This document shows, piece after piece, positions 1 to 64,000 of a stretch of DNA of 64,000 bases. A program made the translations under genes and the position numbers. Source of the DNA: Ensifer adhaerens. GTDB lineage: Bacteria; Pseudomonadota; Alphaproteobacteria; Rhizobiales; Rhizobiaceae. The stretch spans positions 992,001-1,056,000 of the forward strand of contig NZ_JABEKT010000002.1 of the NCBI RefSeq assembly GCF_013283195.1. The letters are read 5' to 3'. The notes under the pieces are model-generated. The model saw only the letters and a program-made list of their open reading frames with translations. It made no database searches and had not been told where the DNA came from. How positions within the stretch are numbered: the first letter of the stretch is position 1; each line of letters opens with the position of its first letter.

Positions 1-236
1 TCCCAGTCGAGCGCCACCTGGGCGTGACCGGCAAGATCGCTGTCGAAAACGCCGGCAAACATCCAGCGCGCCGGTGGATCGCCCAAGGTTGAAGCGTGCA
101 TATCTGCGAGCTGCGCCGCATCGAGCGGAAAGCTGAGCCCTGGTCCGCCCCACTGAATGAGTGCTTCGGGGGTCGGGAACCAGACGCCGAGCTCTGCGGC
201 ATCTTCGGGAAGGAAGGAACGAAGGGAGATCGGCAC
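1..236 (-). CDS. GNAT-type acetyltransferase, N-terminal part (cut by window edge)
   Basis: Reading leftwards from a GTG at 236, an open frame of 78 codons runs off the left edge. The translation begins VPISLRSFLPEDAAELGVWF and continues with a pattern typical of GNAT N-acetyltransferases: a first beta strand, then an Asp-Ala-Ala-Glu helix, then a Phe-Ala-Gly-Val-Phe strand leading into Gly-His-Ala-Gln-Val. The acetyl-CoA binding motif would lie beyond the edge. The GTG start is a guess, because no strong ribosome-binding site is visible and no ATG exists in frame upstream. Acceptor substrate unknown. Confidence 0.55.
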   Translation of the reverse strand, partial: MPISLRSFLPEDAAELGVWFPTPEALIQWGGPGLSFPLDAAQLADMHASTLGDPPARWMFAGVFDSDLAGHAQVALDW

Positions 237-428
237 GGCGGATGGCGTTTCTGCTCTGGAGTTCTGTGTCGTCGCATTCTTGCGTTTGAGGAAGCATTGT
301 AAAGCGGTGTTTTGCGGTCGGCGTCTCCGCGTGTTGCGGACCACGTACACCTTTTTGCCTATCTTGTTCGGCACCCACCTCGGGCTTATGATTGCACGTC
401 TTCGTTGAAGCAGGCGGGCGGTGCGTCC

Positions 429-1304
429 ATGAATGTCATCTCTGCCGTCACCCGCAGCCTTGGAAGAGGCCTGGCGGAACGGGTCGGTCGCAGCTTTGGC
501 AGTTTTGTCGAGCGTGCGGTGAAGGCCGCGCCTACGGCCATCGTCGATGCGGGTACGGACGGCTCCGTCGTTTTCGGCCGAGGGCTTGGTCGTGATGCCG
601 ATGATTTGCGCACCGCATTCGTCTGGGCGGCAGAGGAGGCCGCGACAGCCCTCGAAACCCGGCAGGAGGCACTGCCGCGTCTGATCGAGGACGAGCGGCT
701 GGATGGTTCGGCCGCAGAGCCGGGCTCGCTCTTTGACGAATTCACGGCAATTGTCGCCCTCCTCGCCCTGTCTCAGGCGATCGGTCTCGATGGCATACCG
801 GTGCTCGCGCGGCCGGCGATGGAAGGGGCCGATGGACAGACCGCGGCGCCGCTGTTCGATTTTACCAATCTGAAGGCGTTGCAGGCGCTTGCGCCTGATG
901 GAGCGCAAGGCGGGACGCTCATCCGCGAAGCGCTTTCGCGCAGCCGAATGGTGCGCTTAGTCACGGACATCGAGGCTGCCGCCATCGGCGCCTTCGATCT
1001 TTTTGCCGCTTCGTTGGAAACGCGATTGCTGGCATTTTCGTTTGGCGGGGGCGCTGCTGCTGCGAGCACGGCACAAATCCAGTTCCGGCTGGAGACAAAC
1101 ATCGACAGGCTCATTGTCGACCGGTTCTTCCAATCGCGCTATGCGCCCCGTCAGTTCGGGGAATCCAAGATTATCGTCGGCCCGCTGAAAGCCGGTATCT
1201 ATTGTTTCCAGACCTTGAGCATGGGAACGCCACCGCCGGAGATCGATCCCGCAGTGCATAGTGTCTCGCGCCAAAATGCCAAGGGCCACACCGTCAACTT
1301 CTAG
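429..1304 (+). CDS. Conserved-looking hypothetical protein, 291 aa
   Basis: The frame is open from 312, but the ATG at 429 is the more likely start, because the 39 upstream codons are low-complexity and unlike a protein N-terminus. The product has no signal peptide and no motif that I recognise. It is Ala/Leu rich with amphipathic helices, a short hydrophobic stretch around residues 105-125, and a Gly/Ala-rich segment (Phe-Gly-Gly-Gly-Ala-Ala-Ala) near residue 205. It has no operon partner: a partial GNAT gene diverges on the left and pcaQ converges on the right. Codon use matches real genes in the window. Function unknown. Confidence 0.55.
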   Translation: MNVISAVTRSLGRGLAERVGRSFGSFVERAVKAAPTAIVDAGTDGSVVFGRGLGRDADDLRTAFVWAAEEAATALETRQEALPRLIEDERLDGSAAEPGSLFDEFTAIVALLALSQAIGLDGIPVLARPAMEGADGQTAAPLFDFTNLKALQALAPDGAQGGTLIREALSRSRMVRLVTDIEAAAIGAFDLFAASLETRLLAFSFGGGAAAASTAQIQFRLETNIDRLIVDRFFQSRYAPRQFGESKIIVGPLKAGIYCFQTLSMGTPPPEIDPAVHSVSRQNAKGHTVNF

Positions 1305-1589
1305 GGGCAGGCGATGGAAGGTTGGCGATCTCTAGCAATGGTGGGAATGGGTGACGCCGCTCTTGCATCGTATGGGGCCACTGTCGAATGCGGTCGAGTA
1401 TGCCGGCATGATTGCCACCGCCGGCTGGGCGGCGATTTCCCACTGCGGCTTCCTGCTTTTTCCGCCGCCGAAGTATCGGGAAACGGATGACAATGGCCAG
1501 GATCGACCCGAGGCTCGCCAAGCAAACCGGCGCGTCGAAGTCATCTTCTCAAAGCCATGACGAAGCTGACGATCACATGTTTGCCTCGG

Positions 1590-2516
1590 TCAACCTTTGG
1601 CTGACGTTTCCCGAGCTGCCTCGCGGATGGTCTGCATGAGGATGGCGAGCGGTAACGATGGCACGGAGTCGGCACGCATCGTCAAGCCGACCGGGCCTTT
1701 GGTTTCGCTCGTGTCGATCGGCAAGACCGCTAGCGTGCCATCTTCGATATCGCTGGCGACCACACCGGCCGAAATGATCCAGATCGCATCGCTGGTGCGC
1801 ACGAAGGCGCGGCCGAACGCATCGGACACGGTTTCGATCTGGTTGGGCAGGCCCGGTATGCCGTTGGCGATCAGAAATTGGTCGACGAAGGGGCGAATGA
1901 TCGAGGCGCGTGTCGGCATCAGCACCGGGTAGTCGCCGAGATGTGCGAAGGCCGATTGCTTTCGGGCAAGCAAGGGATGCCCGGCGCGGACGGCAAAGAC
2001 CACCTGTTCGGAATAGAGGTGCTCGAAGGAAAAGCCCGTCATCTTTTCCGGCGCGGCCAAGCGGCCGACGACAAGGTCCAGATCACCGACGCGCAGCTGT
2101 TCGAGAAGCACGGCGTTCTCGCCGGTGACGATCTTGATCCGTGCGCCGGTGTCTTCCTTCAGGAAGAGCGACATTGCCCGCGGCATGATGCGCGTCGAAA
2201 CCGTCGGCAATGCCCCGATGCGCACAGGAACGCCGTCGCCGGAGCGCTCCTGCGAGACCGAATCGAGGCCCTGGCGAAGCGCCGTCAGCGCCGCGCCGGC
2301 GTGGCGAAGAAAGACTTCGCCATAACGGGTGATCTTGATGCCGCGCCCCTCGCGCTCGAAAACGGCGACGCCCAGAACTTCTTCCAGCTCGCGGATGGTC
2401 TTGGTAACCGCCGGCTGGCTGACATGCAGCAGTTCTGCCGCCTTCATGACGCTCTTCTGTCTTGCGACCTCGACAAAAGTCTGCAGATGACGAAACTTGA
2501 CCCGGGCGTCGACCAT
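1590..2516 (-). CDS. pcaQ: PcaQ, LysR-type activator of protocatechuate catabolism
   Basis: LysR-family regulator of 308 aa: winged helix-turn-helix in the first ~60 residues (FRHLQTFVEVARQKSVMKAA, then SQPAVTKTIRELEE) and a periplasmic-binding-like effector domain after residue ~90. It is transcribed divergently from pcaD. PcaQ in Agrobacterium and Sinorhizobium activates pcaDCHGB with beta-carboxy-cis,cis-muconate and gamma-carboxymuconolactone as coinducers; assignment here rests on sequence pattern and position. The frame extends to an ATG at 2525, but that codon lies inside the predicted PcaQ box, so the ATG at 2516 (MVDARVKFRH) is preferred. An AAGGG lies about 11 bases upstream of it. 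Confidence 0.93.
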   Translation of the reverse strand: MVDARVKFRHLQTFVEVARQKSVMKAAELLHVSQPAVTKTIRELEEVLGVAVFEREGRGIKITRYGEVFLRHAGAALTALRQGLDSVSQERSGDGVPVRIGALPTVSTRIMPRAMSLFLKEDTGARIKIVTGENAVLLEQLRVGDLDLVVGRLAAPEKMTGFSFEHLYSEQVVFAVRAGHPLLARKQSAFAHLGDYPVLMPTRASIIRPFVDQFLIANGIPGLPNQIETVSDAFGRAFVRTSDAIWIISAGVVASDIEDGTLAVLPIDTSETKGPVGLTMRADSVPSLPLAILMQTIREAARETSAKG

Positions 2517-2523
2517 CTTATTC

Positions 2524-2539
2524 ATAACCCTTGAGTTAA
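2524..2539. promoter_or_regulatory. Predicted PcaQ-binding box
   Basis: The sequence ATAACC-CTTG-AGTTAA lies between divergent pcaQ and pcaD, about 70-86 bases upstream of the pcaD start. The published Sinorhizobium PcaQ consensus, recalled from the literature, is ATAACC-N4-GGTTAA, so this is a match with one mismatch in the right half-site. The position fits activation of pcaD and autoregulation of pcaQ. Confidence 0.7.
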
Positions 2540-2609
2540 TGGAATGCGGTGAAATATCATTTTACCTAACCAGATTAAACAGACAATTTGATTGCAGAGG
2601 AGAAGTGCC

Positions 2610-3422
2610 GTGCAATTTGCCCGCATCAACGACATCACCATCCACTATCAGGTCATCGGCGCCACGGCCGAGCGCCCGGTGCTGGTCTTTGCCAATTCGC
2701 TGGGTACGGATTTTCGGATCTGGCGTGATGTCATCGTGCGTCTTGCCGGCGACTATGCGATCGTTCTCTACGACAAGCGCGGCCACGGTCTTTCCGATAT
2801 CGGCCCCGTGCCTTACGCGATCGAAGATCATGCCAATGACCTTGCCGGCCTGCTCGACATGCTCTCGGTCAAACAGGCGATCATCTGCGGCCTTTCGGTC
2901 GGCGGATTGATCGCCCAGTCGCTCTATCAGCAGCGCCCGGATCTCGTGCGTGCGCTTGTTCTCTGCGACACCGCCCACAAGATAGGGACACCAGAGCTTT
3001 GGGCGCAGCGCATCGCCGCGATCGAGGAGCGCGGCATTGAAGCGATCGCCGATGGCATCCTCGAACGCTGGTTCACGCCCGAGTTCCGACGCCCGGAAAA
3101 TGCGGCCTTGATCGGCTACCGCAACATGCTGATCCGCCAGTCGGCGACGGGGTATGCCGCCACCTGCGGTGCGATCCGCGATGCCGACTATACGGAAGCG
3201 GCGGCCCGCATCGCCGTGCCCGTCCTTTGCATCGTCGGTGATCAGGACGGTTCGACGCCGCCGGACGTGGTGCTCGCCACTGCGCGCCTTATTCCCGGCG
3301 CCCGCTATGAGGTCATCCGCGACGCCGGGCATATCCCTTGCGTCGAAAAGCCGGAGGCTTTGACCGCCGTATTGCGGGCCTTCTTTGAAATTGTAATGCA
3401 TGGAGACAAGAGCCATGAGTGA
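2610..3422 (+). CDS. pcaD: 3-oxoadipate enol-lactone hydrolase
   Basis: Alpha/beta-hydrolase of 270 aa that opens beta-ketoadipate enol-lactone to beta-ketoadipate. The nucleophile elbow is Cys-Gly-Leu-Ser-Val-Gly-Gly (Ser96), the acid lies in Gly-Asp-Gln-Asp-Gly-Ser-Thr (Asp213 likely) and the histidine is in Ala-Gly-His-Ile-Pro (His241). The start is taken as GTG 2610, preceded by GAGGAGA seven bases upstream; the ATG-like frame opening at 2592 would overlap this ribosome-binding site. First gene of pcaDCHGB; it overlaps pcaC by 8 bases, indicating translational coupling. Confidence 0.93.
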   Translation: MQFARINDITIHYQVIGATAERPVLVFANSLGTDFRIWRDVIVRLAGDYAIVLYDKRGHGLSDIGPVPYAIEDHANDLAGLLDMLSVKQAIICGLSVGGLIAQSLYQQRPDLVRALVLCDTAHKIGTPELWAQRIAAIEERGIEAIADGILERWFTPEFRRPENAALIGYRNMLIRQSATGYAATCGAIRDADYTEAAARIAVPVLCIVGDQDGSTPPDVVLATARLIPGARYEVIRDAGHIPCVEKPEALTAVLRAFFEIVMHGDKSHE

Positions 3423-3819
3423 TGCCTTCGCGCCCTCCGACCGCTATCGCCAGGGCATGGCCACCCGGCGGGCCGTTCTTGGCGATAACCACGTGGACCG
3501 CGCGCAAACCGCCTCCACCGATTTCGACCGGCCGTTCCAGGAGTTGATCACCGAGGCCGCCTGGGGACACGTCTGGTCGCGACCGACCTGGACCAAACGA
3601 GAGCGGTCGATCGTGACCATCGCGCTTCTGGCAGCGCTTGGCCAGGACGAGGAGGTGGCCATGCATGTGCGCGCCACGGCCAATACCGGCGCCAGCCGTG
3701 ACGACATCTGCGAGGCGCTGCTGCACGTGGCGATATACGCCGGCGTTCCGGCAGCCAACCACGCGATCAAGATCGTCAAGCATGTCTTTGCGGAGATGGA
3801 CGCCGGCGAGGCGGCCTGA
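3415..3819 (+). CDS. pcaC: 4-carboxymuconolactone decarboxylase
   Basis: A 134-aa protein of the AhpD-like/carboxymuconolactone decarboxylase family, which converts gamma-carboxymuconolactone to beta-ketoadipate enol-lactone. Family features visible are the Arg-Ser-Ile-Val-Thr-Ile-Ala-Leu-Leu-Ala-Ala-Leu helix and the conserved His-Val/His-Val-Ala-Ile-Tyr-Ala-Gly-Val-Pro-Ala region (residues ~108-120). The start is ATG 3415 inside the end of pcaD, with GGAGA about 9 bases upstream; the ATG at 3400 lacks this. Some bacteria fuse PcaD and PcaC as PcaL; here they are separate but overlapping. Confidence 0.92.
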   Translation: MSDAFAPSDRYRQGMATRRAVLGDNHVDRAQTASTDFDRPFQELITEAAWGHVWSRPTWTKRERSIVTIALLAALGQDEEVAMHVRATANTGASRDDICEALLHVAIYAGVPAANHAIKIVKHVFAEMDAGEAA

Positions 3820-3831
3820 CGGGAGTACGAG

Positions 3832-4581
3832 ATGTCCGACGGAGCAAAGCAGAAACCCGAAACCGGCGCCTTCTTTCCGCGCGACAGAAACTGGCACGCG
3901 CCGGCGCTGACGCCAGGCTACAAAACCTCCGTGCTGCGCTCGCCGCAGAAGGCGCTGTTGTCGCTCGACGGTACGATTTCCGAGATCACCGGGCCGGTCT
4001 TCGGTCATTCGATGCTGGGCGAACTCGACAACGACCTCATCCACAACTTCGCCAAACCGGGCGAAAGCGCGATCGGCGAACGCATCATCATTCACGGGCG
4101 GGTTCTCGATGAACGCGGTCGGGCTGTTTCCGGCGCCCTTCTCGAATTCTGGCAGGCCAATGCCGGCGGGCGTTACCGCCACAAGAAGGAAAGCTATCTC
4201 GCGGCGCTCGATCCGAATTTTGGCGGCTGCGGCCGCGCGATCACCGACGAGGAAGGCTTTTATTCCTTCCGCACGATCAAACCCGGCCCCTATCCCTGGC
4301 CGAACGGCGTCAACGACTGGCGCCCGGCCCACATCCACTTTTCGGTTTTCGGCCACGGTTTTGCCCAGCGGTTGATCACCCAGATGTATTTCGAGGGCGA
4401 TCCGATGATCTGGAAGTGTCCGATCGTCAACACCATTGCCGATCGCCGGGCGATCGAGCAACTGATCGCGCCGCTCGACTGGGCCAACACGATCCCGATG
4501 GATGCGCGGGCCTACAAGTTCGATATCATTCTGCGCGGTCGCCGCTCGACGCTGTTTGAAAATCGCATGGAGGGCAACTGA
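3832..4581 (+). CDS. pcaH: Protocatechuate 3,4-dioxygenase beta subunit
   Basis: A 249-aa intradiol ring-cleavage dioxygenase subunit that carries the non-haem Fe(III) of the enzyme converting protocatechuate to beta-carboxy-cis,cis-muconate. The expected ligands are present: Tyr115 (Gly-Gly-Arg-Tyr-Arg-His), Tyr154 (Pro-Gly-Pro-Tyr-Pro-Trp), and His167 and His169 (Arg-Pro-Ala-His-Ile-His-Phe). An N-terminal extension of about 40 residues before the dioxygenase fold is normal for beta subunits. A GGGAG precedes the ATG. The stop codon overlaps the pcaG start (TGATG), as expected for subunits made in equal amounts. Confidence 0.95.
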
Positions 4582-5195
4582 TGGTCCAGGCGCTCGATTA
4601 CCTCAAGGAAACTGCGTCACAGACCGCCGGCCCCTATGTGCATATCGGCCTCACGCCGAATTTCTGCGGCATCGGCGGCGTCTACGACACCGACCTCGGC
4701 ACGACGATGGTCAGTGAACGGACGCTTGGCGAACGCATCACCGTCATCGGTCGGGTGCTCGACGGTACAGGAACGCCGCTCAAGGATGCGCTGGTGGAGA
4801 TTTGGCAGGCTGATGCGGCCGGCCTCTACAACTCTCCGTCGGAGTTGCGCGGTGCGGCCGATCCGGCTTTCTCCGGTTGGGGACGGTGTCCGACTGGCGG
4901 CGAAGACGGCGTCTTCCGGTTCGAGACGATCAAGCCGGGGCGGGTGCCCTTCAAAGACGGTCGGCCGATGGCCCCGCACATCACCTTCTGGATCGTCGCG
5001 CGCGGCATCAATGTCGGCCTGCACACGCGGATGTATTTCCCCGACGAGGCGGAGGCGAACGCCGCCGATCCCCTGCTTTTGCGCGTCGAACACCGCCATC
5101 GCGTCGCCACGCTTGTCGCGACCGGCAGCGCCCCTAATTATATCTTCGACATTCACCTGCAGGGTGAGAAGGAAACGGTCTTCCTCGACATCTGA
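4581..5195 (+). CDS. pcaG: Protocatechuate 3,4-dioxygenase alpha subunit
   Basis: A 204-aa intradiol dioxygenase-fold subunit, paralogous to PcaH, that completes the protocatechuate 3,4-dioxygenase heteromer. It keeps the fold motifs Gly-Arg-Val-Leu-Asp-Gly-Thr-Gly, Val-Glu-Ile-Trp-Gln-Ala-Asp and Phe-Glu-Thr-Ile-Lys-Pro-Gly. It lacks the paired iron histidines (Met-Ala-Pro-His-Ile-Thr-Phe instead of His-Ile-His-Phe), which is normal for the non-metal alpha subunit. Start overlaps the pcaH stop. Confidence 0.95.
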   Translation: MVQALDYLKETASQTAGPYVHIGLTPNFCGIGGVYDTDLGTTMVSERTLGERITVIGRVLDGTGTPLKDALVEIWQADAAGLYNSPSELRGAADPAFSGWGRCPTGGEDGVFRFETIKPGRVPFKDGRPMAPHITFWIVARGINVGLHTRMYFPDEAEANAADPLLLRVEHRHRVATLVATGSAPNYIFDIHLQGEKETVFLDI

Positions 5196-5312
5196 AACCG
5201 GAATGTCATGCCTGGGGCCGGTCCATTGCATCCCGGTGCGTGGATGGCCCAGACGAGAATGAGGCATTCCGTTCAAGCGCGAGCGTCAATCGCGGCAATC
5301 ATCGGGGGGACC

Positions 5313-6368
5313 ATGACCTATTCCGCTTTCGATCATCCCTATCTCTCCGGCCTTCTCGGCGATGAGGCGGTCGCGGCCGAATTTTCGACTGCCGCCGACA
5401 TTCACGCCATGTTGTCCTTCGAGGCGGCGCTCGCTCGCGCCGAAGCGATCCACGGCGTGATCCCGGAAAGTGCTGCCGACCGGATCACCGAGGCCTGTCG
5501 CGGATTTTCTCCCGATGTGGCAGCCCTCAGGCGGGCAATGGCGGTCGACGGTGTCGTCGTTCCCGAACTCGTGCGGCAATTGCGGGCTGCGGTCGGCGGA
5601 GAGGCGGCAGCGCATGTGCATTTTGGCGCGACCAGCCAGGATGTCATAGATACCAGCCTGATGTTGCGCATGAAGGCCGTTGCCGAGCTGTTCGCAACTC
5701 GGCTGGGCGATGTCGTATCGGTGCTGGAGGAATGTGACGATCAGTGGGGCGAACAGACGCTGATGGGGCGCACGCGCATGCAGGCGGCGATACCGATCAC
5801 CGTGTCGGATCGGCTGCGCACCTGGATCGAACCGTTGCTCGATCACAAGGATCGGCTTGAGGCGATGGAGCGTGACCTCTTTGCCGTCCAGTTCGGCGGC
5901 GCGGCGGGTACGCTCGACAAGCTGAAGGACAAGGCGGACGACGTGCGCGCGACGCTTGCCGAGGAATTGGCACTTGCCGACTTTCCGCAATGGCACAGCC
6001 AGCGTTCGGAAGTTGCCGATTTCGCCAATGCGCTGTCGCTGGTCACCGGCAGCCTCGGCAAGTTCGGGCAGGACGTAGCCCTGATGGCGCAGCAGGGCGA
6101 CGAAATCGAACTGGCCGGCGGCGGCGGATCTTCCGCGATGCCGCACAAGCAGAACCCGGTTGCAGCCGAAGTTCTGGTGGCGCTTGCGCGCTTCAACGCG
6201 ACCCAGCTTTCCGGCGTCCATCATGCGCTGGTGCACGAGCAGGAGCGTTCCGGCGCCGCCTGGACGCTCGAATGGCTGATCATACCGCAGATGGCCGGCG
6301 CGACCGCGGCGGCTCTACGTCTGGCCGCCGAACTTGCCGGCAATATCAGGCGGTTGGGCGCTGCCTGA
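5313..6368 (+). CDS. pcaB: 3-carboxy-cis,cis-muconate cycloisomerase
   Basis: A 351-aa member of the fumarase/aspartase superfamily that cyclises beta-carboxy-cis,cis-muconate to gamma-carboxymuconolactone. The superfamily signature Gly-Ser-Ser-Ala-Met-Pro-His-Lys-Gln-Asn-Pro is present around residue 275, and the Thr-Ser-Gln-Asp active-site element lies near residue 108. The frame is open from 5208, but the family N-terminus begins at MTYSAFDHPYL (ATG 5313, after GGGGGGA). Last gene of the pca operon; pcaI, pcaJ and pcaF, needed to finish the pathway, are not in this window. Confidence 0.92.
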   Translation: MTYSAFDHPYLSGLLGDEAVAAEFSTAADIHAMLSFEAALARAEAIHGVIPESAADRITEACRGFSPDVAALRRAMAVDGVVVPELVRQLRAAVGGEAAAHVHFGATSQDVIDTSLMLRMKAVAELFATRLGDVVSVLEECDDQWGEQTLMGRTRMQAAIPITVSDRLRTWIEPLLDHKDRLEAMERDLFAVQFGGAAGTLDKLKDKADDVRATLAEELALADFPQWHSQRSEVADFANALSLVTGSLGKFGQDVALMAQQGDEIELAGGGGSSAMPHKQNPVAAEVLVALARFNATQLSGVHHALVHEQERSGAAWTLEWLIIPQMAGATAAALRLAAELAGNIRRLGAA

Positions 6369-6370
6369 GG

Positions 6371-6700
6371 CTAGCCCTTGTTTGCGGCCACGCATTGCTT
6401 ATCCAGCCGTTTGAGGAAGACGGTAATTTCGCGCGCGACCTGCAGGTCGCCCTTCTTTTCCGCGACGGCTCTTCCCTCGGTCCAGATGTGGCGCGCCTCT
6501 TCGATGCGGTTGAGCTTCAGCATTGCTGCGCCGCGGAGCTTCCAGGCGGCCGAATAGGCAGGGTCGAGTTCGATCGCGCGGCTCAGGTGGACGAGTGCGG
6601 TCTCTGCATCCGCCTCCTGCAGGCAGATGCTGCCGAGCGTGAAGCGCAGAAGCGCGTCGTCGCGGCCGTCGAAGAGAAGTTTTTCAAGCACCTGTCGCAT
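6371..6700 (-). CDS. Small TPR-repeat protein
   Basis: A 109-aa cytoplasmic protein with two to three tetratricopeptide units: residues ~15-48 (Leu-Arg-Phe-Thr-Leu-Gly then Ala-Leu-Val-His-Leu), ~48-82 (Ala-Trp-Lys-Leu-Arg-Gly-Ala-Ala-Met-Leu-Lys-Leu-Asn-Arg) and a C-terminal capping helix. TPR proteins mediate protein-protein contacts; the partner is unknown. GGGGAG lies upstream of the ATG. It follows the flavin reductase gene by 33 bases and is probably cotranscribed with it and with sodB. Its stop lies 2 bases from the convergent pcaB stop. Confidence 0.75.
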   Translation of the reverse strand: MRQVLEKLLFDGRDDALLRFTLGSICLQEADAETALVHLSRAIELDPAYSAAWKLRGAAMLKLNRIEEARHIWTEGRAVAEKKGDLQVAREITVFLKRLDKQCVAANKG

Positions 6701-6733
6701 GATTGCTCCCCAACGGATGTTCGTTCGCGCGGC

Positions 6734-7333
6734 TCAGATCGTCCGGCATGCGGCACCGGATGGCAATGGGCGCCCACCGGATGGTGCGGCAAAGGCTGTC
6801 GATCTGTCGAGTGCCTGATATTGCCGCTCACTCCACAGAAGGGGTTCGGCATAACCGGAGGTTTCGGTGGCGATGATCGTTCCGACAAAGAGGCGGTGAT
6901 CGCCAACGAGGATGGAGGCACTGAGCACGCAGTCCACTCCTGCGGCAGCCCCAAGAAGACGCGGCCGGCCGGAAGGCCAGTCGGCCCAGACGCCGACGAG
7001 ATAGCGGCTGGCCGCCGCGACCCGACCAGCAAAGGCGTCGGCAACAAGCTCCTGCCCCTGGGCGAGCATCGCCAGCGAGAAGCCATCCTGTTTCGTGATC
7101 GCCTCGGCGAGCGCGCTGTCAGCCTTGATCGAGACGACGATCGACGGCGGGTTTGCCGACAGCGAGAAGACGGCTGTCGCGGTTCTACCCAGGCATTCGG
7201 AACCGCTGCCGGAACTGACGACGCAGACTGTCGATGCCAGTCGCGCCATGGTGTCGGCGAACTGGGGTCGGGTGACGGCGCGCTCGGTGTGAGTGGCGAG
7301 ATCGACAGTGACGGTCTGGGTCATGGGATGCAT
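6734..7333 (-). CDS. Flavin reductase-like FMN-binding protein (DIM6/NTAB family)
   Basis: About 199 aa (196 if the second ATG at 7324 is used). The fold is the FMN-binding split barrel of short-chain flavin reductases: Met-Ala-Arg-Leu-Ala-Ser-Thr-Val-Cys-Val-Val near the N-terminus, Arg-Thr-Ala-Thr-Ala-Val-Phe-Ser-Leu-Ser-Ala-Asn-Pro-Pro in the middle and Gly-Asp-His-Arg-Leu-Phe-Val-Gly later. Such proteins reduce FMN/FAD with NAD(P)H, usually for a two-component monooxygenase. No monooxygenase partner is adjacent. It lies 52 bases downstream of sodB, in the same direction, suggesting a redox or stress role. Confidence 0.78.
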   Translation of the reverse strand: MHPMTQTVTVDLATHTERAVTRPQFADTMARLASTVCVVSSGSGSECLGRTATAVFSLSANPPSIVVSIKADSALAEAITKQDGFSLAMLAQGQELVADAFAGRVAAASRYLVGVWADWPSGRPRLLGAAAGVDCVLSASILVGDHRLFVGTIIATETSGYAEPLLWSERQYQALDRSTAFAAPSGGRPLPSGAACRTI

Positions 7334-7385
7334 TCCGGCTGGGATGGGGCGCGGCGCCACGGAAGCGGCGCCGCAGCGGGCATGG

Positions 7386-7994
7386 TCAGGCGGACTTCAG
7401 TTCGGCCTCGGCGAACTCGTAGTTCGCCAGGCGGTCGAGGAAGTTGCTGACATAGTCGGGGCGGCGGTTGCGGAAGTCGATGTAGTAGCTGTGCTCCCAG
7501 ACATCGAGGCCGAGCAGCGCCTTGCCCTCGTTGGTGGCGATCGGGTTCGAGCCGTTGGCGGTCTTCGTCACCTTGAGGTTGCCGCCGGCATCGAGCACGA
7601 GCCAGGCCCAGCCGGAACCGAACTGGCTGGTTGCCGCCGCCTTGAAGGCGTCCTTGAAGGCTAGAACGCTACCGAAGTCTTCGACGATCTTCTTCTCAAG
7701 ACTGTCCGGGATGCGACCGCCTTTGGGGGAGAGGTTGTTCCAGAACAGGATGTGGTTCCAGTGCTGGCCGGCATTGTTGAAGACAGGCGCCAGTTCAGGC
7801 TTGCCGTTCACATGGCGAATGATGTCTTCGAGCGAAAGACCTGAAAGTGTCGGGTCCTTTTCGACGAAGCCGTTGAGCGCGGTCACGTAGGCCTGGTGGT
7901 GCTTGCCGTGGTGAAATTCCAGCGTCTCGGCGCTCATGCCACCTTCGGCGAGCGCTTCGATGGAAAAAGGAAGGGAGGGCAGTTCGAAGGCCAT
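7386..7994 (-). CDS. sodB: Superoxide dismutase, Fe-type
   Basis: A 202-aa Fe/Mn superoxide dismutase without signal peptide, hence cytoplasmic. The four metal ligands are His28 (Phe-His-His-Gly-Lys-His-His), His81 (Trp-Asn-His), Asp164 and His168 (Asp-Val-Trp-Glu-His). The outer-sphere Gln lies in Asn-Asn-Ala-Gly-Gln (Gln77) and is absent from the Thr-Ala-Asn-Gly-Ser position where Mn enzymes carry it, which points to the Fe form. Some rhizobial enzymes of this family are cambialistic. Divergent from a SufR-like Fe-S regulator, which may control it. Confidence 0.92.
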   Translation of the reverse strand: MAFELPSLPFSIEALAEGGMSAETLEFHHGKHHQAYVTALNGFVEKDPTLSGLSLEDIIRHVNGKPELAPVFNNAGQHWNHILFWNNLSPKGGRIPDSLEKKIVEDFGSVLAFKDAFKAAATSQFGSGWAWLVLDAGGNLKVTKTANGSNPIATNEGKALLGLDVWEHSYYIDFRNRRPDYVSNFLDRLANYEFAEAELKSA

Positions 7995-8060
7995 GGTTGA
8001 AATCCTCTTCAGCCGGATGAAACGCAGCGACTGTCTTGTGCGAAAACCATCCGGCGTGTA

Positions 8061-8122
8061 TTTAACAAGACAATTCTTTGTAAATCTCCGGCCAATAATA
8101 TGTCAAGCGATCACTTGTTAAA
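8061..8122. promoter_or_regulatory. Inverted half-sites between sodB and the SufR-like gene
   Basis: TTTAACAAG (8061-8069) and its exact reverse complement CTTGTTAAA (8114-8122) flank the divergent promoter region; the right copy lies just inside the regulator's coding start. A weaker local palindrome (ACAAGA-CAAT-TCTTTGT) follows the left copy. These are plausible operators for the adjacent Fe-S regulator, but no consensus from this clade was available to compare. Confidence 0.4.
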
Positions 8123-8780
8123 TCCGGATCAGAGCCAGGGGCGATCGCCGGCCGAGCGCATCCTGCTGGCGCTCAAACTGCAAGGGCCGCAAACGGCCGC
8201 CGCGCTCGGCAAGCGCCTGTCGATATCGGGCGAGGCGGCACGCCAGCAGCTCGTCCGCCTTGCGGAGGACGGCCTCGTCAATGCCTGGTCGGAGGCGCGG
8301 GGCGTCGGCCGTCCCTCGCAGTTCTGGGGGCTGACTGTCTCAGGCCATGCGGAATTCCCCGATACCCATGCGGAACTGACCGTCCAGCTGCTGCGCACCA
8401 TCCGTCAGACGCTCGGGGATGCGGCGGTGGATCGCATCATCGCGGCGCGCGAGGAGGAGACGCGAGCCGGCTATCGCGCGGCGCTTGAAGGTGCAAAGAG
8501 CCTGCGGGAGCGGGTGGAAAAGTTGGTTTGGCTGCGGACGGCCGAAGGCTATATGGCCGGCTATGAGGAGCCAGGCGATGGCACCTTTCTCTTCGTCGAG
8601 AACCATTGTCCGATCTGCGCTGCCGCCGCCAGCTGCCAGGGCTTTTGCCGGGCGGAGATCAGCGTCTTTCGCGATATCCTGGGCAAGGACGTTGCGGTCG
8701 AGCGCACCGAACATGTTCTCGCCGGCGCGCGCCGCTGCGCCTACGTCATCGCCCCGGCAACCACCGAAGGTGCCGCCTGA
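8100..8780 (+). CDS. SufR-like Fe-S cluster transcriptional regulator
   Basis: A 226-aa regulator: a winged helix-turn-helix at residues ~18-82 (Ala-Ala-Ala-Leu-Gly-Lys-Arg-Leu-Ser-Ile-Ser-Gly-Glu-Ala-Ala-Arg-Gln-Gln then Gly-Arg-Pro) and a C-terminal cysteine cluster with Cys170, Cys173, Cys179, Cys183 and Cys213. The Cys-Pro-Ile-Cys / Cys-Gln-Gly-Phe-Cys / Arg-Arg-Cys arrangement is typical of SufR-type proteins that bind a [4Fe-4S] cluster and sense Fe-S or oxidative status. No suf genes are nearby; the divergent neighbour is sodB. The ribosome-binding site before ATG 8100 is weak. Confidence 0.8.
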   Translation: MSSDHLLNPDQSQGRSPAERILLALKLQGPQTAAALGKRLSISGEAARQQLVRLAEDGLVNAWSEARGVGRPSQFWGLTVSGHAEFPDTHAELTVQLLRTIRQTLGDAAVDRIIAAREEETRAGYRAALEGAKSLRERVEKLVWLRTAEGYMAGYEEPGDGTFLFVENHCPICAAAASCQGFCRAEISVFRDILGKDVAVERTEHVLAGARRCAYVIAPATTEGAA

Positions 8781-8962
8781 CGGCGGCCGGTCCGGCGCGT
8801 CATTGCCTGTGTGGCTGCCCCGACAATGCTGAGAGGCCGCCGGGTGTCAGATGCGCCTGATGGACGTGCAAGGCGTTTGAAACGGCTGCCTATCCATGAA
8901 TGCGCGCAATAGCATGGCTGACCGGATGCTGGCTGCGCCTGGGGCCATCAACATAGCAGGTG

Positions 8963-9730
8963 TCAGCGCGCGCCCATGCGCAAGGCGCCGTCGAGACGGA
9001 TGACTTCGCCGTTCAGCATCCGGTTCTCGCAGATATGCTGAACAAGGGCTGCAAATTCCTCGGGCTTGCCGAGACGCTGCGGGAAGGGAACACTCTTGCC
9101 GAGCGAATCCTGAACCTCCTGCGGCATGCCAGCCATCATCGGCGTTTCAAAAATGCCGGGTGCGATTGCAACGACGCGGATGCCGTGTCGCGCGAGTTCT
9201 CGGGCGATCGGCAGCGTCATGGCGACGACGCCGCCCTTCGAGGCGGAATAGGCCGCCTGGCCGACTTGCCCGTCGAAGGCGGCAACGGAAGCCGTGTTGA
9301 TGATGACGCCACGCTCGCCGTCTTCGCCAGGCGCTTCCTTTTCCATCGCGGCTGCCGCCAGCCGTACCATGTTGAATGTGCCGATGAGATTGATGCCGAC
9401 CGCTCGGGCAAAGCTCTCAAGCCGATGGGGACCTTCACGGCCGAGCACCTTTTCGCCCGGCGCGATGCCGGCGCAGTTCACCAGCCCATGGAGGTGTCCA
9501 AACGTATCGACAGCCGCGGAAACGGCGGCCGCGCCTTCGGCCTCGCTGGTGACGTCGGTCTTGACGAAAAGAGCATTGTTTCCGAGCGCCTCGGCCATTG
9601 CCTGGCCGGCGTCTTCGTTGATGTCGGCAAGCACCACACGCGCGCCGTTACCGTGCAAGAGCCGCGCAACACCGGCGCCAAGGCCCGAACCACCACCGGT
9701 TACAATGAAGACTTTTCCGTCGATCAGCAT
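8963..9730 (-). CDS. SDR-family 3-hydroxyacyl-CoA dehydrogenase-like oxidoreductase
   Basis: A 255-aa classical short-chain dehydrogenase/reductase. It has the NAD-binding Thr-Gly-Gly-Gly-Ser-Gly-Leu-Gly (residues ~11-18), Asp at the end of beta2 (NAD preference), the Asn-Cys-Ala-Gly motif and the catalytic Tyr-Ser-Ala-Ser-Lys. The overall pattern ([15 protein letters not shown]) resembles the type II 3-hydroxyacyl-CoA dehydrogenase (HSD17B10-like) subgroup of fatty acid and isoleucine oxidation. Start ATG 9730 follows a strong GGGAGGAG; the frame stays open far upstream but that extension is antisense to queC. Monocistronic. Confidence 0.85.
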
Positions 9731-9980
9731 TCCAGAACTCCTCCCAAATCGAACCCCGCAGCCATTCGGCGCTTGCCGCCAATAGCACAGCACGGAGCCC
9801 ACCGCCGTCAGGCGTGACGGCGCGACGTTAGCGCCTTTGAAACGCGGCGGAAATCGGCCGGAGTGATTTTTGATCCTGCGGCTGCGGATAAAATGGTCCG
9901 GCCGCATTTCCGCCGTCAGGCGAAGGCGTGGCGTCGAGGACTGGCCAAAACGACTGCAATGGCTTAAAGCAGCCCTGCAT

Positions 9981-10012
9981 CCGGTCGCAGCCCACCCGGT
10001 CAAAACAAGGGA
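9981..10012 (+). promoter_or_regulatory. Predicted preQ1-I riboswitch controlling queC translation
   Basis: Immediately upstream of queC the leader reads CCGG (P1 5' arm, 9981-9984), TCGCAG (loop 1), CCC (9991-9993), then CCGG (P1 3' arm, 9996-9999), followed by TCAAAACAAGGGA. This matches the preQ1-I aptamer: an H-type pseudoknot in which loop CCC pairs with GGG (10009-10011) of the A-rich tail. AAGGGA is also the queC Shine-Dalgarno, 9 bases before ATG 10022, so ligand binding would hide it. The layout resembles the translational Thermoanaerobacter tengcongensis example known from the literature. Confidence 0.8.
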
Positions 10013-10021
10013 TCCACATTT

Positions 10022-10732
10022 ATGAGAACTATCGTCATCTGCTCCGGCGGATTGGACTCCGTTTCGCTCGCCTATAGAATAGCGGCGGAACAGGAGCTCG
10101 TCGGCCTGCTTTCCTTCGACTACGGCCAACGCCATCGCAAGGAGCTCGACTTCGCCGCTGCCTGCGCCCGCCGGCTTGGCGTTCCACATGAGATCATCGA
10201 TATCACCGGCGTCGGCCGGCACCTGACCGGATCGGCGCTGACCGATGATATCGACGTGCCCGACGGCCATTATGCCGAGGAGACAATGAAGGCGACGGTC
10301 GTGCCGAACCGCAACGCCATCATGCTGGCGATCGCCTTCGGGCTCGCCTCGGCGCAGAAGGCCGAAGCGGTCGCCGTTGCCGTCCATGGCGGCGACCACT
10401 TCATCTATCCCGATTGTCGGCCGGGCTTCATCGACGCGTTCCAGAAGATGCAGGACGAAGCGCTTGACGGTTATGGCAGCGTCAGGCTTTACGCCCCCTA
10501 TGTCGATGTTCCCAAGGCGGCGATCGTCGCCGATGGCGCCAGGCACGGCACGCCCTTCGGCGAGACCTGGTCCTGCTACAAGGGTGGTGAGAGCCATTGC
10601 GGGCGCTGCGGCACCTGTGTCGAGCGGCGCGAGGCCTTCCATCTGGCCGGCGTCGAGGATCCGACCGAGTATGCCGATCCGGATTTCTGGCGCGCCGCCA
10701 CCAGCCGCTTCTTGGCGCAGGAGGTTCGCTGA
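10022..10732 (+). CDS. queC: 7-cyano-7-deazaguanine synthase QueC
   Basis: A 236-aa ATP-dependent enzyme that converts 7-carboxy-7-deazaguanine to preQ0 for queuosine biosynthesis. The PP-loop Ser-Gly-Gly-Leu-Asp-Ser lies at residues 8-13. The C-terminal zinc cysteines are in Trp-Ser-Cys-Tyr-Lys-Gly-Gly and Cys-Gly-Arg-Cys-Gly-Thr-Cys. First gene of queC-queD-queE; translation is likely controlled by the predicted preQ1 aptamer just upstream. The stop overlaps the queD start (TGATG). QueF, needed for the next step, is not in the window. Confidence 0.96.
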
Positions 10733-11088
10733 TGTACCGCATCACCAAGGAGTTTCATTTCTCCGCTTCGCACCAGCTGAGCCATCTGCCCGCCGATCAC
10801 CAATGTGCGCGACTGCACGGCCACAACTACATCGTCGAGGTCGAACTTGCCGCCACCGAACTCGATGAAAACGGGTTCGTGCGGGACTATCATGACCTGG
10901 CGCCGCTCAAGCGCTACATCGACGGAAGTTTCGACCATCGCCACCTGAACGATGTGCTTGGCCACGAGCGGGTGACGTCGGAGTGCCTGGCAAAGCATTT
11001 CTACGATTGGTGCAAGGAGCGGCTGCCGGAAACGTCGGCCGTTCGCGTCAGCGAGACGCCGAAGACCTGGGCGGAATACCGGCCATGA
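10732..11088 (+). CDS. queD: 6-carboxy-5,6,7,8-tetrahydropterin synthase QueD
   Basis: A 118-aa member of the 6-pyruvoyl-tetrahydropterin synthase fold family, making 6-carboxytetrahydropterin from 7,8-dihydroneopterin triphosphate. Zinc histidines lie in Phe-Ser-Ala-Ser-His (first) and Leu-His-Gly-His-Asn-Tyr (second pair); the catalytic Cys is in Gln-Cys-Ala-Arg-Leu-His-Gly-His. The later Phe-Asp-His-Arg-His-Leu-Asn segment is also typical. Start ATG 10732 overlaps the queC stop, and the stop overlaps the queE start (ATGA), so the three genes are translationally coupled. Confidence 0.95.
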
Positions 11089-11813
11089 CCGGTGCCGCGA
11101 TCCGCGTCAGCGAGATCTTCGGGCCGACGATCCAGGGAGAGGGCGTCTTGATCGGCCAGCCGACCGTGTTCGTTCGCACCGGTGGCTGCGATTACCGCTG
11201 TTCCTGGTGCGATACGCTGCACGCCGTCGACAGCCAATACCGCGAAGAATGGCTGCCGATGTCGGTCGACGCAGTCTGGAGTGAAGTCGAGCGGCTCTCC
11301 GGCGGCGTGCCGCTGACCGTCTCGCTTTCCGGTGGCAACCCCGCCATCCAGCCGCTCGGGCCGCTGATCGATCGTGGCCACAGCGAAGGCTATCGTTTTG
11401 CGCTGGAGACGCAGGGCAGCGTCGCCAGGGACTGGTTCGCCAATCTCGACGTGCTGGTCCTCAGCCCGAAACCGCCATCGAGCGGGATGGAAACCGACTT
11501 CGCAAGACTGGATGACTGTCTTTCGACGGCCGCCGGCGGTCCGATGACGGTGCTCAAGATCGTCGTCTTCGACGATCGAGACTATGCCTATGCCAGGGAC
11601 ATCGCCCGGCGGTACCCGGAGCTGCCTGTCTACCTGCAACCCGGAAACCATACGCCGCCGCCGCCGGAAGACGACAGCGCGACCGTAGACATAGGCGGCA
11701 TCATGAACCGTATGCTCTGGCTGGTCGACAAGGTGACCGGCGACAGATGGTTCGATGCGCGGGTGTTGCCGCAGCTGCATGTGCTGTTGTGGGGTAATCG
11801 CCGCGGCGTTTGA
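11085..11813 (+). CDS. queE: 7-carboxy-7-deazaguanine synthase QueE
   Basis: A 242-aa radical SAM enzyme that contracts 6-carboxytetrahydropterin to 7-carboxy-7-deazaguanine. The cluster motif is Cys-Asp-Tyr-Arg-Cys-Ser-Trp-Cys (CX3CX2C) at residues ~31-38. It is preceded by the substrate-contact segment [10 protein letters not shown]. Thr-Val-Ser-Leu-Ser-Gly-Gly-Asn-Pro replaces the usual GGEP with GGNP, as in this QueE subfamily. Last gene of the queCDE operon; start ATG 11085 overlaps the queD stop by 4 bases. Confidence 0.94.
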
Positions 11814-11995
11814 ATGGGGGGGCGCGGTCGGTTGCTTGCCGCACCCTGCTCACTTTCGACAGCATCCAGGGAGGCAGTGTTCAAGCTTTCTGTTCCATCG
11901 GGCGGATTGGTATCCGCGGCGCTCCGACCGAGAGCTGCGGCCCGTGTCAAAGCCAAGAACGGCTGAGCACATTCCGACCGTTTCTTCAGCGGTCG

Positions 11996-13912
11996 CTATC
12001 CGGGTTCACCGGCCGAGACTTGCTCCAATTCGTAGATCTCTACCGCTTCCATCCGCCCCTTCACTTTCACTGGGCCGAGCGAGCGGAACGCGAATTGATC
12101 CGCAACGACATGCTGGATCGCTGCGCTTGCAAGGATGGTCGTTCCGAACTCCTTGTTCAGACCCTCCAACCTCGACGCGACGTTGATCGTATCGCCCATG
12201 GCTGTGTATTGCTGGCGCGAGATTGCGCCGAAACTGCCGACGACAGCCTGCCCGGTGTGCAAGCCGAACCGCGTTTGCAGTTCGGGGCGGCCAATTTTCC
12301 TGTTGTTTTCGTTCAGTTCGTCGACGGCAACACTCATGGCGAGCGCACAGCGACAGCCAAAGGCGACGTGATCAGCCTGTCTAATGGGCGCATTCCACAT
12401 GACAAAAATGGAATCGCCGAGATATTGAACGACCGTGCCGCGGTGGCGCTCGGCAATCTGGTTCAACAGTTCGAAGTAGGTGGACAGGATTTCGACGACG
12501 TCTTCGGGCGGGTGCCGTTCGGAGATCGTGGTGAAGTCGCGAATGTCCGTGAACAGGACCGTCACGTCCTGCCGAGCCGCCTTCGTCGAGGTATCGGCAG
12601 GGTCGACGATCCGTCGGACCACTTCCCTGGGAACGTAGAGGGCAAACTGCGCTATGGCACGCCGTGAGGCAGCCAGCGCACCTGCGAGCGTATTGATCTC
12701 ACTGATCCAGGAAGGCGACGTTCCCTTTCCGGCGAAATCCAGATCCCCGATCTTCCGCGCTTCGGCGGCAAGCTGATAGAGAGAAGCACTGATCAGGCGC
12801 GCGAGAACAATCGACGCACCGACGCCCGCGATGACAAAGATCGCAGCCATCACGACGTTGCGTACGAGCTGTCTGTTTGCCTGGCTTACAAGATCGTCGA
12901 ACGGCACGACGACGGCGACGGAGGTGCCTTTGAACAGGTCCGAGAAGGTGACTGGAGCGATCTCGACAAGATAGGGCTCACCGTCGAGCTCGAACCGGGC
13001 CAGGTCCCCGTTTGCAAGCTTGGCGTCCCGGCGGAGCCGGATCACCGTGTCGACAGTTCGGTCCAAGGCCTTTGCCGCTCCATCGTCGGCCTCGCCGCGC
13101 TGCGTCCACAGGCCCAGTATCCTGCTCATCATCGCCGGGTCCGAATGTGCCACCAGCCCGTCTTGTTCATCGAGGATGTAGCTGCGGGCACGCGGCGATA
13201 TCTCGCGCGCGTCGAGCAGTCGGCTAACGGTCTCAAGGTGTATGTTGACGCCGACCGCGATCTGGCCGTTGTCCTTCATGGGCGCTGCGATCGTGAGGGT
13301 CGGCACCTTCAATGTTCCGCTGACGAAGGGGCCAACGGAAACAGGCTTCTGATGCTGAAGAACCGCGCGATACCAGGGACGCTGTCGCGGATCGAATGTC
13401 GTTCCTTCCGATCGGCGTTCGGCGATGAAGCGGCCTCCGGCATCGAGGAATCTCATGATCTCGATTTTTCCAGCATTTTCATGCGCCACAATTCTGATGG
13501 CAAAACCTGTGCCTTCGGGCGCCGAAAGTGTTGTTCGGACATAAGGATTGGCAGCGTTGATTGCCTGGATGTAGGATCCGTCGGGATATCCGGCCAGCAT
13601 GCTCGTTGCATTCGGAACGTTTCGAAGGACCTCAAGGAAGAACGCTTGCTTTTCTTCCAATTCGAGGGGTGGACGAGAGACGATGTGCTGCAAGGTGGAG
13701 GCGACGGCGACGGCCTCGTATCCTCCGGTCAGCGCATACTTGTAACCCTCGACCAGACGCAGGCTCATCTGCCGCATCTGCCTTTCACCTGCCACGATCG
13801 CCGCTTCGCGTCCCTGGCTGAACGCCATCCAGATCAGCGGTATCGAAATGCACAGCAGCAGCGTCGCGACCAGGACGCTGAGGTGCAATCTTAGAGGTTT
13901 CGACCAGCGCAC
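11996..13912 (-). CDS. Membrane sensor class III adenylate/guanylate cyclase
   Basis: About 638 aa from GTG 13912 (AGAGGG nine bases upstream); a longer frame to 14080 has no better start. Order: TM1 (residues ~9-32), large periplasmic sensor domain of Cache type (~33-365, with Arg-Gln-Arg-Pro-Trp-Tyr-Arg), TM2 (~372-395), a short HAMP-like linker, then the cyclase domain (~455-625). Metal aspartates are in Phe-Thr-Asp-Ile-Arg-Asp-Phe and Leu-Gly-Asp-Ser-Ile-Phe, and the transition-state Asn-Val-Ala-Ser-Arg is present. The base-specifying Lys expected before the second Asp is Gln (Val-Gln-Tyr-Leu-Gly-Asp), so ATP versus GTP preference is uncertain. Monocistronic. Confidence 0.88.
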   Translation of the reverse strand: MRWSKPLRLHLSVLVATLLLCISIPLIWMAFSQGREAAIVAGERQMRQMSLRLVEGYKYALTGGYEAVAVASTLQHIVSRPPLELEEKQAFFLEVLRNVPNATSMLAGYPDGSYIQAINAANPYVRTTLSAPEGTGFAIRIVAHENAGKIEIMRFLDAGGRFIAERRSEGTTFDPRQRPWYRAVLQHQKPVSVGPFVSGTLKVPTLTIAAPMKDNGQIAVGVNIHLETVSRLLDAREISPRARSYILDEQDGLVAHSDPAMMSRILGLWTQRGEADDGAAKALDRTVDTVIRLRRDAKLANGDLARFELDGEPYLVEIAPVTFSDLFKGTSVAVVVPFDDLVSQANRQLVRNVVMAAIFVIAGVGASIVLARLISASLYQLAAEARKIGDLDFAGKGTSPSWISEINTLAGALAASRRAIAQFALYVPREVVRRIVDPADTSTKAARQDVTVLFTDIRDFTTISERHPPEDVVEILSTYFELLNQIAERHRGTVVQYLGDSIFVMWNAPIRQADHVAFGCRCALAMSVAVDELNENNRKIGRPELQTRFGLHTGQAVVGSFGAISRQQYTAMGDTINVASRLEGLNKEFGTTILASAAIQHVVADQFAFRSLGPVKVKGRMEAVEIYELEQVSAGEPG

Positions 13913-14571
13913 GTGATTACCCTCTGAGACCCAAGAGCTCGCGAAATGTACAGCTACTGGAACGCCGCGACCACTCTCGCAGGTGGATATAGGACGATGG
14001 AGTATGCGGAGCACAATAGGAGGAGCGTGCCAATCTTCCGATAAGCGGTTGTACCGCTTTCGGGATTGAGAGGCTGCCAATCCTGCATATCTTTCGCCGG
14101 CGTCAAATCAGGCGCCAGTTGGCATTGAGGTTGCCCTGGTTGCTCTGATCCCCGTCTTCTACGGTGTCACTGGTTCGGCCGGTCTTGTCATCAGCTTTGC
14201 GCCGAAATGCATGCTGGACCTACCCAATCGCAATTTTCGAACTCAGGAAGGCGAGGGATGTCGACTTCAGGATCGGGCTTGGGGTCGCCTTGGTCCAGGG
14301 GCGGTCCAACGGCTGCCCGGGACGACATCATCGATATCGCGAGGTCGCTTGTGAGGCAGGGTAAGGGGTAGTCGATGGCTTGCGAGCCTTTGGGTGCGCG
14401 CTGTCGACCAGGCGGAGCGGGTTGCCTGGGGGAAACCGTCCCGGTTCCGCGTTTTTGGCGGCACTATTCAGAACTCCTGCGGAGACCCACTTTACCGGTC
14501 TAGCTGCGCGTTTTTGGGTGTCTGCTATTTCCTGTCGTCGCCATACCGATGATCGACGCAACGGCTTGTTT
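13913..14571. other. Gene-free stretch between cyclase and oxyR
   Basis: About 660 bases without a convincing gene. The left part (13913-14080) is the leader of the cyclase gene and remains open in its frame. The right part is GC-rich sequence with short open frames on both strands, none with family-like translation apart from the small remnant listed at 14258-14371. Confidence 0.5.
14258..14371 (+). pseudogene. Possible remnant of a TetR-type regulator N-terminus
   Basis: A 37-codon frame starts at ATG 14258 behind AAGGCGAGGG and ends in a TAG. Its C-terminal half reads TAARDDIIDIARSLVRQGKG, which resembles the first helix of TetR-family DNA-binding domains. Sequence after the stop in the same frame (Ser-Met-Ala) would continue helix 2, but downstream residues do not look like a TetR protein. 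It may be a decayed gene or chance; the evidence is weak. Confidence 0.2.
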
Positions 14572-15489
14572 TTACCGGGCGCCATCCATTTGCCTCTGCC
14601 TGCTCAGCCCGGCATTGCGCACCACGTCGGCGATCCGAGTGAACTGCGCCGACAATGGATTGGTCTTTCGCCAGACCATCCCGATCGTTCGGCTGGGGCG
14701 GGGGCGGGCGAGCCGGGACACGCCAACCGAAGAGGATCGCGTTTCGGTCTCGATGGCCATCTCGGGAATAAGCGTCACACCTATGCCCGCACCGACCATC
14801 TGAACGAGGGTCGAAAGCGAACTGCCTTCCATCACGTCGCGCGTCGATGCCGCGGTGATGTTGCAGACGGAGAGGGCCTGATCCCGGAAGCAATGCCCCT
14901 CTTCCAGCAGCAACAGGCGCATCTCGTGAAGCCTTTCCGAAGCCGGCACCGGCTTTTCCGCATCCTCCAGCGGCCGCACCAGCACAAACTCCTCGTCAAA
15001 GAGGGGGACTTCCTCCAGCGTAGGCTCCGAAATTGGCAACGCGACGATGGCGAGATCCAGTTTCGCCTCTGCCAGGTCCTCGATCAGTCTTCGCGTGATC
15101 GCTTCGCGCGGCCGCGGATCGAGCCCCGGATAGAGTTGCGCGAGCGATTTGATGATGCTTGGTAGCAGGTAGGGCGCGACCGTTGGAATGATGCCGAGGC
15201 GAAGACGGCCGGCAAGCGGCCCATGAGCCGCCCTTCCGAGGTCTCCCAGTTCGTCGACAGCGTGCAGGATAGCGCGGGCACGGCCAACGAACTCTTCGCC
15301 GAGGCTTGTCAGCCGTATGCGGCGCCCACCTCTCTCCACGAGTGGCGCACCGAGCAGTTCCTCCAGTTCCCTTATCTGCACGGAGAGCGCGGGCTGCGAG
15401 ATGGCGCAGCTTTCCGCGGCGCGGCCGAAATGGCCGATGCGGGCAAGGGCTTCGAAATAGCGGAGGTGTTTCATGGTCAGGCCATTCAT
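14572..15489 (-). CDS. oxyR: OxyR, peroxide-sensing LysR regulator
   Basis: A 305-aa LysR regulator: HTH in residues ~6-65 (Leu-Arg-Tyr-Phe-Glu-Ala-Leu-Ala, Ser-Gln-Pro-Ala-Leu-Ser) and a regulatory domain with Cys200 and Cys209 in Glu-Gly-His-Cys-Phe-Arg-Asp-Gln-Ala-Leu-Ser-Val-Cys. This is the redox pair spacing of E. coli OxyR (Cys199/Cys208). It is divergent from katG, its usual target. A second in-frame ATG six codons in (MKHLRYF) is a possible alternative start. Confidence 0.94.
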   Translation of the reverse strand: MNGLTMKHLRYFEALARIGHFGRAAESCAISQPALSVQIRELEELLGAPLVERGGRRIRLTSLGEEFVGRARAILHAVDELGDLGRAAHGPLAGRLRLGIIPTVAPYLLPSIIKSLAQLYPGLDPRPREAITRRLIEDLAEAKLDLAIVALPISEPTLEEVPLFDEEFVLVRPLEDAEKPVPASERLHEMRLLLLEEGHCFRDQALSVCNITAASTRDVMEGSSLSTLVQMVGAGIGVTLIPEMAIETETRSSSVGVSRLARPRPSRTIGMVWRKTNPLSAQFTRIADVVRNAGLSRQRQMDGAR

Positions 15490-17831
<2,342 letters not shown>

Positions 17832-17853
17832 TCACCGGGGCCTCCGTGTCAAC

Positions 17854-17879
17854 GCCTTCCCCCTCACCCGGGGGGAGGC
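17854..17879 (+). terminator. Hairpin terminator after katG
   Basis: GCCTTCCCCC (17854-17863) pairs with GGGGGGAGGC (17870-17879) with one G-U pair and a 6-base loop, 22 bases after the katG stop. It is followed by TCTTTG, a weak T-tract. Confidence 0.6.
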
Positions 17880-17954
17880 TCTTTGTCGCCTCGCTGGAAG
17901 ACGAGGCCGATGTCGCTGACCTCGCCGGAAGCGCGGACGGCCGGATGGTGTCGT

Positions 17955-18037
17955 TTAGAGCATTTCCGCCAGGAAATGCGTAAGAACAAGGAGATAGAGC
18001 GTTTCAGCGATTCCACCTAAGTCGGAAACACCCTAGA
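17955..18037. repeat. Intergenic palindromic repeat of rhizobial type
   Basis: A segment containing GCATTTCC-GCCA-GGAAATGC (17960-17979, perfect 8-bp arms) followed by a second part (gagcgtttcagcgattcc and a GTCGGAAACACC tail). Similar dispersed elements are, from memory, common between genes in Sinorhizobium and Rhizobium. Only one copy is seen in this window, so repeat status rests on recollection. Confidence 0.45.
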
Positions 18038-18044
18038 CATTGGC

Positions 18045-18557
18045 TCATAACTTCGCGAAAGCTACGCCTCTCCAGCCCCAGCCGGCTCGATGAGCGGCGT
18101 CAATCAGGGGCGTCTTTATTTCGGTGGTATTGAAGCGATATTCGTAAACCTTGCCATAGGACAAATCTTCCTTGAAGGCGAAAGCCATGTCGAAGCTTTT
18201 TTCCCACTTTCGACCGCGAAACGCATCAGCGCTCACCGTAAGCGTGGGCGCGCCGGCGCGCCATTCGACAGACCATTCCTGATCGACAGCGCGAACTTCG
18301 CAATTGGCAGCATCGAATTTCATCAGCACCTTGAACACCCTTTGTAGCCCGGCCTTGGCAAACAGCTCATACCAGCGGGCATCAACGATCTTCCATTCGG
18401 CGACGAGATCAACGCCTTCCGGCTTGCCGTCACGAATGATGAACGGCGCGGTCTTTCTGTTGATGGCGAGAAGATCGTTGCGAAGCGCTGCCGTCGATTG
18501 GCGGTCCGCGCCATTCGGCGCAGGTTTGTATCCCATCAGCCAGTCGAACAATTTCAC
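18045..18557 (-). CDS. Hypothetical protein, 170 aa
   Basis: Likely starts at GTG 18557 (KLFDWLMGYKPAPNG), where GAGGAA lies 7 bases upstream; the frame extends to 18614 with a poorer start. The product is soluble-looking and rich in aromatic residues (Ala-Glu-Trp-Lys-Ile-Val-Asp-Ala-Arg-Trp-Tyr, Gln-Glu-Trp-Ser-Val-Glu-Trp, Tyr-Glu-Tyr-Arg-Phe-Asn-Thr-Thr-Glu-Ile-Lys). I do not recognise a named domain. It is isolated, with a repeat element at its 3' side. Function unknown. Confidence 0.6.
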   Translation of the reverse strand: MKLFDWLMGYKPAPNGADRQSTAALRNDLLAINRKTAPFIIRDGKPEGVDLVAEWKIVDARWYELFAKAGLQRVFKVLMKFDAANCEVRAVDQEWSVEWRAGAPTLTVSADAFRGRKWEKSFDMAFAFKEDLSYGKVYEYRFNTTEIKTPLIDAAHRAGWGWRGVAFAKL

Positions 18558-19081
18558 GGCAGGTTCCTCAATCAGAGTACGGTGAACAATCTCTACAGTG
18601 AGACACATTAACAATCGAGATCATGTCGGGTTCAGCTGTTTGCCAGGCTGGCTGCGAGAACAGATGATGCAGGGACTTCGACCTCTCGGCCGAGGTGGTG
18701 CGCGCGGTTGCCGACAAAGCGGTGAGGAAAACAGGATGGGAACAGTCTATCCGGCGACGAATGGCGTGCCGGCGGCGTTCCTGGCCCGCATCGGCTGCAA
18801 GTTGTCCCGAAATCGAACGGCTTATCATGTCTGGCATACCTGCGATCGATTTAAGCGACAGTTCCGATGCGGGAGATTCCAGGGTCGGCCGCGCAGAGAG
18901 CCAGTGCGCGCACCAGATTCCCTCTGGTAAAGAGTAAAAGCATAACTGTTGAATTATGATTTCGACCCCATAATTCATTTTTACATCACCGTTTCGCATG
19001 GCAAACTGACAAGCATCAAATTCGGGTTGCTTTGCGATGACGGTGCCGGAACGGGAGTAGACGGTGCCACAGGGAGGAAAC
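18558..19081. other. Gene-free leader upstream of the branched-chain-type ABC operon
   Basis: About 520 bases with no convincing gene; an open minus-strand frame of 171 codons here has no protein-like features. The right third becomes AT-rich and contains the inverted repeat listed at 18951-18976. The ribosome-binding site for the solute-binding-protein gene (GGGAGG) is near 19073. Confidence 0.5.
18951..18976. promoter_or_regulatory. Inverted repeat, candidate operator of the ABC importer operon
   Basis: GAATTATG (18951-18958) and CATAATTC (18969-18976) form a perfect 8-bp inverted repeat with a 10-base spacer, in an AT-rich patch about 105 bases upstream of the solute-binding-protein start. 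Overall span suits a dimeric regulator; which one is unknown. Confidence 0.4.
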
Positions 19082-20254
19082 ATGAAACAGACTTTACTGG
19101 CTGCGCTTGCAGCCCTGGCAATGAGTGGCGCTGCCTATGCCGACACGATCAAGATCGGTGTCGTCGGACCGTTTTCCGGTCCCTTCGCGCTGCAGGGCAA
19201 GAACTTCAAGGCGGGCATCGACGCCTATATGGCGGTGAACGGCAGCAAGGTCGGCGACGATGACATCGAGATCATCTATCGCGACGTGCCGCAGGCCGAT
19301 CCGGCGCAGTCCAAGGCGCTAGCACAGGAACTGGTGGTGAAGGAAGGCGTGCAGTATCTGGCCGGCTTCTATTTCACACCCGACGCAATGGCGGTGACCC
19401 CACTGCTTGAACAGGCAAACGTGCCGTTGGTGATCATGAACGCGGCGACCTCGGCGATCGTGACCAAGAGCCCGCTGGTGGTGCGCACCTCGTTTACCAC
19501 CTGGCAAACCTCGACGCCGATCGCCAAGGTGGCGAAGGATGCCGGCGTCTCCAAAGTCATCTCCGTTGTCAGCGACTATGGCCCCGGTGTCGATGCTGAA
19601 AATGCCTTCAAGGCAGGCTTCGAAGCGGCCGGCGGCCAGGTTGTCGAGGCGATCCGCATGCCGCTTGCCACCAACGACTTCTCGCCGATCATGCAGCGCA
19701 TCAAGGATTCCGGCGCCGAGGGCGTTTTTGCCTTCCTGCCGTCGGGGCCCACCACGCTCGGCTTCGTCAAGGCCTATAACGAAAACGGCTTGAAGAGCGG
19801 CGGTATCAAGTTCTTCGCACCGGGCGACCTGACGCAGGAGTCCGATCTGCCCGCGCTCGGCGAAGCGGCACTCGGGATCCAGACGACATTCCACTACGCC
19901 GTGTCGCACGATAGTCCTGAGAACAAGGCTTTCGTCGAGGCCGCTTCGAAGGCGATCGGCAATCCGGCCGAACTCTCGTTCCCGTCAGTCGGCGCCTATG
20001 ACGGCATGCATGTCATCTACAAGATGATCGAGGCCACTGGCGGCGAGCAGGACGCGCAGAAGGCGGTCGACGCAGTCAAGGGCCTTGCCTGGACCAGCCC
20101 GAGGGGGCCGGTTTCCATCGATGCCGAATCGCGGCACATCACGCAGAACATCTATCTGCGCGAAGTCGCCAAGGCCGATGACGGCACCTACTACAACAAG
20201 GAGGTTCAAACCTTCGAGAAGCAGGGCGACCCCGGCCTCGCAGCGCTGAAGTAG
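19082..20254 (+). CDS. Branched-chain-type ABC transporter periplasmic binding protein
   Basis: A 390-aa LivK-like (Peripla_BP_6) protein. It has a Sec signal peptide (Met-Lys-Gln-Thr-Leu-Leu-Ala-Ala, cleavage after Ala-Tyr-Ala at about residue 20) and the class I binding fold beginning Ile-Lys-Ile-Gly-Val-Val-Gly-Pro-Phe-Ser-Gly-Pro. Ligand cannot be told: this family binds branched-chain amino acids, urea, amides and aromatic acids. GGGAGG precedes ATG 19082. Followed by a strong hairpin and then permeases and ATPases of the same system. Confidence 0.9.
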   Translation: MKQTLLAALAALAMSGAAYADTIKIGVVGPFSGPFALQGKNFKAGIDAYMAVNGSKVGDDDIEIIYRDVPQADPAQSKALAQELVVKEGVQYLAGFYFTPDAMAVTPLLEQANVPLVIMNAATSAIVTKSPLVVRTSFTTWQTSTPIAKVAKDAGVSKVISVVSDYGPGVDAENAFKAGFEAAGGQVVEAIRMPLATNDFSPIMQRIKDSGAEGVFAFLPSGPTTLGFVKAYNENGLKSGGIKFFAPGDLTQESDLPALGEAALGIQTTFHYAVSHDSPENKAFVEAASKAIGNPAELSFPSVGAYDGMHVIYKMIEATGGEQDAQKAVDAVKGLAWTSPRGPVSIDAESRHITQNIYLREVAKADDGTYYNKEVQTFEKQGDPGLAALK

Positions 20255-20261
20255 CTGCTTT

Positions 20262-20298
20262 GGCACTCAGGGCGGCGGTCTTCGCTGCCCTGAGTGCC
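20262..20298 (+). terminator. Intercistronic hairpin after the binding-protein gene
   Basis: GGCACTCAGGGC (20262-20273) pairs perfectly with GCCCTGAGTGCC (20287-20298), a 12-bp stem 7 bases after the stop, without a T-tract. Such structures after binding-protein genes usually stabilise the upstream mRNA and attenuate downstream expression. The remaining bases to 20553 (299-base gap to livH) hold nothing else that I recognise. Confidence 0.6.
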
Positions 20299-20553
20299 CG
20301 CAAAATTCCGGCGGTTGGCGCCTTGGGCGAACCGGACGGCCCCAGCAATTCCGGGAAAAGTACGAAGCGGTTTTCCGGCGGGAAATGTGTAAAGCTGCGG
20401 CCCATCTCCTGAAATGGTGCTACGAGCTTTCCATCCTGGCGCGCCCGACATAGAGCGTTGGATGGCTTCGGACCGTCAGGCGGGCGGTGATTGTCGGGCT
20501 CGTCTCGCTGGCCATCCCGCTGAAAGCGATAACGAAAGGCATAGGATAGCTCC

Positions 20554-21420
20554 ATGCAAACAGTTCTCAGCATCGCGATCGATGCCCTTGCCTACGGCAT
20601 GGTGCTCTTCGTCATCTCCATCGGGCTTTCGGTGACCATGGGGCTGATGCGCGTCGTCAATCTGGCCCATGGCGCCTTTGCCATGATCGGCGGTTATATC
20701 GCCTCCTATGCGGCGCGCGATCTGGGCTTGGCCTATGGTTTTGCCATCGTGCTTGCCGTCTTCGGCACGATCCTGATCGCCATTCCGATCGAGCGCCTGC
20801 TTTACCGCCGGATCTACGGTGCCCCGGAACTGACCCAGGTGCTGATGACCATCGGCATTACTTTCTGCATCATCGGCATCGCCAATTATGTCTTCGGCCC
20901 GACGCTGAAGACAGTGCCGCTGCCGGCGCAACTGCAGGGCTCGGTCGATCTCGGCTTCCGCGCCATCGCCACGCACCGGCTGTTTGCGATCCTTTGCGGT
21001 CTCGCCGTGGCGCTCGCCCTCTGGTACGCAATCGAAAGAACCGCCTTCGGCGTGAAGCTACGCGCCTCAGTCGACAATGCGGCGATGGCCGCAGCGCTCG
21101 GGGTGCGCACCGAAATCGTCTACGCCGTGAGCTTTGCTGTGGCCGTCGGCCTTGCCGCCTTCGGCGGGGTTGTCGGTGCCGAGCTTCTTCCGGTCGAACC
21201 CTATTATGCGCTGCGCTACATGGTGACATTTCTGGTCGTCGTGTCGGTCGGCGGTGCCGGTTCGATCCCCGGCGCGCTCACGGCCTGCCTGCTGCTTGGC
21301 GGCATCGATACGACCGGCCGCTATCTGATGCCCGAGTTCGGCGAATTCTTCTTCTATCTGGCCGTCATCGCGATCATCTGCGTCTTCCCGCGCGGACTTG
21401 CGGGGAGAGCCAAGGGATGA
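20554..21420 (+). CDS. livH: Branched-chain-type ABC transporter permease (LivH family)
   Basis: A 288-aa inner-membrane permease with about eight hydrophobic segments, beginning Tyr-Gly-Met-Val-Leu-Phe-Val-Ile-Ser-Ile-Gly-Leu-Ser. The family motif Gly-Leu-Met-Arg-Val-Val-Asn-Leu-Ala-His-Gly-Ala-Phe is at residues ~30-42, and a Gly-Ala-Gly-Ser-Ile-Pro-Gly-Ala coupling region lies near the C-terminus. It forms the channel with the LivM-like protein, whose start overlaps its stop by 4 bases (ATGA). Symbol indicates family, not a proven substrate. Confidence 0.9.
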   Translation: MQTVLSIAIDALAYGMVLFVISIGLSVTMGLMRVVNLAHGAFAMIGGYIASYAARDLGLAYGFAIVLAVFGTILIAIPIERLLYRRIYGAPELTQVLMTIGITFCIIGIANYVFGPTLKTVPLPAQLQGSVDLGFRAIATHRLFAILCGLAVALALWYAIERTAFGVKLRASVDNAAMAAALGVRTEIVYAVSFAVAVGLAAFGGVVGAELLPVEPYYALRYMVTFLVVVSVGGAGSIPGALTACLLLGGIDTTGRYLMPEFGEFFFYLAVIAIICVFPRGLAGRAKG

Positions 21421-22421
21421 CCATGACCACCACCAACGAGATGATCGGACAGACATTGGCCAAGCGCCGCTTCGCGGGAGGTGACCTGATCGGCCTTGGC
21501 GTCATATTGGCGCTCGCCGTCATCGGCTACTTCCTGTTTCCCAACAATCTGGCGCTGCTGACGCGCATCATCGCGATCGCGCTTCTGGTACTCTCACTCG
21601 ATCTCGTCACAGGCTATTGCGGGGTGGCGACGCTGGGGCACGCCGCACTCTTCGGCGCCGGTGCCTATGCCGCGGGGATCGCGTCGGCGCACTACGGCAT
21701 CAACGATCCGATCGGCATGCTCGCCTTCGGCATCGCCGCCGGCGCCATTGCCGGCCTGATCTGTGGCGCCGTGATCCTGCGCGCCCATGGTCTGCCTCAA
21801 CTTGTGCTGTCCATTGCGCTCATTCACCTCTTCCATGAGTTCGCCAACAAGGCCTCCTCCTGGACCGGTGGTAGCGATGGCCTGTCCGGCATCGCGCCAA
21901 GTGCGCTCATCGGTCTCTACGAATTCGACCTCTGGGGGCGCACGGCTTACGTCTTCGGTGTCGTGCTGCTCGTAATTGTCTTCGCCATTTTGCGGCTGAT
22001 CGTGCGTTCACCGTTCGGCATGCTCTGCCGGGCGATCAAGGAAGACCCGATCCGCATCCGCTCGATGGGCGCATCGCCCAAGGCAGCCTTGATGAAGATG
22101 TATGTCATCTCCGGCGCCGTCGCCGGCGTCGGCGGGGCGCTCAATGCGATCTCGACGCAGGTGGTCGGCCTCGACAGCCTGTCCTTCACCATGTCGGCAG
22201 AAAGCCTGGTCATGCTGGTGCTCGGTGGGACCGGTTCGCTCTTCGGCGCGCTGACGGGGACCATCGTCTTCATGTTCTTCGAAGATGTGGTTTCCGCCGC
22301 AAACCCGTTCCACTGGCTGACCATGGTCGGCGCGCTGTTGATTGCGGTCGTCCTCTTCGCGCCGAAGGGACTTTACGGAACGGCCGCCGCCTTCGTTGCC
22401 CGCCGCCGGGAGGCAAAGTGA
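21417..22421 (+). CDS. livM: Branched-chain-type ABC transporter permease (LivM family)
   Basis: A 334-aa inner-membrane permease starting at ATG 21417 (a second ATG at 21423 is possible); the longer open frame from 20994 is antisense-like overlap with livH and is discounted. About ten hydrophobic segments, with Asp-Leu-Val-Thr-Gly-Tyr-Cys-Gly-Val-Ala-Thr-Leu-Gly-His-Ala-Ala-Leu-Phe-Gly, the LivM-family version of the permease motif. A later cytoplasmic loop carries Ala-Ile-Lys-Glu-Asp-Pro-Ile-Arg-Ile-Arg. Stop overlaps the livG start (TGATG). Confidence 0.9.
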   Translation: MTMTTTNEMIGQTLAKRRFAGGDLIGLGVILALAVIGYFLFPNNLALLTRIIAIALLVLSLDLVTGYCGVATLGHAALFGAGAYAAGIASAHYGINDPIGMLAFGIAAGAIAGLICGAVILRAHGLPQLVLSIALIHLFHEFANKASSWTGGSDGLSGIAPSALIGLYEFDLWGRTAYVFGVVLLVIVFAILRLIVRSPFGMLCRAIKEDPIRIRSMGASPKAALMKMYVISGAVAGVGGALNAISTQVVGLDSLSFTMSAESLVMLVLGGTGSLFGALTGTIVFMFFEDVVSAANPFHWLTMVGALLIAVVLFAPKGLYGTAAAFVARRREAK

Positions 22422-23185
22422 TGCAGCCGATCTTCGAAGTTCGCAATTTGAAGCGCGCCTTTGGCGGGCTTGCCGTCACCAACGACGTCAGTCTCAGCAT
22501 GGCGCCCGGCGATCGTGTCGCGCTGATCGGCCCGAACGGCGCCGGCAAGACGACGTTCGTCAATCTGGTGACTGGCAATCTGGCGCCCGATTCCGGCGAG
22601 GTTCGTCTTGGCGGTGAAGCGGTCACCGGCATCGACGCCATTGGCCGGGTGAGGAGGGGGCTCGTGCGCTCCTTCCAGGTCACGCGGCTCTTTCTCGACA
22701 TGACGCCGGCCGAGCATGTGGCGCTTGCAGTCTTGCAGCGCGACGGTCGGTCCGGCCGCCTGTTCGGCAACTTCCTCGCCATGCCCGATGTGATGGATGA
22801 GGTGGGCCAGTTGCTCGGCAAGCTCGGGCTTCGCGATCTGATGCACCGCAAGGTCAGCGAGATCGCCTATGGCCAGCAGCGCCTGCTGGAGATCGCCGTG
22901 GCGCTCGCTTTGAGGCCGAAGGTTCTTCTGCTCGACGAGCCGGCGGCCGGCGTGCCGCAGAGCGACACCGGACGTATCGAGCAGGCGCTTGCCGACCTGC
23001 CGGCCGATCTCGCCGTGTTGATGATCGAGCACGACATGGATCTGGTCTTCCGCTTTGCCAAGCGCGTCGTCGTCCTTGCCGCCGGCGCCATCATTTTCGA
23101 CGGCTCGCCGTCTGACGTCACCCAGGATCCACGGGTGCGAGAAGCCTATCTGGGGAGCTACGCCAATGCCAGCCACGCCGCTTGA
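22421..23185 (+). CDS. livG: Branched-chain-type ABC transporter ATPase (LivG family)
   Basis: A 254-aa ATPase. Walker A is Gly-Pro-Asn-Gly-Ala-Gly-Lys-Thr-Thr; the signature is Ile-Ala-Tyr-Gly-Gln-Gln-Arg (LSYGQQR in most homologues); Walker B is Val-Leu-Leu-Leu-Asp-Glu-Pro; the H-loop His follows in Met-Ile-Glu-His-Asp-Met-Asp. Start ATG 22421 overlaps the livM stop; GGGAGG is just upstream. Pairs with the LivF-like ATPase whose gene overlaps its 3' end by 20 bases. Confidence 0.9.
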   Translation: MQPIFEVRNLKRAFGGLAVTNDVSLSMAPGDRVALIGPNGAGKTTFVNLVTGNLAPDSGEVRLGGEAVTGIDAIGRVRRGLVRSFQVTRLFLDMTPAEHVALAVLQRDGRSGRLFGNFLAMPDVMDEVGQLLGKLGLRDLMHRKVSEIAYGQQRLLEIAVALALRPKVLLLDEPAAGVPQSDTGRIEQALADLPADLAVLMIEHDMDLVFRFAKRVVVLAAGAIIFDGSPSDVTQDPRVREAYLGSYANASHAA

Positions 23186-23882
23186 GGTGGAAAACCTGTC
23201 GGCCGGTTATGGTCCGACGCGAGTGCTCGAAGGCATCTCGTTCTCGGTTCCAGCGGGTGCGCGCCTTGCTGTTCTCGGCCGCAATGGCATGGGCAAGACG
23301 ACGCTGCTTGCAACATTGGCCGGCCAGACGAAGCGTTATGACGGTCGCATTCGCTTAGGCGATACGGATGTGACGGCGCTGCCAAGCGCCACACGTGCGC
23401 GCAAGGGCCTGGGCTTCGTGCCGCAGGCGCGCTGCGTGTTTCCGACGCTGACGGTCGAGGAAAACCTGTTCGTCGGCCTCAAGGACCGGCCGAAGGCCGC
23501 ACTGCAGGAGGCTTACGACATGTTTCCACGGCTTCACGAACGGCGGCGGAATCTCGGCAGCCAGCTTTCCGGCGGCGAACAGCAGATGCTGTCGACGGCG
23601 CGCTCGATCCTTGGTCGTCCTTCCGTCCTGTTGCTGGATGAGCCGCTGGAGGGTCTGGCGCCGGTCATCTGCGAAGAGCTGATGAAGGCCTTTGCGGAGC
23701 TTGCGAAGACCGGCGACATGACGATCGTGCTGGTCGAGCAACGCATCCAGAGTGCGCTCGACTTTGCTGATCAGGTCATCGTGCTGGAGCGCGGACGTGT
23801 TGCCTGGGCAGGCACGCCCGAGGCGCTTTCTGGCGACGATGATGCCGTCGAGCGATTGCTCGGCGTTGGCGGGCTTCACTGA
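23166..23882 (+). CDS. livF: Branched-chain-type ABC transporter ATPase (LivF family)
   Basis: A 238-aa ATPase starting at ATG 23166 (MPATPLEVENLSAGYG) with GGGGAG eight bases upstream. Walker A Gly-Arg-Asn-Gly-Met-Gly-Lys-Thr-Thr, signature Leu-Ser-Gly-Gly-Glu-Gln-Gln, Walker B Val-Leu-Leu-Leu-Asp-Glu-Pro-Leu-Glu-Gly-Leu. The Leu-Glu-Gly-Leu-Ala-Pro after Walker B is characteristic of LivF. Last gene of the importer operon; no enzyme gene follows, so the substrate is not indicated by context. Confidence 0.9.
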   Translation: MPATPLEVENLSAGYGPTRVLEGISFSVPAGARLAVLGRNGMGKTTLLATLAGQTKRYDGRIRLGDTDVTALPSATRARKGLGFVPQARCVFPTLTVEENLFVGLKDRPKAALQEAYDMFPRLHERRRNLGSQLSGGEQQMLSTARSILGRPSVLLLDEPLEGLAPVICEELMKAFAELAKTGDMTIVLVEQRIQSALDFADQVIVLERGRVAWAGTPEALSGDDDAVERLLGVGGLH

Positions 23883-23953
23883 GCCAGCGGCGCCGATCTC
23901 TCGTCAGGATCGGACCTGCGCCAAAACGGCGGGCGGGACGGGGCGTTATGAAG

Positions 23954-23972
23954 GCGCCGATCGCATCGGCGC
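23954..23972. terminator. Hairpin between convergent livF and gntR
   Basis: GCGCCGAT (23954-23961) and ATCGGCGC (23965-23972) form a perfect 8-bp stem with a 3-base loop in the gap between convergent genes. There is no T-tract on either side, so termination is only inferred from position. Confidence 0.35.
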
Positions 23973-24040
23973 ACCCGCCACGGGCGTTAACGCGAGGCGC
24001 GCTCAGGTCTGGATAGATCGGCGATAGTGCGCTGTTGCCG

Positions 24041-24730
24041 TTAAACTGACGCCCGCACGCGCTCCCAGGCGTTCATCAGGTGCCGCCCCAACACTTCGGA
24101 AAGCTTGACCTTGTCGCGTGCCTCGAGCGCGACGATCATTTCGTCGTGCTCGGCGACGGCAGCTGCCCATTTCTCCGGGCCTTCGTGACCGATGAAGCGA
24201 ATGCGCTTCAGTCGGGTCTGCAGGACGCCATGCATGTCGGCAAGCGCTGCATTTTCGGCGAGCTGGACGATCGCCGAATGGATCTGCTGGTTGAGCTTGT
24301 AGTATTGCAGCCGGTCGCCGATCTTGTAGCGGCGGACCATCTCGTCATGCAGCGCACGCACTTCGGCAATGCCGGCGTCGCTTGCCGCGTCGCAGGCGAG
24401 CCTGCCCGCAAGCTCCTCCAGCGTCTGCAGCACGGTCAACATGTCGTGCACGTCCTTGGCGCTGAAGCGCTTCACGACGGCGCCGCGGCTGGGCACGAGC
24501 TCGACCAAGCCTTCGCTCGCCAGATACTTGATGGCTTCACGCAAGGGCGTGCGCGAGACGCCGAGCTGTTCGCCGAGCTGACCTTCATGCAGGCGCGTGC
24601 CTGGCGACAGATCGCCTTCGATGATCATGTCGCGCAGGTGACTGACCAGCGTGTCATGCAGAGCCGTGCGCCTGATCGGGCCGGGGCCGCCGTCGGCGCG
24701 TCTCTCCAATGGTGTGATTTCGTTCATCAT
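24041..24730 (-). CDS. GntR-family (FCD domain) regulator of the pdxA2/tct operon
   Basis: A 229-aa FadR-subfamily regulator: N-terminal winged HTH at residues ~25-90 (Leu-Gly-Glu-Gln-Leu-Gly-Val-Ser-Arg-Thr-Pro-Leu-Arg-Glu-Ala) and an alpha-helical FCD effector domain with metal-binding-type histidines (His in Gln-Gln-Ile-His, Ala-Glu-His-Asp and Gly-Arg-His-Leu-Met). It diverges from the pdxA2-tctCBA operon and an inverted repeat lies between them, so it is probably the substrate-responsive repressor of that operon. Start may be 24730 or the next codon (24727). Confidence 0.88.
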   Translation of the reverse strand: MMNEITPLERRADGGPGPIRRTALHDTLVSHLRDMIIEGDLSPGTRLHEGQLGEQLGVSRTPLREAIKYLASEGLVELVPSRGAVVKRFSAKDVHDMLTVLQTLEELAGRLACDAASDAGIAEVRALHDEMVRRYKIGDRLQYYKLNQQIHSAIVQLAENAALADMHGVLQTRLKRIRFIGHEGPEKWAAAVAEHDEMIVALEARDKVKLSEVLGRHLMNAWERVRASV

Positions 24731-24840
24731 TTCGCTTCTGCGTTTGGCGGCCGCGTGTCGGCCGTCCGTTCCCCGTGCGTGCCGATTGAATCAGCACTGT
24801 CTGATTGAAGCATGGAGGCAGGGCAGGTCGTCGTCAACAG

Positions 24841-24883
24841 AAAATGCTGCATACAGAATACAAAAGACTTGATGCAGAATTTT
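24841..24883. promoter_or_regulatory. Inverted repeat upstream of pdxA2, candidate GntR operator
   Basis: AAAATGCTGCAT (24841-24852) and ATGCAGAATTTT (24872-24883) are inverted copies with 11 of 12 positions matching and a 19-base spacer, located about 50-90 bases upstream of the pdxA2 start. Binding by the divergent GntR protein is inferred from position only. Confidence 0.45.
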
Positions 24884-24932
24884 GAATAACGTATGACAGC
24901 CGTCGAAAAGCATGAAGTGGAGGACATCTCAC

Positions 24933-25976
24933 ATGACGACCAATGGTGCTGCCGCGAACGGCGCGCGTCCTGTCATCGCGCTTGCCATGGGCGATCCCGC
25001 CGGCATCAGCCCCGAGCTGACCGCGCGGCTGCTGGCCCTTCCCGAGATCAAGGAAGCCGCCCACATCATCACGATCGGCGATCGCCGCATTCTGGATGAA
25101 GGCGCCAAGGCTGCCGGCCTGACGCTTGATCTCGAGCCCTCGACGCTCGAGGATCTCGACAAGGCCGGAACCGCTCGCCACGTGTTCGTCGACCTCGGCC
25201 ATCTCGATCCGGCAGATGTCGACCGCGGCGAAGCGACGCTTGCTGGCGGGACGTTCGCCACGCGCAACTTCCGCACGGCTCTGGAGCTGGCGCATGCCGG
25301 CAAGGCTGAAGCCGTCTGCTTCACGCCCTTCAACAAGAAGGCCATGCGCTTTGCCTATCCGGGCTATGACGACGAAATCCGCTTCGTCGCCGACGTGCTT
25401 GGTTTCACCGGCAAGGTTCGCGAATTCAATGTTCTGGAGAAGGTCTGGAATGCGCGCGTCACCTCGCATATCCCGCTGAAGGAAGTGGCCGACAACCTTT
25501 CGATCGAAGGCATCATCGCCGAGCTCGAGCTCACCCGCGCCTGCCTCAAGGAAGCCGGTCACGAAGACGCCAAGATCGCTGTTGCCGGTCTCAATCCGCA
25601 TGCCGGCGACGGCGGAAGCTTCGGTATGGAAGAGATCGACATTATCGAGCCGGCGGTCGCGAAGGCCAAAGCGCTCGGCTTCAATGTCGATGGTCCGTTC
25701 CCGGCCGACACGGTTTTCGGTCGTGCGCTCAAGGAGGGCTACAACGCCGTCCTGACCATGTACCACGACCAGGGCCAGATCGCGATGAAGCTCATGGGCT
25801 TTGACAAGGGTGTGACGATGATGGGCGGCCTGCCGTTCGCGCTCTGCACCCCGGCGCACGGCACCGCCTACGATATCGCCGGCAAGGGCATCGCCGATGT
25901 CGGTGCCAGCCGCGAGGCGCTTCTGCTCGCAGTTCGCATGGCGAAGAAAAAGGCTGCCCTCAAGGCTGCCGCCTGA
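24933..25976 (+). CDS. pdxA2: PdxA2-type 4-phospho-sugar-acid dehydrogenase
   Basis: A 347-aa protein of the PdxA family (NAD-dependent oxidation/decarboxylation of 4-phospho-hydroxyacids). Metal ligands are His179 (Thr-Ser-His-Ile-Pro), His223 (Asn-Pro-His-Ala-Gly-Asp-Gly-Gly) and His278 (Met-Tyr-His-Asp-Gln-Gly-Gln). The C-terminal Thr-Pro-Ala-His-Gly-Thr-Ala-Tyr-Asp-Ile-Ala-Gly-Lys-Gly resembles PdxA2, which acts on 4-phospho-D-threonate/erythronate, rather than pyridoxine PdxA. Context (tripartite carboxylate importer, GntR regulator) agrees with sugar-acid catabolism. Start ATG 24933 is set by GGAGG nine bases upstream. Confidence 0.85.
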   Translation: MTTNGAAANGARPVIALAMGDPAGISPELTARLLALPEIKEAAHIITIGDRRILDEGAKAAGLTLDLEPSTLEDLDKAGTARHVFVDLGHLDPADVDRGEATLAGGTFATRNFRTALELAHAGKAEAVCFTPFNKKAMRFAYPGYDDEIRFVADVLGFTGKVREFNVLEKVWNARVTSHIPLKEVADNLSIEGIIAELELTRACLKEAGHEDAKIAVAGLNPHAGDGGSFGMEEIDIIEPAVAKAKALGFNVDGPFPADTVFGRALKEGYNAVLTMYHDQGQIAMKLMGFDKGVTMMGGLPFALCTPAHGTAYDIAGKGIADVGASREALLLAVRMAKKKAALKAAA

Positions 25977-26050
25977 ATTCGCACGCTTTCAAGCACTACC
26001 GGCGCAGGAGGAGGTCTTGCGCCGTATCTCACCCAATGGGAGGACTAGAT

Positions 26051-27037
26051 ATGAAGAAATCCGTTTCACTCGCATGCATCATGGCAGCCGCATTCGGCGT
26101 TGCTGCTCCGGCCTCGGCTTTCGAGCCCGACCGTCCGGTTGAATTCGTCGTTACGGCCGGCCCGGGCGGCGGCACGGACATCTTCGCCCGCACGATCCAG
26201 GCGATCATCGGCAAGTACGAACTGATGAAGGCGCCTGTTGTCGTCACCAACAAGGGCAGCGCCGGCGGCGCCGAAGGTTTCGTCTACACGGCAACCAACA
26301 AGGGCGACGCCTACAAGCTCGCATTCGGCACCAACAATGCCTACCTGCTGCCCGTTCGCGCCAAGGTGCCCTACAAGGCCGAAGACCTGACGCCGGTTGC
26401 AGCGCTCGCCTCCGACGAGTTCATTCTGTGGGTCAATGGCAAGGCATCGTACGCAACGGCTGCCGACTTTGCCGCCAAGGCCAAGGAAGGCGGACTGAAG
26501 ATCGGCGGAAGCCAGTCGAAGGACGTCGACCAGATCCTGACCTCGATGATCAACGAGGCGACCGGCGCGACCATCAACTACATCCCGTTCAAGAGCGGTG
26601 GCGAAGCGGCTGTACAGCTCGCCGGCGAACACCTTGACGCTAACGTCAACAATCCGAGCGAAAACCTCGGTCAGTGGCAGGCCGGCATGGTCAAGCCGCT
26701 CTGCGTCTTCAAGAGCGTCAAGCTGACGAACGATGCCAAGGTTGCCGGAGACAAGGGCTGGAGCGACATCCCGACCTGCAAGGACTCCGGCATTGCCATC
26801 GACAACTACTCAATGCCGCGCACCGTCTGGCTGCCGGCCGGCGTTGAACCCGATGCGGTCAAGTTCTATGCGGACCTGATGCGCAAGGTTTCCGAAACGC
26901 CGGAGTGGGCGAAGTATCTGGCCGATACCTCGCAGTCTCCTTCCTACATCGCTGGCGACGACTTCAAGGCCGCCATCGAGATGGACGGCGCCGCAGTCGG
27001 CGAAGTTCTGAAGCGCGAAGGCTGGCTCGCCAACTAA
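26051..27037 (+). CDS. tctC: Tripartite tricarboxylate transporter binding protein (TctC family)
   Basis: A 328-aa periplasmic receptor of the TTT/Bug family. The signal peptide runs Met-Lys-Lys-Ser-Val-Ser to Ala-Ser-Ala (residue ~23). The mature protein starts Phe-Glu-Pro-Asp-Arg-Pro-Val-Glu-Phe and has the family's glycine-rich Thr-Ala-Gly-Pro-Gly-Gly-Gly-Thr-Asp. These proteins bind carboxylates; the operon suggests a sugar acid. GGGAGGA precedes ATG 26051. Followed by a large hairpin, then tctB and tctA. Confidence 0.9.
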   Translation: MKKSVSLACIMAAAFGVAAPASAFEPDRPVEFVVTAGPGGGTDIFARTIQAIIGKYELMKAPVVVTNKGSAGGAEGFVYTATNKGDAYKLAFGTNNAYLLPVRAKVPYKAEDLTPVAALASDEFILWVNGKASYATAADFAAKAKEGGLKIGGSQSKDVDQILTSMINEATGATINYIPFKSGGEAAVQLAGEHLDANVNNPSENLGQWQAGMVKPLCVFKSVKLTNDAKVAGDKGWSDIPTCKDSGIAIDNYSMPRTVWLPAGVEPDAVKFYADLMRKVSETPEWAKYLADTSQSPSYIAGDDFKAAIEMDGAAVGEVLKREGWLAN

Positions 27038-27054
27038 AACTGGCGATATATCGG

Positions 27055-27119
27055 GACGGGCGCTTCTGTAGCGCCGCGCGTCAAGTCTGACGCCTACAGG
27101 ATGCTTCAGAGCGCCCGTC
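27055..27119 (+). terminator. Three-tier hairpin between tctC and tctB
   Basis: Nested perfect pairings: GACGGGCGCT (27055-27064) with AGCGCCCGTC (27110-27119); CTGTAG (27066-27071) with CTACAG (27094-27099); GCGTCA (27078-27083) with TGACGC (27088-27093). It starts 17 bases after the tctC stop and has no T-tract. Likely protects tctC mRNA and lowers tctBA expression relative to the binding protein. Confidence 0.6.
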
Positions 27120-27142
27120 AACCGGTTTGAAAGGTCACGATC

Positions 27143-27643
27143 ATGAGTGAGAACAGTGCGAATGGGCTCTCCCGCTTCGCGGTGGAGCTTGGCGTAGCCG
27201 CGTTGACTGGCATCTTTGGCGCCGCCGTCTGCTATGGCGCCTTCGATGTCGGCGCCGGGTGGAGCGATTTTGGCCCCGAGGCTGGCTATTTTCCCTTCTA
27301 CATCGGTGCTCTGATCATCCTGGGAAGCGTCGCGAATGCGATCGGCGCTTTCGTGAAACATCGCGGCACAGGTGACATCTTCATCGACGGTTCCCGTGCC
27401 CGCGTCGTCGCCTCGTTCTTCTTGCCACTTATCGCCTTTGCCGGCGTTTCCGCCTGGCTCGGGCTCTATGTCGGCACTGCCCTCTACATCGCCGGCGCGA
27501 TGCTCTTCCAGGGGCGTTACAAGTGGTGGATCGCGCTGCCGTCAGGCGTTGCCGTTTCGCTCTTCTTCTTCATCGTATTCGAGATCGGCTTCAAGGTTCC
27601 GCTTTTGAAGGGACCGGTCGAGGCCTGGTTCGGGATCTACTGA
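27143..27643 (+). CDS. tctB: Tripartite tricarboxylate transporter small membrane subunit (TctB family)
   Basis: A 166-aa membrane protein with four hydrophobic segments (starting near residues 10, 48, 85 and 130): Val-Ala-Ala-Leu-Thr-Gly-Ile-Phe-Gly-Ala-Ala-Val, Phe-Tyr-Ile-Gly-Ala-Leu-Ile-Ile-Leu-Gly, and others. The Phe-Gly-Pro-Glu-Ala-Gly-Tyr-Phe-Pro-Phe motif between the first two is typical of TctB. Sits between tctC and tctA, as is standard for these importers. Confidence 0.88.
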   Translation: MSENSANGLSRFAVELGVAALTGIFGAAVCYGAFDVGAGWSDFGPEAGYFPFYIGALIILGSVANAIGAFVKHRGTGDIFIDGSRARVVASFFLPLIAFAGVSAWLGLYVGTALYIAGAMLFQGRYKWWIALPSGVAVSLFFFIVFEIGFKVPLLKGPVEAWFGIY

Positions 27644-27679
27644 TCCCGACCTCTTAAAAGTTTCCCCGGGAGGAATGAC

Positions 27680-29233
27680 ATGGAAAATATCGGTCTTCTG
27701 ATCGATGGCTTCGGCCACATCCTCAGCTGGAATCACATCCTGCTGATGATGGTCGGCGTCACGCTCGGCATCCTCGTCGGCGTTCTGCCCGGCCTCGGTG
27801 CGCCAAACGGCGTTTCGCTGCTGCTTCCGCTGACCTTCTCCATGGATCCGATCTCCGCGATCATCCTGCTCTCCTGCATGTATTGGGGCGCGCTGTTCGG
27901 CGGTTCGACGACATCCATCCTGTTTAACATCCCGGGCGAGCCGTCCTCGGTAGCGACCACCTTCGACGGCTATCCGATGGCCAAGGCAGGCCAGGCGAGC
28001 CGTGCCTTGACGCTGGCTTTCGTGTCGGCCGGCATTGGTGCGCTTGCCGGCGTCGTCATGATCACGCTCCTGTCGGGCTGGGTCGCCAACTTCGCTCTGC
28101 GCTTCTCGTCGCCGGAATATTTCGCGGTCTACTTCCTCGCCTTTGCCAGCTTCATCTCGATGGGCGCGCAATCGCCGTTCAAGACCCTCGTGTCGATGAT
28201 GATGGGCTTTGCACTTGCCTCCGTCGGCATGGACACGATCTCCGGCGACCTGCGCCTGACTTTCGACATCCCGACACTGATCAAGGGCGTCAGCTTCCTG
28301 ATTGCCGTGATGGGCCTGTTCGGCATCGGCGAACTCCTGCTGACGACGGAAGAAGGCCTGCGCTTCGAAGGCATCAAGGCACGCGTCAAGCTTGCCGAAA
28401 TCGGCCGCACGCTGGTCGAAATCCCGCGCTACTGGCTGACGATCGCCCGCTCGACCATTATCGGCATCTGGATGGGCATCACGCCCGCCGGCCCGACCGC
28501 GGCCTCCTTCATGAGCTACGGCGTCGCCCGTCGCTCTGCGCGCGACAAGTCGAAGTTCGGTAAGGGCGATCCGCGCGGTATCGTCGCACCGGAAACCGCC
28601 GACCACTCGGCCGGCACCTCCGCACTGCTACCGATGTTGGCGCTCGGCGTTCCAGGCTCGGCCACGGCCGCCGTCATGATGGGCGGCCTGATGATCTGGG
28701 GTCTCACCCCCGGTCCGATGCTCTTTACCGACCGGCCTGATTTCGTCTGGGGCCTGATCGCCTCGATGTATCTCGGCAACGTCGTCGCCGTCATCTTGGT
28801 GCTTGCCACCGTACCGCTCTACGCATCGATCCTGCGCGTGCCGTTCTCGATCATCGGCCCGATCATCGTGGCCGTCATCTTCTCCGGCGCCTATCAGGTT
28901 GCCAATTCAGTCTCTGATATCTTCATGGTCATCGGCTTCGGCGTGCTCGGCTACGTCTTCAAAAAGCTTGATTATCCGCTGGCGCCGCTGGTGCTCGCCA
29001 TGGTGCTCGGCGACAAGGCCGAGGATGCCTTCCGCCAGTCGATGCTGCTGTCGAGCGGTTCGCTCAACATCTTCTGGTCGAACGCCCTGGTTTCGTCTCT
29101 GATGGCGCTTGGCCTGGCAATGCTGCTGTCGCCTGTCGTCTTCGGACTGATCGGCCTGGTTCGCAAGCGCAAGAGCGATGAGACATCGAAAGACGATGCG
29201 ACATCGCAGGGCGGCGGTAGCGCGGCGGCTTGA
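27680..29233 (+). CDS. tctA: Tripartite tricarboxylate transporter large permease (TctA family)
   Basis: A 517-aa polytopic permease with about twelve hydrophobic segments. Family motifs: Gly-Val-Leu-Pro-Gly-Leu-Gly-Ala-Pro-Asn-Gly (residues ~34-44), Tyr-Trp-Gly-Ala-Leu-Phe-Gly-Gly-Ser-Thr-Thr-Ser-Ile-Leu-Phe-Asn-Ile-Pro-Gly-Glu (~72-91) and the duplicated Leu-Gly-Val-Pro-Gly-Ser-Ala-Thr-Ala-Ala-Val in the second half. GGGAGG precedes the start. Uses an ion gradient to import the carboxylate delivered by TctC. Confidence 0.93.
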   Translation: MENIGLLIDGFGHILSWNHILLMMVGVTLGILVGVLPGLGAPNGVSLLLPLTFSMDPISAIILLSCMYWGALFGGSTTSILFNIPGEPSSVATTFDGYPMAKAGQASRALTLAFVSAGIGALAGVVMITLLSGWVANFALRFSSPEYFAVYFLAFASFISMGAQSPFKTLVSMMMGFALASVGMDTISGDLRLTFDIPTLIKGVSFLIAVMGLFGIGELLLTTEEGLRFEGIKARVKLAEIGRTLVEIPRYWLTIARSTIIGIWMGITPAGPTAASFMSYGVARRSARDKSKFGKGDPRGIVAPETADHSAGTSALLPMLALGVPGSATAAVMMGGLMIWGLTPGPMLFTDRPDFVWGLIASMYLGNVVAVILVLATVPLYASILRVPFSIIGPIIVAVIFSGAYQVANSVSDIFMVIGFGVLGYVFKKLDYPLAPLVLAMVLGDKAEDAFRQSMLLSSGSLNIFWSNALVSSLMALGLAMLLSPVVFGLIGLVRKRKSDETSKDDATSQGGGSAAA

Positions 29234-29274
29234 CGGAGCCGCCGCACCAAACTTTGAAGACTTGGGGGAACGCC

Positions 29275-30213
29275 ATGGCAAATGCGCCGCGCAAATGGAA
29301 CCGTGACACCTGGCCGATTGCGGCCGCGATGATCCAGTATCCGAACATTCTGGCCGACGGCCGCTCGGTTCAGGACCAGTCGGTCGAGGAATGGGCTCTG
29401 ACGCTGGACGACGTCGTCGATGCCGGCTTTACCGAGCTCGACCCGACCGACAGCTGGATCCGGCTTGCGGATCTGCCGCCGGCTCGGCTCGAAAGCTTCG
29501 TCAAGCTGACGCGCGATCTCGGCCTGACCATGCCGGGGATCTCCACCGCGCGCCGCAGCGTCATCGATCCTGTCCATGGCGACGAGTACCTCGCCTATGG
29601 GCACCGGGTGATCGATACGGCGGCGGCAATTGGGGCCGGTTCTGTTTCCTTCGGCTTCTTCGGTCCGTTGACCGACGCGCAGAAGAAGGTGCTGTGGTTC
29701 TGGACCGTCGATGGCGTCAAGAACCCCGATGACGCCGCCATCTGGCAGAAGGGTTTGACGCGCATTCGCGAGCTTGGCCGCCATGCGGAAGAGCTCGGCA
29801 TCGAGCTGGCGCTCGAAATGTACGAAGACACCTATATCGGCTCGGCCGACAGCGCCGTGCGCTTCGTCACCGACGTCGGCCTGTCGAATGTCGGCATCAA
29901 CGCCGACCTCGGCAACCTGATCCGCCTGCATCGTCCGGTCGAGCACTGGCAGGAGATGATGGCCAAGGTTGCGCCGTTCGCCAAATACTGGCACGTCAAG
30001 AATTACAACCGCACCGAGGACGAGACTTCGGGGTTGATCGTCACCCATCCGGCCCCGCTGGAGTTCGGCGTGATCAACTACCGGACCGCCATTCGCCTGG
30101 CGCTTTCGCACGGGTTCCAGAGCCCGTTCCTCTGCGAGCATTATGGTGGCGATGGTCTCTCCGTCAGCGCGACCAACCGGGATTACCTGAGGCGCATTCT
30201 GCCTCGCGACTAA
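29275..30213 (+). CDS. Xylose isomerase-like TIM-barrel sugar isomerase/epimerase
   Basis: A 312-aa AP-endonuclease-2/xylose isomerase-like TIM barrel. Candidate metal/active-site residues at strand ends are Glu in Leu-Ala-Leu-Glu-Met-Tyr-Glu-Asp, Asp in Gly-Ile-Asn-Ala-Asp-Leu-Gly-Asn, His in Tyr-Trp-His-Val-Lys-Asn-Tyr and Glu in Leu-Cys-Glu-His-Tyr-Gly-Gly. Such enzymes isomerise or epimerise ketoses, hydroxypyruvate or sugar acids. Start ATG 29275 follows GGGGGA. Lies between the importer and the DhaK-DhaL kinase, so it probably handles the imported compound or its phosphorylated ketose. Confidence 0.8.
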   Translation: MANAPRKWNRDTWPIAAAMIQYPNILADGRSVQDQSVEEWALTLDDVVDAGFTELDPTDSWIRLADLPPARLESFVKLTRDLGLTMPGISTARRSVIDPVHGDEYLAYGHRVIDTAAAIGAGSVSFGFFGPLTDAQKKVLWFWTVDGVKNPDDAAIWQKGLTRIRELGRHAEELGIELALEMYEDTYIGSADSAVRFVTDVGLSNVGINADLGNLIRLHRPVEHWQEMMAKVAPFAKYWHVKNYNRTEDETSGLIVTHPAPLEFGVINYRTAIRLALSHGFQSPFLCEHYGGDGLSVSATNRDYLRRILPRD

Positions 30214-30227
30214 GGGAATAAGTAGCG

Positions 30228-31946
30228 ATGACCACGATCTTTGACGCACCGGAAGATTTCGCCGTAACCGCGCTCGCCGGCTTCAGCTCCATCTATGCCC
30301 GCAATGTCCGCCTGGTGAAGGGCGGCGTCGTGCGCTCGACCAAGGTGCCGAAGGGCAAGGTCGCGGTCGTGATCGGTGGCGGCTCTGGCCACTATCCGGC
30401 CTTTGCCGGCTATGTCGGCCCGGGCTTGGCGGATGCCGCCGTTGCCGGTGATGTCTTTGCCTCGCCGTCGACTGCTGCTGTCGCACGCGTTTGCCGCCAT
30501 GCCGACCAGGGCGGCGGTGTCCTGCTCGGCTTTGGCAACTATGCCGGCGACGTGCTTAATTTCGGCGTTGCCGCCGAGCGGCTGCGCGCCGAAGGCGTCG
30601 ACGTACGCATCGTGCCGGTGACAGACGACGTTGCCAGCGCTGCCGCTGACATCGCCGCCAAGCGCCGTGGCATTGCCGGTGACCTCGTTGTCTTCAAGAT
30701 CGCGGGCGCTGCGGCCGAAGCCGGCCTGTCGCTGGACGAAGTCGAGCGGGTCAGCCGTCTTGCCAATGATCGCACCGTCTCCTTCGGTGTGGCCTTCGGC
30801 GGCTGCACGCTTCCGGGCGCGAACCACCCGCTCTTCACCGTTCCGAAGGGCGAAATGGCACTAGGCCTCGGCATCCATGGCGAGCCGGGGATCAGCGAAG
30901 AAAAGATTGTGTCTGCGACCGAGCTTGCGAAGCTGCTCGTCGGCAAGCTGCTGGCCGAACGCCCGGCCGGAACCAAGAAGGTCGCGCCGGTGCTGAACGG
31001 CCTCGGGTCGACCAAGTACGAAGAGCTTTTCGTTCTGTGGGTCTCCGTCGAGAAGGAATTGAAGGCCGCCGGCCTCGACATCGTCGATCCGGAATGCGGC
31101 GAATTCGTCACCAGCCTGGACATGCAGGGTTGCTCGCTGTCGCTGCTCTGGCTCGACGAAGAGCTTGAAACCTATTGGCGTGCGCCCTGCGATGCGCCGG
31201 TGCTCCGCAAGGGCGTGATCATCAACGCCGAGCCGGCGACCGACGTGATTTCCGACGAGGATGGCCCAGCGACCTTCGCGCCTGCCTCGCAGGCGTCGAA
31301 GGAAAGCGGCAAGTGCATTGCCCGGCTGATCGGGAAGGTCGCCGACGCCCTGAGGGAAGCTGAAGACGAACTCGGCCGCATCGATGCCGTGGCCGGCGAC
31401 GGTGATCATGGCCAGGGCATGCGCCGCGGTTCGGCGGCAGCCAGTGAGGCCGCTAACGTAGCAGTTGCAGGCGGCGCCGGCGCTGCCAGCGTGCTTGCTG
31501 CCGCAGGCGATGCCTGGGCTGACCGTGCGGGTGGAACCTCCGGTGCGATCTGGGGTCTGCTTCTTCGCTCCTGGAGCAACGCGTTTTCCGACAACGACAA
31601 GCCGTCGGATGCGGCCGTCGTCGCAGGTGCGCGGCTGGCGCTGGAAGGCGTGACCCGCCTCGGCCGCGCCCGCATCGGCGACAAGACGCTGGTCGATGCG
31701 CTCGTCCCGTTCGTTGATACGCTGGAGCGGGAATTCGGGGTCCACAAGTCGCTGATCGCGGCCTGGGAGATCGCAGCCAAAGCCGCGACTGACGCGGCCG
31801 AGGCCACCTCCAGCCTGACGCCGAAGCTCGGTCGCGCGAGACCTCTCGCCGAAAAGAGCATCGGCCATCCGGATGCGGGCGCCGTTTCGCTTGCGCTGAC
31901 TGCGCGCGTGGCTGCCGACCTTCTGAAGGAAGCCGTCGACGCCTAA
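30228..31946 (+). CDS. DhaK-DhaL fusion kinase (dihydroxyacetone/erythrulose kinase family)
   Basis: A 572-aa ATP-dependent fusion kinase. The DhaK half (residues ~1-330) has Gly-Gly-Gly-Ser-Gly-His (His55), Gly-Asn-Tyr-Ala-Gly-Asp (Asp108) and the substrate-binding His217 in Gly-Ile-His-Gly-Glu-Pro-Gly. The DhaL half (~360-570) has the Mg-binding Gly-Asp-Gly-Asp-His-Gly (residues ~390-395) and Gly-Gly-Thr-Ser-Gly-Ala. This architecture phosphorylates short ketoses such as dihydroxyacetone or erythrulose. Next to pdxA2 and a TctABC importer, its substrate may be a C4 ketose or an acid derivative. Last gene of the operon; a strong terminator follows. Confidence 0.88.
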   Translation: MTTIFDAPEDFAVTALAGFSSIYARNVRLVKGGVVRSTKVPKGKVAVVIGGGSGHYPAFAGYVGPGLADAAVAGDVFASPSTAAVARVCRHADQGGGVLLGFGNYAGDVLNFGVAAERLRAEGVDVRIVPVTDDVASAAADIAAKRRGIAGDLVVFKIAGAAAEAGLSLDEVERVSRLANDRTVSFGVAFGGCTLPGANHPLFTVPKGEMALGLGIHGEPGISEEKIVSATELAKLLVGKLLAERPAGTKKVAPVLNGLGSTKYEELFVLWVSVEKELKAAGLDIVDPECGEFVTSLDMQGCSLSLLWLDEELETYWRAPCDAPVLRKGVIINAEPATDVISDEDGPATFAPASQASKESGKCIARLIGKVADALREAEDELGRIDAVAGDGDHGQGMRRGSAAASEAANVAVAGGAGAASVLAAAGDAWADRAGGTSGAIWGLLLRSWSNAFSDNDKPSDAAVVAGARLALEGVTRLGRARIGDKTLVDALVPFVDTLEREFGVHKSLIAAWEIAAKAATDAAEATSSLTPKLGRARPLAEKSIGHPDAGAVSLALTARVAADLLKEAVDA

Positions 31947-31973
31947 AGCAAAGTCGTCCGGTCCATTCCTCGC

Positions 31974-32009
31974 AAAAAGGGCGCGGGTCCTCCCAACCGC
32001 GCCCTTTTT
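31974..32009. terminator. Bidirectional terminator between the kinase and phn operons
   Basis: AAAAAGGGCGCGG (31974-31986) and CCGCGCCCTTTTT (31997-32009) form a perfect 13-bp inverted repeat. The GC stem is bounded by T-runs in both directions, serving both convergent operons. Confidence 0.9.
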
Positions 32010-32037
32010 GTTGTCTTCGTTTCCGCGAACCGTGTCG

Positions 32038-32652
32038 TTAGGCGTAGCGCACCAGAAATTCCTCGGCCGTGAGGTCGCGGAAATCGTCGAGCGCCTTGCG
32101 CAGACGCAGGTGATCCCAATCCCACCAGGCGAGGCTGTCCATGCGCTCGCCGATGCCGTCATTGAACCGGTCACGGATGAGCTTCGCCGGCACGCCACCG
32201 ACGATCGTGTAGGGGGCGACGTCCTTGGAGACGACCGCGCCGGCGCCGATCACCGCACCATTGCCGACATTGACGCCGGGCAGAAGTGTTGCACCGTGTC
32301 CGATCCAGACATCATGGCCGATGGTCACCCGGTTTGACCGGCGCCAGGCGAAGAGATCGTGGTCGACGTCGGTATCGTCCCAATAGTTGGGCGCGCGGTA
32401 GGTGAAGTGGTGCAGCGTCGCGCGCCAGGTCGGATGGTTGGTGGCGTTGATGCGCACGGCGGCGGCGATGTTGACGAACTTGCCGACCGTCGCGCACCAG
32501 ATCGAGCCGTCCTGCATGATGTAGGAATAGTCGCCGAACTCGACCTCTTCCAGGCGCGAGCGCTCCTGGATTTCGGTGTAGCGGCCAAGCGTCGAGTTGT
32601 TGACGCTGGCTGTCGGGTGGATGAAGGGCTCGAGCCCTAGTTTCTGGCTCAT
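32038..32652 (-). CDS. Hexapeptide-repeat acyltransferase of the phosphonate operon
   Basis: A 204-aa left-handed beta-helix transferase with imperfect hexapeptides at residues ~10-75 and ~108-150 (Val-Thr-Ile-Gly-His-Asp-Val-Trp-Ile-Gly-His-Gly-Ala, Val-Gly-Asn-Gly-Ala-Val-Ile-Gly-Ala-Gly-Ala-Val-Val). It resembles the transferase-hexapeptide protein often found in C-P lyase operons, thought to modify a phosphonate or a phosphoribosyl intermediate; the acyl acceptor is not known. Its ATG overlaps the phnL stop by 4 bases, so it is the last gene of phnGHIJKL. Confidence 0.88.
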   Translation of the reverse strand: MSQKLGLEPFIHPTASVNNSTLGRYTEIQERSRLEEVEFGDYSYIMQDGSIWCATVGKFVNIAAAVRINATNHPTWRATLHHFTYRAPNYWDDTDVDHDLFAWRRSNRVTIGHDVWIGHGATLLPGVNVGNGAVIGAGAVVSKDVAPYTIVGGVPAKLIRDRFNDGIGERMDSLAWWDWDHLRLRKALDDFRDLTAEEFLVRYA

Positions 32653-33356
32653 GCGGCAGCATTTCGCGGCGAGAAGGCCGACACGTCGAGAATGCGATCG
32701 GCAACCACGTCGCGCACTTCCTCGTCGTGGAAGATGCCGATCAGGGCCGTGCCCTTGGCCTTCTTCTCGGCGATCATCTCGACCACCACCGCACGGTTCT
32801 TTGCGTCGAGCGAGGCCGTCGGCTCATCGAGCAGCAGGATCTTGTGGTCGGTGATGAAGCCGCGGGCGATGTTGACACGCTGCTGCTCGCCGCCGGAGAA
32901 GGTCGCCGGCGGCAATGACCACAGCGCCGTCGGCAGGTTGAGCTTCGACAGAAGCTCAGCGGCGCGGGCGCGGGCGTCTTCGATGGCAACACCGCGCCCC
33001 TGCAGCGGCTCGGCGACGATGTCGAGCGCCGACACCCGCGGCACGACCCGCAGGAACTGGCTGACATAGCCGAGCGTTGCGCGCCGCACCTCCAGCACGG
33101 TGCGCGGCTCGGCGGTGGCCAGGTTCACCAGCTTGCCGTCGTGCTCCATCAGGATCTGGCCTTCGTCGACGCCGTAATTGCCGTAGAGCATTTTCAGGAT
33201 CGAGCTCTTGCCGACGCCGGAGGGGCCGCCGAGCACTACGCACTCACCAGCTTTTACCGAGAAGGTGACGTTGGCGACGACGGGCAAGCGGATACCGTCG
33301 CGCAGGTGCATGGTGAAGCTCTTTGCGACTTCGGAAACTACAAGGGGCGTAGCCAT
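32649..33356 (-). CDS. phnL: C-P lyase complex ATPase-like subunit PhnL
   Basis: A 235-aa ABC-type ATPase: Walker A Gly-Pro-Ser-Gly-Val-Gly-Lys-Ser-Ser, signature Phe-Ser-Gly-Gly-Glu-Gln-Gln-Arg, Walker B Ile-Leu-Leu-Leu-Asp-Glu-Pro-Thr. In spite of the fold it is not a transporter; PhnL works with PhnGHI in forming the ribosyl phosphonate triphosphate. Three bases separate it from phnK. Confidence 0.94.
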   Translation of the reverse strand: MATPLVVSEVAKSFTMHLRDGIRLPVVANVTFSVKAGECVVLGGPSGVGKSSILKMLYGNYGVDEGQILMEHDGKLVNLATAEPRTVLEVRRATLGYVSQFLRVVPRVSALDIVAEPLQGRGVAIEDARARAAELLSKLNLPTALWSLPPATFSGGEQQRVNIARGFITDHKILLLDEPTASLDAKNRAVVVEMIAEKKAKGTALIGIFHDEEVRDVVADRILDVSAFSPRNAAA

Positions 33357-33359
33357 TGT

Positions 33360-34136
33360 TTACACCTGCAAAATGGAGGAGACGAGGAGCTGGGTATAAG
33401 GCTCGCGCGGATCGTCGAGCACGCGGTCGGTCAGGCCCTGCTCGATGACGGCGCCGTCCTTCATCACCATCATGCGATGCGACAGAAGCCGGGCGACGGC
33501 GAGATCGTGGGTGACGATGATGGCGGCAAGGCCAAGATCGTGCACGAGACCGCGCACGAGATCGAGCAGGCGCGCCTGGACCGAAACGTCGAGGCCGCCG
33601 GTCGGCTCGTCCATGAAGACGAGGCGAGGGGAGGTGACGAGATTGCGGGCAATCTGCAGGCGTTGGCGCATGCCGCCGGAGAAGGCGCGGGGCTGGTCGT
33701 CGATGCGGTCGATGCCGATCTCGACCCGTTCCAGCCAGTCGCTGGCGGCCGCACGGATGTTGCCATAGTGCCGATCACCGACCGCCATCAGCCGCTCGCC
33801 GACATTGGCGCCCGCCGAGACGGTCATCCTCAGGCCGTCGGCCGGGTTCTGGTGGACGAAGCCCCAGTCGGTGCGCATCAGGAAGCGGCGCTCGGCCTCG
33901 CCCATGCGGGCGAGATCGCGGTACTGACCGTCACGCATATGATATTCGACGATGCCCGATGTCGGCATCAGCCGGGTCGATAGGCAGGACAGAAGCGTCG
34001 TCTTGCCGGAGCCGGATTCACCGACGATCGCCAGCACTTCTCCTGGAAAAAGGTCAAAGGAGACGTTCCGGCAACCGATGCGGCTGCCGTAGAATTTCGA
34101 GACGTCGTTGACTTTGAGAAGCGGTACGGCACTCAT
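33360..34136 (-). CDS. phnK: C-P lyase complex ATPase subunit PhnK
   Basis: A 258-aa ABC-type ATPase: Walker A Gly-Glu-Ser-Gly-Ser-Gly-Lys-Thr-Thr, signature Phe-Ser-Gly-Gly-Met-Arg-Gln-Arg, Walker B Leu-Val-Phe-Met-Asp-Glu-Pro-Thr. The Arg-Thr-Asp-Trp-Gly-Phe-Val-His-Gln-Asn-Pro-Ala-Asp-Gly-Leu segment is typical of PhnK. It binds the PhnGHIJ core through PhnJ. Start overlaps the phnJ stop by 4 bases. Confidence 0.95.
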   Translation of the reverse strand: MSAVPLLKVNDVSKFYGSRIGCRNVSFDLFPGEVLAIVGESGSGKTTLLSCLSTRLMPTSGIVEYHMRDGQYRDLARMGEAERRFLMRTDWGFVHQNPADGLRMTVSAGANVGERLMAVGDRHYGNIRAAASDWLERVEIGIDRIDDQPRAFSGGMRQRLQIARNLVTSPRLVFMDEPTGGLDVSVQARLLDLVRGLVHDLGLAAIIVTHDLAVARLLSHRMMVMKDGAVIEQGLTDRVLDDPREPYTQLLVSSILQV

Positions 34137-35011
34137 TCTGCGGCTTCCTTTCGGGCAAGCATGTGTCCGGCATGGCCGCAGTCGCGGCGGTCTTCACAAT
34201 GGTCGGTGTCGGAGCAGGCGAACATGCGCCCGCCCTTGTCGTCGAGCACCACTTCGTCGAGGTAGACATTCTCGGCGCCGCAGAGCGCGCAGGGCTTGTC
34301 GAACTTCTGAACTTCGAAAGGGTGATCCTCGAAGTCGAGGCTGACGACCTCGGTATAGGGCGGAACCGCATAGATGCGCTTTTCGCGACCGGCGCCGAAA
34401 AGCTGTAGCGCCTCCGACATATGCATCTTCGGATTGTCGAACTTCGGCGTCGGTGACGGATCCATGACGTAACGCCCCTCGACCTTGACCGGATAGGCAT
34501 AGGTGGTGGCGATATGACCGTTGCGGGCGATATCTTCGTAGAGCTTCACATGCATCAAGCCGTATTCCTCGAGCGCATGCATCTTGCGGGTCTCGGTCTC
34601 GCGCGGCTCGAGGAAGCGCAAGGGTTCGGGGATCGGCACCTGGTAGACCAGCGTCTGGCCCTCGCGCAGGCCTTCCTCCGGAATGCGGTGGCGCGTCTGG
34701 ATGATCGTTGCTTCCTTCGTCTTGGTCGTCACCGCGACGTCGGCGACCTTCTGGAAGAAGGCGCGTATCGACACGGCATTGGTGGTGTCGTCGGCGCCCT
34801 GGTCGATAACCTTCAGCACGTCCTTCGGGCCGAGGATCGAGGCGGTAACCTGCACGCCGCCGGTGCCCCAGCCATAAGGCATCGGCATTTCACGCGACGC
34901 GAAGGGAACCTGGTAGCCGGGGATGGCAATCGCCTTCAGGATGGCGCGGCGGATCATCCGCTTGGTCTGTTCGTCCAGATAGGCAAAGTTGTAGGTGGCG
35001 AGGTCGGTCAT
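34133..35011 (-). CDS. phnJ: C-P lyase PhnJ, radical SAM carbon-phosphorus bond-cleaving enzyme
   Basis: A 292-aa catalytic subunit that cleaves the C-P bond of 5-phosphoribosyl-1-phosphonate. The Fe-S cysteines are Cys241, Cys244, Cys266 and Cys272 (CX2CX21CX5C), the same numbering as E. coli PhnJ. The Tyr-Gly-Trp-Gly-Thr-Gly-Gly-Val-Gln element (residues ~46-54) is also conserved. Start overlaps the phnI stop (ATGA). Confidence 0.97.
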   Translation of the reverse strand: MTDLATYNFAYLDEQTKRMIRRAILKAIAIPGYQVPFASREMPMPYGWGTGGVQVTASILGPKDVLKVIDQGADDTTNAVSIRAFFQKVADVAVTTKTKEATIIQTRHRIPEEGLREGQTLVYQVPIPEPLRFLEPRETETRKMHALEEYGLMHVKLYEDIARNGHIATTYAYPVKVEGRYVMDPSPTPKFDNPKMHMSEALQLFGAGREKRIYAVPPYTEVVSLDFEDHPFEVQKFDKPCALCGAENVYLDEVVLDDKGGRMFACSDTDHCEDRRDCGHAGHMLARKEAAE

Positions 35012-36114
35012 TCGGCGGCCTCCTTCATGCCGTCCTGGCTGCCGGTCCGGGCAGCGTCATAGTCGCGGCGCATGCGCCGGACGAGGTCTAGTTCCGCCTG
35101 GAAGTCGACGTAATGCGGCAGCTTCAGGTGCTCGACGAAACCCGTCGCCTGGACGTTGTCCGCATGCGAAATGACGAATTCCTGATCTTGTGCCGGCGCG
35201 ACAATGTCTTCGCTGAACTCGTCGGTGCGAAGTGCGCGATCGACCAGCGACATCGACATTGCCTTGCGCTCGCTCTGGCCGAAGACGAGGCCGTAGCCGC
35301 GGGTGAACTGCGGCGGCTGCTTGGCCGAGCCCATGAACTGATTGACCATCTGGCACTCCGTCACGCGGACAACGCCGAGCGAGACGGCAAAACCGAGCTC
35401 GGGCAGATCCAGTTCGACTTCCACCTCGCCGATGCGTACTTCCCCAACGAAGGGATGGGTGCGGCCGTAGCCGCGCTGGGTCGAATAGGCGAGCGCCAGC
35501 AGGAAGCCCTCGTCGCCGCGCGCAAGAGCCTGCAGGCGCAGGTCGCGGGCCATCGGAAACTCCATCGGCTCGCGCGTGAGGTCGCCCATGACATGGCCTT
35601 CCGGCATGCGGCCGTCGCCCTCGATCAGGCCCTCGCCGTCGAGAATGTCAGAGACGCGCATCACATGTTCGCCCGGTTCCTTGACGGCCGGTTCCTCGAC
35701 CGCGGCGTCATCGATCAACGAGGGATCGAGCAGGCGGTGGGTATAGTCGAAGGTCGGACCCAGCAATTGCCCGCCTGGCAGATCCTTGTAGGTGGCCGAC
35801 ACGCGGCGCTCGACTTTCATGGTTGCGGTATCGACCGGCTCGGAATAGCCGAAGCGCGGCAATGTCGTGCGGTAGGCGCGCAGGATGAAGATCGCCTCGA
35901 TCATGTCGCCGCGTGCTTGGCGCACGGCAAGCGCCGCGAGTTCCCGGTCGTATAGCGAGGCCTCGGCCATGACGCGGTCGACGGCAAGGCCAAGCTGTTC
36001 GACGACCTGCTGGATGGTGATCGACGGCAGCGTGCGGTCGCCGCGGCGGCGATCGGCAAGGAGGCGGTGGGCGTTGGCAATGGCGGCTTCGCCGCCCTTT
36101 ACAGCAACATACAT
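35008..36114 (-). CDS. phnI: C-P lyase core subunit PhnI
   Basis: A 368-aa subunit acting as nucleosidase in the C-P lyase core, coupling phosphonate to the ribose 1-position of ATP with PhnG, PhnH and PhnL. The N-terminus Met-Tyr-Val-Ala-Val-Lys-Gly-Gly-Glu-Ala-Ala-Ile and the Gln-Leu-Leu-Gly-Pro-Thr-Phe-Asp-Tyr-Thr-His-Arg-Leu-Leu segment are family hallmarks. Three bases after phnH; overlaps phnJ. Confidence 0.96.
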   Translation of the reverse strand: MYVAVKGGEAAIANAHRLLADRRRGDRTLPSITIQQVVEQLGLAVDRVMAEASLYDRELAALAVRQARGDMIEAIFILRAYRTTLPRFGYSEPVDTATMKVERRVSATYKDLPGGQLLGPTFDYTHRLLDPSLIDDAAVEEPAVKEPGEHVMRVSDILDGEGLIEGDGRMPEGHVMGDLTREPMEFPMARDLRLQALARGDEGFLLALAYSTQRGYGRTHPFVGEVRIGEVEVELDLPELGFAVSLGVVRVTECQMVNQFMGSAKQPPQFTRGYGLVFGQSERKAMSMSLVDRALRTDEFSEDIVAPAQDQEFVISHADNVQATGFVEHLKLPHYVDFQAELDLVRRMRRDYDAARTGSQDGMKEAAE

Positions 36115-36117
36115 GGG

Positions 36118-36726
36118 TTAAACCTCCTGTCGGGCAATGCGGGTGGTGCGCGGCAGGCAGAGCACGCTGTCGCCTGATGTCAGCACGAGGTCGATGCCGC
36201 GCGGGAAGATGGCGCGGTTGGCACTCCAGAAATCGAGGAAGACTTCAGGCAGGCCACGCACGGCGATGGTGACGTCATCCTTGATGCCGGGGCCACGTGC
36301 CGTGAGCGGCACGCCGCCCGAAAGCGCTTCGATCTCGATCACGAGCGTCGTCGAGCGATCCGGATATTCCTGGGTGCCGAGCGAAAACTGGTCGAAGCCG
36401 GGCACCGGTGCGCCCTTCTCGATGATGGCAAAGCGGGCATCCGTCTTGCTGTCGGTCACAGTCGCGCCGGTGTGGAACGCGATCCATTGCGGAACTGCAG
36501 ACTTGGCAAGGGCCGGCGTCAGCCAGACGGGCGTGTCGTGATCGCAAAGCGTCAGGGCGACGGCGCCGGCAGCGGCACCCATCGGTGATGGCGGAACGCT
36601 CGACGCTTCCAGGCGCATGATCTGTCCCGGACGGGCAAAGCCATCCATCAGGCTCTTGAAGACGGATTGGGCGGAAAACACCGGGTCAGCGAAGGCGCCG
36701 GCGAAGATTTGCGATTGGCTGGCCAT
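36118..36726 (-). CDS. phnH: C-P lyase core subunit PhnH
   Basis: A 202-aa core subunit of the PhnGHIJ complex. It has Phe-Arg-Ser-like N-terminal Val-Phe-Lys-Ser-Leu-Met-Asp-Gly-Phe-Ala-Arg-Pro-Gly, the Leu-Cys-Asp-His-Asp-Thr-Pro-Val-Trp-Leu segment and the Arg-Gly-Pro-Gly-Ile segment of PhnH. Start overlaps the phnG stop (TGATG). Confidence 0.95.
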   Translation of the reverse strand: MASQSQIFAGAFADPVFSAQSVFKSLMDGFARPGQIMRLEASSVPPSPMGAAAGAVALTLCDHDTPVWLTPALAKSAVPQWIAFHTGATVTDSKTDARFAIIEKGAPVPGFDQFSLGTQEYPDRSTTLVIEIEALSGGVPLTARGPGIKDDVTIAVRGLPEVFLDFWSANRAIFPRGIDLVLTSGDSVLCLPRTTRIARQEV

Positions 36727-37193
36727 CAGTCGTCTCCGCGAACCATGGTGAAAAAGTCGACGCGCGTGGCAGCGGTTTCCTCAGCCGTGCGGCGGTCCTC
36801 CGTGTCAATGCGCGAAGCGATCTGCCGATGAAGTGCCTCGACGGCTGCCCGGTTGGCATCGCGCTGGAAAAGGGCATCGAAGATTGCGGCAAGGCGGGCC
36901 CGCTGCTTGTCAGTACCGAGCAGTTGCCCATGGCCGATCTCGCCGGTCGATAGCCGGACCGTGGCGCGGGAGACGGTCGCTTCGCCGAGATTGAAGGCAT
37001 CGCCGCCGCCGCCGATGCGGCCGCGCACCATGACGAGACCGGTCTCCGGCCCGCGAACGGGCGAAACATCTGGCTTGTCGGCAAGTGCCTCCCAGGCTGC
37101 GTTGAGTTCTTCAAAAGACGCGCGGGCGAGCAGCCGCATGCATTCCTTGCGTGCCATGTCCGGCGGACTTTCCTGTTTCAGCTTCGCATCCAT
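36726..37193 (-). CDS. phnG: C-P lyase core subunit PhnG
   Basis: A 155-aa core subunit, first gene of phnGHIJKL. The Arg-Lys-Glu-Cys-Met-Arg-Leu-Leu-Ala-Arg-Ala segment near the start and Val-Arg-Gly-Arg-Ile-Gly-Gly-Gly-Gly-Asp-Ala-Phe-Asn-Leu-Gly-Glu-Ala-Thr-Val in the middle are typical. ATG 37193 is chosen because GAGGTG lies six bases upstream; the frame opens at a GTG (37202) that is part of that site. Transcription is probably driven by the Pho box at 37262-37279 and blocked by PhnF at 37209-37226. Confidence 0.94.
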   Translation of the reverse strand: MDAKLKQESPPDMARKECMRLLARASFEELNAAWEALADKPDVSPVRGPETGLVMVRGRIGGGGDAFNLGEATVSRATVRLSTGEIGHGQLLGTDKQRARLAAIFDALFQRDANRAAVEALHRQIASRIDTEDRRTAEETAATRVDFFTMVRGDD

Positions 37194-37208
37194 CACTTTC
37201 ACCTCAAA

Positions 37209-37226
37209 TGTCTATTGATCTAGACA
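37209..37226. promoter_or_regulatory. Predicted PhnF operator
   Basis: TGTCTA-N6-TAGACA, a perfect inverted repeat with a 6-base spacer, lies between phnF and phnG, just downstream of the predicted phnG -10 box and 16 bases before the phnG start. The GTCTAGAC-type core is like known targets of PhnF/HutC-family repressors. Confidence 0.7.
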
Positions 37227-37261
37227 AGTGTACATCTTATACCTTTCCTTAACGGCGGGAA

Positions 37262-37279
37262 ATGACAGGCTTGTGACAT
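37262..37279 (-). promoter_or_regulatory. Predicted Pho box for phnGHIJKL
   Basis: On the minus strand, ATGTCAC-AAGC-CTGTCAT: two 7-mers spaced by 4 bases, matching the PhoB consensus (CTGTCAT repeats) with few mismatches. A TATAAG -10 element (minus strand, 37241-37236) lies about 20 bases downstream, placing the phnG start of transcription near 37229. The box overlaps the phnF start codon, so PhoB binding could also hinder phnF. Confidence 0.65.
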
Positions 37280-38015
37280 GGCAATTCGAAAAGTGGTTGA
37301 ACGGCAGACAGGTGTCGCGCTCTGGCGCCAGATCGCCGACCGGATCCGGCTGGCGATCAGCAACGGCGATTACGATGCCGCCGGCATGGTGCCGCCCGAA
37401 ACGGTTCTCGCCGGCGAGTTCGGTGTCAACCGGCATACGGTCAGGAGCGCGCTGGCGGCTCTTGCCGAGGAGGGGCTGGTGCGGGCCGTGCAGGGGCGCG
37501 GCACGATGATCGAACGCAAGGAGCGCGTGAGCTATCCGATCTCCCGCCGCACCCGCTTCTCGCAAGGGCTCGGACGGCAGGTGAAGGAGATCGGCACCCG
37601 GTTGCTCGGGCATGCAGAACTGAGAGCTTCAGGCGAGATCGCCACGTCGCTGGGCATAGCACCCGGCGACCCGGTGATCGAGCTGCGCACCGTCAGCAGC
37701 GGTGACGGCAGGCCGCTCTCGGTGTCCGCAAGCTATTATCCGGCCGCGCGTTTTCCGCGCATGGCGGAGGCGTTCGAGCAATTGCATTCCGTGACCAAGG
37801 CCTTTGCCGCCCACGGCCTTGACGACTACGTGCGCGTATCGACCGAAATTGTCGCGCGGCACGCCGACGGCGACGAGCTTTCCAAACTGAAACTGTCGGC
37901 CGGTGCGATCGTGCTGGAAACGCACTCGATCAACGCGGATCTCGATGGCAAGCCGGTCGAATATTCCCGCAGCTGTTTCGCTGCGGACAGGATGAAGCTG
38001 AAGATCGAGACGTGA
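37278..38015 (+). CDS. phnF: PhnF, GntR/HutC-family repressor of phosphonate genes
   Basis: A 245-aa regulator: GntR winged HTH (residues ~10-80; Leu-Ala-Gly-Glu-Phe-Gly-Val-Asn-Arg-His-Thr-Val-Arg-Ser-Ala) and a UTRA effector domain (~95-240, with Ala-Ser-Tyr-Tyr-Pro and Val-Glu-Tyr-Ser-Arg-Ser). Divergent from phnG, with a palindrome in between. In mycobacteria PhnF represses phosphate/phosphonate genes; here a role as repressor of phnGHIJKL is inferred. Confidence 0.92.
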   Translation: MAIRKVVERQTGVALWRQIADRIRLAISNGDYDAAGMVPPETVLAGEFGVNRHTVRSALAALAEEGLVRAVQGRGTMIERKERVSYPISRRTRFSQGLGRQVKEIGTRLLGHAELRASGEIATSLGIAPGDPVIELRTVSSGDGRPLSVSASYYPAARFPRMAEAFEQLHSVTKAFAAHGLDDYVRVSTEIVARHADGDELSKLKLSAGAIVLETHSINADLDGKPVEYSRSCFAADRMKLKIET

Positions 38016-38119
38016 TCATTCGGGTTGTTGATTTCTCTTGCTGCCCTCTTGGGTTGCGATTATTCTTCGAATCGACCAAAAAGAGAATGTTCCGGGCAGT
38101 TTTCTGAAGAGGCGCTTCG

Positions 38120-38569
38120 TTGATCGGACGTGTCGGCGCAATGGCGCTATTGGGTGCTTTCTTGCTGCCGGCCTTGCCCTCCCGGGCGGAGGACGGTCGC
38201 CTTCCGGGACTGTGGCGTGCAGCCGGTTCTACTCTCATCCGCTGCCACGGTTGCCTCAGCGTCGTCAGACACGGCACTGTCCTAACTGTTGTGAGCGAAG
38301 CCGGCTGGTCGGCCGTCGTGAACGCTGACAATTATGGCTTCACCTCCTATGCCAGCGGCACCGGATGGTGGCGTACCGACATCGATGCCGGGCGCGATGC
38401 GCCGTTCGCGGTGCATCTCGCCCTTAAAGGTAGCCAGTTGTCCGTCGTGTTCGCGTCAGGGAGCGACCGCGATCCGGCATCATATGTGAAGATCAGCTAC
38501 GACCGGCGGCCCCGCGGCGATGACGAGGGGCTGGGCGAAGTTCGCAAGATCAACATCAGTGACGAATGA
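38120..38569 (+). CDS. Secreted hypothetical protein, 149 aa
   Basis: The TTG start at 38120, preceded by GAAGAGGCG, gives a normal signal peptide (Arg at position 4, a hydrophobic core Ala-Leu-Leu-Gly-Ala-Phe-Leu-Leu, cleavage after Ser-Arg-Ala at residue ~23). ATG 38141 would lack the positive charge. The mature part is 126 residues with two cysteines close together (Arg-Cys-His-Gly-Cys) that could form a disulfide or bind metal. I do not recognise the family. It stands alone between phnF and the SBP56 gene. Confidence 0.6.
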   Translation: MIGRVGAMALLGAFLLPALPSRAEDGRLPGLWRAAGSTLIRCHGCLSVVRHGTVLTVVSEAGWSAVVNADNYGFTSYASGTGWWRTDIDAGRDAPFAVHLALKGSQLSVVFASGSDRDPASYVKISYDRRPRGDDEGLGEVRKINISDE

Positions 38570-38862
38570 TAACGGCATGCCCGCGGTGGAGCGTTAGAGG
38601 CGGGCGAGGGGCTTCTCGGTACCCGTAGTTCCCTCAACGGCAAACAGACAGCCAGAGCTAAAGCGGTGGCTGTTCGAGAACTAAGATTGAGCCGCACGCA
38701 CGGCGGCAGGCCCAAGGCTATGACCAAGTGAACTCCTAGCTGGAAGGTGCATGCTCCCTTTGAGGAAGTAAGGCAAGACGCCGCATTTCCGACGCGTTTT
38801 TGCCGCATCACCAAGCCTTGCATCAGGATCCGCGCATTGGGAATTCTCCAGGGAGAATGGAA

Positions 38863-40257
38863 ATGGCGACGTGGCGACCCGATCCTTCCTTTTATCCATC
38901 ACCACGCATGGCGGCCAAGGCTCCGAAGGAAACCTTAGCCTATGTCGCAGCGTTCGATCCGGAGCGAGCAAGGCCGGATGCGATCGCCGTGGTCGATGTC
39001 GATCCGACGTCGCCGCACTATTCGCAGATCGTCGGGCAGGTCGACATGCCGAATGTCGGCGATGAGCTGCACCATTTCGGCTGGAATGCCTGCTCTTCCT
39101 GCCTATGTCCGAACGCGCCACACCCGCATGTCGAGCGTCGCTATCTGATCGTGCCCGGCTTGAGGTCCTCCCGGCTTCACATCATCGACACCAAGCCGGA
39201 TCCCCGCAATCCGAAGATCGTGCGTGTGATCGAGCCCGAGGAAATTGCCGAAAAGGCGAACTACTCGCGGCTGCACACCACGCATTGCGGTCCCGAGGGC
39301 ATCTACGTCAACGCACTCGCGGACCGTAACGGCAACGCGCCCGGCGGCATCTTCCTTCTGGATCACCAGAGTTTCGACGTGCTCGGTCAATGGGAAATGG
39401 ACCGTGGGCCGCAAAAGCTTGCCTATGATTTCTGGTGGCATCTCGGCCATGACACCATGGTCACCAGCGAATGGGGCACTCCGGATACCTTCGAAAACGG
39501 GCTGGTTCCCGAGGTTCTGCTCGGTTCGAAATACGGTCGCAGGCTGCATTTCTGGGATCTGCACAAGCGCAAGCACCTGCAGGAGATGGATTTCGGGGAG
39601 GAGCACCAGCTCGTCTTCGAGCTGCGGCCAGCCCACGATCCGACCAAGGCCTACGGCTTCGTTGGCTGCGTCATCAGCCTCAAGGACCTCTCCGCATCGA
39701 TCTGGACCTGGTATCGCGATGGCGACCGATGGGCGGTAAAGAAGGTGATCGAGATTCCGGCGGAGCCCGCCGATCCGAATCTGCTGCCACCCGTGCTCAA
39801 GGGCTTCAGCGCGGTTGCGCCGCTCGTTACGGACATCGACCTGTCGATGGACGATCGCTTTCTCTACGTCTCCTGCTGGGGCACGGGTGACATGATCCAG
39901 TATGACGTTTCCGATCCCTTCAACCCGAAGGAGACGGGGAGGGTGCGGATCGGTGGCATTGTTTCGCGCGCGACCCATCCGAAGGCCAAAAACGGAGCGT
40001 TGAACGGCGGTCCGCAAATGGTCGAGATCAGCCGGGACGGCAAGCGGGTCTACTTCACCAACTCGCTCTACGGGGCAATCGATCCGCAGTTCTATCCCGA
40101 GGGCATCGATGGCTGGATGGTCAAGCTGGATGTCGCTGACGGTGGCGGGATAAGGTTCGACGAAAAGTTTTTCGTCGACTGGCCGAAAGGTCATCGCCCG
40201 CATCAGGTTCGCCTCGAAGGCGGCGACTGCTCGTCCGATTCCTACTGTTATCCTTAA
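38863..40257 (+). CDS. SBP56-family protein, methanethiol oxidase-like
   Basis: A 464-aa member of the selenium-binding protein 56 family. Conserved elements are Phe-Gly-Trp-Asn-Ala-Cys-Ser-Ser-Cys (the reactive cysteines, residues ~76-84), Leu-His-Thr-Thr-His-Cys-Gly-Pro, Trp-His-Leu-Gly-His-Asp-Thr-Met-Val-Thr-Ser-Glu-Trp-Gly and a C-terminal His-Arg-Pro-His-Gln-Val-Arg. Bacterial members oxidise methanethiol and use a copper site with histidines. This one lacks a signal peptide, unlike periplasmic MtoX. Start ATG 38863 is set by GGGAGA; other ATGs upstream are too close to it. A small membrane protein follows by 33 bases. Confidence 0.85.
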   Translation: MATWRPDPSFYPSPRMAAKAPKETLAYVAAFDPERARPDAIAVVDVDPTSPHYSQIVGQVDMPNVGDELHHFGWNACSSCLCPNAPHPHVERRYLIVPGLRSSRLHIIDTKPDPRNPKIVRVIEPEEIAEKANYSRLHTTHCGPEGIYVNALADRNGNAPGGIFLLDHQSFDVLGQWEMDRGPQKLAYDFWWHLGHDTMVTSEWGTPDTFENGLVPEVLLGSKYGRRLHFWDLHKRKHLQEMDFGEEHQLVFELRPAHDPTKAYGFVGCVISLKDLSASIWTWYRDGDRWAVKKVIEIPAEPADPNLLPPVLKGFSAVAPLVTDIDLSMDDRFLYVSCWGTGDMIQYDVSDPFNPKETGRVRIGGIVSRATHPKAKNGALNGGPQMVEISRDGKRVYFTNSLYGAIDPQFYPEGIDGWMVKLDVADGGGIRFDEKFFVDWPKGHRPHQVRLEGGDCSSDSYCYP

Positions 40258-40290
40258 GGAGGGTGCGGCCGTGCAGCCCTACCTGGGCGA

Positions 40291-40917
40291 ATGACGACCC
40301 TCTGGCCCTGGCTTTCCCTCGCAGGCCTGGGTGCTTTTCATGGCCTCAATCCGGCAATGGGCTGGCTCTTTGCCGTCGCGCTCGGGCTTCACCGTCAAAG
40401 TCGGCGGACCGTCTGGCTGTCCCTCATTCCCATCGCGATCGGCCATGCCCTTTCCATCGCGACGGTCCTTCTCGTCTTCGCCGCATTCGGCACGGCGCTC
40501 GATCCGAACCGTTTCCGAATTGCCGCGGCCGTCCTCATCCTTTGCGTTGCCGGCTACAGCGCAGTTAATGGACATCGCCACCGCGTCCGGGTCGGAATGC
40601 AAACCGGTATGGCCGGCCTCGCGGTCTGGTCGTTCCTCATGGCGACGAGCCATGGCGCGGGCCTGATGCTGGTGCCGGCGGTCCTTAGCCTCTGCCTCGC
40701 GGACCGTGGTAACGAACTCGCGATCGCCAGTTCGTTACCGATCTCGCTTGCCGCCCTGGCGGTTCATAGCGGCGTCATGCTCGCGGTCATTGCCGCGGTG
40801 GCGTTCGCCGTCTTCGAATGGCTTGGCCTCTCGGCCCTCCGCTCCGCCTGGATCAACTTCGATCGCCTCTGGACCCTTGCGCTTGGCGCAACCGGTGTCG
40901 CGCTTCTCGTCCAATAA
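40291..40917 (+). CDS. Membrane protein paired with SBP56
   Basis: A 208-aa integral membrane protein with about six hydrophobic segments. The N-terminal Gly-Ala-Phe-His-Gly-Leu-Asn-Pro-Ala-Met-Gly-Trp and a later His-Gly-Ala-Gly-Leu-Met suggest a metal- or thiol-handling site near the membrane; His-Gly-x-Asn motifs occur in nickel/cobalt and UreH-like transporters. It follows the SBP56 gene by 33 bases and is likely cotranscribed. Function inferred only from context. Confidence 0.75.
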   Translation: MTTLWPWLSLAGLGAFHGLNPAMGWLFAVALGLHRQSRRTVWLSLIPIAIGHALSIATVLLVFAAFGTALDPNRFRIAAAVLILCVAGYSAVNGHRHRVRVGMQTGMAGLAVWSFLMATSHGAGLMLVPAVLSLCLADRGNELAIASSLPISLAALAVHSGVMLAVIAAVAFAVFEWLGLSALRSAWINFDRLWTLALGATGVALLVQ

Positions 40918-40953
40918 GCGGCTGACCTCGCCCTTCGCCTGGAGCGGACGAAA

Positions 40954-43092
<2,139 letters not shown>

Positions 43093-43146
43093 CGACGTGC
43101 TCCGCACTCTGCTTGTCTCAGCCAGCCCCTCATGCCCCTGCCGGGA

Positions 43147-43228
43147 CCTTCTCCCCGTGGGACGGGGCGAAGGAGTATACTGGCACTCTCGGCGCTCAAC
43201 TTCCCTCTCCCCGCGTGCGGGGAGAGGG
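43147..43228. repeat. Two REP-like palindromes between pccA and bhbA
   Basis: First: CCTTCTCCCCG (43147-43157) with CGGGGCGAAGG (43163-43173), one mismatch. Second: CCCTCTCCCCGC (43203-43214) with GCGGGGAGAGGG (43217-43228), perfect, 2-base loop. Their shared TCTCCCCG core marks one element family, typical of intergenic rhizobial repeats. They may stabilise or separate the two transcripts. Confidence 0.7.
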
Positions 43229-43270
43229 GTAGGGTGAGGGGCGAAGCCTGGATGGCTTGCCCGGCAGCTC

Positions 43271-45274
43271 CTATTCGAATTCCATGATCAGTTCGTCGAC
43301 CGCAAGGCTGGCGCCGGCTGCGACCGCGACACGCTTGACGGTCGCGCGCTTTTCGGCGCGCAGGATGTTTTCCATCTTCATCGCCTCGACGATCGCCAGC
43401 GACTGGCCGGCCTCAACGGTGTCGCCTGCCTTGACCGAGACCGAGGTGATGACGCCGGGCATAGGGCAGAGCAGCATCCTCGATGTGTCCGGCGGCAGCT
43501 TCTTCGGCATCAGCTTGGCCAGTTCGGCGACGCGCGGGCTTCTGACCCGGGCGACCACGTCGATGCCGCGCCAGCGCAGCCGGATCGCGGTGCCCGTCAG
43601 TTCCACCTTCACGCTCATCGGCTGATTGTCGATGTTGAAGGTGGCAAGCGTGCGGCCCGGCGCCCAGTCACCGGCGATCGAGGCGGATGTGCCGTCCTTG
43701 AAGCGGACATAGGCGCCGTCGGCCGAGGCACCCGATGTCAGCGGAAAGGTCATGTCGGCGAGCGTGACGACCCAATCGTTGCCAACAATGCGGCGGTGGT
43801 TGCCGATGGTGCCGGAAATCTGGCTGGCACGTTCCTGCAGGACCTGGTTGATCGACACGGCGATGGCCGCCAGCTTGCGCGCGGAGGTCTCGTCAGGCGT
43901 CACGCCATGAAAGCCGTCGGCGAATTCTTCGGCGATGTAGGCGGTCGTCAGACGGCCTTCGCGAAAGCGCTGCTGCTGCATCACGGCCGAAAGGAAGGGC
44001 AGGTTGTGGCCAATGCCTTCGACCTCGAACTGGTCGAGCGCGTCTGCCATGGCTTCAACCGCCGTCAGGCGGTCCGGCCCCCAGGTGCAGAGCTTGGCGA
44101 TCATCGGGTCGTAATACATTGAGATCTCGCCGCCTTCGAAGACCCCCGTGTCGTTGCGCGTCACCGTGCCGTCGTCATCCGTGCCCTCGGCCGGTGGGCG
44201 ATAGCGCGTCAGGCGGCCGATCGAGGGCAGGAAGTTGCGATAAGGATCCTCTGCGTAGAGTCGGCTCTCGATCGCCCAGCCATTGAGCTTCACGTCCGCC
44301 TGGCCGAAGCTAAGTTTTTCGCCTGCGGCGACGCGGATCATCTGCTCGACCAGATCGAGGCCGGTGATCAGTTCGGTGACCGGATGCTCGACCTGCAGGC
44401 GGGTGTTCATCTCGAGGAAATAGAAGTTGCGGTTGCCGTCGACGATGAATTCGACCGTGCCGGCCGAGTGATAGCCGACGGCCTTCGACAGCGCCACGGC
44501 CTGTTCGCCCATGGCCTTGCGGGTGGCTGCGTCGAGGAACGGCGAGGGGGCCTCCTCGATGACCTTCTGGTTACGGCGCTGGATCGAGCATTCGCGCTCG
44601 CCGAGATAGAGCGTGTTGCCGTGCTTGTCGCCAAGCACCTGGATTTCGATATGGCGCGGCTCGGTCACGAATTTTTCGATGAAGATGCGGTCGTCGCCGA
44701 AGGAGTTCTTTGCCTCGTTCTTCGAGGACTGGAAGCCCTCGCGCGCTTCCTGATCGTTCCAGGCAATGCGCATGCCCTTACCGCCGCCGCCGGCCGACGC
44801 CTTGATCATCACGGGATAGCCGATCGATCCGGAGATCTTGACGGCTTCGTCGGCATCGGCGATCAGGCCCATGTGGCCGGGAACGGTGGAGACGCCCGCT
44901 TCGGCTGCAAGCTTCTTCGAGGTGATCTTGTCGCCCATTGCCTGGATGGCGCCGACCGGCGGGCCGATGAAGGCGACGCCTTCCTTCTCCAGCGCTTCGG
45001 CGAAAGCGGCATTTTCCGACAGGAATCCATAGCCGGGATGGACGGCATCGGCACCGGTCTTGCGGATCGCCTCGATGATCCTGTCGATGACGATATAGGA
45101 CTGTGCCGAAGGCGAGGGGCCGATATGGACGGCTTCGTCGGCCATGCGCACATGCATGGCGTCGCGGTCGGCGTCGGAGTAGACGGCGACGGTGGCGATG
45201 CCGAGTTTCTTCGCGGTCTTGATGACGCGGCAGGCGATTTCGCCACGGTTGGCGATGAGGATCTTCTTGAACAT
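43271..45274 (-). CDS. pccA: Propionyl-CoA carboxylase alpha subunit (biotin carboxylase + BCCP)
   Basis: A 667-aa subunit. The biotin carboxylase domain spans residues ~1-445 ([12 protein letters not shown] at the N-terminus; ATP-grasp Gly-Gly-Gly-Gly-Lys-Gly-Met-Arg). A middle domain follows, and the C-terminal biotinyl domain carries Glu-Ala-Met-Lys-Met-Glu. Start ATG 45274 ([11 protein letters not shown]) is chosen over 45289, as homologues begin at this residue. With PccB it makes (S)-methylmalonyl-CoA from propionyl-CoA. Confidence 0.96.
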
Positions 45275-45304
45275 GCGTCTCTCTTTCAAATCCTGGATGT
45301 CGCG

Positions 45305-45610
45305 TCAGCGTTTGAATTTGCGCCGATAGGGCAGGAGCGCGATGGACGATGCCGCAACAGCGCCGCCGAAGAGCAGCGCGAAGGGCACGACGACCATGGC
45401 CGTGGCGAGAATGGGGCTGCTGGAGCGGGCGATATGGGTGCCGACCGCGCCGATGTTGAGCCAGATCAGCACGCCGGCGACGGTCGCCCCGGTTACCATG
45501 CCATAGAGCGCGTTGAACGCCATGTACCGCAGCATCTCGCGATGGTCGCGGCGGGCCTCTTCCGGCGTCATGATGCGTTCGCGTTCCGGCTCCATGGTTG
45601 CCTCCATCAT
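45305..45610 (-). CDS. Small membrane protein between pccB and pccA
   Basis: A 101-aa protein with two hydrophobic segments (residues ~32-55 and ~65-92) flanked by a charged N-terminus (Glu-Pro-Glu-Arg-Glu-Arg) and basic C-terminus (Tyr-Arg-Arg-Lys-Phe-Lys-Arg). Its start overlaps the pccB stop by 4 bases (ATGA), so it is translated with the carboxylase subunits. A role in anchoring or in transport of propionate is possible but not supported by a known domain. Confidence 0.65.
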
Positions 45611-47139
45611 AGGGGGATCGTGTCGTGCTTGCGCCAGCGCAGATCGACCTGCTTGTTGCGCAGCGACGCAAAGGCGCGGGCGATGCGGCGGCGCGAGGAG
45701 TGCGGCATGATCACCTCATCGATGAAGCCGCGCTCGGCGGCCACGAACGGGTTGGCAAAACGCTCCTCGTACTCCCTGGTGCGCGCCGCGATCTTCTCGG
45801 GGTCGCCCAGTTCCGAGCGATAGAGGATCTCGGTCGCGCCCTTTGCGCCCATGACGGCGATTTCGGCGGTCGGCCAGGCATAGTTGACGTCCGCACCGAT
45901 ATGCTTGGAGGCCATGACGTCATAGGCGCCGCCATAGGCTTTTCGCGTGATCAGCGTCACCATCGGCACGGTCGCCTGGCTATAGGCAAACAACAGCTTG
46001 GCGCCATGCTTGATGACGCCGCCATATTCCTGGGCGGTGCCGGGCAGGAAGCCGGGAACGTCGACAAGCGTCAGGATCGGGATCGAGAAGGCATCGCAGA
46101 AACGCACGAAGCGGGCGGCCTTGCGCGAACTGTCAATATCGAGGCAGCCGGCCAGCACCATCGGCTGGTTGGCGACGACGCCGACGGTCTGGCCCTCCAT
46201 GCGGATGAAACCGGTGATGATGTTGCGGGCGAAACTCTGCTGCAGCTCGAAGAAGTCGCCTTCGTCGGCAAGCGCGAGGATCAGTTCCTTCATGTCGTAG
46301 GGTTTTGCCGCGCTGTCGGGAATGAGGCTGTCCAGCCGCCGTTCCAACCGCGACGGATCGTCGTGAAATGGCCGCACCGGAGGCTTTTCGCGGTTGTTGA
46401 GCGGCAGGAAATCGAAGAGCAAGCGCACGTGCTCCAGTGTCTCGATGTCGTTTTCATAGGCAGCGTCGGCGACGGAGGACTTTTTCGTGTGCGTGCTCGC
46501 TCCGCCGAGCTCTTCGGCGGTGACGATCTCGTTGGTGACGGTCTTCACCACATCGGGACCGGTGACGAACATGTAGGAGCTGTCGCGCACCATGAAGATG
46601 AAGTCGGTCATAGCCGGCGAATAGACCGCACCACCGGCACAAGGTCCCATGATCACCGAGATCTGGGGAATGACGCCCGATGCCTCGGCATTGCGGCGGA
46701 AGACTTCGGCGTAGCCGGCAAGCGAGGCCACGCCTTCCTGGATGCGGGCGCCGCCACTGTCGTTGAGGCCGATGACGGGCGCGCCGTTCCTGACCGCCAT
46801 GTCCATGATCTTGCAGATTTTCTGCGCGTGCGTTTCAGACAATGAGCCGCCGAGCACGGTGAAGTCCTGGGAGAACACATAGACCTGCCGTCCGTTGATC
46901 GTGCCCCAGCCGGTGACGACGCCGTCGCCGGCGACTTTCTGGCTGTCCATGCCGAAGTCAACGCAGCGATGCGTGACGTACATGTCGTATTCTTCGAAGG
47001 AATCGTCGTCGAGCAGAACCTCGATGCGCTCGCGCGCCGTCAGCTTGCCCTTGCCGTGCTGGGCGTCGATGCGGCGCTGGCCGCCGCCGGCCCTTGCCTC
47101 CGCCCGGCGAGCTTCGACCTGTTCGAGTATGGCGCGCAT
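45607..47139 (-). CDS. pccB: Propionyl-CoA carboxylase beta subunit (carboxyltransferase)
   Basis: A 510-aa acyl-CoA carboxyltransferase of the crotonase fold, in two homologous halves. Motifs: [10 protein letters not shown] near the start, Gly-Gly-Ser-Leu-Ser-Glu-Thr-His, the oxyanion Gly-Gly-Ala-Arg-Ile-Gln-Glu-Gly, and [10 protein letters not shown]. The specificity-associated Asp lies in Leu-Val-Asp-Val-Pro-Gly-Phe-Leu. GGGAGGG precedes ATG 47139. First gene of pccB-membrane protein-pccA, divergent from scfR. Confidence 0.96.
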
Positions 47140-47228
47140 AAATCCCTCCCGGTTTTTCCGTGATTGTGCAGAGGCGTTTGTCGCTTCGCAATAGCGTCGA
47201 ATGCCGGATGGTAAAACGGCCGTTCATG

Positions 47229-47279
47229 TGCAAATGTGAAATAGAGAATATTGCGAAATGTAAATTGCAAAGTTGCGAA
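47229..47279. promoter_or_regulatory. TTGCAA-type repeats, predicted ScfR/PccR operators
   Basis: Between divergent pccB and the regulator there are TGCAAA (47229-47234), TTGCGAAA (47251-47258), TTGCAAA (47265-47271) and TTGCGAA (47273-47279), ending one base before the regulator start codon. The Rhodobacter PccR (ScfR) target, recalled from the literature, is built on TTTGCAA/TTGCAAA half-sites, which these resemble. Confidence 0.6.
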
Positions 47280-47280
47280 C

Positions 47281-48699
47281 ATGGCGATCGGAAAACTCTA
47301 TATCGGCCGCAAGGTCCGGGAAGTCAGGGATGCGAACAAGGCAACGCAGGGGCAGTTTGCCGAGCGCATCGGTATCTCGACCAGCTACCTCAACCAGATC
47401 GAGAACAACCAGCGGCCGGTGTCGGCCTCGGTGCTGCTGGCGCTTGCCGAAAAATTCCAGATCGACATCGCGGAATTGTCGACCGGCGAGGGTGACAGGC
47501 TGCTGTCGGCGCTGTCGGAAGCCTTGAGCGACCCGCTGTTCGAGACTTATTCGCCCAGCCTGCAGGAACTGAAGCTGATCACCCAGAATGCGCCAGGGCT
47601 GGCGCATGCGCTGATCAGTTGCCACCAGGCCTATCGCCGCAACAGCGAGCAGCTTGCCAGCATCGACGACACCCTCGGCCGCGGCGGCCCATCGGTGGAG
47701 ACGACGCCCTATGAAGAGGTGCGCGACTTCTTTCATTTCGTCGACAACTACATCCATGACATCGACGTTCTCGCCGAGCGGTTGGCCGGCGAGCTCGGGC
47801 TTGGCGAGAGCGACAATCATGCCGCTCTTGTCGCCTATCTCGAGCAGCGCCATGGCGTACGGGTTCTGCGCGGTGCTGCCGGCGACGAAGCGATCCGGCG
47901 CTACGATCCGCGCGCGCGTCTTTTGACGCTGAACCCCTATGCTCCGGCGCCGACCCGCGACTTTCAGCTCGCGCTTCAGATCGCCCAGCTGCATGCGCGT
48001 GAAGAGATCGACCGGGTGGCCGGTGCTGCCGGATTCCGCACCGAGGAAGCCTACGAGATCTGCCGCATCGGGCTGCAGAACTATTTCGCCGGCGCGCTGA
48101 TCCTGCCCTACCAGGCCTTTCACAAGGCAGCGCGCGAGCTCAGGCACGATGTCGAACTGCTGGCGACGCGTTTCGGCGCGTCACTCGAGCAGGTCTGCCA
48201 CCGGCTGTCGACGCTGCAGCGCCCAGGGCAGAAGGGCGTGCCGATCTTCTTTGCCCGCATCGACCGGGCCGGCAACATCACCAAGCGCCACAGTGCGGCC
48301 AAGCTGCAGTTTGCGCGCTTCGGTGCCGCCTGTCCGCTCTGGAACGTGCATCAGGCCTTCGAGACGCCCGGTCGCATCATTCGCCAGTTGGCCGAGACGC
48401 CTGACGGCGTGCGCTATCTCTGCCTGGCCACCCAGATAACCAAAGGGGGGGGCGGTTTTCGTGCGGCCCAGCCGCGCTACGCCTTGGCGCTCGGTTGCGA
48501 AATCTCCTACGCCGACGCCTTCGTCTATGCCGACGATCTCGATCTCGGCAACCGCGCGGCCTTCGATCCGATCGGCATTTCCTGCCGGATCTGCGAGCGG
48601 ACGAAATGCGCCAGCCGGGCTGTGCCGCCGCTCAAACGAAGGCTGATCGTCGACCATGACTTGCGCGGCGCTCTGCCGTATCGTCTCAGCGAGACCTGA
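47281..48699 (+). CDS. Short-chain fatty acyl-CoA regulator (ScfR/PccR family)
   Basis: A 472-aa regulator: XRE helix-turn-helix in residues ~8-65 (Ala-Glu-Arg-Ile-Gly-Ile-Ser-Thr-Ser-Tyr-Leu-Asn-Gln-Ile-Glu-Asn-Asn-Gln-Arg), an ImmA/IrrE-like middle domain without the full protease motif, and a C-terminal DUF2083-like domain with Ile-Ser-Cys-Arg-Ile-Cys-Glu-Arg-Thr-Lys-Cys-Ala-Ser-Arg-Ala. Rhodobacter PccR uses propionyl-CoA as effector and controls pccB. Divergent from pccB here. Start ATG 47281; the longer open frame begins at a TTG inside the operators. Confidence 0.9.
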   Translation: MAIGKLYIGRKVREVRDANKATQGQFAERIGISTSYLNQIENNQRPVSASVLLALAEKFQIDIAELSTGEGDRLLSALSEALSDPLFETYSPSLQELKLITQNAPGLAHALISCHQAYRRNSEQLASIDDTLGRGGPSVETTPYEEVRDFFHFVDNYIHDIDVLAERLAGELGLGESDNHAALVAYLEQRHGVRVLRGAAGDEAIRRYDPRARLLTLNPYAPAPTRDFQLALQIAQLHAREEIDRVAGAAGFRTEEAYEICRIGLQNYFAGALILPYQAFHKAARELRHDVELLATRFGASLEQVCHRLSTLQRPGQKGVPIFFARIDRAGNITKRHSAAKLQFARFGAACPLWNVHQAFETPGRIIRQLAETPDGVRYLCLATQITKGGGGFRAAQPRYALALGCEISYADAFVYADDLDLGNRAAFDPIGISCRICERTKCASRAVPPLKRRLIVDHDLRGALPYRLSET

Positions 48700-48845
48700 A
48701 GAAGTTAGGAAGGGCTCTGTTCGTTTTTGAACAGAACCTGTGAGAAGTTGCACCTGTGACTGTACGGAATTTGGTGTAACTAGCCCCAATCGCCGACAGC
48801 ACCGCGCATCTGAGACGCGCAAAGGTCGCTGTGGGATTGTGAGTT

Positions 48846-48895
48846 GCTGCATGTTTTTCTCCTTTGATCGGCTACGATCAAAGGAAACATGCAGC
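48846..48895 (+). other. Long hairpin in the leader of the acyl-CoA dehydrogenase gene
   Basis: GCTGCATGTTT (48846-48856) pairs perfectly with AAACATGCAGC (48885-48895), and CCTTTGATCG (48861-48870) with CGATCAAAGG (48875-48884), leaving a 4-base loop and one 4-base bulge. A 21-bp stem ends 27 bases before the start codon and just ahead of the GGGAGG site. No T-tract. Could be an RNA regulatory element or an imperfect mobile inverted repeat. Confidence 0.6.
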
Positions 48896-48922
48896 GGGTA
48901 TGCGGTCAGGGAGGACATGCAT

Positions 48923-50065
48923 ATGGATTTTCGCCTGTCAGAGGAACAGGAAGCCATCCGTCAGATGGCGCTCGATTTTGCGCGCGACGAACTGGCGCCC
49001 AATGCGATCGAGTGGGACCAGGACAAACACTTTCCGGTCGACAAGTTGCAGGCGGCAGCCGCACTCGGTATGGCCGGCATTTACGTACGCGACGATGTCG
49101 GTGGCACGGGCCTGACACGGCTTGACGCCGCGATCATCATCGAGGCGCTGGCAACCGGTTGCCCGGCGGTTGCGTCCTTCGTCTCCATCCACAACATGTG
49201 CTCCGGCATGATCGACCGCTATGGCACCGACGAGCAGCGCCATCGGCTGCTGCCGAAGCTGCTAAGCATGGAGACGCTTGCAAGCTACTGCCTGACGGAG
49301 CCGGGATCCGGTTCCGATGCGGCGGCGCTGAAAACCAAGGCGGTGAAGGACGGCGACAGCTACGTCCTGACCGGACAGAAGCAGTTCATCTCCGGTGCCG
49401 GCGTGTCCGGCCTCTATGTCATCATGGCACGAACCGGCGAGGATGGTCCCAAGGGCATCTCGACCTTCGTCGTGGAAAAGGACGCGCCGGGCCTCACCTT
49501 CGGGGCGAACGAGAAGAAGATGGGCTGGCATGTGCAGCCGACCCGCGCCGTGATGCTCGATGGCGTGCGCGTCCCCGCTGAAAACCGCCTTGGCGGCGAG
49601 GGCGATGGCTTCAAGATCGCCATGGGCGGGCTTGATGGTGGCCGGCTCAATATCGCAGCAGCTTCGCTCGGCGGCGCGCAGGCGGCCTTTGATAGGGCGC
49701 TTGCCTATGTTCAGGAGCGCCGCGCCTTCGGCAAGGCGATCGGCGAGTTCCAGGCGCTGCAGTTTCGCCTCGCCGACATGGCGACCGATCTCGAGATTGC
49801 CCGCACCTTCCTCTGGCGCGCGGCCTCGGCACTCGACGCCGGCGATCCGGAAGCAACCAAGCTCTGCGCCATGGCCAAGCGATTCGTCACCGATCGCTGC
49901 TTTGCCGTTGCCAACGACGCGCTGCAACTCCATGGCGGCTACGGCTATCTCGCCGACTACGGCGTCGAGAAGATTGTCAGGGACCTGAGGGTGCACCAGA
50001 TACTCGAGGGCACCAACGAGATCATGCGACTGATCGTGGCGCGCTCGATCATCGGCCGGAAATAG
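48923..50065 (+). CDS. Acyl-CoA dehydrogenase, probably isobutyryl-CoA dehydrogenase
   Basis: A 380-aa FAD acyl-CoA dehydrogenase. Flavin-contact motifs are Tyr-Cys-Leu-Thr-Glu-Pro-Gly-Ser-Gly-Ser-Asp and Phe-Ile-Ser-Gly-Ala-Gly; the catalytic Glu lies in Ile-Leu-Glu-Gly-Thr-Asn-Glu-Ile-Met-Arg near the C-terminus. It is followed at 12 bases by a 3-hydroxyisobutyryl-CoA hydrolase gene and then mmsB, so the valine pathway substrate isobutyryl-CoA is likely. Start ATG 48923 (MDFRLSEEQEA) sits 8 bases after GGGAGG; ATG 48917 would be too close. Confidence 0.92.
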   Translation: MDFRLSEEQEAIRQMALDFARDELAPNAIEWDQDKHFPVDKLQAAAALGMAGIYVRDDVGGTGLTRLDAAIIIEALATGCPAVASFVSIHNMCSGMIDRYGTDEQRHRLLPKLLSMETLASYCLTEPGSGSDAAALKTKAVKDGDSYVLTGQKQFISGAGVSGLYVIMARTGEDGPKGISTFVVEKDAPGLTFGANEKKMGWHVQPTRAVMLDGVRVPAENRLGGEGDGFKIAMGGLDGGRLNIAAASLGGAQAAFDRALAYVQERRAFGKAIGEFQALQFRLADMATDLEIARTFLWRAASALDAGDPEATKLCAMAKRFVTDRCFAVANDALQLHGGYGYLADYGVEKIVRDLRVHQILEGTNEIMRLIVARSIIGRK

Positions 50066-50077
50066 GAAGGGTCTTTC

Positions 50078-51142
50078 ATGGAAATGCAGGCGGCAGCACC
50101 TGAGGTCATCGTCGAGCGCCAGGGCGCCATCGGCCGTATCAGGCTCAATCGCACAAGGGCGCTGAACAGCCTCAACGTTCCGATGATCCGGTTGATCGCC
50201 GAAGCGCTGACGGAGTTCGAAAATGACCCCTCGGTCGCAGCCGTCATGGTGACGGGGGAAGGCGAGCGCGGGCTTTGCGCCGGCGGCGATATCCGCATGA
50301 TCTACGAGAGCGGGCGCGAGCGGCCGGCCGAAGGCGCGCAGTTCTGGCGTGAGGAGTTCGTCGTCAACAGCCGGATCTCCGCCTACTCCAAGCCCTACAT
50401 CGCCATCATGGACGGCATCGTCATGGGCGGCGGCGTCGGCATTTCGGCGCATGGCAGCCACCGCATCGTCACCGAGCGCACCCGGCTCGCCATGCCGGAA
50501 ACCGGCATCGGTTATTTCCCGGATGTCGGCGCCACCTGGCTTTTGCCGCAAGCACCTGGCGAATTCGGTACCTATCTCGGTCTCACGGGTCGCGACATTG
50601 CTGCGGCGGACGCGATCCATGCGCGGCTTGCCGATCACTATGTGCCGGCCGCCAAGCTCGATGGACTGTTCTCAATCCTTGGTGGACTGTCGGCCTCAGC
50701 CAGCGCAGCGGACGTCGATAATGCAATTCGAAGCGTTGCCGAGGAGGCGTCGGCCTCATCGCTGGCGCCTCATCTCAAGGCGATCGATCGCTGCTTTGCT
50801 TTCGACACGGTCGAGGAAATCCTGGCGGCTCTTGAGGCAGAAGACAGTGACTTCGGCTGGGAAACACTGGCGCTGCTTCGCACCCGCTCGGCCTTGAGCA
50901 TGAAGCTGACGCTCGATCTTCTGCGCGCGGGACGCCGGAGCGCCTCGCTCAACGAATGCCTGGAACGGGAGTACTCGGCCACGCTCGGCATGCTGTCCAA
51001 TCCCGATTTCTATGAGGGCGTGCGCGCCGCAGTCATCGACAAGGACCGCAACCCGAAATGGTCGGTCGGCCTTTCCGACGTGACGGAAGAGATGCGCTCG
51101 CGCTTTGCAAACCGAGATCACCTGCCCTTGTTTGTCGCCTGA
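50078..51142 (+). CDS. 3-hydroxyisobutyryl-CoA hydrolase (enoyl-CoA hydratase family)
   Basis: A 354-aa crotonase-fold protein, longer than ordinary enoyl-CoA hydratases (about 260), as expected for HIBCH-type hydrolases. The oxyanion loop reads Leu-Cys-Ala-Gly-Gly-Asp-Ile-Arg, and Gly-Ile-Val-Met-Gly-Gly-Gly-Val-Gly is the second hallmark. Candidate catalytic Glu and Asp are in Met-Pro-Glu-Thr-Gly-Ile-Gly-Tyr-Phe-Pro-Asp-Val-Gly. It releases free 3-hydroxyisobutyrate for MmsB, the next gene. Confidence 0.9.
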   Translation: MEMQAAAPEVIVERQGAIGRIRLNRTRALNSLNVPMIRLIAEALTEFENDPSVAAVMVTGEGERGLCAGGDIRMIYESGRERPAEGAQFWREEFVVNSRISAYSKPYIAIMDGIVMGGGVGISAHGSHRIVTERTRLAMPETGIGYFPDVGATWLLPQAPGEFGTYLGLTGRDIAAADAIHARLADHYVPAAKLDGLFSILGGLSASASAADVDNAIRSVAEEASASSLAPHLKAIDRCFAFDTVEEILAALEAEDSDFGWETLALLRTRSALSMKLTLDLLRAGRRSASLNECLEREYSATLGMLSNPDFYEGVRAAVIDKDRNPKWSVGLSDVTEEMRSRFANRDHLPLFVA

Positions 51143-51197
51143 GGGAGCGAACTGCTCCGATCGGCGCCGGTCGAACTGCAATTTAGGAGGAGTGAAG

Positions 51198-52094
51198 ATG
51201 ACGAAAATCGCCTTTATCGGGCTCGGCAACATGGGCGGCCCAATGGCGGGCAATCTGGTGAAGGCCGGCCACGCGGTGACCGGCTTCGATCTGTCGGAGG
51301 CTTCGCGTAATGCCGCGGCCAAGACCGGTGTTTCGGTTGCAGGTTCGATCGCGCATGCGGTGCGCGAGGCGGAATGCGTCATCACCATGCTGCCGGCCGG
51401 TGCGCACGTGCTTTACGTCTGGGATGAGCTGCTCGGGTTCGTCGATCCCGGCACGCTGCTGATCGATAGCTCGACCATCGACGTCGATAGCGCCCGAAAG
51501 GCGCATGCGCTGGCCGAAAAGGCCGATTGCCGTTCGCTCGACGCACCCGTCTCCGGCGGTACAGGCGGCGCTGCCGCAGGCACGCTGACCTTCATGGTCG
51601 GTGGTGCCGACGACGCCTTTGCCCGCGGCAAGCCGCTGCTCGACGCCATGGGCAAGAAGATCGTTCATTGCGGCGACGTCGGTGCGGGTCAGGCGGCAAA
51701 GATCTGCAACAACATGATCCTCGGCATCTCCATGGCAGGCGTCTGCGAGGCCTTTGTGCTCGCCGAACGTCTCGGCCTGTCGCATCAGGCGCTGTTCGAC
51801 GTGGCCTCGACCTCGTCCGGCCAGTGCTGGTCGCTGACGACCTATTGCCCGGTGCCGGGACCGGTGCCGACATCGCCTGCCAACAATGATTACAAGCCGG
51901 GCTTCGCCGCCAGCCTGATGCTGAAGGACCTGAAGCTGTCGCAACAGGCGGCAAGCACATCAGGCGCCTCGACGCCGATGGGCGCCCAGGCCGCGCAGCT
52001 TTACTCGATGTTCGAAAAGCTTGGCCACGGCGGCGAGGATTTTTCCGCGCTCATTCATTTGCTGCGCGGCAATGACGAGGCAAAGCCCGGTTGA
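51198..52094 (+). CDS. mmsB: 3-hydroxyisobutyrate dehydrogenase
   Basis: A 298-aa beta-hydroxyacid dehydrogenase. The N-terminal NAD site is Ile-Ala-Phe-Ile-Gly-Leu-Gly-Asn-Met-Gly-Gly-Pro-Met; the substrate loop is Asp-Ala-Pro-Val-Ser-Gly-Gly-Thr-Gly-Gly-Ala; the catalytic Lys is in Gly-Ala-Gly-Gln-Ala-Ala-Lys-Ile-Cys-Asn-Asn. ATG 51198 follows GGAGGAG. It oxidises 3-hydroxyisobutyrate to methylmalonate semialdehyde; mmsA, the enzyme giving propionyl-CoA, is not in the window. Last gene of the acyl-CoA dehydrogenase operon. Confidence 0.93.
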   Translation: MTKIAFIGLGNMGGPMAGNLVKAGHAVTGFDLSEASRNAAAKTGVSVAGSIAHAVREAECVITMLPAGAHVLYVWDELLGFVDPGTLLIDSSTIDVDSARKAHALAEKADCRSLDAPVSGGTGGAAAGTLTFMVGGADDAFARGKPLLDAMGKKIVHCGDVGAGQAAKICNNMILGISMAGVCEAFVLAERLGLSHQALFDVASTSSGQCWSLTTYCPVPGPVPTSPANNDYKPGFAASLMLKDLKLSQQAASTSGASTPMGAQAAQLYSMFEKLGHGGEDFSALIHLLRGNDEAKPG

Positions 52095-52109
52095 TCAGAC
52101 CTTAGAGGA

Positions 52110-52135
52110 ACGGCGCCGCTGCGAAGCGACGCCGT
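52110..52135 (+). terminator. Hairpin after mmsB
   Basis: ACGGCG (52110-52115) with CGCCGT (52130-52135), then after a C-A mismatch CGCT with AGCG, closing a GCGA tetraloop. It lies 16 bases after the mmsB stop between convergent genes; followed by a short pyrimidine run only. Confidence 0.45.
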
Positions 52136-52167
52136 ATGTCCTTTGACCCGGTCTCAGGTGTTGGCGC

Positions 52168-52578
52168 TTAGACCGCAGCCTTAAGCTTGTTGCTGATGTA
52201 GCGAAACTCCTGCGTCTTGCCTTCGAAGCCGTAAGCGGCGGCGGAGACTTCATGCACGAGGATGTAGCTTTCCGAGTGCACATTACCGAGCAGTTGCTGG
52301 AAGCCGGCAAAGACCGCCTCAAGATAACCCGCCATCTCCTGTTTGGTGTTGGTGCCATCCACAACCTTGATATCGAGCCAGAAGCTGTTGGCGCCCTGGT
52401 CGGCGAGTGAGCGGCCACCGGCGAACCAGTGTGCCGGATCGGCGTAGGTGACGACGATTGCCGTGATCGTCGGGTCCTTGTGCAGATGCTTGGCTGTCAG
52501 TTCGCTCACAGTGGCAGCTATGCGCTGGGAAAGGGCAGGGTCGGCCTTGCCTGTGACGGTGACATTGATGATGGGCAT
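52168..52578 (-). CDS. Tautomerase-superfamily protein (4-oxalocrotonate tautomerase-like)
   Basis: A 136-aa protein that begins Met-Pro-Ile-Ile-Asn-Val-Thr-Val; after Met removal, Pro1 is the catalytic base in this superfamily. Further, Ile-Val-Val-Thr-Tyr-Ala-Asp-Pro-Ala-His-Trp-Phe is a family-like segment. It is about twice as long as a 62-residue 4-OT, so it may be a two-domain (MSAD/cis-CaaD-like) version or carry a C-terminal extension. ATG 52578 follows GGAG; the open frame from 52659 would remove Pro1. Divergent from a LysR gene. Confidence 0.8.
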   Translation of the reverse strand: MPIINVTVTGKADPALSQRIAATVSELTAKHLHKDPTITAIVVTYADPAHWFAGGRSLADQGANSFWLDIKVVDGTNTKQEMAGYLEAVFAGFQQLLGNVHSESYILVHEVSAAAYGFEGKTQEFRYISNKLKAAV

Positions 52579-52641
52579 GGTGGGCTCCGTGTGGTGCGGG
52601 TTGGTGTCGACGCCAATGTCGCACTCCTGTTTCTCAATAAA

Positions 52642-52672
52642 AATCGAATTGTTTTGCATTTATGATTCGATT
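52642..52672. promoter_or_regulatory. Inverted repeat between the tautomerase and LysR genes
   Basis: AATCGAAT (52642-52649) and ATTCGATT (52665-52672) form a perfect 8-bp inverted repeat with a 15-base spacer in the divergent promoter region, the usual place and spacing of a LysR recognition site. Confidence 0.5.
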
Positions 52673-52683
52673 ATCATGAAGTT

Positions 52684-53547
52684 ATGCAGACGCTTGACCC
52701 TGACCTGTTGCGCACATTCCTGGCCTTTGCCGAAAGCGGCTCGCTCACGCACGCGGCGACCGTGGTCGGGCGTACCGCATCTGCCGTCACAGCGCAGATG
52801 CAACGGCTGGAGGCCGTTATCGGGGAAGAGCTGCTGGCTCCTTCCGGCCGCGGCCGCGTGCTGACGCCGGCTGGCGAAGATGTCGTGGTGCAGGCTCGCA
52901 AGATACTCGATGCGCATCGCGACGCCTGGCTCAGCCTCAAGGGCGCGCGCACCGACGGCCGCGTTTCACTCGGCTGCACTCAGGATTTTGCCGACAGCAC
53001 GCTGCCGATGCTGTTGCAACACTTCGCACGCGCTCACCCGCGTGTGCGGTTGGACCTGCGCGTGGGCCGCTCGAAAGAACTCGTGAGCCAGTACGATCAG
53101 GGTGCGGTAGACGTGATGATCATCATGCGGCAAAGCGCGGCGGCTGACGAAGTCGCGGTATTGCGCGAGCCCATGCTCTGGCTGTGCGCATCGCCGAATG
53201 TGATGCCCCTCGATGAACAGCTGCCGCTCGCCGTGCTCGATCCGCCATGCGGTTTCCGTTCCGCGGCCATCGACGCGCTTGAGGGAAATCATCGGCCTTA
53301 CAGGATAGCGGCGACAAGCCCTAGCCTCTCCGGGCTTCGCGCTGCGGTTCGGGCCGGGATCGCGATGACGGCGAGAACGGCGCGCTTTGTCGGGGATGGT
53401 GTGGCGATCGCGCCGGAAAGGTTGGCGCTTCCGGCTTTGCCCGACGCCGAATTCAGCCTGCGTCTCAAACGGAATGCGGAAAGGTCCGCGACCACGCTCG
53501 CGGACCTGCTTGCCGATGGGCTTTCAAAAGCGGTCGCTGCGCCCTGA
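52684..53547 (+). CDS. LysR-family regulator
   Basis: A 287-aa regulator with an N-terminal winged HTH (residues ~6-65; Leu-Leu-Arg-Thr-Phe-Leu-Ala-Phe-Ala-Glu-Ser-Gly-Ser-Leu-Thr-His-Ala-Ala) and a LysR substrate-binding domain from ~90. It diverges from the tautomerase gene and has the inverted repeat in between, so it probably controls that gene and itself. The inducer is not indicated. Confidence 0.88.
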   Translation: MQTLDPDLLRTFLAFAESGSLTHAATVVGRTASAVTAQMQRLEAVIGEELLAPSGRGRVLTPAGEDVVVQARKILDAHRDAWLSLKGARTDGRVSLGCTQDFADSTLPMLLQHFARAHPRVRLDLRVGRSKELVSQYDQGAVDVMIIMRQSAAADEVAVLREPMLWLCASPNVMPLDEQLPLAVLDPPCGFRSAAIDALEGNHRPYRIAATSPSLSGLRAAVRAGIAMTARTARFVGDGVAIAPERLALPALPDAEFSLRLKRNAERSATTLADLLADGLSKAVAAP

Positions 53548-53569
53548 CCGTCAGTGCCAACGCGATGGG

Positions 53570-54319
53570 TTACATCTGCACGGTCATGCCACCATCGACC
53601 GTCAAGGTGATGCCGTTGACGAAGCTTGAGGCCGGCGAGGCCAGGAAGACGGCTGCAGTGGCTATCTCTTCCGGCCTACCCCAGCGCTTCAACGGGATGC
53701 GGACATCGATGAATTGCTGCAGCACCGGATCGGCGGCAAGTGCCGCGTTGGTTTCCGTTGCGAACCAGCCTGGAGCGATGGCGTTGACAGTCAGGCTGTC
53801 GGAACCGAGTTCGACCGCAAGCGAGCGGGTCAATGCACCAAGCCCGCCTTTGGCCGCGGTATAGGCAGGATCGCCGGAGCGTGCGGCAAAGGCGGCGATC
53901 GAGGTGACGAAGATCAGCCGTCCGGCGTTCGATCGTCGGAGATAGGGCAGCGCCGCCCTAGCCATACCGTAAGCGGCAGTGAGATCGGTGTTGATGAGGG
54001 CGGCAAAGCCGGCCGCATCCATGTCGTCGGTACCGCGCCGATCGCGCTCGCCGACGGCGTGAATCAGAATATCCAGCCTCCCGGTGCTGCGTGTCGCCGC
54101 GGCCAATATCTCTGCTGCATCCGTGGCGATATCGCCCGGCGCCACCTCGAGCATGATGCCTTCGCTCTCGACCCGATCGCGCGCTGCCTCCAGCGCCAAC
54201 CGGCCACGACCATTGATCGCCACCGATGCGCCCGCCTTGGCGAGTGCCTTTGCCATCTCGAGGCCAAGTCCACGGCCACCGCCGGTAACCAGTGCGGTTT
54301 TTCCGCTGAGATCGAACAT
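53570..54319 (-). CDS. SDR-family oxidoreductase
   Basis: A 249-aa classical SDR: Thr-Gly-Gly-Gly-Arg-Gly-Leu-Gly (residues ~12-19) for the cofactor, Ile-Asn-Gly-Arg suggesting NADP preference, and catalytic Ser-Ile-Ala-Ala-Phe then Tyr-Thr-Ala-Ala-Lys. The Asn-Ala-Gly motif is replaced by His-Ala-Val-Gly, a small departure from the family. The C-terminal Asn-Gly-Ile-Thr-Leu-Thr-Val-Asp-Gly-Gly is standard. Similar to gluconate-5-dehydrogenase and 3-oxoacyl reductases; substrate unknown. Convergent with the LysR gene. Confidence 0.85.
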   Translation of the reverse strand: MFDLSGKTALVTGGGRGLGLEMAKALAKAGASVAINGRGRLALEAARDRVESEGIMLEVAPGDIATDAAEILAAATRSTGRLDILIHAVGERDRRGTDDMDAAGFAALINTDLTAAYGMARAALPYLRRSNAGRLIFVTSIAAFAARSGDPAYTAAKGGLGALTRSLAVELGSDSLTVNAIAPGWFATETNAALAADPVLQQFIDVRIPLKRWGRPEEIATAAVFLASPASSFVNGITLTVDGGMTVQM

Positions 54320-54691
54320 CTGTACCTCGATGACCTTGTTGTTTGTCTGTCAAAACTCAGCCAAGTCTCAACAATCGACCTTTAGCGCGTGTCGGTGTCT
54401 TCGCCAACCGGTGGAGATGTCGGCGACGCGGCCGCAGCAGGCACTGTCGTTTTGCTGCCGGCGACGACGGGTGTATCCGATATTGCATTTGCACGCCCCG
54501 GTAGATTGTGGCATCACGCGCGGGCGCGCCCTGACCGACGGCGCACGAGAAGAGAGAGGTAACAGGATGGTTGTTTCCAACGCCGCCCCCCGGCAGGCAC
54601 AAGCCGGATCGAAGGGGAATGACGTGGTCGTTCCTGCCCTCTCAACTGTCGGAGGCGGTACCAGCCGCTGCCGCGACAGGATTGTTTTCTC
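54320..54691. other. Gene-free stretch between SDR and GNAT genes
   Basis: About 370 bases. It holds the divergent promoters for the SDR gene and the following GNAT gene. A 57-codon frame (ATG 54567, after AGAGAGAGG) overlaps the GNAT start and has no recognisable content; I did not accept it as a gene. Confidence 0.45.
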
Positions 54692-55747
54692 ATGTATAAA
54701 CTCGAGCAAAAGGCCTACTCGGTCGCTCAACCACTTCTGAACACATTGTCCACCCAACACGTTGCCGTTGCCGCGGTGTTGGATGGCACTCTCACCGGAG
54801 ATATCTGGATCGATGACAGGGTCGATCCGGCGGTTGCCCTCTTGGCAAACGGCGACGCCTTCTACCTCGCGGGTGACCCGGGTCGAGGCTCGGGGAGCTT
54901 TGCTGACCTTGGTCGTGAAATCCCTGCCTGGGCCTATCTATTCGTCGACGATCCCTGGGTCGGCCTCCTGGATCGGGTCTGGTCCAATGCGTTTGCCCGG
55001 CCGCATCCCCGCATCAGGTTTGGTTTGGCCTATGGCCGGCAGCCTGAAGCTGCAGGTTTGCCGGAAGGCTTCCGCCTGGCGCCGATCGATCGAGCGCTGG
55101 TCGAAGCCGCTCCGGGCAATGTCGACACGGTCACGGATCTCTTCGAGGATTGGCCCTCGGCCGATGATTTCCTGCAAAAGGGTGTCGGTTTCTGCATTCT
55201 TCATGATGGCGACATCGTCAGCCATTGCGCGACCGACAGCGTGAGCGGCGACAGATGCGAACTGGGTGTCGGCACCGAGCCGGATTTCCGACGGCTGGGG
55301 CTGGGCGGGATTGCCGCTGCTGCGACCATCTCGGAGTGCGTCAAAAGAGGCATCCACGGGATCGAATGGCACACCCATGCATCCAACAAGGGCTCCATCG
55401 CCATCGCAAGGAACGCCGGACTGGTCGAGACCGACAGGCATTTCGCCTACAGCGGCAACCTGCCCGCCGAAAACATCGGCGACCTCGATGCTGCGACCTG
55501 CAAGGACTGGGCACTCCACCTTGAAAAGGCCAGTTTAGAAATCGGCTGGTGCCGTTTTCATGCGGCCGGTGCCTGGGCCCTGATCGGGGAGCGCGATCGG
55601 GCGCTGGCCAATATCGGAAAGCTGGTCGAGGGCGGTTGGGAAGGCGAAGCCGAGTGGCTTGAAGGCTACTGGGCCCTGGCATCGCTGATCGATGATCCGC
55701 AGTTTCAGTCGCTTGTCGCACGCCACCGGCAGGCGCAGGCCGTTTGA
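54692..55747 (+). CDS. GNAT-family acetyltransferase, long form
   Basis: A 351-aa protein; the C-terminal GNAT domain (residues ~105-270) has Leu-Gly-Val-Gly-Thr-Glu-Pro-Asp-Phe-Arg-Arg-Leu-Gly-Leu-Gly-Gly-Ile-Ala, an acetyl-CoA-binding Arg-x-x-Gly-x-Gly type motif, and His-Ala-Ser-Asn-Lys-Gly-Ser-Ile-Ala-Ile-Ala for motif B. The N-terminal ~100 residues look like a separate substrate-recognition domain, as in the GNAT_acetyltran (PF12746-like) group. C-terminal ~70 residues (helical, Arg-Ala-Leu-Ala-Asn-Ile-Gly) resemble a TPR-like tail. Acceptor unknown. Confidence 0.8.
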   Translation: MYKLEQKAYSVAQPLLNTLSTQHVAVAAVLDGTLTGDIWIDDRVDPAVALLANGDAFYLAGDPGRGSGSFADLGREIPAWAYLFVDDPWVGLLDRVWSNAFARPHPRIRFGLAYGRQPEAAGLPEGFRLAPIDRALVEAAPGNVDTVTDLFEDWPSADDFLQKGVGFCILHDGDIVSHCATDSVSGDRCELGVGTEPDFRRLGLGGIAAAATISECVKRGIHGIEWHTHASNKGSIAIARNAGLVETDRHFAYSGNLPAENIGDLDAATCKDWALHLEKASLEIGWCRFHAAGAWALIGERDRALANIGKLVEGGWEGEAEWLEGYWALASLIDDPQFQSLVARHRQAQAV

Positions 55748-55819
55748 TCATAGAATCGGTCGCGCTCCGAGCGGAGCGCGGCCATTTCCGCGCCGAAAAT
55801 GGGAGCGACAGGCAGCAGG

Positions 55820-56278
55820 ATGACGGATGTATCGACGTCTGAGATTATGTTTCGGCGCTTTACGAATGAGAACCTTGGAGCCTATCGCGCCTGGTTCGCT
55901 GACGCCGAAATCGCCCGCTTCCTCTCGTATCCGACTGACGATTGGTTCGCGCATGTGTCAGGCAGCGTGAATGCGCGGTGCTGGGCTGCAATTGCCCCTG
56001 ATGGGGTGATGCTCGCGGAAATCCAGGTCGACCGGGACGAAGACGGTGTCGGCCATATCGAGTTGGCGGTGCGGCCGGATCTCCGGGGAAAGGGGTACGG
56101 AAAGCGGATCCTGCTGGCCTTCTTGAGCGGACCGGGCAGTGTCTTTGCCGAGCTCCATGCCCACGTCGAGATTGACAACGCGGCAAGCCTTTCCTGCTTC
56201 AAGAGGTGCAACTTCGTCGTGGCCGCCGAGCAGGACGACGACGAGTTTTGCCTGATGGCCTGGCGGCCCGGAAACTAA
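55820..56278 (+). CDS. GNAT-family acetyltransferase, 152 aa
   Basis: Single-domain GNAT protein. The acetyl-CoA motif is Val-Arg-Pro-Asp-Leu-Arg-Gly-Lys-Gly-Tyr-Gly-Lys-Arg (residues ~85-97), followed by Asp-Asn-Ala-Ala-Ser-Leu-Ser-Cys-Phe-Lys-Arg-Cys-Asn-Phe, a typical motif B. ATG 55820 (after GGCAGCAGG) is chosen over 55799. It follows the longer GNAT gene by 72 bases and may be cotranscribed. The target is unknown. Confidence 0.82.
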   Translation: MTDVSTSEIMFRRFTNENLGAYRAWFADAEIARFLSYPTDDWFAHVSGSVNARCWAAIAPDGVMLAEIQVDRDEDGVGHIELAVRPDLRGKGYGKRILLAFLSGPGSVFAELHAHVEIDNAASLSCFKRCNFVVAAEQDDDEFCLMAWRPGN

Positions 56279-56411
56279 AGCGGGCCGCGATCCTTCAAGC
56301 CTTTATGGTGCAGTCGTCGAGCACTCACGCTTTTGCACAGCAACCGCACGCCTGTTGAAGTGCCGAGGATAGTCGTTCATCGCTGGCCGCGAATTCGTCT
56401 CCAACGCAGTC

Positions 56412-57191
56412 CTAAAGTTTGCGGGCGAAGACTGCGATCTCCGCAGCGTTCTCCGGGAAGCGTTGGCCGAGCCGGACCAGTCCTTCAAGCGTCTCGTTGC
56501 CGACGATGTCGAGCACCTGGCCCATCTGGCCATTGGAGAACGGCTTGAACATGTAGCCCGAGAACGCGAGTTCGCCGAAGCCGGCTTCAACGACCATCTT
56601 CTCCAGCGTCTCCCGGTGGAAGACATTGGGCTGCCCGAGTTCGACGTTCCTCTCCGAGAGTTGCGTCGGCGATTGCATCAGGCCCATTTCGACGCCGAGC
56701 AGGCGATGAAACGACAAAGCGTTCGGCACGCTGACCAGCAGCGATCCGCCGCGCTTCAGAAGTGCGTTGGCGGCCGACAACATGGTCTGCGGGTTGGTTG
56801 TTTCGTGCAGCAGGCCCGATAGCAGAACGGCGTCAAATCCCTCCGGCATTCTCGCCTTTGCCGCGTCGACCCGCTCTTCGAGATAGCCGCGCTCAAGATG
56901 GAGCTTGTCGATGGACGCGCGCTTTCGCTCGATCAGGTCGGCATAGAACGAAGGCTCTATCACGAGCCAGCTTTCGATGGACGAGCCGGCGAAATCGAAG
57001 CGATCTATCAGCAGATCCGGGCCGCAACCGACCTCGACGACGGACTCCGGCGAAAACGTGTCGAGGAACTCCAGGCAGTTGTCCTGGCGGGCAGTGATGA
57101 GATGCCGCTCGAACGCCATGTCGACGAGATACTTCTGGGCATATTCCTCGGCGCCAATCAATTTGGACGCAGTGGCAATGGCGTCAGGCAT
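56412..57191 (-). CDS. SAM-dependent methyltransferase
   Basis: A 259-aa class I methyltransferase. The SAM-binding motif is Val-Val-Glu-Val-Gly-Cys-Gly-Pro-Asp (residues ~50-58), followed by an acidic beta2 end (Ile-Glu-Pro-Ser), and motif II/III Gly-Phe-Asp-Ala-Val-Leu-Leu-Ser-Gly-Leu-Leu-His-Glu. Its start overlaps the 3' end of the FAD oxidoreductase gene by 8 bases. ATG 57191 (MPDAIATASK) is used; the longer frame is antisense-like. Probably methylates a sugar or lipid product of this locus. Confidence 0.85.
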   Translation of the reverse strand: MPDAIATASKLIGAEEYAQKYLVDMAFERHLITARQDNCLEFLDTFSPESVVEVGCGPDLLIDRFDFAGSSIESWLVIEPSFYADLIERKRASIDKLHLERGYLEERVDAAKARMPEGFDAVLLSGLLHETTNPQTMLSAANALLKRGGSLLVSVPNALSFHRLLGVEMGLMQSPTQLSERNVELGQPNVFHRETLEKMVVEAGFGELAFSGYMFKPFSNGQMGQVLDIVGNETLEGLVRLGQRFPENAAEIAVFARKL

Positions 57192-58545
57192 AGGTCTCGG
57201 CTCCAATTGTAGTTTTGATTGCCAATGCGGCTTCCTGGATAATTCCGTCAAGGAAAGGCGTGCCCGCCGAACGGCCGACAAAGCGCAAATTGGGGATGTG
57301 TTCGAGGGTATCGCGCTTCAGTTGTGCTGTTGCCTTGCCGTAGTCGACGGTCGGCACAGGAATGATATTGCGATAGAGATCGCTGTGGCTGCCGAGAACG
57401 GTGGCCCCGGCATCGATGATGCCGCATCGTCTGCATTCATCCAGCGCGGCACCTGCAAGGTCGGCCGGCAAGAATTCGTCAACGAGGTGTTCGAAGGTTA
57501 TGATGTGGCTGTCGACTGCGATATCACCGATGTTGTCGTGGAAGATGGCGCGGAAGAAGGCCGGGTGACGGTTGAAGTTCAGCGCATATTCGGCCTGATG
57601 GCTGACGGGCCGGTCCACGAGCGCGTGGGAGATCTGCAAATGTCGGAACCGGGGAAGGGCGCCGGGAGAGACACCCATGGCGCGGGCGACGAGTGCAGGC
57701 GCGATGGTGCTGATCACGCCTGCCGGGCGGATGACCTCGCCGGAGCGCAGCACGATGCGCTCCACGCGCTGCGTGACAGGTGCGCGGTGAATGTCCTGCA
57801 CCGCGTCGTTGAACAGGAATGTCACGCCGTCTGCGGCGAGGCTCTGCTGCAGGGCATTGATCCAGGTCGAGATACCGCCGCTCTGCGGACGCAGGAACTG
57901 CCGCGCGGCGTTCTTGGGCAGGTCGCTGTAACGTGCGTGGGCGATACGCCCGGCGAGAGCCTCGTCCTCCAGCAGTCTCGACGTTGCCTGATGGTCCCCT
58001 GCGATCAGGCGGCGCGGTAGGAACCACTTGACGGCATTCGGTGCCAACTCAGACAAATCCGTTCCAAAGAGCCCGAGCACGGCGTCGCGAACGAGGCCGT
58101 TTGTCAACGTCGGCCCGAACCAGTTCAGGCTGTAGTCTTCGGCATTGCCGGCATTTTCGACCGGTTTCGTCGCACGCATCTCGTCGAGCGCAACGCTCAA
58201 CTGCGCCCCCAGCACGGTCGTATCGAGGCAGGAGCTTTCGAAATTGAAGCTGTCTGCGGTTATGGCGCTCTCGCGCGGCCAACCGTCGTAGTAGACCCAG
58301 GAAAACTGGAAGTCGGGGCGGTGGAAGACCGCATCGTCGATCGACTTCGTTCCCGAAAGAACCGGGAGCCGCAGACCGGCATCCAGCCTGTGCGACCGCC
58401 CGCCGAGTTCGACGGCGGTCGACTTCCAAAGCCCGCCTGCCGAAGTGCCGGCCTCAATCACTGTTACCGAAGCGCCTTGCGCCCTTGCAAGCGCCGCGCA
58501 CACGAGCCCTGCGACGCCGGCTCCGATGACAACGAGTTCGGTCAT
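57184..58545 (-). CDS. FAD-dependent amine-oxidase-like / NAD(P)-binding oxidoreductase
   Basis: A 453-aa flavoprotein with an N-terminal dinucleotide motif Val-Ile-Gly-Ala-Gly-Val-Ala-Gly-Leu-Val-Cys (residues ~5-15), Glu at the end of beta2, and Gly-Gly-Leu-Trp-Lys-Ser. The C-terminal FAD contact is Phe-Leu-Asp-Gly-Ile-Ile-Gln-Glu-Ala-Ala. The overall plan resembles protoporphyrinogen/phytoene oxidoreductases and, at lower similarity, UDP-galactopyranose mutase. Second of three genes (FemAB-like, FAD enzyme, methyltransferase). Substrate unknown, likely a glycan or lipid intermediate. Confidence 0.85.
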   Translation of the reverse strand: MTELVVIGAGVAGLVCAALARAQGASVTVIEAGTSAGGLWKSTAVELGGRSHRLDAGLRLPVLSGTKSIDDAVFHRPDFQFSWVYYDGWPRESAITADSFNFESSCLDTTVLGAQLSVALDEMRATKPVENAGNAEDYSLNWFGPTLTNGLVRDAVLGLFGTDLSELAPNAVKWFLPRRLIAGDHQATSRLLEDEALAGRIAHARYSDLPKNAARQFLRPQSGGISTWINALQQSLAADGVTFLFNDAVQDIHRAPVTQRVERIVLRSGEVIRPAGVISTIAPALVARAMGVSPGALPRFRHLQISHALVDRPVSHQAEYALNFNRHPAFFRAIFHDNIGDIAVDSHIITFEHLVDEFLPADLAGAALDECRRCGIIDAGATVLGSHSDLYRNIIPVPTVDYGKATAQLKRDTLEHIPNLRFVGRSAGTPFLDGIIQEAALAIKTTIGAETYA

Positions 58546-58575
58546 GTCAAACCTTCCAGATCCTGAGCCACATTG

Positions 58576-59577
58576 TCATGATGCAAAACCCGCTTCCACA
58601 TTCGCCAACTGCTCCAGATCGACGTCGAAGTGCCAGTGCACTGCGACGCCGGAGCCGAAACGCAGCTTCTGCTTCAGCAGGTTGGTGTTGATCGCGTATC
58701 CATCCGACAGGGTGTTGATGCCGAACGACATCACCTTGAAGCTGCTGGCCGCTGTCGCGTCGATCACGCCCGCCAACAGGTAGTCCACGGCGCCGAGTTC
58801 TCGTCCGCGCGGATTGGAGGCGATGTATTGGGTGTGGAGCGTTTCGGCGTTGTAGGCAAAACACCATGTTCCGGCGAGAATTTCGCCGTCCGGCCCGTAA
58901 GCAAGCCACAGCTGGTTTTCGCCCTCGAGGCGCCGGCGCAGATCGAGCATTTCGGCGAGGCTGTGCACCGGCACGGTCGAATGTCGCTCCTGCAGGTTGC
59001 TGGACAGCAGCGTGTGGAAAGCAACCCAATCCGCTTCCTGTTGGGCTTGCCGTAGCTCTACGCCTTTGCGTTCGGCGGCTTTGATCGAGGCGCGCCGTTT
59101 GGCGGAAAAGGCGTAGGCTCGGTCGATCCGAATGAAACTCCAGAGATCGGCCCGGCGCACGGTTCCTGTTCTCAAAAGCAACCTCAGATCGCTTTCATCG
59201 AATTGTTGTCCGAAGATCGCCGGCACGGTCTTGTAGACGAGCTTGCGATAGCCTCGCTCAAGCAGTGTCCCGGCAACGGCTGAAAGGATGCTGGCCCGCT
59301 CCGAAGGGTCGATCACGCTGGCGATCAAGCCGCCGAATGTGCTTCCCGGATGCGAGGCAACGACATCCGTGGCATTCGGTGCGCGCGCCAACGGAATGGC
59401 CGCCTTCAGCCGAACGCCGGGATCGCTCCAGACGCACAGGCTTTCGTCCTTGAAGCGCTCGCCATGATATTCGAGAAACCGACGGCTGTGCATGATCGTG
59501 CCGACTTGCGTCGTCGGCACGAAGCCGTCCCAGGCCTGCTTGACGCTGTCGTCGTAGGACGTGATGTGATGAACCAT
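58576..59577 (-). CDS. FemAB/GNAT-like aminoacyl or acyl transferase
   Basis: A 333-aa protein of the FemAB-type double GNAT fold: an N-terminal GNAT-like half (residues ~15-150, Met-His-Ser-Arg-Arg-Phe-Leu-Glu-Tyr-His) and a C-terminal half (~160-320) with Lys-Arg-Arg-Ala-Ser-Ile-Lys-Ala-Ala-Glu-Arg-Lys-Gly-Val and Ile-Leu-Ala-Gly-Thr-Trp-Cys-Phe. Such proteins add amino acids or acyl groups to cell-wall or exopolysaccharide precursors. First gene of the leftward operon; no strong Shine-Dalgarno sequence is visible. Confidence 0.78.
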   Translation of the reverse strand: MVHHITSYDDSVKQAWDGFVPTTQVGTIMHSRRFLEYHGERFKDESLCVWSDPGVRLKAAIPLARAPNATDVVASHPGSTFGGLIASVIDPSERASILSAVAGTLLERGYRKLVYKTVPAIFGQQFDESDLRLLLRTGTVRRADLWSFIRIDRAYAFSAKRRASIKAAERKGVELRQAQQEADWVAFHTLLSSNLQERHSTVPVHSLAEMLDLRRRLEGENQLWLAYGPDGEILAGTWCFAYNAETLHTQYIASNPRGRELGAVDYLLAGVIDATAASSFKVMSFGINTLSDGYAINTNLLKQKLRFGSGVAVHWHFDVDLEQLANVEAGFAS

Positions 59578-59934
59578 GCGCAGTTTCGCCGCTATAGAGT
59601 TTCCGCTGACCTTAACGCTTGGCTCGCGGCATCGGTCGGTGATGACGTCCCAAGAGAAGCGAACGGCAAATCTCCGCCGGTCCGTCCATCTCGCAACGTT
59701 CTCCGAAATGTTTCCAATCCGGAATATTACTTATGAATTCATAGTCTTGGTGCGGCGACTACGATTGCGTTTCGAGGTCTGCCGCAATCGCGTTGTATTG
59801 GCGCAATCTTTTGCCAGGCTTTCCTTCGCTGAGTATTCGGCCCTCTATCATCAATAGGAAAATTAGCCGCGTTCAGGCCGGGACAAGCTTTGTGATCCAG
59901 TTTGGGGCGCATAGTTTTCTTGATGGATGAGAAT
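59578..59934. other. Divergent regulatory gap of the glycan locus
   Basis: About 355 bases between divergent operons. It contains the 12-base palindrome TATGAATTCATA (59732-59743) in an AT-rich patch, a plausible operator or core promoter. A small open frame (59576-59857) has no protein-like content. Confidence 0.45.
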
Positions 59935-60978
59935 ATGATCAAGGTCGCATTGTTTGGAATGGGATATTGGGGGCGAAACCTATTCCGGGTGATTTCCAGC
60001 AACCCTGGCCTCCAGTTGGCTGCTGTTGTTGATCCCGCGCCTGGTCTGCAGGAAAGGCTGGCGGCATCTCACCCGAACGTCAAAGTCTACCCCGACGCGG
60101 CGCCGGTGATGGCCGACGGCGATATTGATGCGGTTGTCATCGCAACGCCGGTTGCCTCGCACTATGATCTTGCGCGCGCAGCGCTCGACGCCGGCAAGCA
60201 TGTGATGGTCGAGAAGCCCATGTGCAGCTCGAGCGACGAGGCCGCCGATCTCGTTTTCCGGGCTGCCGCCCGTGGTCTGACCCTGATGGTGGATCACACC
60301 TTCCTCTTTCATCCGGCCGTCATGAAGCTCGCCGAACTCGTGCACTCCGAAGCGCTTGGCCGCATCTCCTATTTCGACTCGCAGCGCGTCAATCTCGGCC
60401 TGTTTCAGCCCGACGTGAACGTGCTCTGGGATCTGGCTCCGCACGATCTCTCGATCATCGACTATCTGTTCCAGCACGAGCCGGTCGAGATCGAGGCAAG
60501 CGGCTATTGCCACGTCAATCCGACCTCTCCTGATATCGCCTACCTGACGTTCCATTATCCCGGATCAATGGTTGCCCATCTCAACCTCAGCTGGATGTCT
60601 CCGGTCAAGGTTCGGCGCATCGCCGTCGGCGGCAGTGCCCAGATGGCGGTCTGGGACGATCTCAATCGCGAAGAGCCGCTCAAGGTCTACGATTCGGGCA
60701 TTACCTTCCAGTCGGAGCAGGAGCGTCACATGATCCTGCCAAGTTACCGTATCGGCTCGGTGCATTCGCCACGCCTTGCGGGATCCGAGCCGCTGGTGGA
60801 CGTGCTCGAGCATTTCCGCCGCGTCATGCTGGGGCAGGAGCGATGCAAGACGGACGGACGCCTGGGACTTCGGGTCGTGCGCACCCTTGAACAGGCACAG
60901 GCCAAGCTGGACTTCAGCCTGCGGCGCGTTCGCAACGGACTGGCGGCCCAGCAGGCAAGTGTCGTCGCGGCGGAATGA
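59935..60978 (+). CDS. Gfo/Idh/MocA-family NAD(P)-dependent sugar dehydrogenase
   Basis: A 347-aa oxidoreductase with the Rossmann motif Ala-Leu-Phe-Gly-Met-Gly-Tyr-Trp-Gly-Arg-Asn (residues ~4-14) and the family Glu-Lys-Pro-Met (residues ~92-95). The catalytic region Trp-Asp-Leu-Ala-Pro-His-Asp-Leu is near residue 172. It is similar to WlbA/WbpB, which oxidise a UDP-sugar at C3. Start: ATG 59935 (after GGATGAG); ATG 59923 is an alternative. Precedes a DegT-type aminotransferase, its usual partner in amino-sugar synthesis. Confidence 0.88.
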   Translation: MIKVALFGMGYWGRNLFRVISSNPGLQLAAVVDPAPGLQERLAASHPNVKVYPDAAPVMADGDIDAVVIATPVASHYDLARAALDAGKHVMVEKPMCSSSDEAADLVFRAAARGLTLMVDHTFLFHPAVMKLAELVHSEALGRISYFDSQRVNLGLFQPDVNVLWDLAPHDLSIIDYLFQHEPVEIEASGYCHVNPTSPDIAYLTFHYPGSMVAHLNLSWMSPVKVRRIAVGGSAQMAVWDDLNREEPLKVYDSGITFQSEQERHMILPSYRIGSVHSPRLAGSEPLVDVLEHFRRVMLGQERCKTDGRLGLRVVRTLEQAQAKLDFSLRRVRNGLAAQQASVVAAE

Positions 60979-61087
60979 GATCCGGCCGATCTGGCGCCTT
61001 TTGCAGAATCAACATTTATCAGCGTCGATTGCCTTCCCGACCGCGGCCGGTCGGGCAGGTGCTCGAGTGCAAGGGAAAGAGACATAG

Positions 61088-62218
61088 ATGAACGCGCATT
61101 CCACAGTGCCCTTCGTGGACCTGTCGATCCAGTGGAACCAGATTCGCAGCAGCGTCTTGCCTGATATGGAGCGCCTGTTCGAAGCAAGCGCCTTTTGCCT
61201 CGGCCCTTGGGCAAAGGACTTCGAGCAACGGATCGCCGAGTATCTTGGCGTACGGCATGCGGTGGCCGTCAGCAGCGGCAGCGCAGCCCTGCACGTGGCC
61301 GTGATCGCTGCCGGAATTGTCCCTGGCGACAAGGTCCTGGTTCCGACCCACACCTTCATCGGCACGGTCTGGGGTCTCATCTATGCCGGAGCGATCCCGG
61401 TGTTCTGCGACGTCGAGGCAGGCGCCGGCACAATTGACGTGCGCGATGCCGAAAGCAAGCTGGACGAAAAGGTGAAGGCGATCATACCGGTTCACCTCTA
61501 TGGGCAGCCGGCCGACATGGCGGCGGTTCTCGACTTCGCCCGACGTCACAAGCTTCTGGTGATCGAGGACGTGGCGCAGGCGATCGGCGCCCGCTACGAC
61601 GGGCAGTCGCTGGGCTCTCTCGGAGACTTTGGCTGCTTCAGCTTCTACCCTGGAAAAAACCTTGGCGCAGCCGGCGAGGGCGGCCTTGTCGTCACCAATG
61701 ACGATCGCAGCGCCGATGCGATGCGCGCCTTGCGCGACCACGGTCAGGCGCAGCGCTACGTTCACCAGATGATCGGCTACAACTACCGCATGGATGGTAT
61801 CCAGGCGCTGGTGCTCGGGCACAAGCTCGCACATCTCGACGATTGGACGAACCAACGGCGGCAGATAGCCCAGCGCTACGCCGAGGGTCTGGCCGGGCTT
61901 CCCTTGACGCTGCCGGAGACTATCCACGGCGACCACGTGTTCCACCTCTACGTCGTCCGCACACAGCAGCGCGATGCGCTCAAGGGGCATCTTGACGGAC
62001 ATGGCGTGCAGACGGGGCTTCATTACCCGATCCCGCTTCATAAACAGCCATGTTTCGCAGACATGGCATCGGCGCAGGGCAGTTTCCCGGTTGCCGAAGA
62101 CTATGCGGGCACGGCGCTGTCGCTGCCGATGTTCGCAGGCCTCACCCCGGACCAGCAGGATCGGGTCATCGATGCCGTGAGAAGCTTCTTCGAGCGAGGT
62201 GACGAAAATGGCCGCTAA
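61088..62218 (+). CDS. DegT/DnrJ/EryC1-type sugar aminotransferase
   Basis: A 376-aa PLP-dependent aminotransferase for keto-sugar nucleotides. The Schiff-base lysine is Lys190 in Phe-Tyr-Pro-Gly-Lys-Asn-Leu-Gly-Ala. The cofactor loop Ser-Gly-Ser-Ala-Ala-Leu-His is near residues 63-69, and the Asp of Val-Ile-Glu-Asp-Val-Ala-Gln-Ala contacts the pyridine N. GGGAAAGAG precedes ATG 61088. With the preceding dehydrogenase it would yield a 3-amino (or 4-amino) sugar nucleotide. Confidence 0.93.
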   Translation: MNAHSTVPFVDLSIQWNQIRSSVLPDMERLFEASAFCLGPWAKDFEQRIAEYLGVRHAVAVSSGSAALHVAVIAAGIVPGDKVLVPTHTFIGTVWGLIYAGAIPVFCDVEAGAGTIDVRDAESKLDEKVKAIIPVHLYGQPADMAAVLDFARRHKLLVIEDVAQAIGARYDGQSLGSLGDFGCFSFYPGKNLGAAGEGGLVVTNDDRSADAMRALRDHGQAQRYVHQMIGYNYRMDGIQALVLGHKLAHLDDWTNQRRQIAQRYAEGLAGLPLTLPETIHGDHVFHLYVVRTQQRDALKGHLDGHGVQTGLHYPIPLHKQPCFADMASAQGSFPVAEDYAGTALSLPMFAGLTPDQQDRVIDAVRSFFERGDENGR

Positions 62219-63848
62219 ATCGCCCCGCAGGCGGGTCCTGTGTGTCAGGCCGACGCCGAATCCGAACGCCGCACCTCTTCTGCGGAAGATTTCGGATGAG
62301 TGGGTGCATGCACTCGCTCTGCATTGCGACGTCGAAACGATCGAGCACGACTTCGATTTCAAAGAGGTCTGCGGCAGATTGAAGCCCGATTTCGTCGTTT
62401 TTGACGCCGTCCATTGGGTCCGCCCTCAACGTCTCAACATCACGAACATCGATGCATATGCGGAAATTCCGCGCGTCCTGTACCTCAATTGCGATCCCCA
62501 TGATCCCATGAGGCCACTGCTTTTCGGCATGTTGGATGCCTACCGCATCGAAGCGATCTTTTGCGGCATCGAGCATTTGCAACACACACCGGAGCTGGAG
62601 CGCTTTCCCTGCTATCTCCTGCCTCTGTTCGTCGATAGCAAGATATTCAAGGATCACGCCGTCGAGAAAACGATCCCGATCGCCATCTTCAGCGGTCACC
62701 TGTTCCCGGCCTTTTACCCTTGGCGCGCGAAGATCACGCAGGAAATACAACATTTCCTGCCAACGCTGATCTACACGCATCCCGGCTATCAATCCGGCAC
62801 GCCGGTCCCATTCGAGGTTCGTGATGAAAAATACGCTCGTCTGATATCGCAGAGCTACTTCTCCATCGCCGATACGACCCGGCTGGATTACGTGGTGCGA
62901 AAGCACCTGGAGATACCGGCAGCAGGTGCGATCCTGGTCGCGCCGGATTCTGAAGTCGTGAAGCGATATGGGTTCGTCGACCTTCAGAACTGCATTCTGG
63001 GTACGGGTGACGAACTCTACACGAAGATCGTCGCGGTATCCTCGAAGCCTGATGTTTACAACCGCATCAAGAACAACGGCTATCGACTGATACAGGACAA
63101 TTTCACGCGCGAGAAATGGACTTATCTGCTCGATTGGTACGAATGCCAACTAGTGCGCAAGGCTGGCGAAGTCACGCAGCAGACAAGGCAGTTTGGAAAG
63201 TTCAGGAATGTGCCGGCGAAGTCAGGCACGCCCGCGATCGAGAATTTCTCGCTTCACGACAATCCGATGTCGGCCATCCTGCGCGACGCCCGTGATGCGA
63301 TTCTGATCGGCGACGATCTTGTCGAAACCCAGGCGGCCCTCAACGACGCAAGCCAATGGATCGGCCATATCGCCGAGCCGCCGTTCATGCTTGGCATTCT
63401 GGCCATGCTTCAGGGGCAGCTCGAGGATGCGATCGTGCTCTTCACCCGCAGAGGCAATGCGCAGGGCCGACTCGATCCGAACATGGGTCGTTTGGACCCG
63501 TGTGAAATCGCCTGGCTTCTGCTGCTGTCTGCGCTGTTGAACGACGCAGATCTGCGCGAAATGATGATGCGGCAGGCAGAAACCGTGCCTCATGTCAGCA
63601 TTCGTCGCGTCATGTGGCTGATATCGGGACCGGTGCAGTGCATCGATTTCGAGAAGGCCGGCCTGGAAGGGCCGATGCCTGGGGATTGCCTCTCCATTCA
63701 TTGGTTTGGACAGGAAGATTTTCCGCAGTGGCTCGCACTCATGGAGCGAGTCCTGGAAGGCTGCGGTCTCACCGACCAGGCTGCGATGATCCGCGTTTTG
63801 GCCGATGGCCTTTCCGGTATCGCCTCAGCGAAAGCGATAGCGGTGTAA
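62208..63848 (+). CDS. CgeB-like glycosyltransferase with C-terminal extension
   Basis: A 546-aa protein. Residues ~10-330 resemble the CgeB/YkvP-type glycosyltransferase fold (Val-Leu-Cys-Val-Arg-Pro-Thr-Pro-Asn, Val-Leu-Tyr-Leu-Asn-Cys-Asp-Pro-His, then the Arg-Lys-His-Leu-Glu-Ile-Pro-Ala-Ala-Gly-Ala GPGTGT-like end loop of the GT-B fold). The last ~210 residues are not recognised and contain a helical Met-Met-Met-Arg segment. ATG 62208 (after GAGGTG) overlaps the aminotransferase stop by 11 bases, so it is the third gene of the rightward operon. Acceptor unknown. Confidence 0.7.
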   Translation: MAAKSPRRRVLCVRPTPNPNAAPLLRKISDEWVHALALHCDVETIEHDFDFKEVCGRLKPDFVVFDAVHWVRPQRLNITNIDAYAEIPRVLYLNCDPHDPMRPLLFGMLDAYRIEAIFCGIEHLQHTPELERFPCYLLPLFVDSKIFKDHAVEKTIPIAIFSGHLFPAFYPWRAKITQEIQHFLPTLIYTHPGYQSGTPVPFEVRDEKYARLISQSYFSIADTTRLDYVVRKHLEIPAAGAILVAPDSEVVKRYGFVDLQNCILGTGDELYTKIVAVSSKPDVYNRIKNNGYRLIQDNFTREKWTYLLDWYECQLVRKAGEVTQQTRQFGKFRNVPAKSGTPAIENFSLHDNPMSAILRDARDAILIGDDLVETQAALNDASQWIGHIAEPPFMLGILAMLQGQLEDAIVLFTRRGNAQGRLDPNMGRLDPCEIAWLLLLSALLNDADLREMMMRQAETVPHVSIRRVMWLISGPVQCIDFEKAGLEGPMPGDCLSIHWFGQEDFPQWLALMERVLEGCGLTDQAAMIRVLADGLSGIASAKAIAV

Positions 63849-63855
63849 CCGGCTC

Positions 63856-63880
63856 GCCGGCCGCCGTGACGGCGGCCGGC
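63856..63880. terminator. Hairpin between convergent genes
   Basis: GCCGGCCGCCG (63856-63866) and CGGCGGCCGGC (63870-63880) form a perfect 11-bp stem with a 3-base loop, 7 bases after the glycosyltransferase stop and 15 before the next convergent stop. No T-tract, but the position suggests bidirectional termination. Confidence 0.6.
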
Positions 63881-63895
63881 CGCAGCGGGTCTGTC

Positions 63896-64000
63896 TTACT
63901 GCATCGTGTAGACGTCGACAGTGAAGTACTTGTCGTTGATCTTCTTGTATGTGCCGTCGGCGCGGATTTCGTCGAGGGCCTTGTTGAGCTTTTCGCGCAG
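63896..64000 (-). CDS. Solute-binding protein family 3, C-terminal end (cut by window edge)
   Basis: The last 34 codons of a leftward gene, ending at TAA 63896-63898. The translation is LREKLNKALDEIRADGTYKK followed by Ile-Asn-Asp-Lys-Tyr-Phe-Thr-Val-Asp-Val-Tyr. The Leu-Asn-Lys-Ala-Leu-Asp-Glu-Ile-Arg-Ala-Asp-Gly-Thr-Tyr signature is the C-terminal helix of family 3 periplasmic binding proteins for polar amino-acid ABC importers. Ligand and the rest of the operon lie beyond the edge. Confidence 0.8.
   Translation of the reverse strand: MREKLNKALDEIRADGTYKKINDKYFTVDVYTMQ

Follow-up and report, generated by a model that had tools for sequence, protein, structure and literature searches.

Layout and conservation of the operon

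The window, by which we mean the whole 64,000-nt stretch analysed, spans positions 992,001 to 1,056,000 of the forward strand of Ensifer adhaerens NZ_JABEKT010000002.1, and all coordinates below are positions within it. The host is a plant-associated soil bacterium. In a profile search of the operon ORFs, all seven genes were open and each scored above the Pfam cut-off for its family: a GntR/FCD regulator on the minus strand (24041..24730; PF00392 and PF07729) and, divergent from it on the plus strand, a PdxA-family dehydrogenase (24912..25976, likely start 24933; PF04166), the solute-binding protein TctC (26036..27037, likely start 26051; PF03401), the small membrane subunit TctB (27143..27643; PF07331), the large membrane subunit TctA (27680..29233; PF01970), a xylose-isomerase-like TIM barrel (29275..30213, with the likely start at 29275 and the listed ORF beginning at 29230; AP_endonuc_2), and a fused DhaK-DhaL kinase (30228..31946; Dak1 and Dak2). 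The gene content given by the first-pass annotation, namely a pdxA-tctCBA-isomerase-DhaK/DhaL operon with a complete tripartite tricarboxylate transporter and a single divergent GntR regulator, was thus borne out. A terminator-like hairpin with a T run (31974..32009, plus strand) was spotted by eye; it is absent from the scan output because its loop of 10 exceeds the limits of the scan. A sigma-70 scan returned 2 sites against 1.2 expected, none of them before the PdxA gene.

Among the best 80 of 497 relatives, a selection in which close relatives dominate, the full order GntR | PdxA-TctC-TctB-TctA-TIM-DhaKL was present in 47 loci, in all of which the GntR orthologue was divergent, while 13 further loci carried a reduced PdxA-TIM-DhaKL set. 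The gene order is conserved more than by chance, and the same operon lies on pSymB of Sinorhizobium meliloti 1021 (L015). A search extended to 349 genomes of the phylum turned up the TIM barrel in 4, the window's own genome included, which are too few positives for statistics. Later locus counts were obtained by tblastn with the reference proteins, and short loci that had been superseded by longer stretches or were not fetched further (L104-L108, L117-L119, L123-L143) were left out of the neighbour survey. A presence/absence profile across family f45 was rejected as proof: it stood at 21/21 versus 2/20, the latter becoming 11/46 with further controls, and at only 8/8 versus 8/10 within genus g174.

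The PdxA-like dehydrogenase and the operator-like motif

The PdxA-like protein scored 280.6 bits against PF04166 (cut-off 27), 252.3 bits against the 4-hydroxythreonine-4-phosphate dehydrogenase model TIGR00557 (cut-off 290.35), and 197.2 bits against the D-threonate 4-phosphate dehydrogenase model NF002891 (cut-off 583). Since it falls below both NCBIfam cut-offs, the earlier label "PdxA2" is a misnomer. In an 83-row alignment, restricted to PdxA sequences longer than 250 residues, the metal histidines H186, H230 and H285 were present in every row. The canonical substrate positions common to the solved chains 2hi1, 6e85, 4jqp, 1ps7 and 1ps6 (GHT, Asn and Arg) were changed in 78 of the 83 rows, the window's included, where GHT is replaced by DEI and the Asn and Arg positions are Thr302 and Leu311. 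The 5 canonical rows are the three other PdxA proteins of the same genome, two of them counted twice, all three of which retain the GHT, Asn and Arg positions. The first observation that the operon lacks a DUF1537 kinase was also confirmed; the genome holds five DUF1537 genes elsewhere. The paralogous PdxA gene on contig C15 comes directly after one of them, and that on C14 has a DUF1537 match on the opposite strand at a distance of ~3 kb. At an identity of at least 60%, the PdxA-like gene was found in 100 of 516 matching plasmid records, and it lies beside the TIM barrel in 61/80 genome loci. These observations suggest that a dehydrogenase for unphosphorylated sugar acids may be the true product of a gene that carries the annotation of the vitamin B6 enzyme PdxA.

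An operator-like motif (AAATGCTGCATACAGAATACAAAAGACTTG..., 24842..24879, plus strand, core 24848-24865) is conserved upstream of the PdxA gene. Across 72 GntR-PdxA upstream regions, that of the window among them, ATACAAAA occurs in 63 and TGCATACA in 58, while the f45 upstream regions reach only 9-11 bits against the motif profile. An exact copy of the core is present in the whole genome only at this operon; one further site has 2 mismatches. The first-pass annotation held that its proposal would fall if a co-regulated and required DUF1537 kinase lay elsewhere; a genome-wide search using the operator-like motif did not find a co-regulated one.

The DhaK-DhaL kinase and the TIM barrel

The kinase scored 750.2 bits against NF011049 (PRK14479 family, cut-off 492) and 379.8 bits against the glycerone kinase model TIGR02361 (cut-off 575), in agreement with its initial description as a ketose-type fusion. 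In DhaK enzymes a histidine serves to bind neutral ketones, and the DhaK-site histidines are retained in the aligned window kinase. When 32 kinase copies with at least 52% identity were examined in the f45 family, one per genome, a TPI-like isomerase and RpiB both flanked 29, and at least one of the two flanked 31; the TPI-like isomerase flanked none of the 18 paralogue copies (at most 39% identity) that were given loci. In two Ensifer/Sinorhizobium operons of the window's type (L039 and L040), the isomerase and RpiB lie directly downstream of DhaKL. The window genome's own pair sits away from the operon at C1:3177622-3178825, in an erythritol-type operon beside an FGGY kinase and an EryC-like gene. 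PMC10733421 describes an L-erythrulose kinase route made up of LerK, the TpiA homologue LerI, and DerI. We propose, by homology and gene neighbourhood, that the DhaK-DhaL kinase is a candidate L-erythrulose 1-kinase of the LerK type. Since its orthologues accompany the TPI-like isomerase and RpiB, it would phosphorylate free L-erythrulose after decarboxylation, and most likely acts last in the pathway. We rejected a route in which DhaKL phosphorylates the acid at the outset, as both the kinase linkage and the PdxA residues argue against it.

The dehydrogenase found beside the TIM barrel varies. Counting only genes within 8 kb and at least 40% identity for PdxA and 3HCDH, and leaving out L163 (a duplicate of L021), 73 of 108 TIM barrel loci have PdxA, 25 have a 3HCDH-family gene, 10 have neither, and none has both. 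Just outside the limit, L121 has PdxA at 9.1 kb and is the sole locus with both dehydrogenases within that distance; lambda-crystallin is among the PDB relatives of its 3HCDH-family enzyme. On a tree of the loci without L023, L028, L045 and L163, at least 6 changes are needed for 3HCDH and at least 4 for PdxA, although loci given the label "DenD only" or "none", of which some are truncated, push these counts up.

The TIM barrel's nearest solved relative, 5tnv, has a title that names no function, and the protein did not reach the 300-bit cut-off of the D-psicose/ketose 3-epimerase model NF051856. EryC is not favoured as a homologue, there being no BLASTP match to the genome's own EryC-like protein (best E 0.65); the two proteins are in the same Pfam family. 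An absent fold was never counted as an exclusion in the fold comparison. There is an even chance, in our estimate, that the TIM barrel is a 3-oxo-acid decarboxylase, which would give a proposed function to this family.

A candidate route from a sugar acid to L-erythrulose

The route we favour, to which we assign a probability of roughly 0.5, would have an imported C5 sugar acid oxidised, decarboxylated to L-erythrulose, and then phosphorylated. The acid would enter through TctABC, and the PdxA-like enzyme would act on it in unphosphorylated form, oxidising the hydroxyl at C3, the position beta to its carboxylate, to give a 3-oxo acid, which the metal-dependent TIM barrel may convert to L-erythrulose and CO2. 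The DhaK-DhaL kinase would form L-erythrulose 1-phosphate, and the TPI-like isomerase and RpiB of the erythritol-type operon would carry this to D-erythrose 4-phosphate. Passage through L-erythrulose at the end of the pathway is highly probable, and a C5 starting acid is somewhat favoured. The comparison itself establishes which genes are present, that this PdxA falls in a divergent subgroup, that the kinase is linked to the two isomerases, and that beside the TIM barrel a dehydrogenase of another family can take the place of PdxA; we infer every reaction, the C5 size, the step order, and which enzyme loses CO2. The overall interpretation of the first-pass annotation was therefore kept in part, with a sugar-acid operon, a ketose-type kinase and no DUF1537 kinase retained, and the PdxA2 identity and a phosphorylated acid route given up, since the kinase group adjoins the TPI-like isomerase and RpiB and this PdxA lacks the canonical substrate positions.

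An unlikely but conceivable reading makes the TIM barrel a ketose 3-epimerase: PdxA alone would turn a D-pentonate into D-erythrulose and CO2, and the TIM barrel would convert D- to L-erythrulose for the kinase. The loci in which the partner is instead a 3HCDH-family dehydrogenase speak against this, as members of that family are not known to decarboxylate, and no other decarboxylase candidate was noticed beside 3HCDH in the two annotated loci, L120 and L121. A free sugar could still be the source, given that an iron alcohol dehydrogenase in L120 and an L-idonate 5-dehydrogenase in L019 lie within a few genes. It is quite improbable that PdxA acts on unphosphorylated threonate or erythronate to yield dihydroxyacetone and CO2, with DhaKL making dihydroxyacetone phosphate in a mirror of the DUF1537-PdxA2 route. 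DhaKL does fall in the dihydroxyacetone kinase family, a relative at 42% that shares the residue changes lies within an L-threonate cluster (L017), some TIM barrel loci neighbour D-erythronate-dehydrogenase-like and threonate genes, and dihydroxyacetone phosphate could be a substrate of the TPI-like isomerase. However, the kinase's close orthologues also accompany RpiB, which would be useless for dihydroxyacetone phosphate, and such a C4 route leaves the TIM barrel without an evident role.

The acid could also be D-apionate or isoapionate, the operon then being a version of the D-apiose pathways in which PdxA or the DXR-like DRL makes 3-oxo-isoapionate; we consider this improbable. There are published D-apiose pathways that lead to L-erythrulose, and Carter in 2018 reportedly had 3-oxo-isoapionate decarboxylated to L-erythrulose. 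DRL, of an isomeroreductase-like family and with 3upl/3upy as nearest solved relatives, lines up with PdxA, TctCBA and the TIM barrel in 8/21 f45 loci. In 7/80 genome loci a DRL 60-62% identical to that of Paracoccus lies no more than 8 kb from the TIM barrel, an eighth having just a 26% relative within that distance. The window operon, however, has no DRL, the sole relative of it in the genome being distant and partial (35% over 120 residues), and the tertiary C3 of D-apionate would be beyond PdxA-type chemistry.

The pieces of the favoured route to L-erythrulose resemble known pathways. D-threonate and D-erythronate are degraded by a DUF1537 kinase and PdxA2 (Zhang 2016 and Thiaville 2016, as cited in PMC9997740 and PMC10971088). 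Both systems would pair a PdxA-family dehydrogenase with a kinase in sugar acid catabolism, but the operon lacks the DUF1537 kinase, its PdxA lacks the canonical substrate positions, and its ketose-type kinase most likely comes into play only once CO2 has been lost. The LerK-LerI-DerI route leads from L-erythrulose to erythrose 4-phosphate, according to PMC10733421 and PMC12780249. It likewise has a DhaKL kinase with a TPI-like isomerase and RpiB, but its L-erythrulose comes from tetritols, whereas in our proposal the ketose would be formed when an imported acid is oxidised and gives up CO2. EryH-EryI are further names for this route. Oxidative D-apiose pathways pass through 3-oxo-isoapionate, as given in PMC6302742 and PMC11747546. 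They share a C5 acid and a 3-oxo acid with our proposal, but the operon's seven genes include neither a DUF1537 kinase nor a RuBisCO-like enzyme, and the dehydrogenase is PdxA or 3HCDH. The product of the D-apiose decarboxylase branch is L-erythrulose, as proposed here. L-gulonate 3-dehydrogenase, of the 3HCDH family, oxidises an aldonate at C3, and the 3-dehydrogulonate is then decarboxylated to L-xylulose. Our route would similarly oxidise an aldonate at C3 and decarboxylate it to a ketose one carbon shorter, but it is itself one carbon shorter, would use another decarboxylase fold and, in the window version, has another dehydrogenase. A literature search of titles and abstract openings, with two key papers outside its reach, found no description of the gene set or pathway; this is weak evidence of absence.

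Candidate substrates are the L-threo-pentonates and apionate-type acids. It is a tentative and rather doubtful suggestion that the operon degrades L-threo-pentonates derived from plant vitamin C (L-xylonate, L-lyxonate, and perhaps their precursor 2-carboxy-L-pentonate, which would suit a tricarboxylate-type importer because it is a branched dicarboxylate). If so, both epimers would yield L-erythrulose once oxidised at C3 and decarboxylated, and the operon would let the bacterium scavenge waste from plant ascorbate, in parallel with the L-threonate pathway. In three Gluconacetobacter loci (L098, L100 and L101), genes of the L-threonate pathway are found close to the TIM barrel.

Operon layout, conservation and upstream motif

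The seven genes listed for the operon in the first-pass annotation, a GntR regulator divergent from genes for a PdxA-like dehydrogenase, TctC, TctB, TctA, a xylose-isomerase-like TIM barrel and a DhaK-DhaL fusion (DhaKL), were all confirmed above Pfam cut-offs. On the plus strand, likely start codons lie at 24933 for PdxA (preceded by GGAGGA), 26051 for TctC and 29275 for the TIM barrel, and a hairpin followed by T's occupies 31974-32009. Importer genes of the branched-chain amino-acid ABC type lie 5' of the operon, while the C-P lyase genes PhnL, PhnK, PhnH and PhnG, all over NCBIfam cut-offs, lie 3' of it on the minus strand (32649-37202); two ORFs amid the latter received no name from the NCBIfam scan at E 1e-40. 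Neither set of neighbours adjoins the operon in any of the three annotated relatives read.

The closest relatives of the TIM-barrel protein are from Ensifer (top match Ensifer sp. HO-A22, 96%). We scanned species genomes with the TIM-barrel alignment and kept the best 80 of 497 relatives. The window's full order, GntR / PdxA-TctC-TctB-TctA-TIM-DhaKL (type A), recurs in 47 of them, and a further 13 carry PdxA-TIM-DhaKL. Counting genes up to 8 kb from the TIM barrel, we found PdxA in 61 of these 80 loci, TctC in 57 and DhaKL in 68. In S. meliloti 1021, the type A operon is located on pSymB. Type B loci bear a more distant TctCBA and a DXR-like family gene (DRL) on the opposite strand, and in Paracoccus PdxA, TIM barrel, DhaKL, TctCBA and DRL are consecutive on a single strand. 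By title or abstract start, no account of this gene set was found in the literature covered, which mostly excludes subscription papers.

Among the 72 upstream regions compared, ATACAAAA is present in 63 and TGCATACA in 58. Since the whole 7.07-Mb genome contains one exact site for the motif core, at the operon, and one other site with two mismatches, no co-regulated DUF1537 gene in this genome is tied to the operon by the conserved motif.

A divergent PdxA subgroup

The label PdxA2 had to be withdrawn, as the operon PdxA scores 197 bits against a cut-off of 583 for D-threonate-4-phosphate dehydrogenase and its substrate positions are changed; at 252 bits it is also below the PdxA cut-off of 290. 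Compared with five solved PdxA and PdxA2 chains, the lysine is conserved, as are all three metal histidines, but the GHT motif is DEI, the Asn is Thr302 and the Arg is Leu311. We take these positions to be the substrate-binding H136, T137, N283 and R292 of E. coli PdxA. The motif begins DE, followed by Thr and then Leu/Val/Ile at the other two positions, in 78 of 83 aligned rows; the five canonical rows are the same genome's three other PdxAs, two counted twice. Relatives of 42-53% identity from Methylobacterium, Agrobacterium and Caballeronia have the same change. Terephthalate dihydrodiol dehydrogenase works on an unphosphorylated acid, and we infer that the divergent subgroup does likewise.

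Members of this subgroup also occur elsewhere. On an Agrobacterium leguminum plasmid (L017, 4486-9981), an L-threonate cluster ends with one (42%), annotated as 4-hydroxythreonine-4-phosphate dehydrogenase. On a Methylobacterium nodulans plasmid (L016, 6682-11252), another (53%) accompanies an MFS transporter, an amidohydrolase and an NAD(P)-dependent oxidoreductase, and tblastn found neither TIM barrel nor DhaKL at this locus. Some Rhizobium loci (L022 8900-19109, L076, L078) have two each, one with the TIM barrel (its match split into two pieces in L022) and DhaKL, and one with TctCBA and DRL on the opposite strand. In L077 (18554-19192 onward) and L079 (10052-10699 onward), the place of that second PdxA, after TctCBA-DRL, is taken by OtnC- and OtnK-like genes.

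The TIM barrel and its dehydrogenase partners

Across 108 TIM-barrel loci, a PdxA gene lies within 8 kb in 73, a 3-hydroxyacyl-CoA dehydrogenase family (3HCDH) gene in 25, both in none and neither in 10. In a family from another class of the phylum (f45), eight of 21 loci have GntR / PdxA-TctCBA-DRL-TIM, whereas a 3HCDH gene adjoins the TIM barrel in 13, 11 of these with a GntP-type permease. The PdxA and GntR of one f45 locus, L121, lie 9.1 kb from a TIM barrel adjoining a 3HCDH gene. The L121 3HCDH protein, which meets no NCBIfam cut-off, has among its PDB relatives lambda-crystallin, an L-gulonate 3-dehydrogenase. In a tree of 105 TIM barrels, the partner labels do not each form a single clade. 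A Streptomyces TIM locus encodes a 3-hydroxyisobutyrate-dehydrogenase-type enzyme, nearest to L-threonate dehydrogenase (217, below the cut-off of 350). In Acetobacteraceae and in two f45 genomes, the neighbours of the TIM barrel include a gene 62-68% identical to one from locus L023 that passes the D-erythronate dehydrogenase cut-off.

Since these dehydrogenase families oxidise the hydroxyl beta or alpha to the acid group, we took the shared step to be oxo-acid formation: PdxA, 3HCDH or another partner would make an oxo acid, which the TIM barrel would then handle. If L-erythrulose is the product, the simplest such step would be decarboxylation of a C5 3-oxo acid.

L121 brings the two arrangements, a PdxA (60%) with divergent GntR (2-1373) and GntP-TIM-3HCDH (8171-11619), to within 10 kb of each other in a single f45 genome.

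The kinase and candidate substrates

Genomic linkage points to DhaKL as an L-erythrulose kinase. The type A operon continues into a TPI-like gene and rpiB in a Sinorhizobium MAG (L039) and Ensifer sp. LCM 4579 (L040), and the two genes share a cluster with the TIM barrel in other carriers, among them two Gluconacetobacter species and MAGs of Acetobacteraceae and Accumulibacter. Among 32 f45 DhaKL copies of at least 52% identity, both genes flank 29 and at least one flanks 31; for paralogues of at most 39%, counted over the 18 copies given loci (some had none), the figures are 0/18 for the TPI-like gene and 7/18 for rpiB. PMC10733421 describes LerK, LerI (a TpiA homologue) and DerI as enzymes of the path from L-erythrulose to erythrose 4-phosphate. 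In the window's genome, a TPI-like gene adjoins rpiB; the neighbourhood also encodes an EryC-like TIM barrel and an FGGY kinase, and we take the set to be that of an erythritol operon. This TPI-like protein also exceeds the ordinary triose-phosphate isomerase cut-off, so its role as LerI rests on position.

The f45 presence/absence profile was set aside as a link between kinase and TIM barrel. The kinase (at least 52%) occurs in 21/21 TIM-bearing versus 2/20 TIM-free f45 genomes, or 11/46 once 26 more TIM-free genomes are included; within one f45 genus, g174, it is present in 8/8 versus 8/10. The kinase module therefore occurs without the TIM barrel too, and because the profile for the most part reflects genus membership, the kinase argument stands on physical linkage.

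Linear L-pentonates would yield L-erythrulose through C3 oxidation and decarboxylation, and L-xylonate and L-lyxonate from plant ascorbate are candidate substrates. Many carriers are, by name, rhizobia or plant isolates, and three Gluconacetobacter loci (L098, L100, L101) have genes for L-threonate, another ascorbate product, close to the TIM barrel. PMC11066805 describes ascorbate giving, under apoplast-mimicking conditions, 2-carboxy-L-pentonate and from it L-xylonate and L-lyxonate; related products are reported in PMC6225978. Against this reading, Pseudomonas aeruginosa has a different L-lyxonate route, according to PMC6336799, and the DRL gene in other versions of the operon suggests branched acids instead. 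Known D-apiose enzymes are listed in PMC11747546.

The window's own genome carries a distant DRL relative (L124 7534-8133, within C14:212000-228000), a partial match in a 200-residue open frame that is perhaps a degraded gene.
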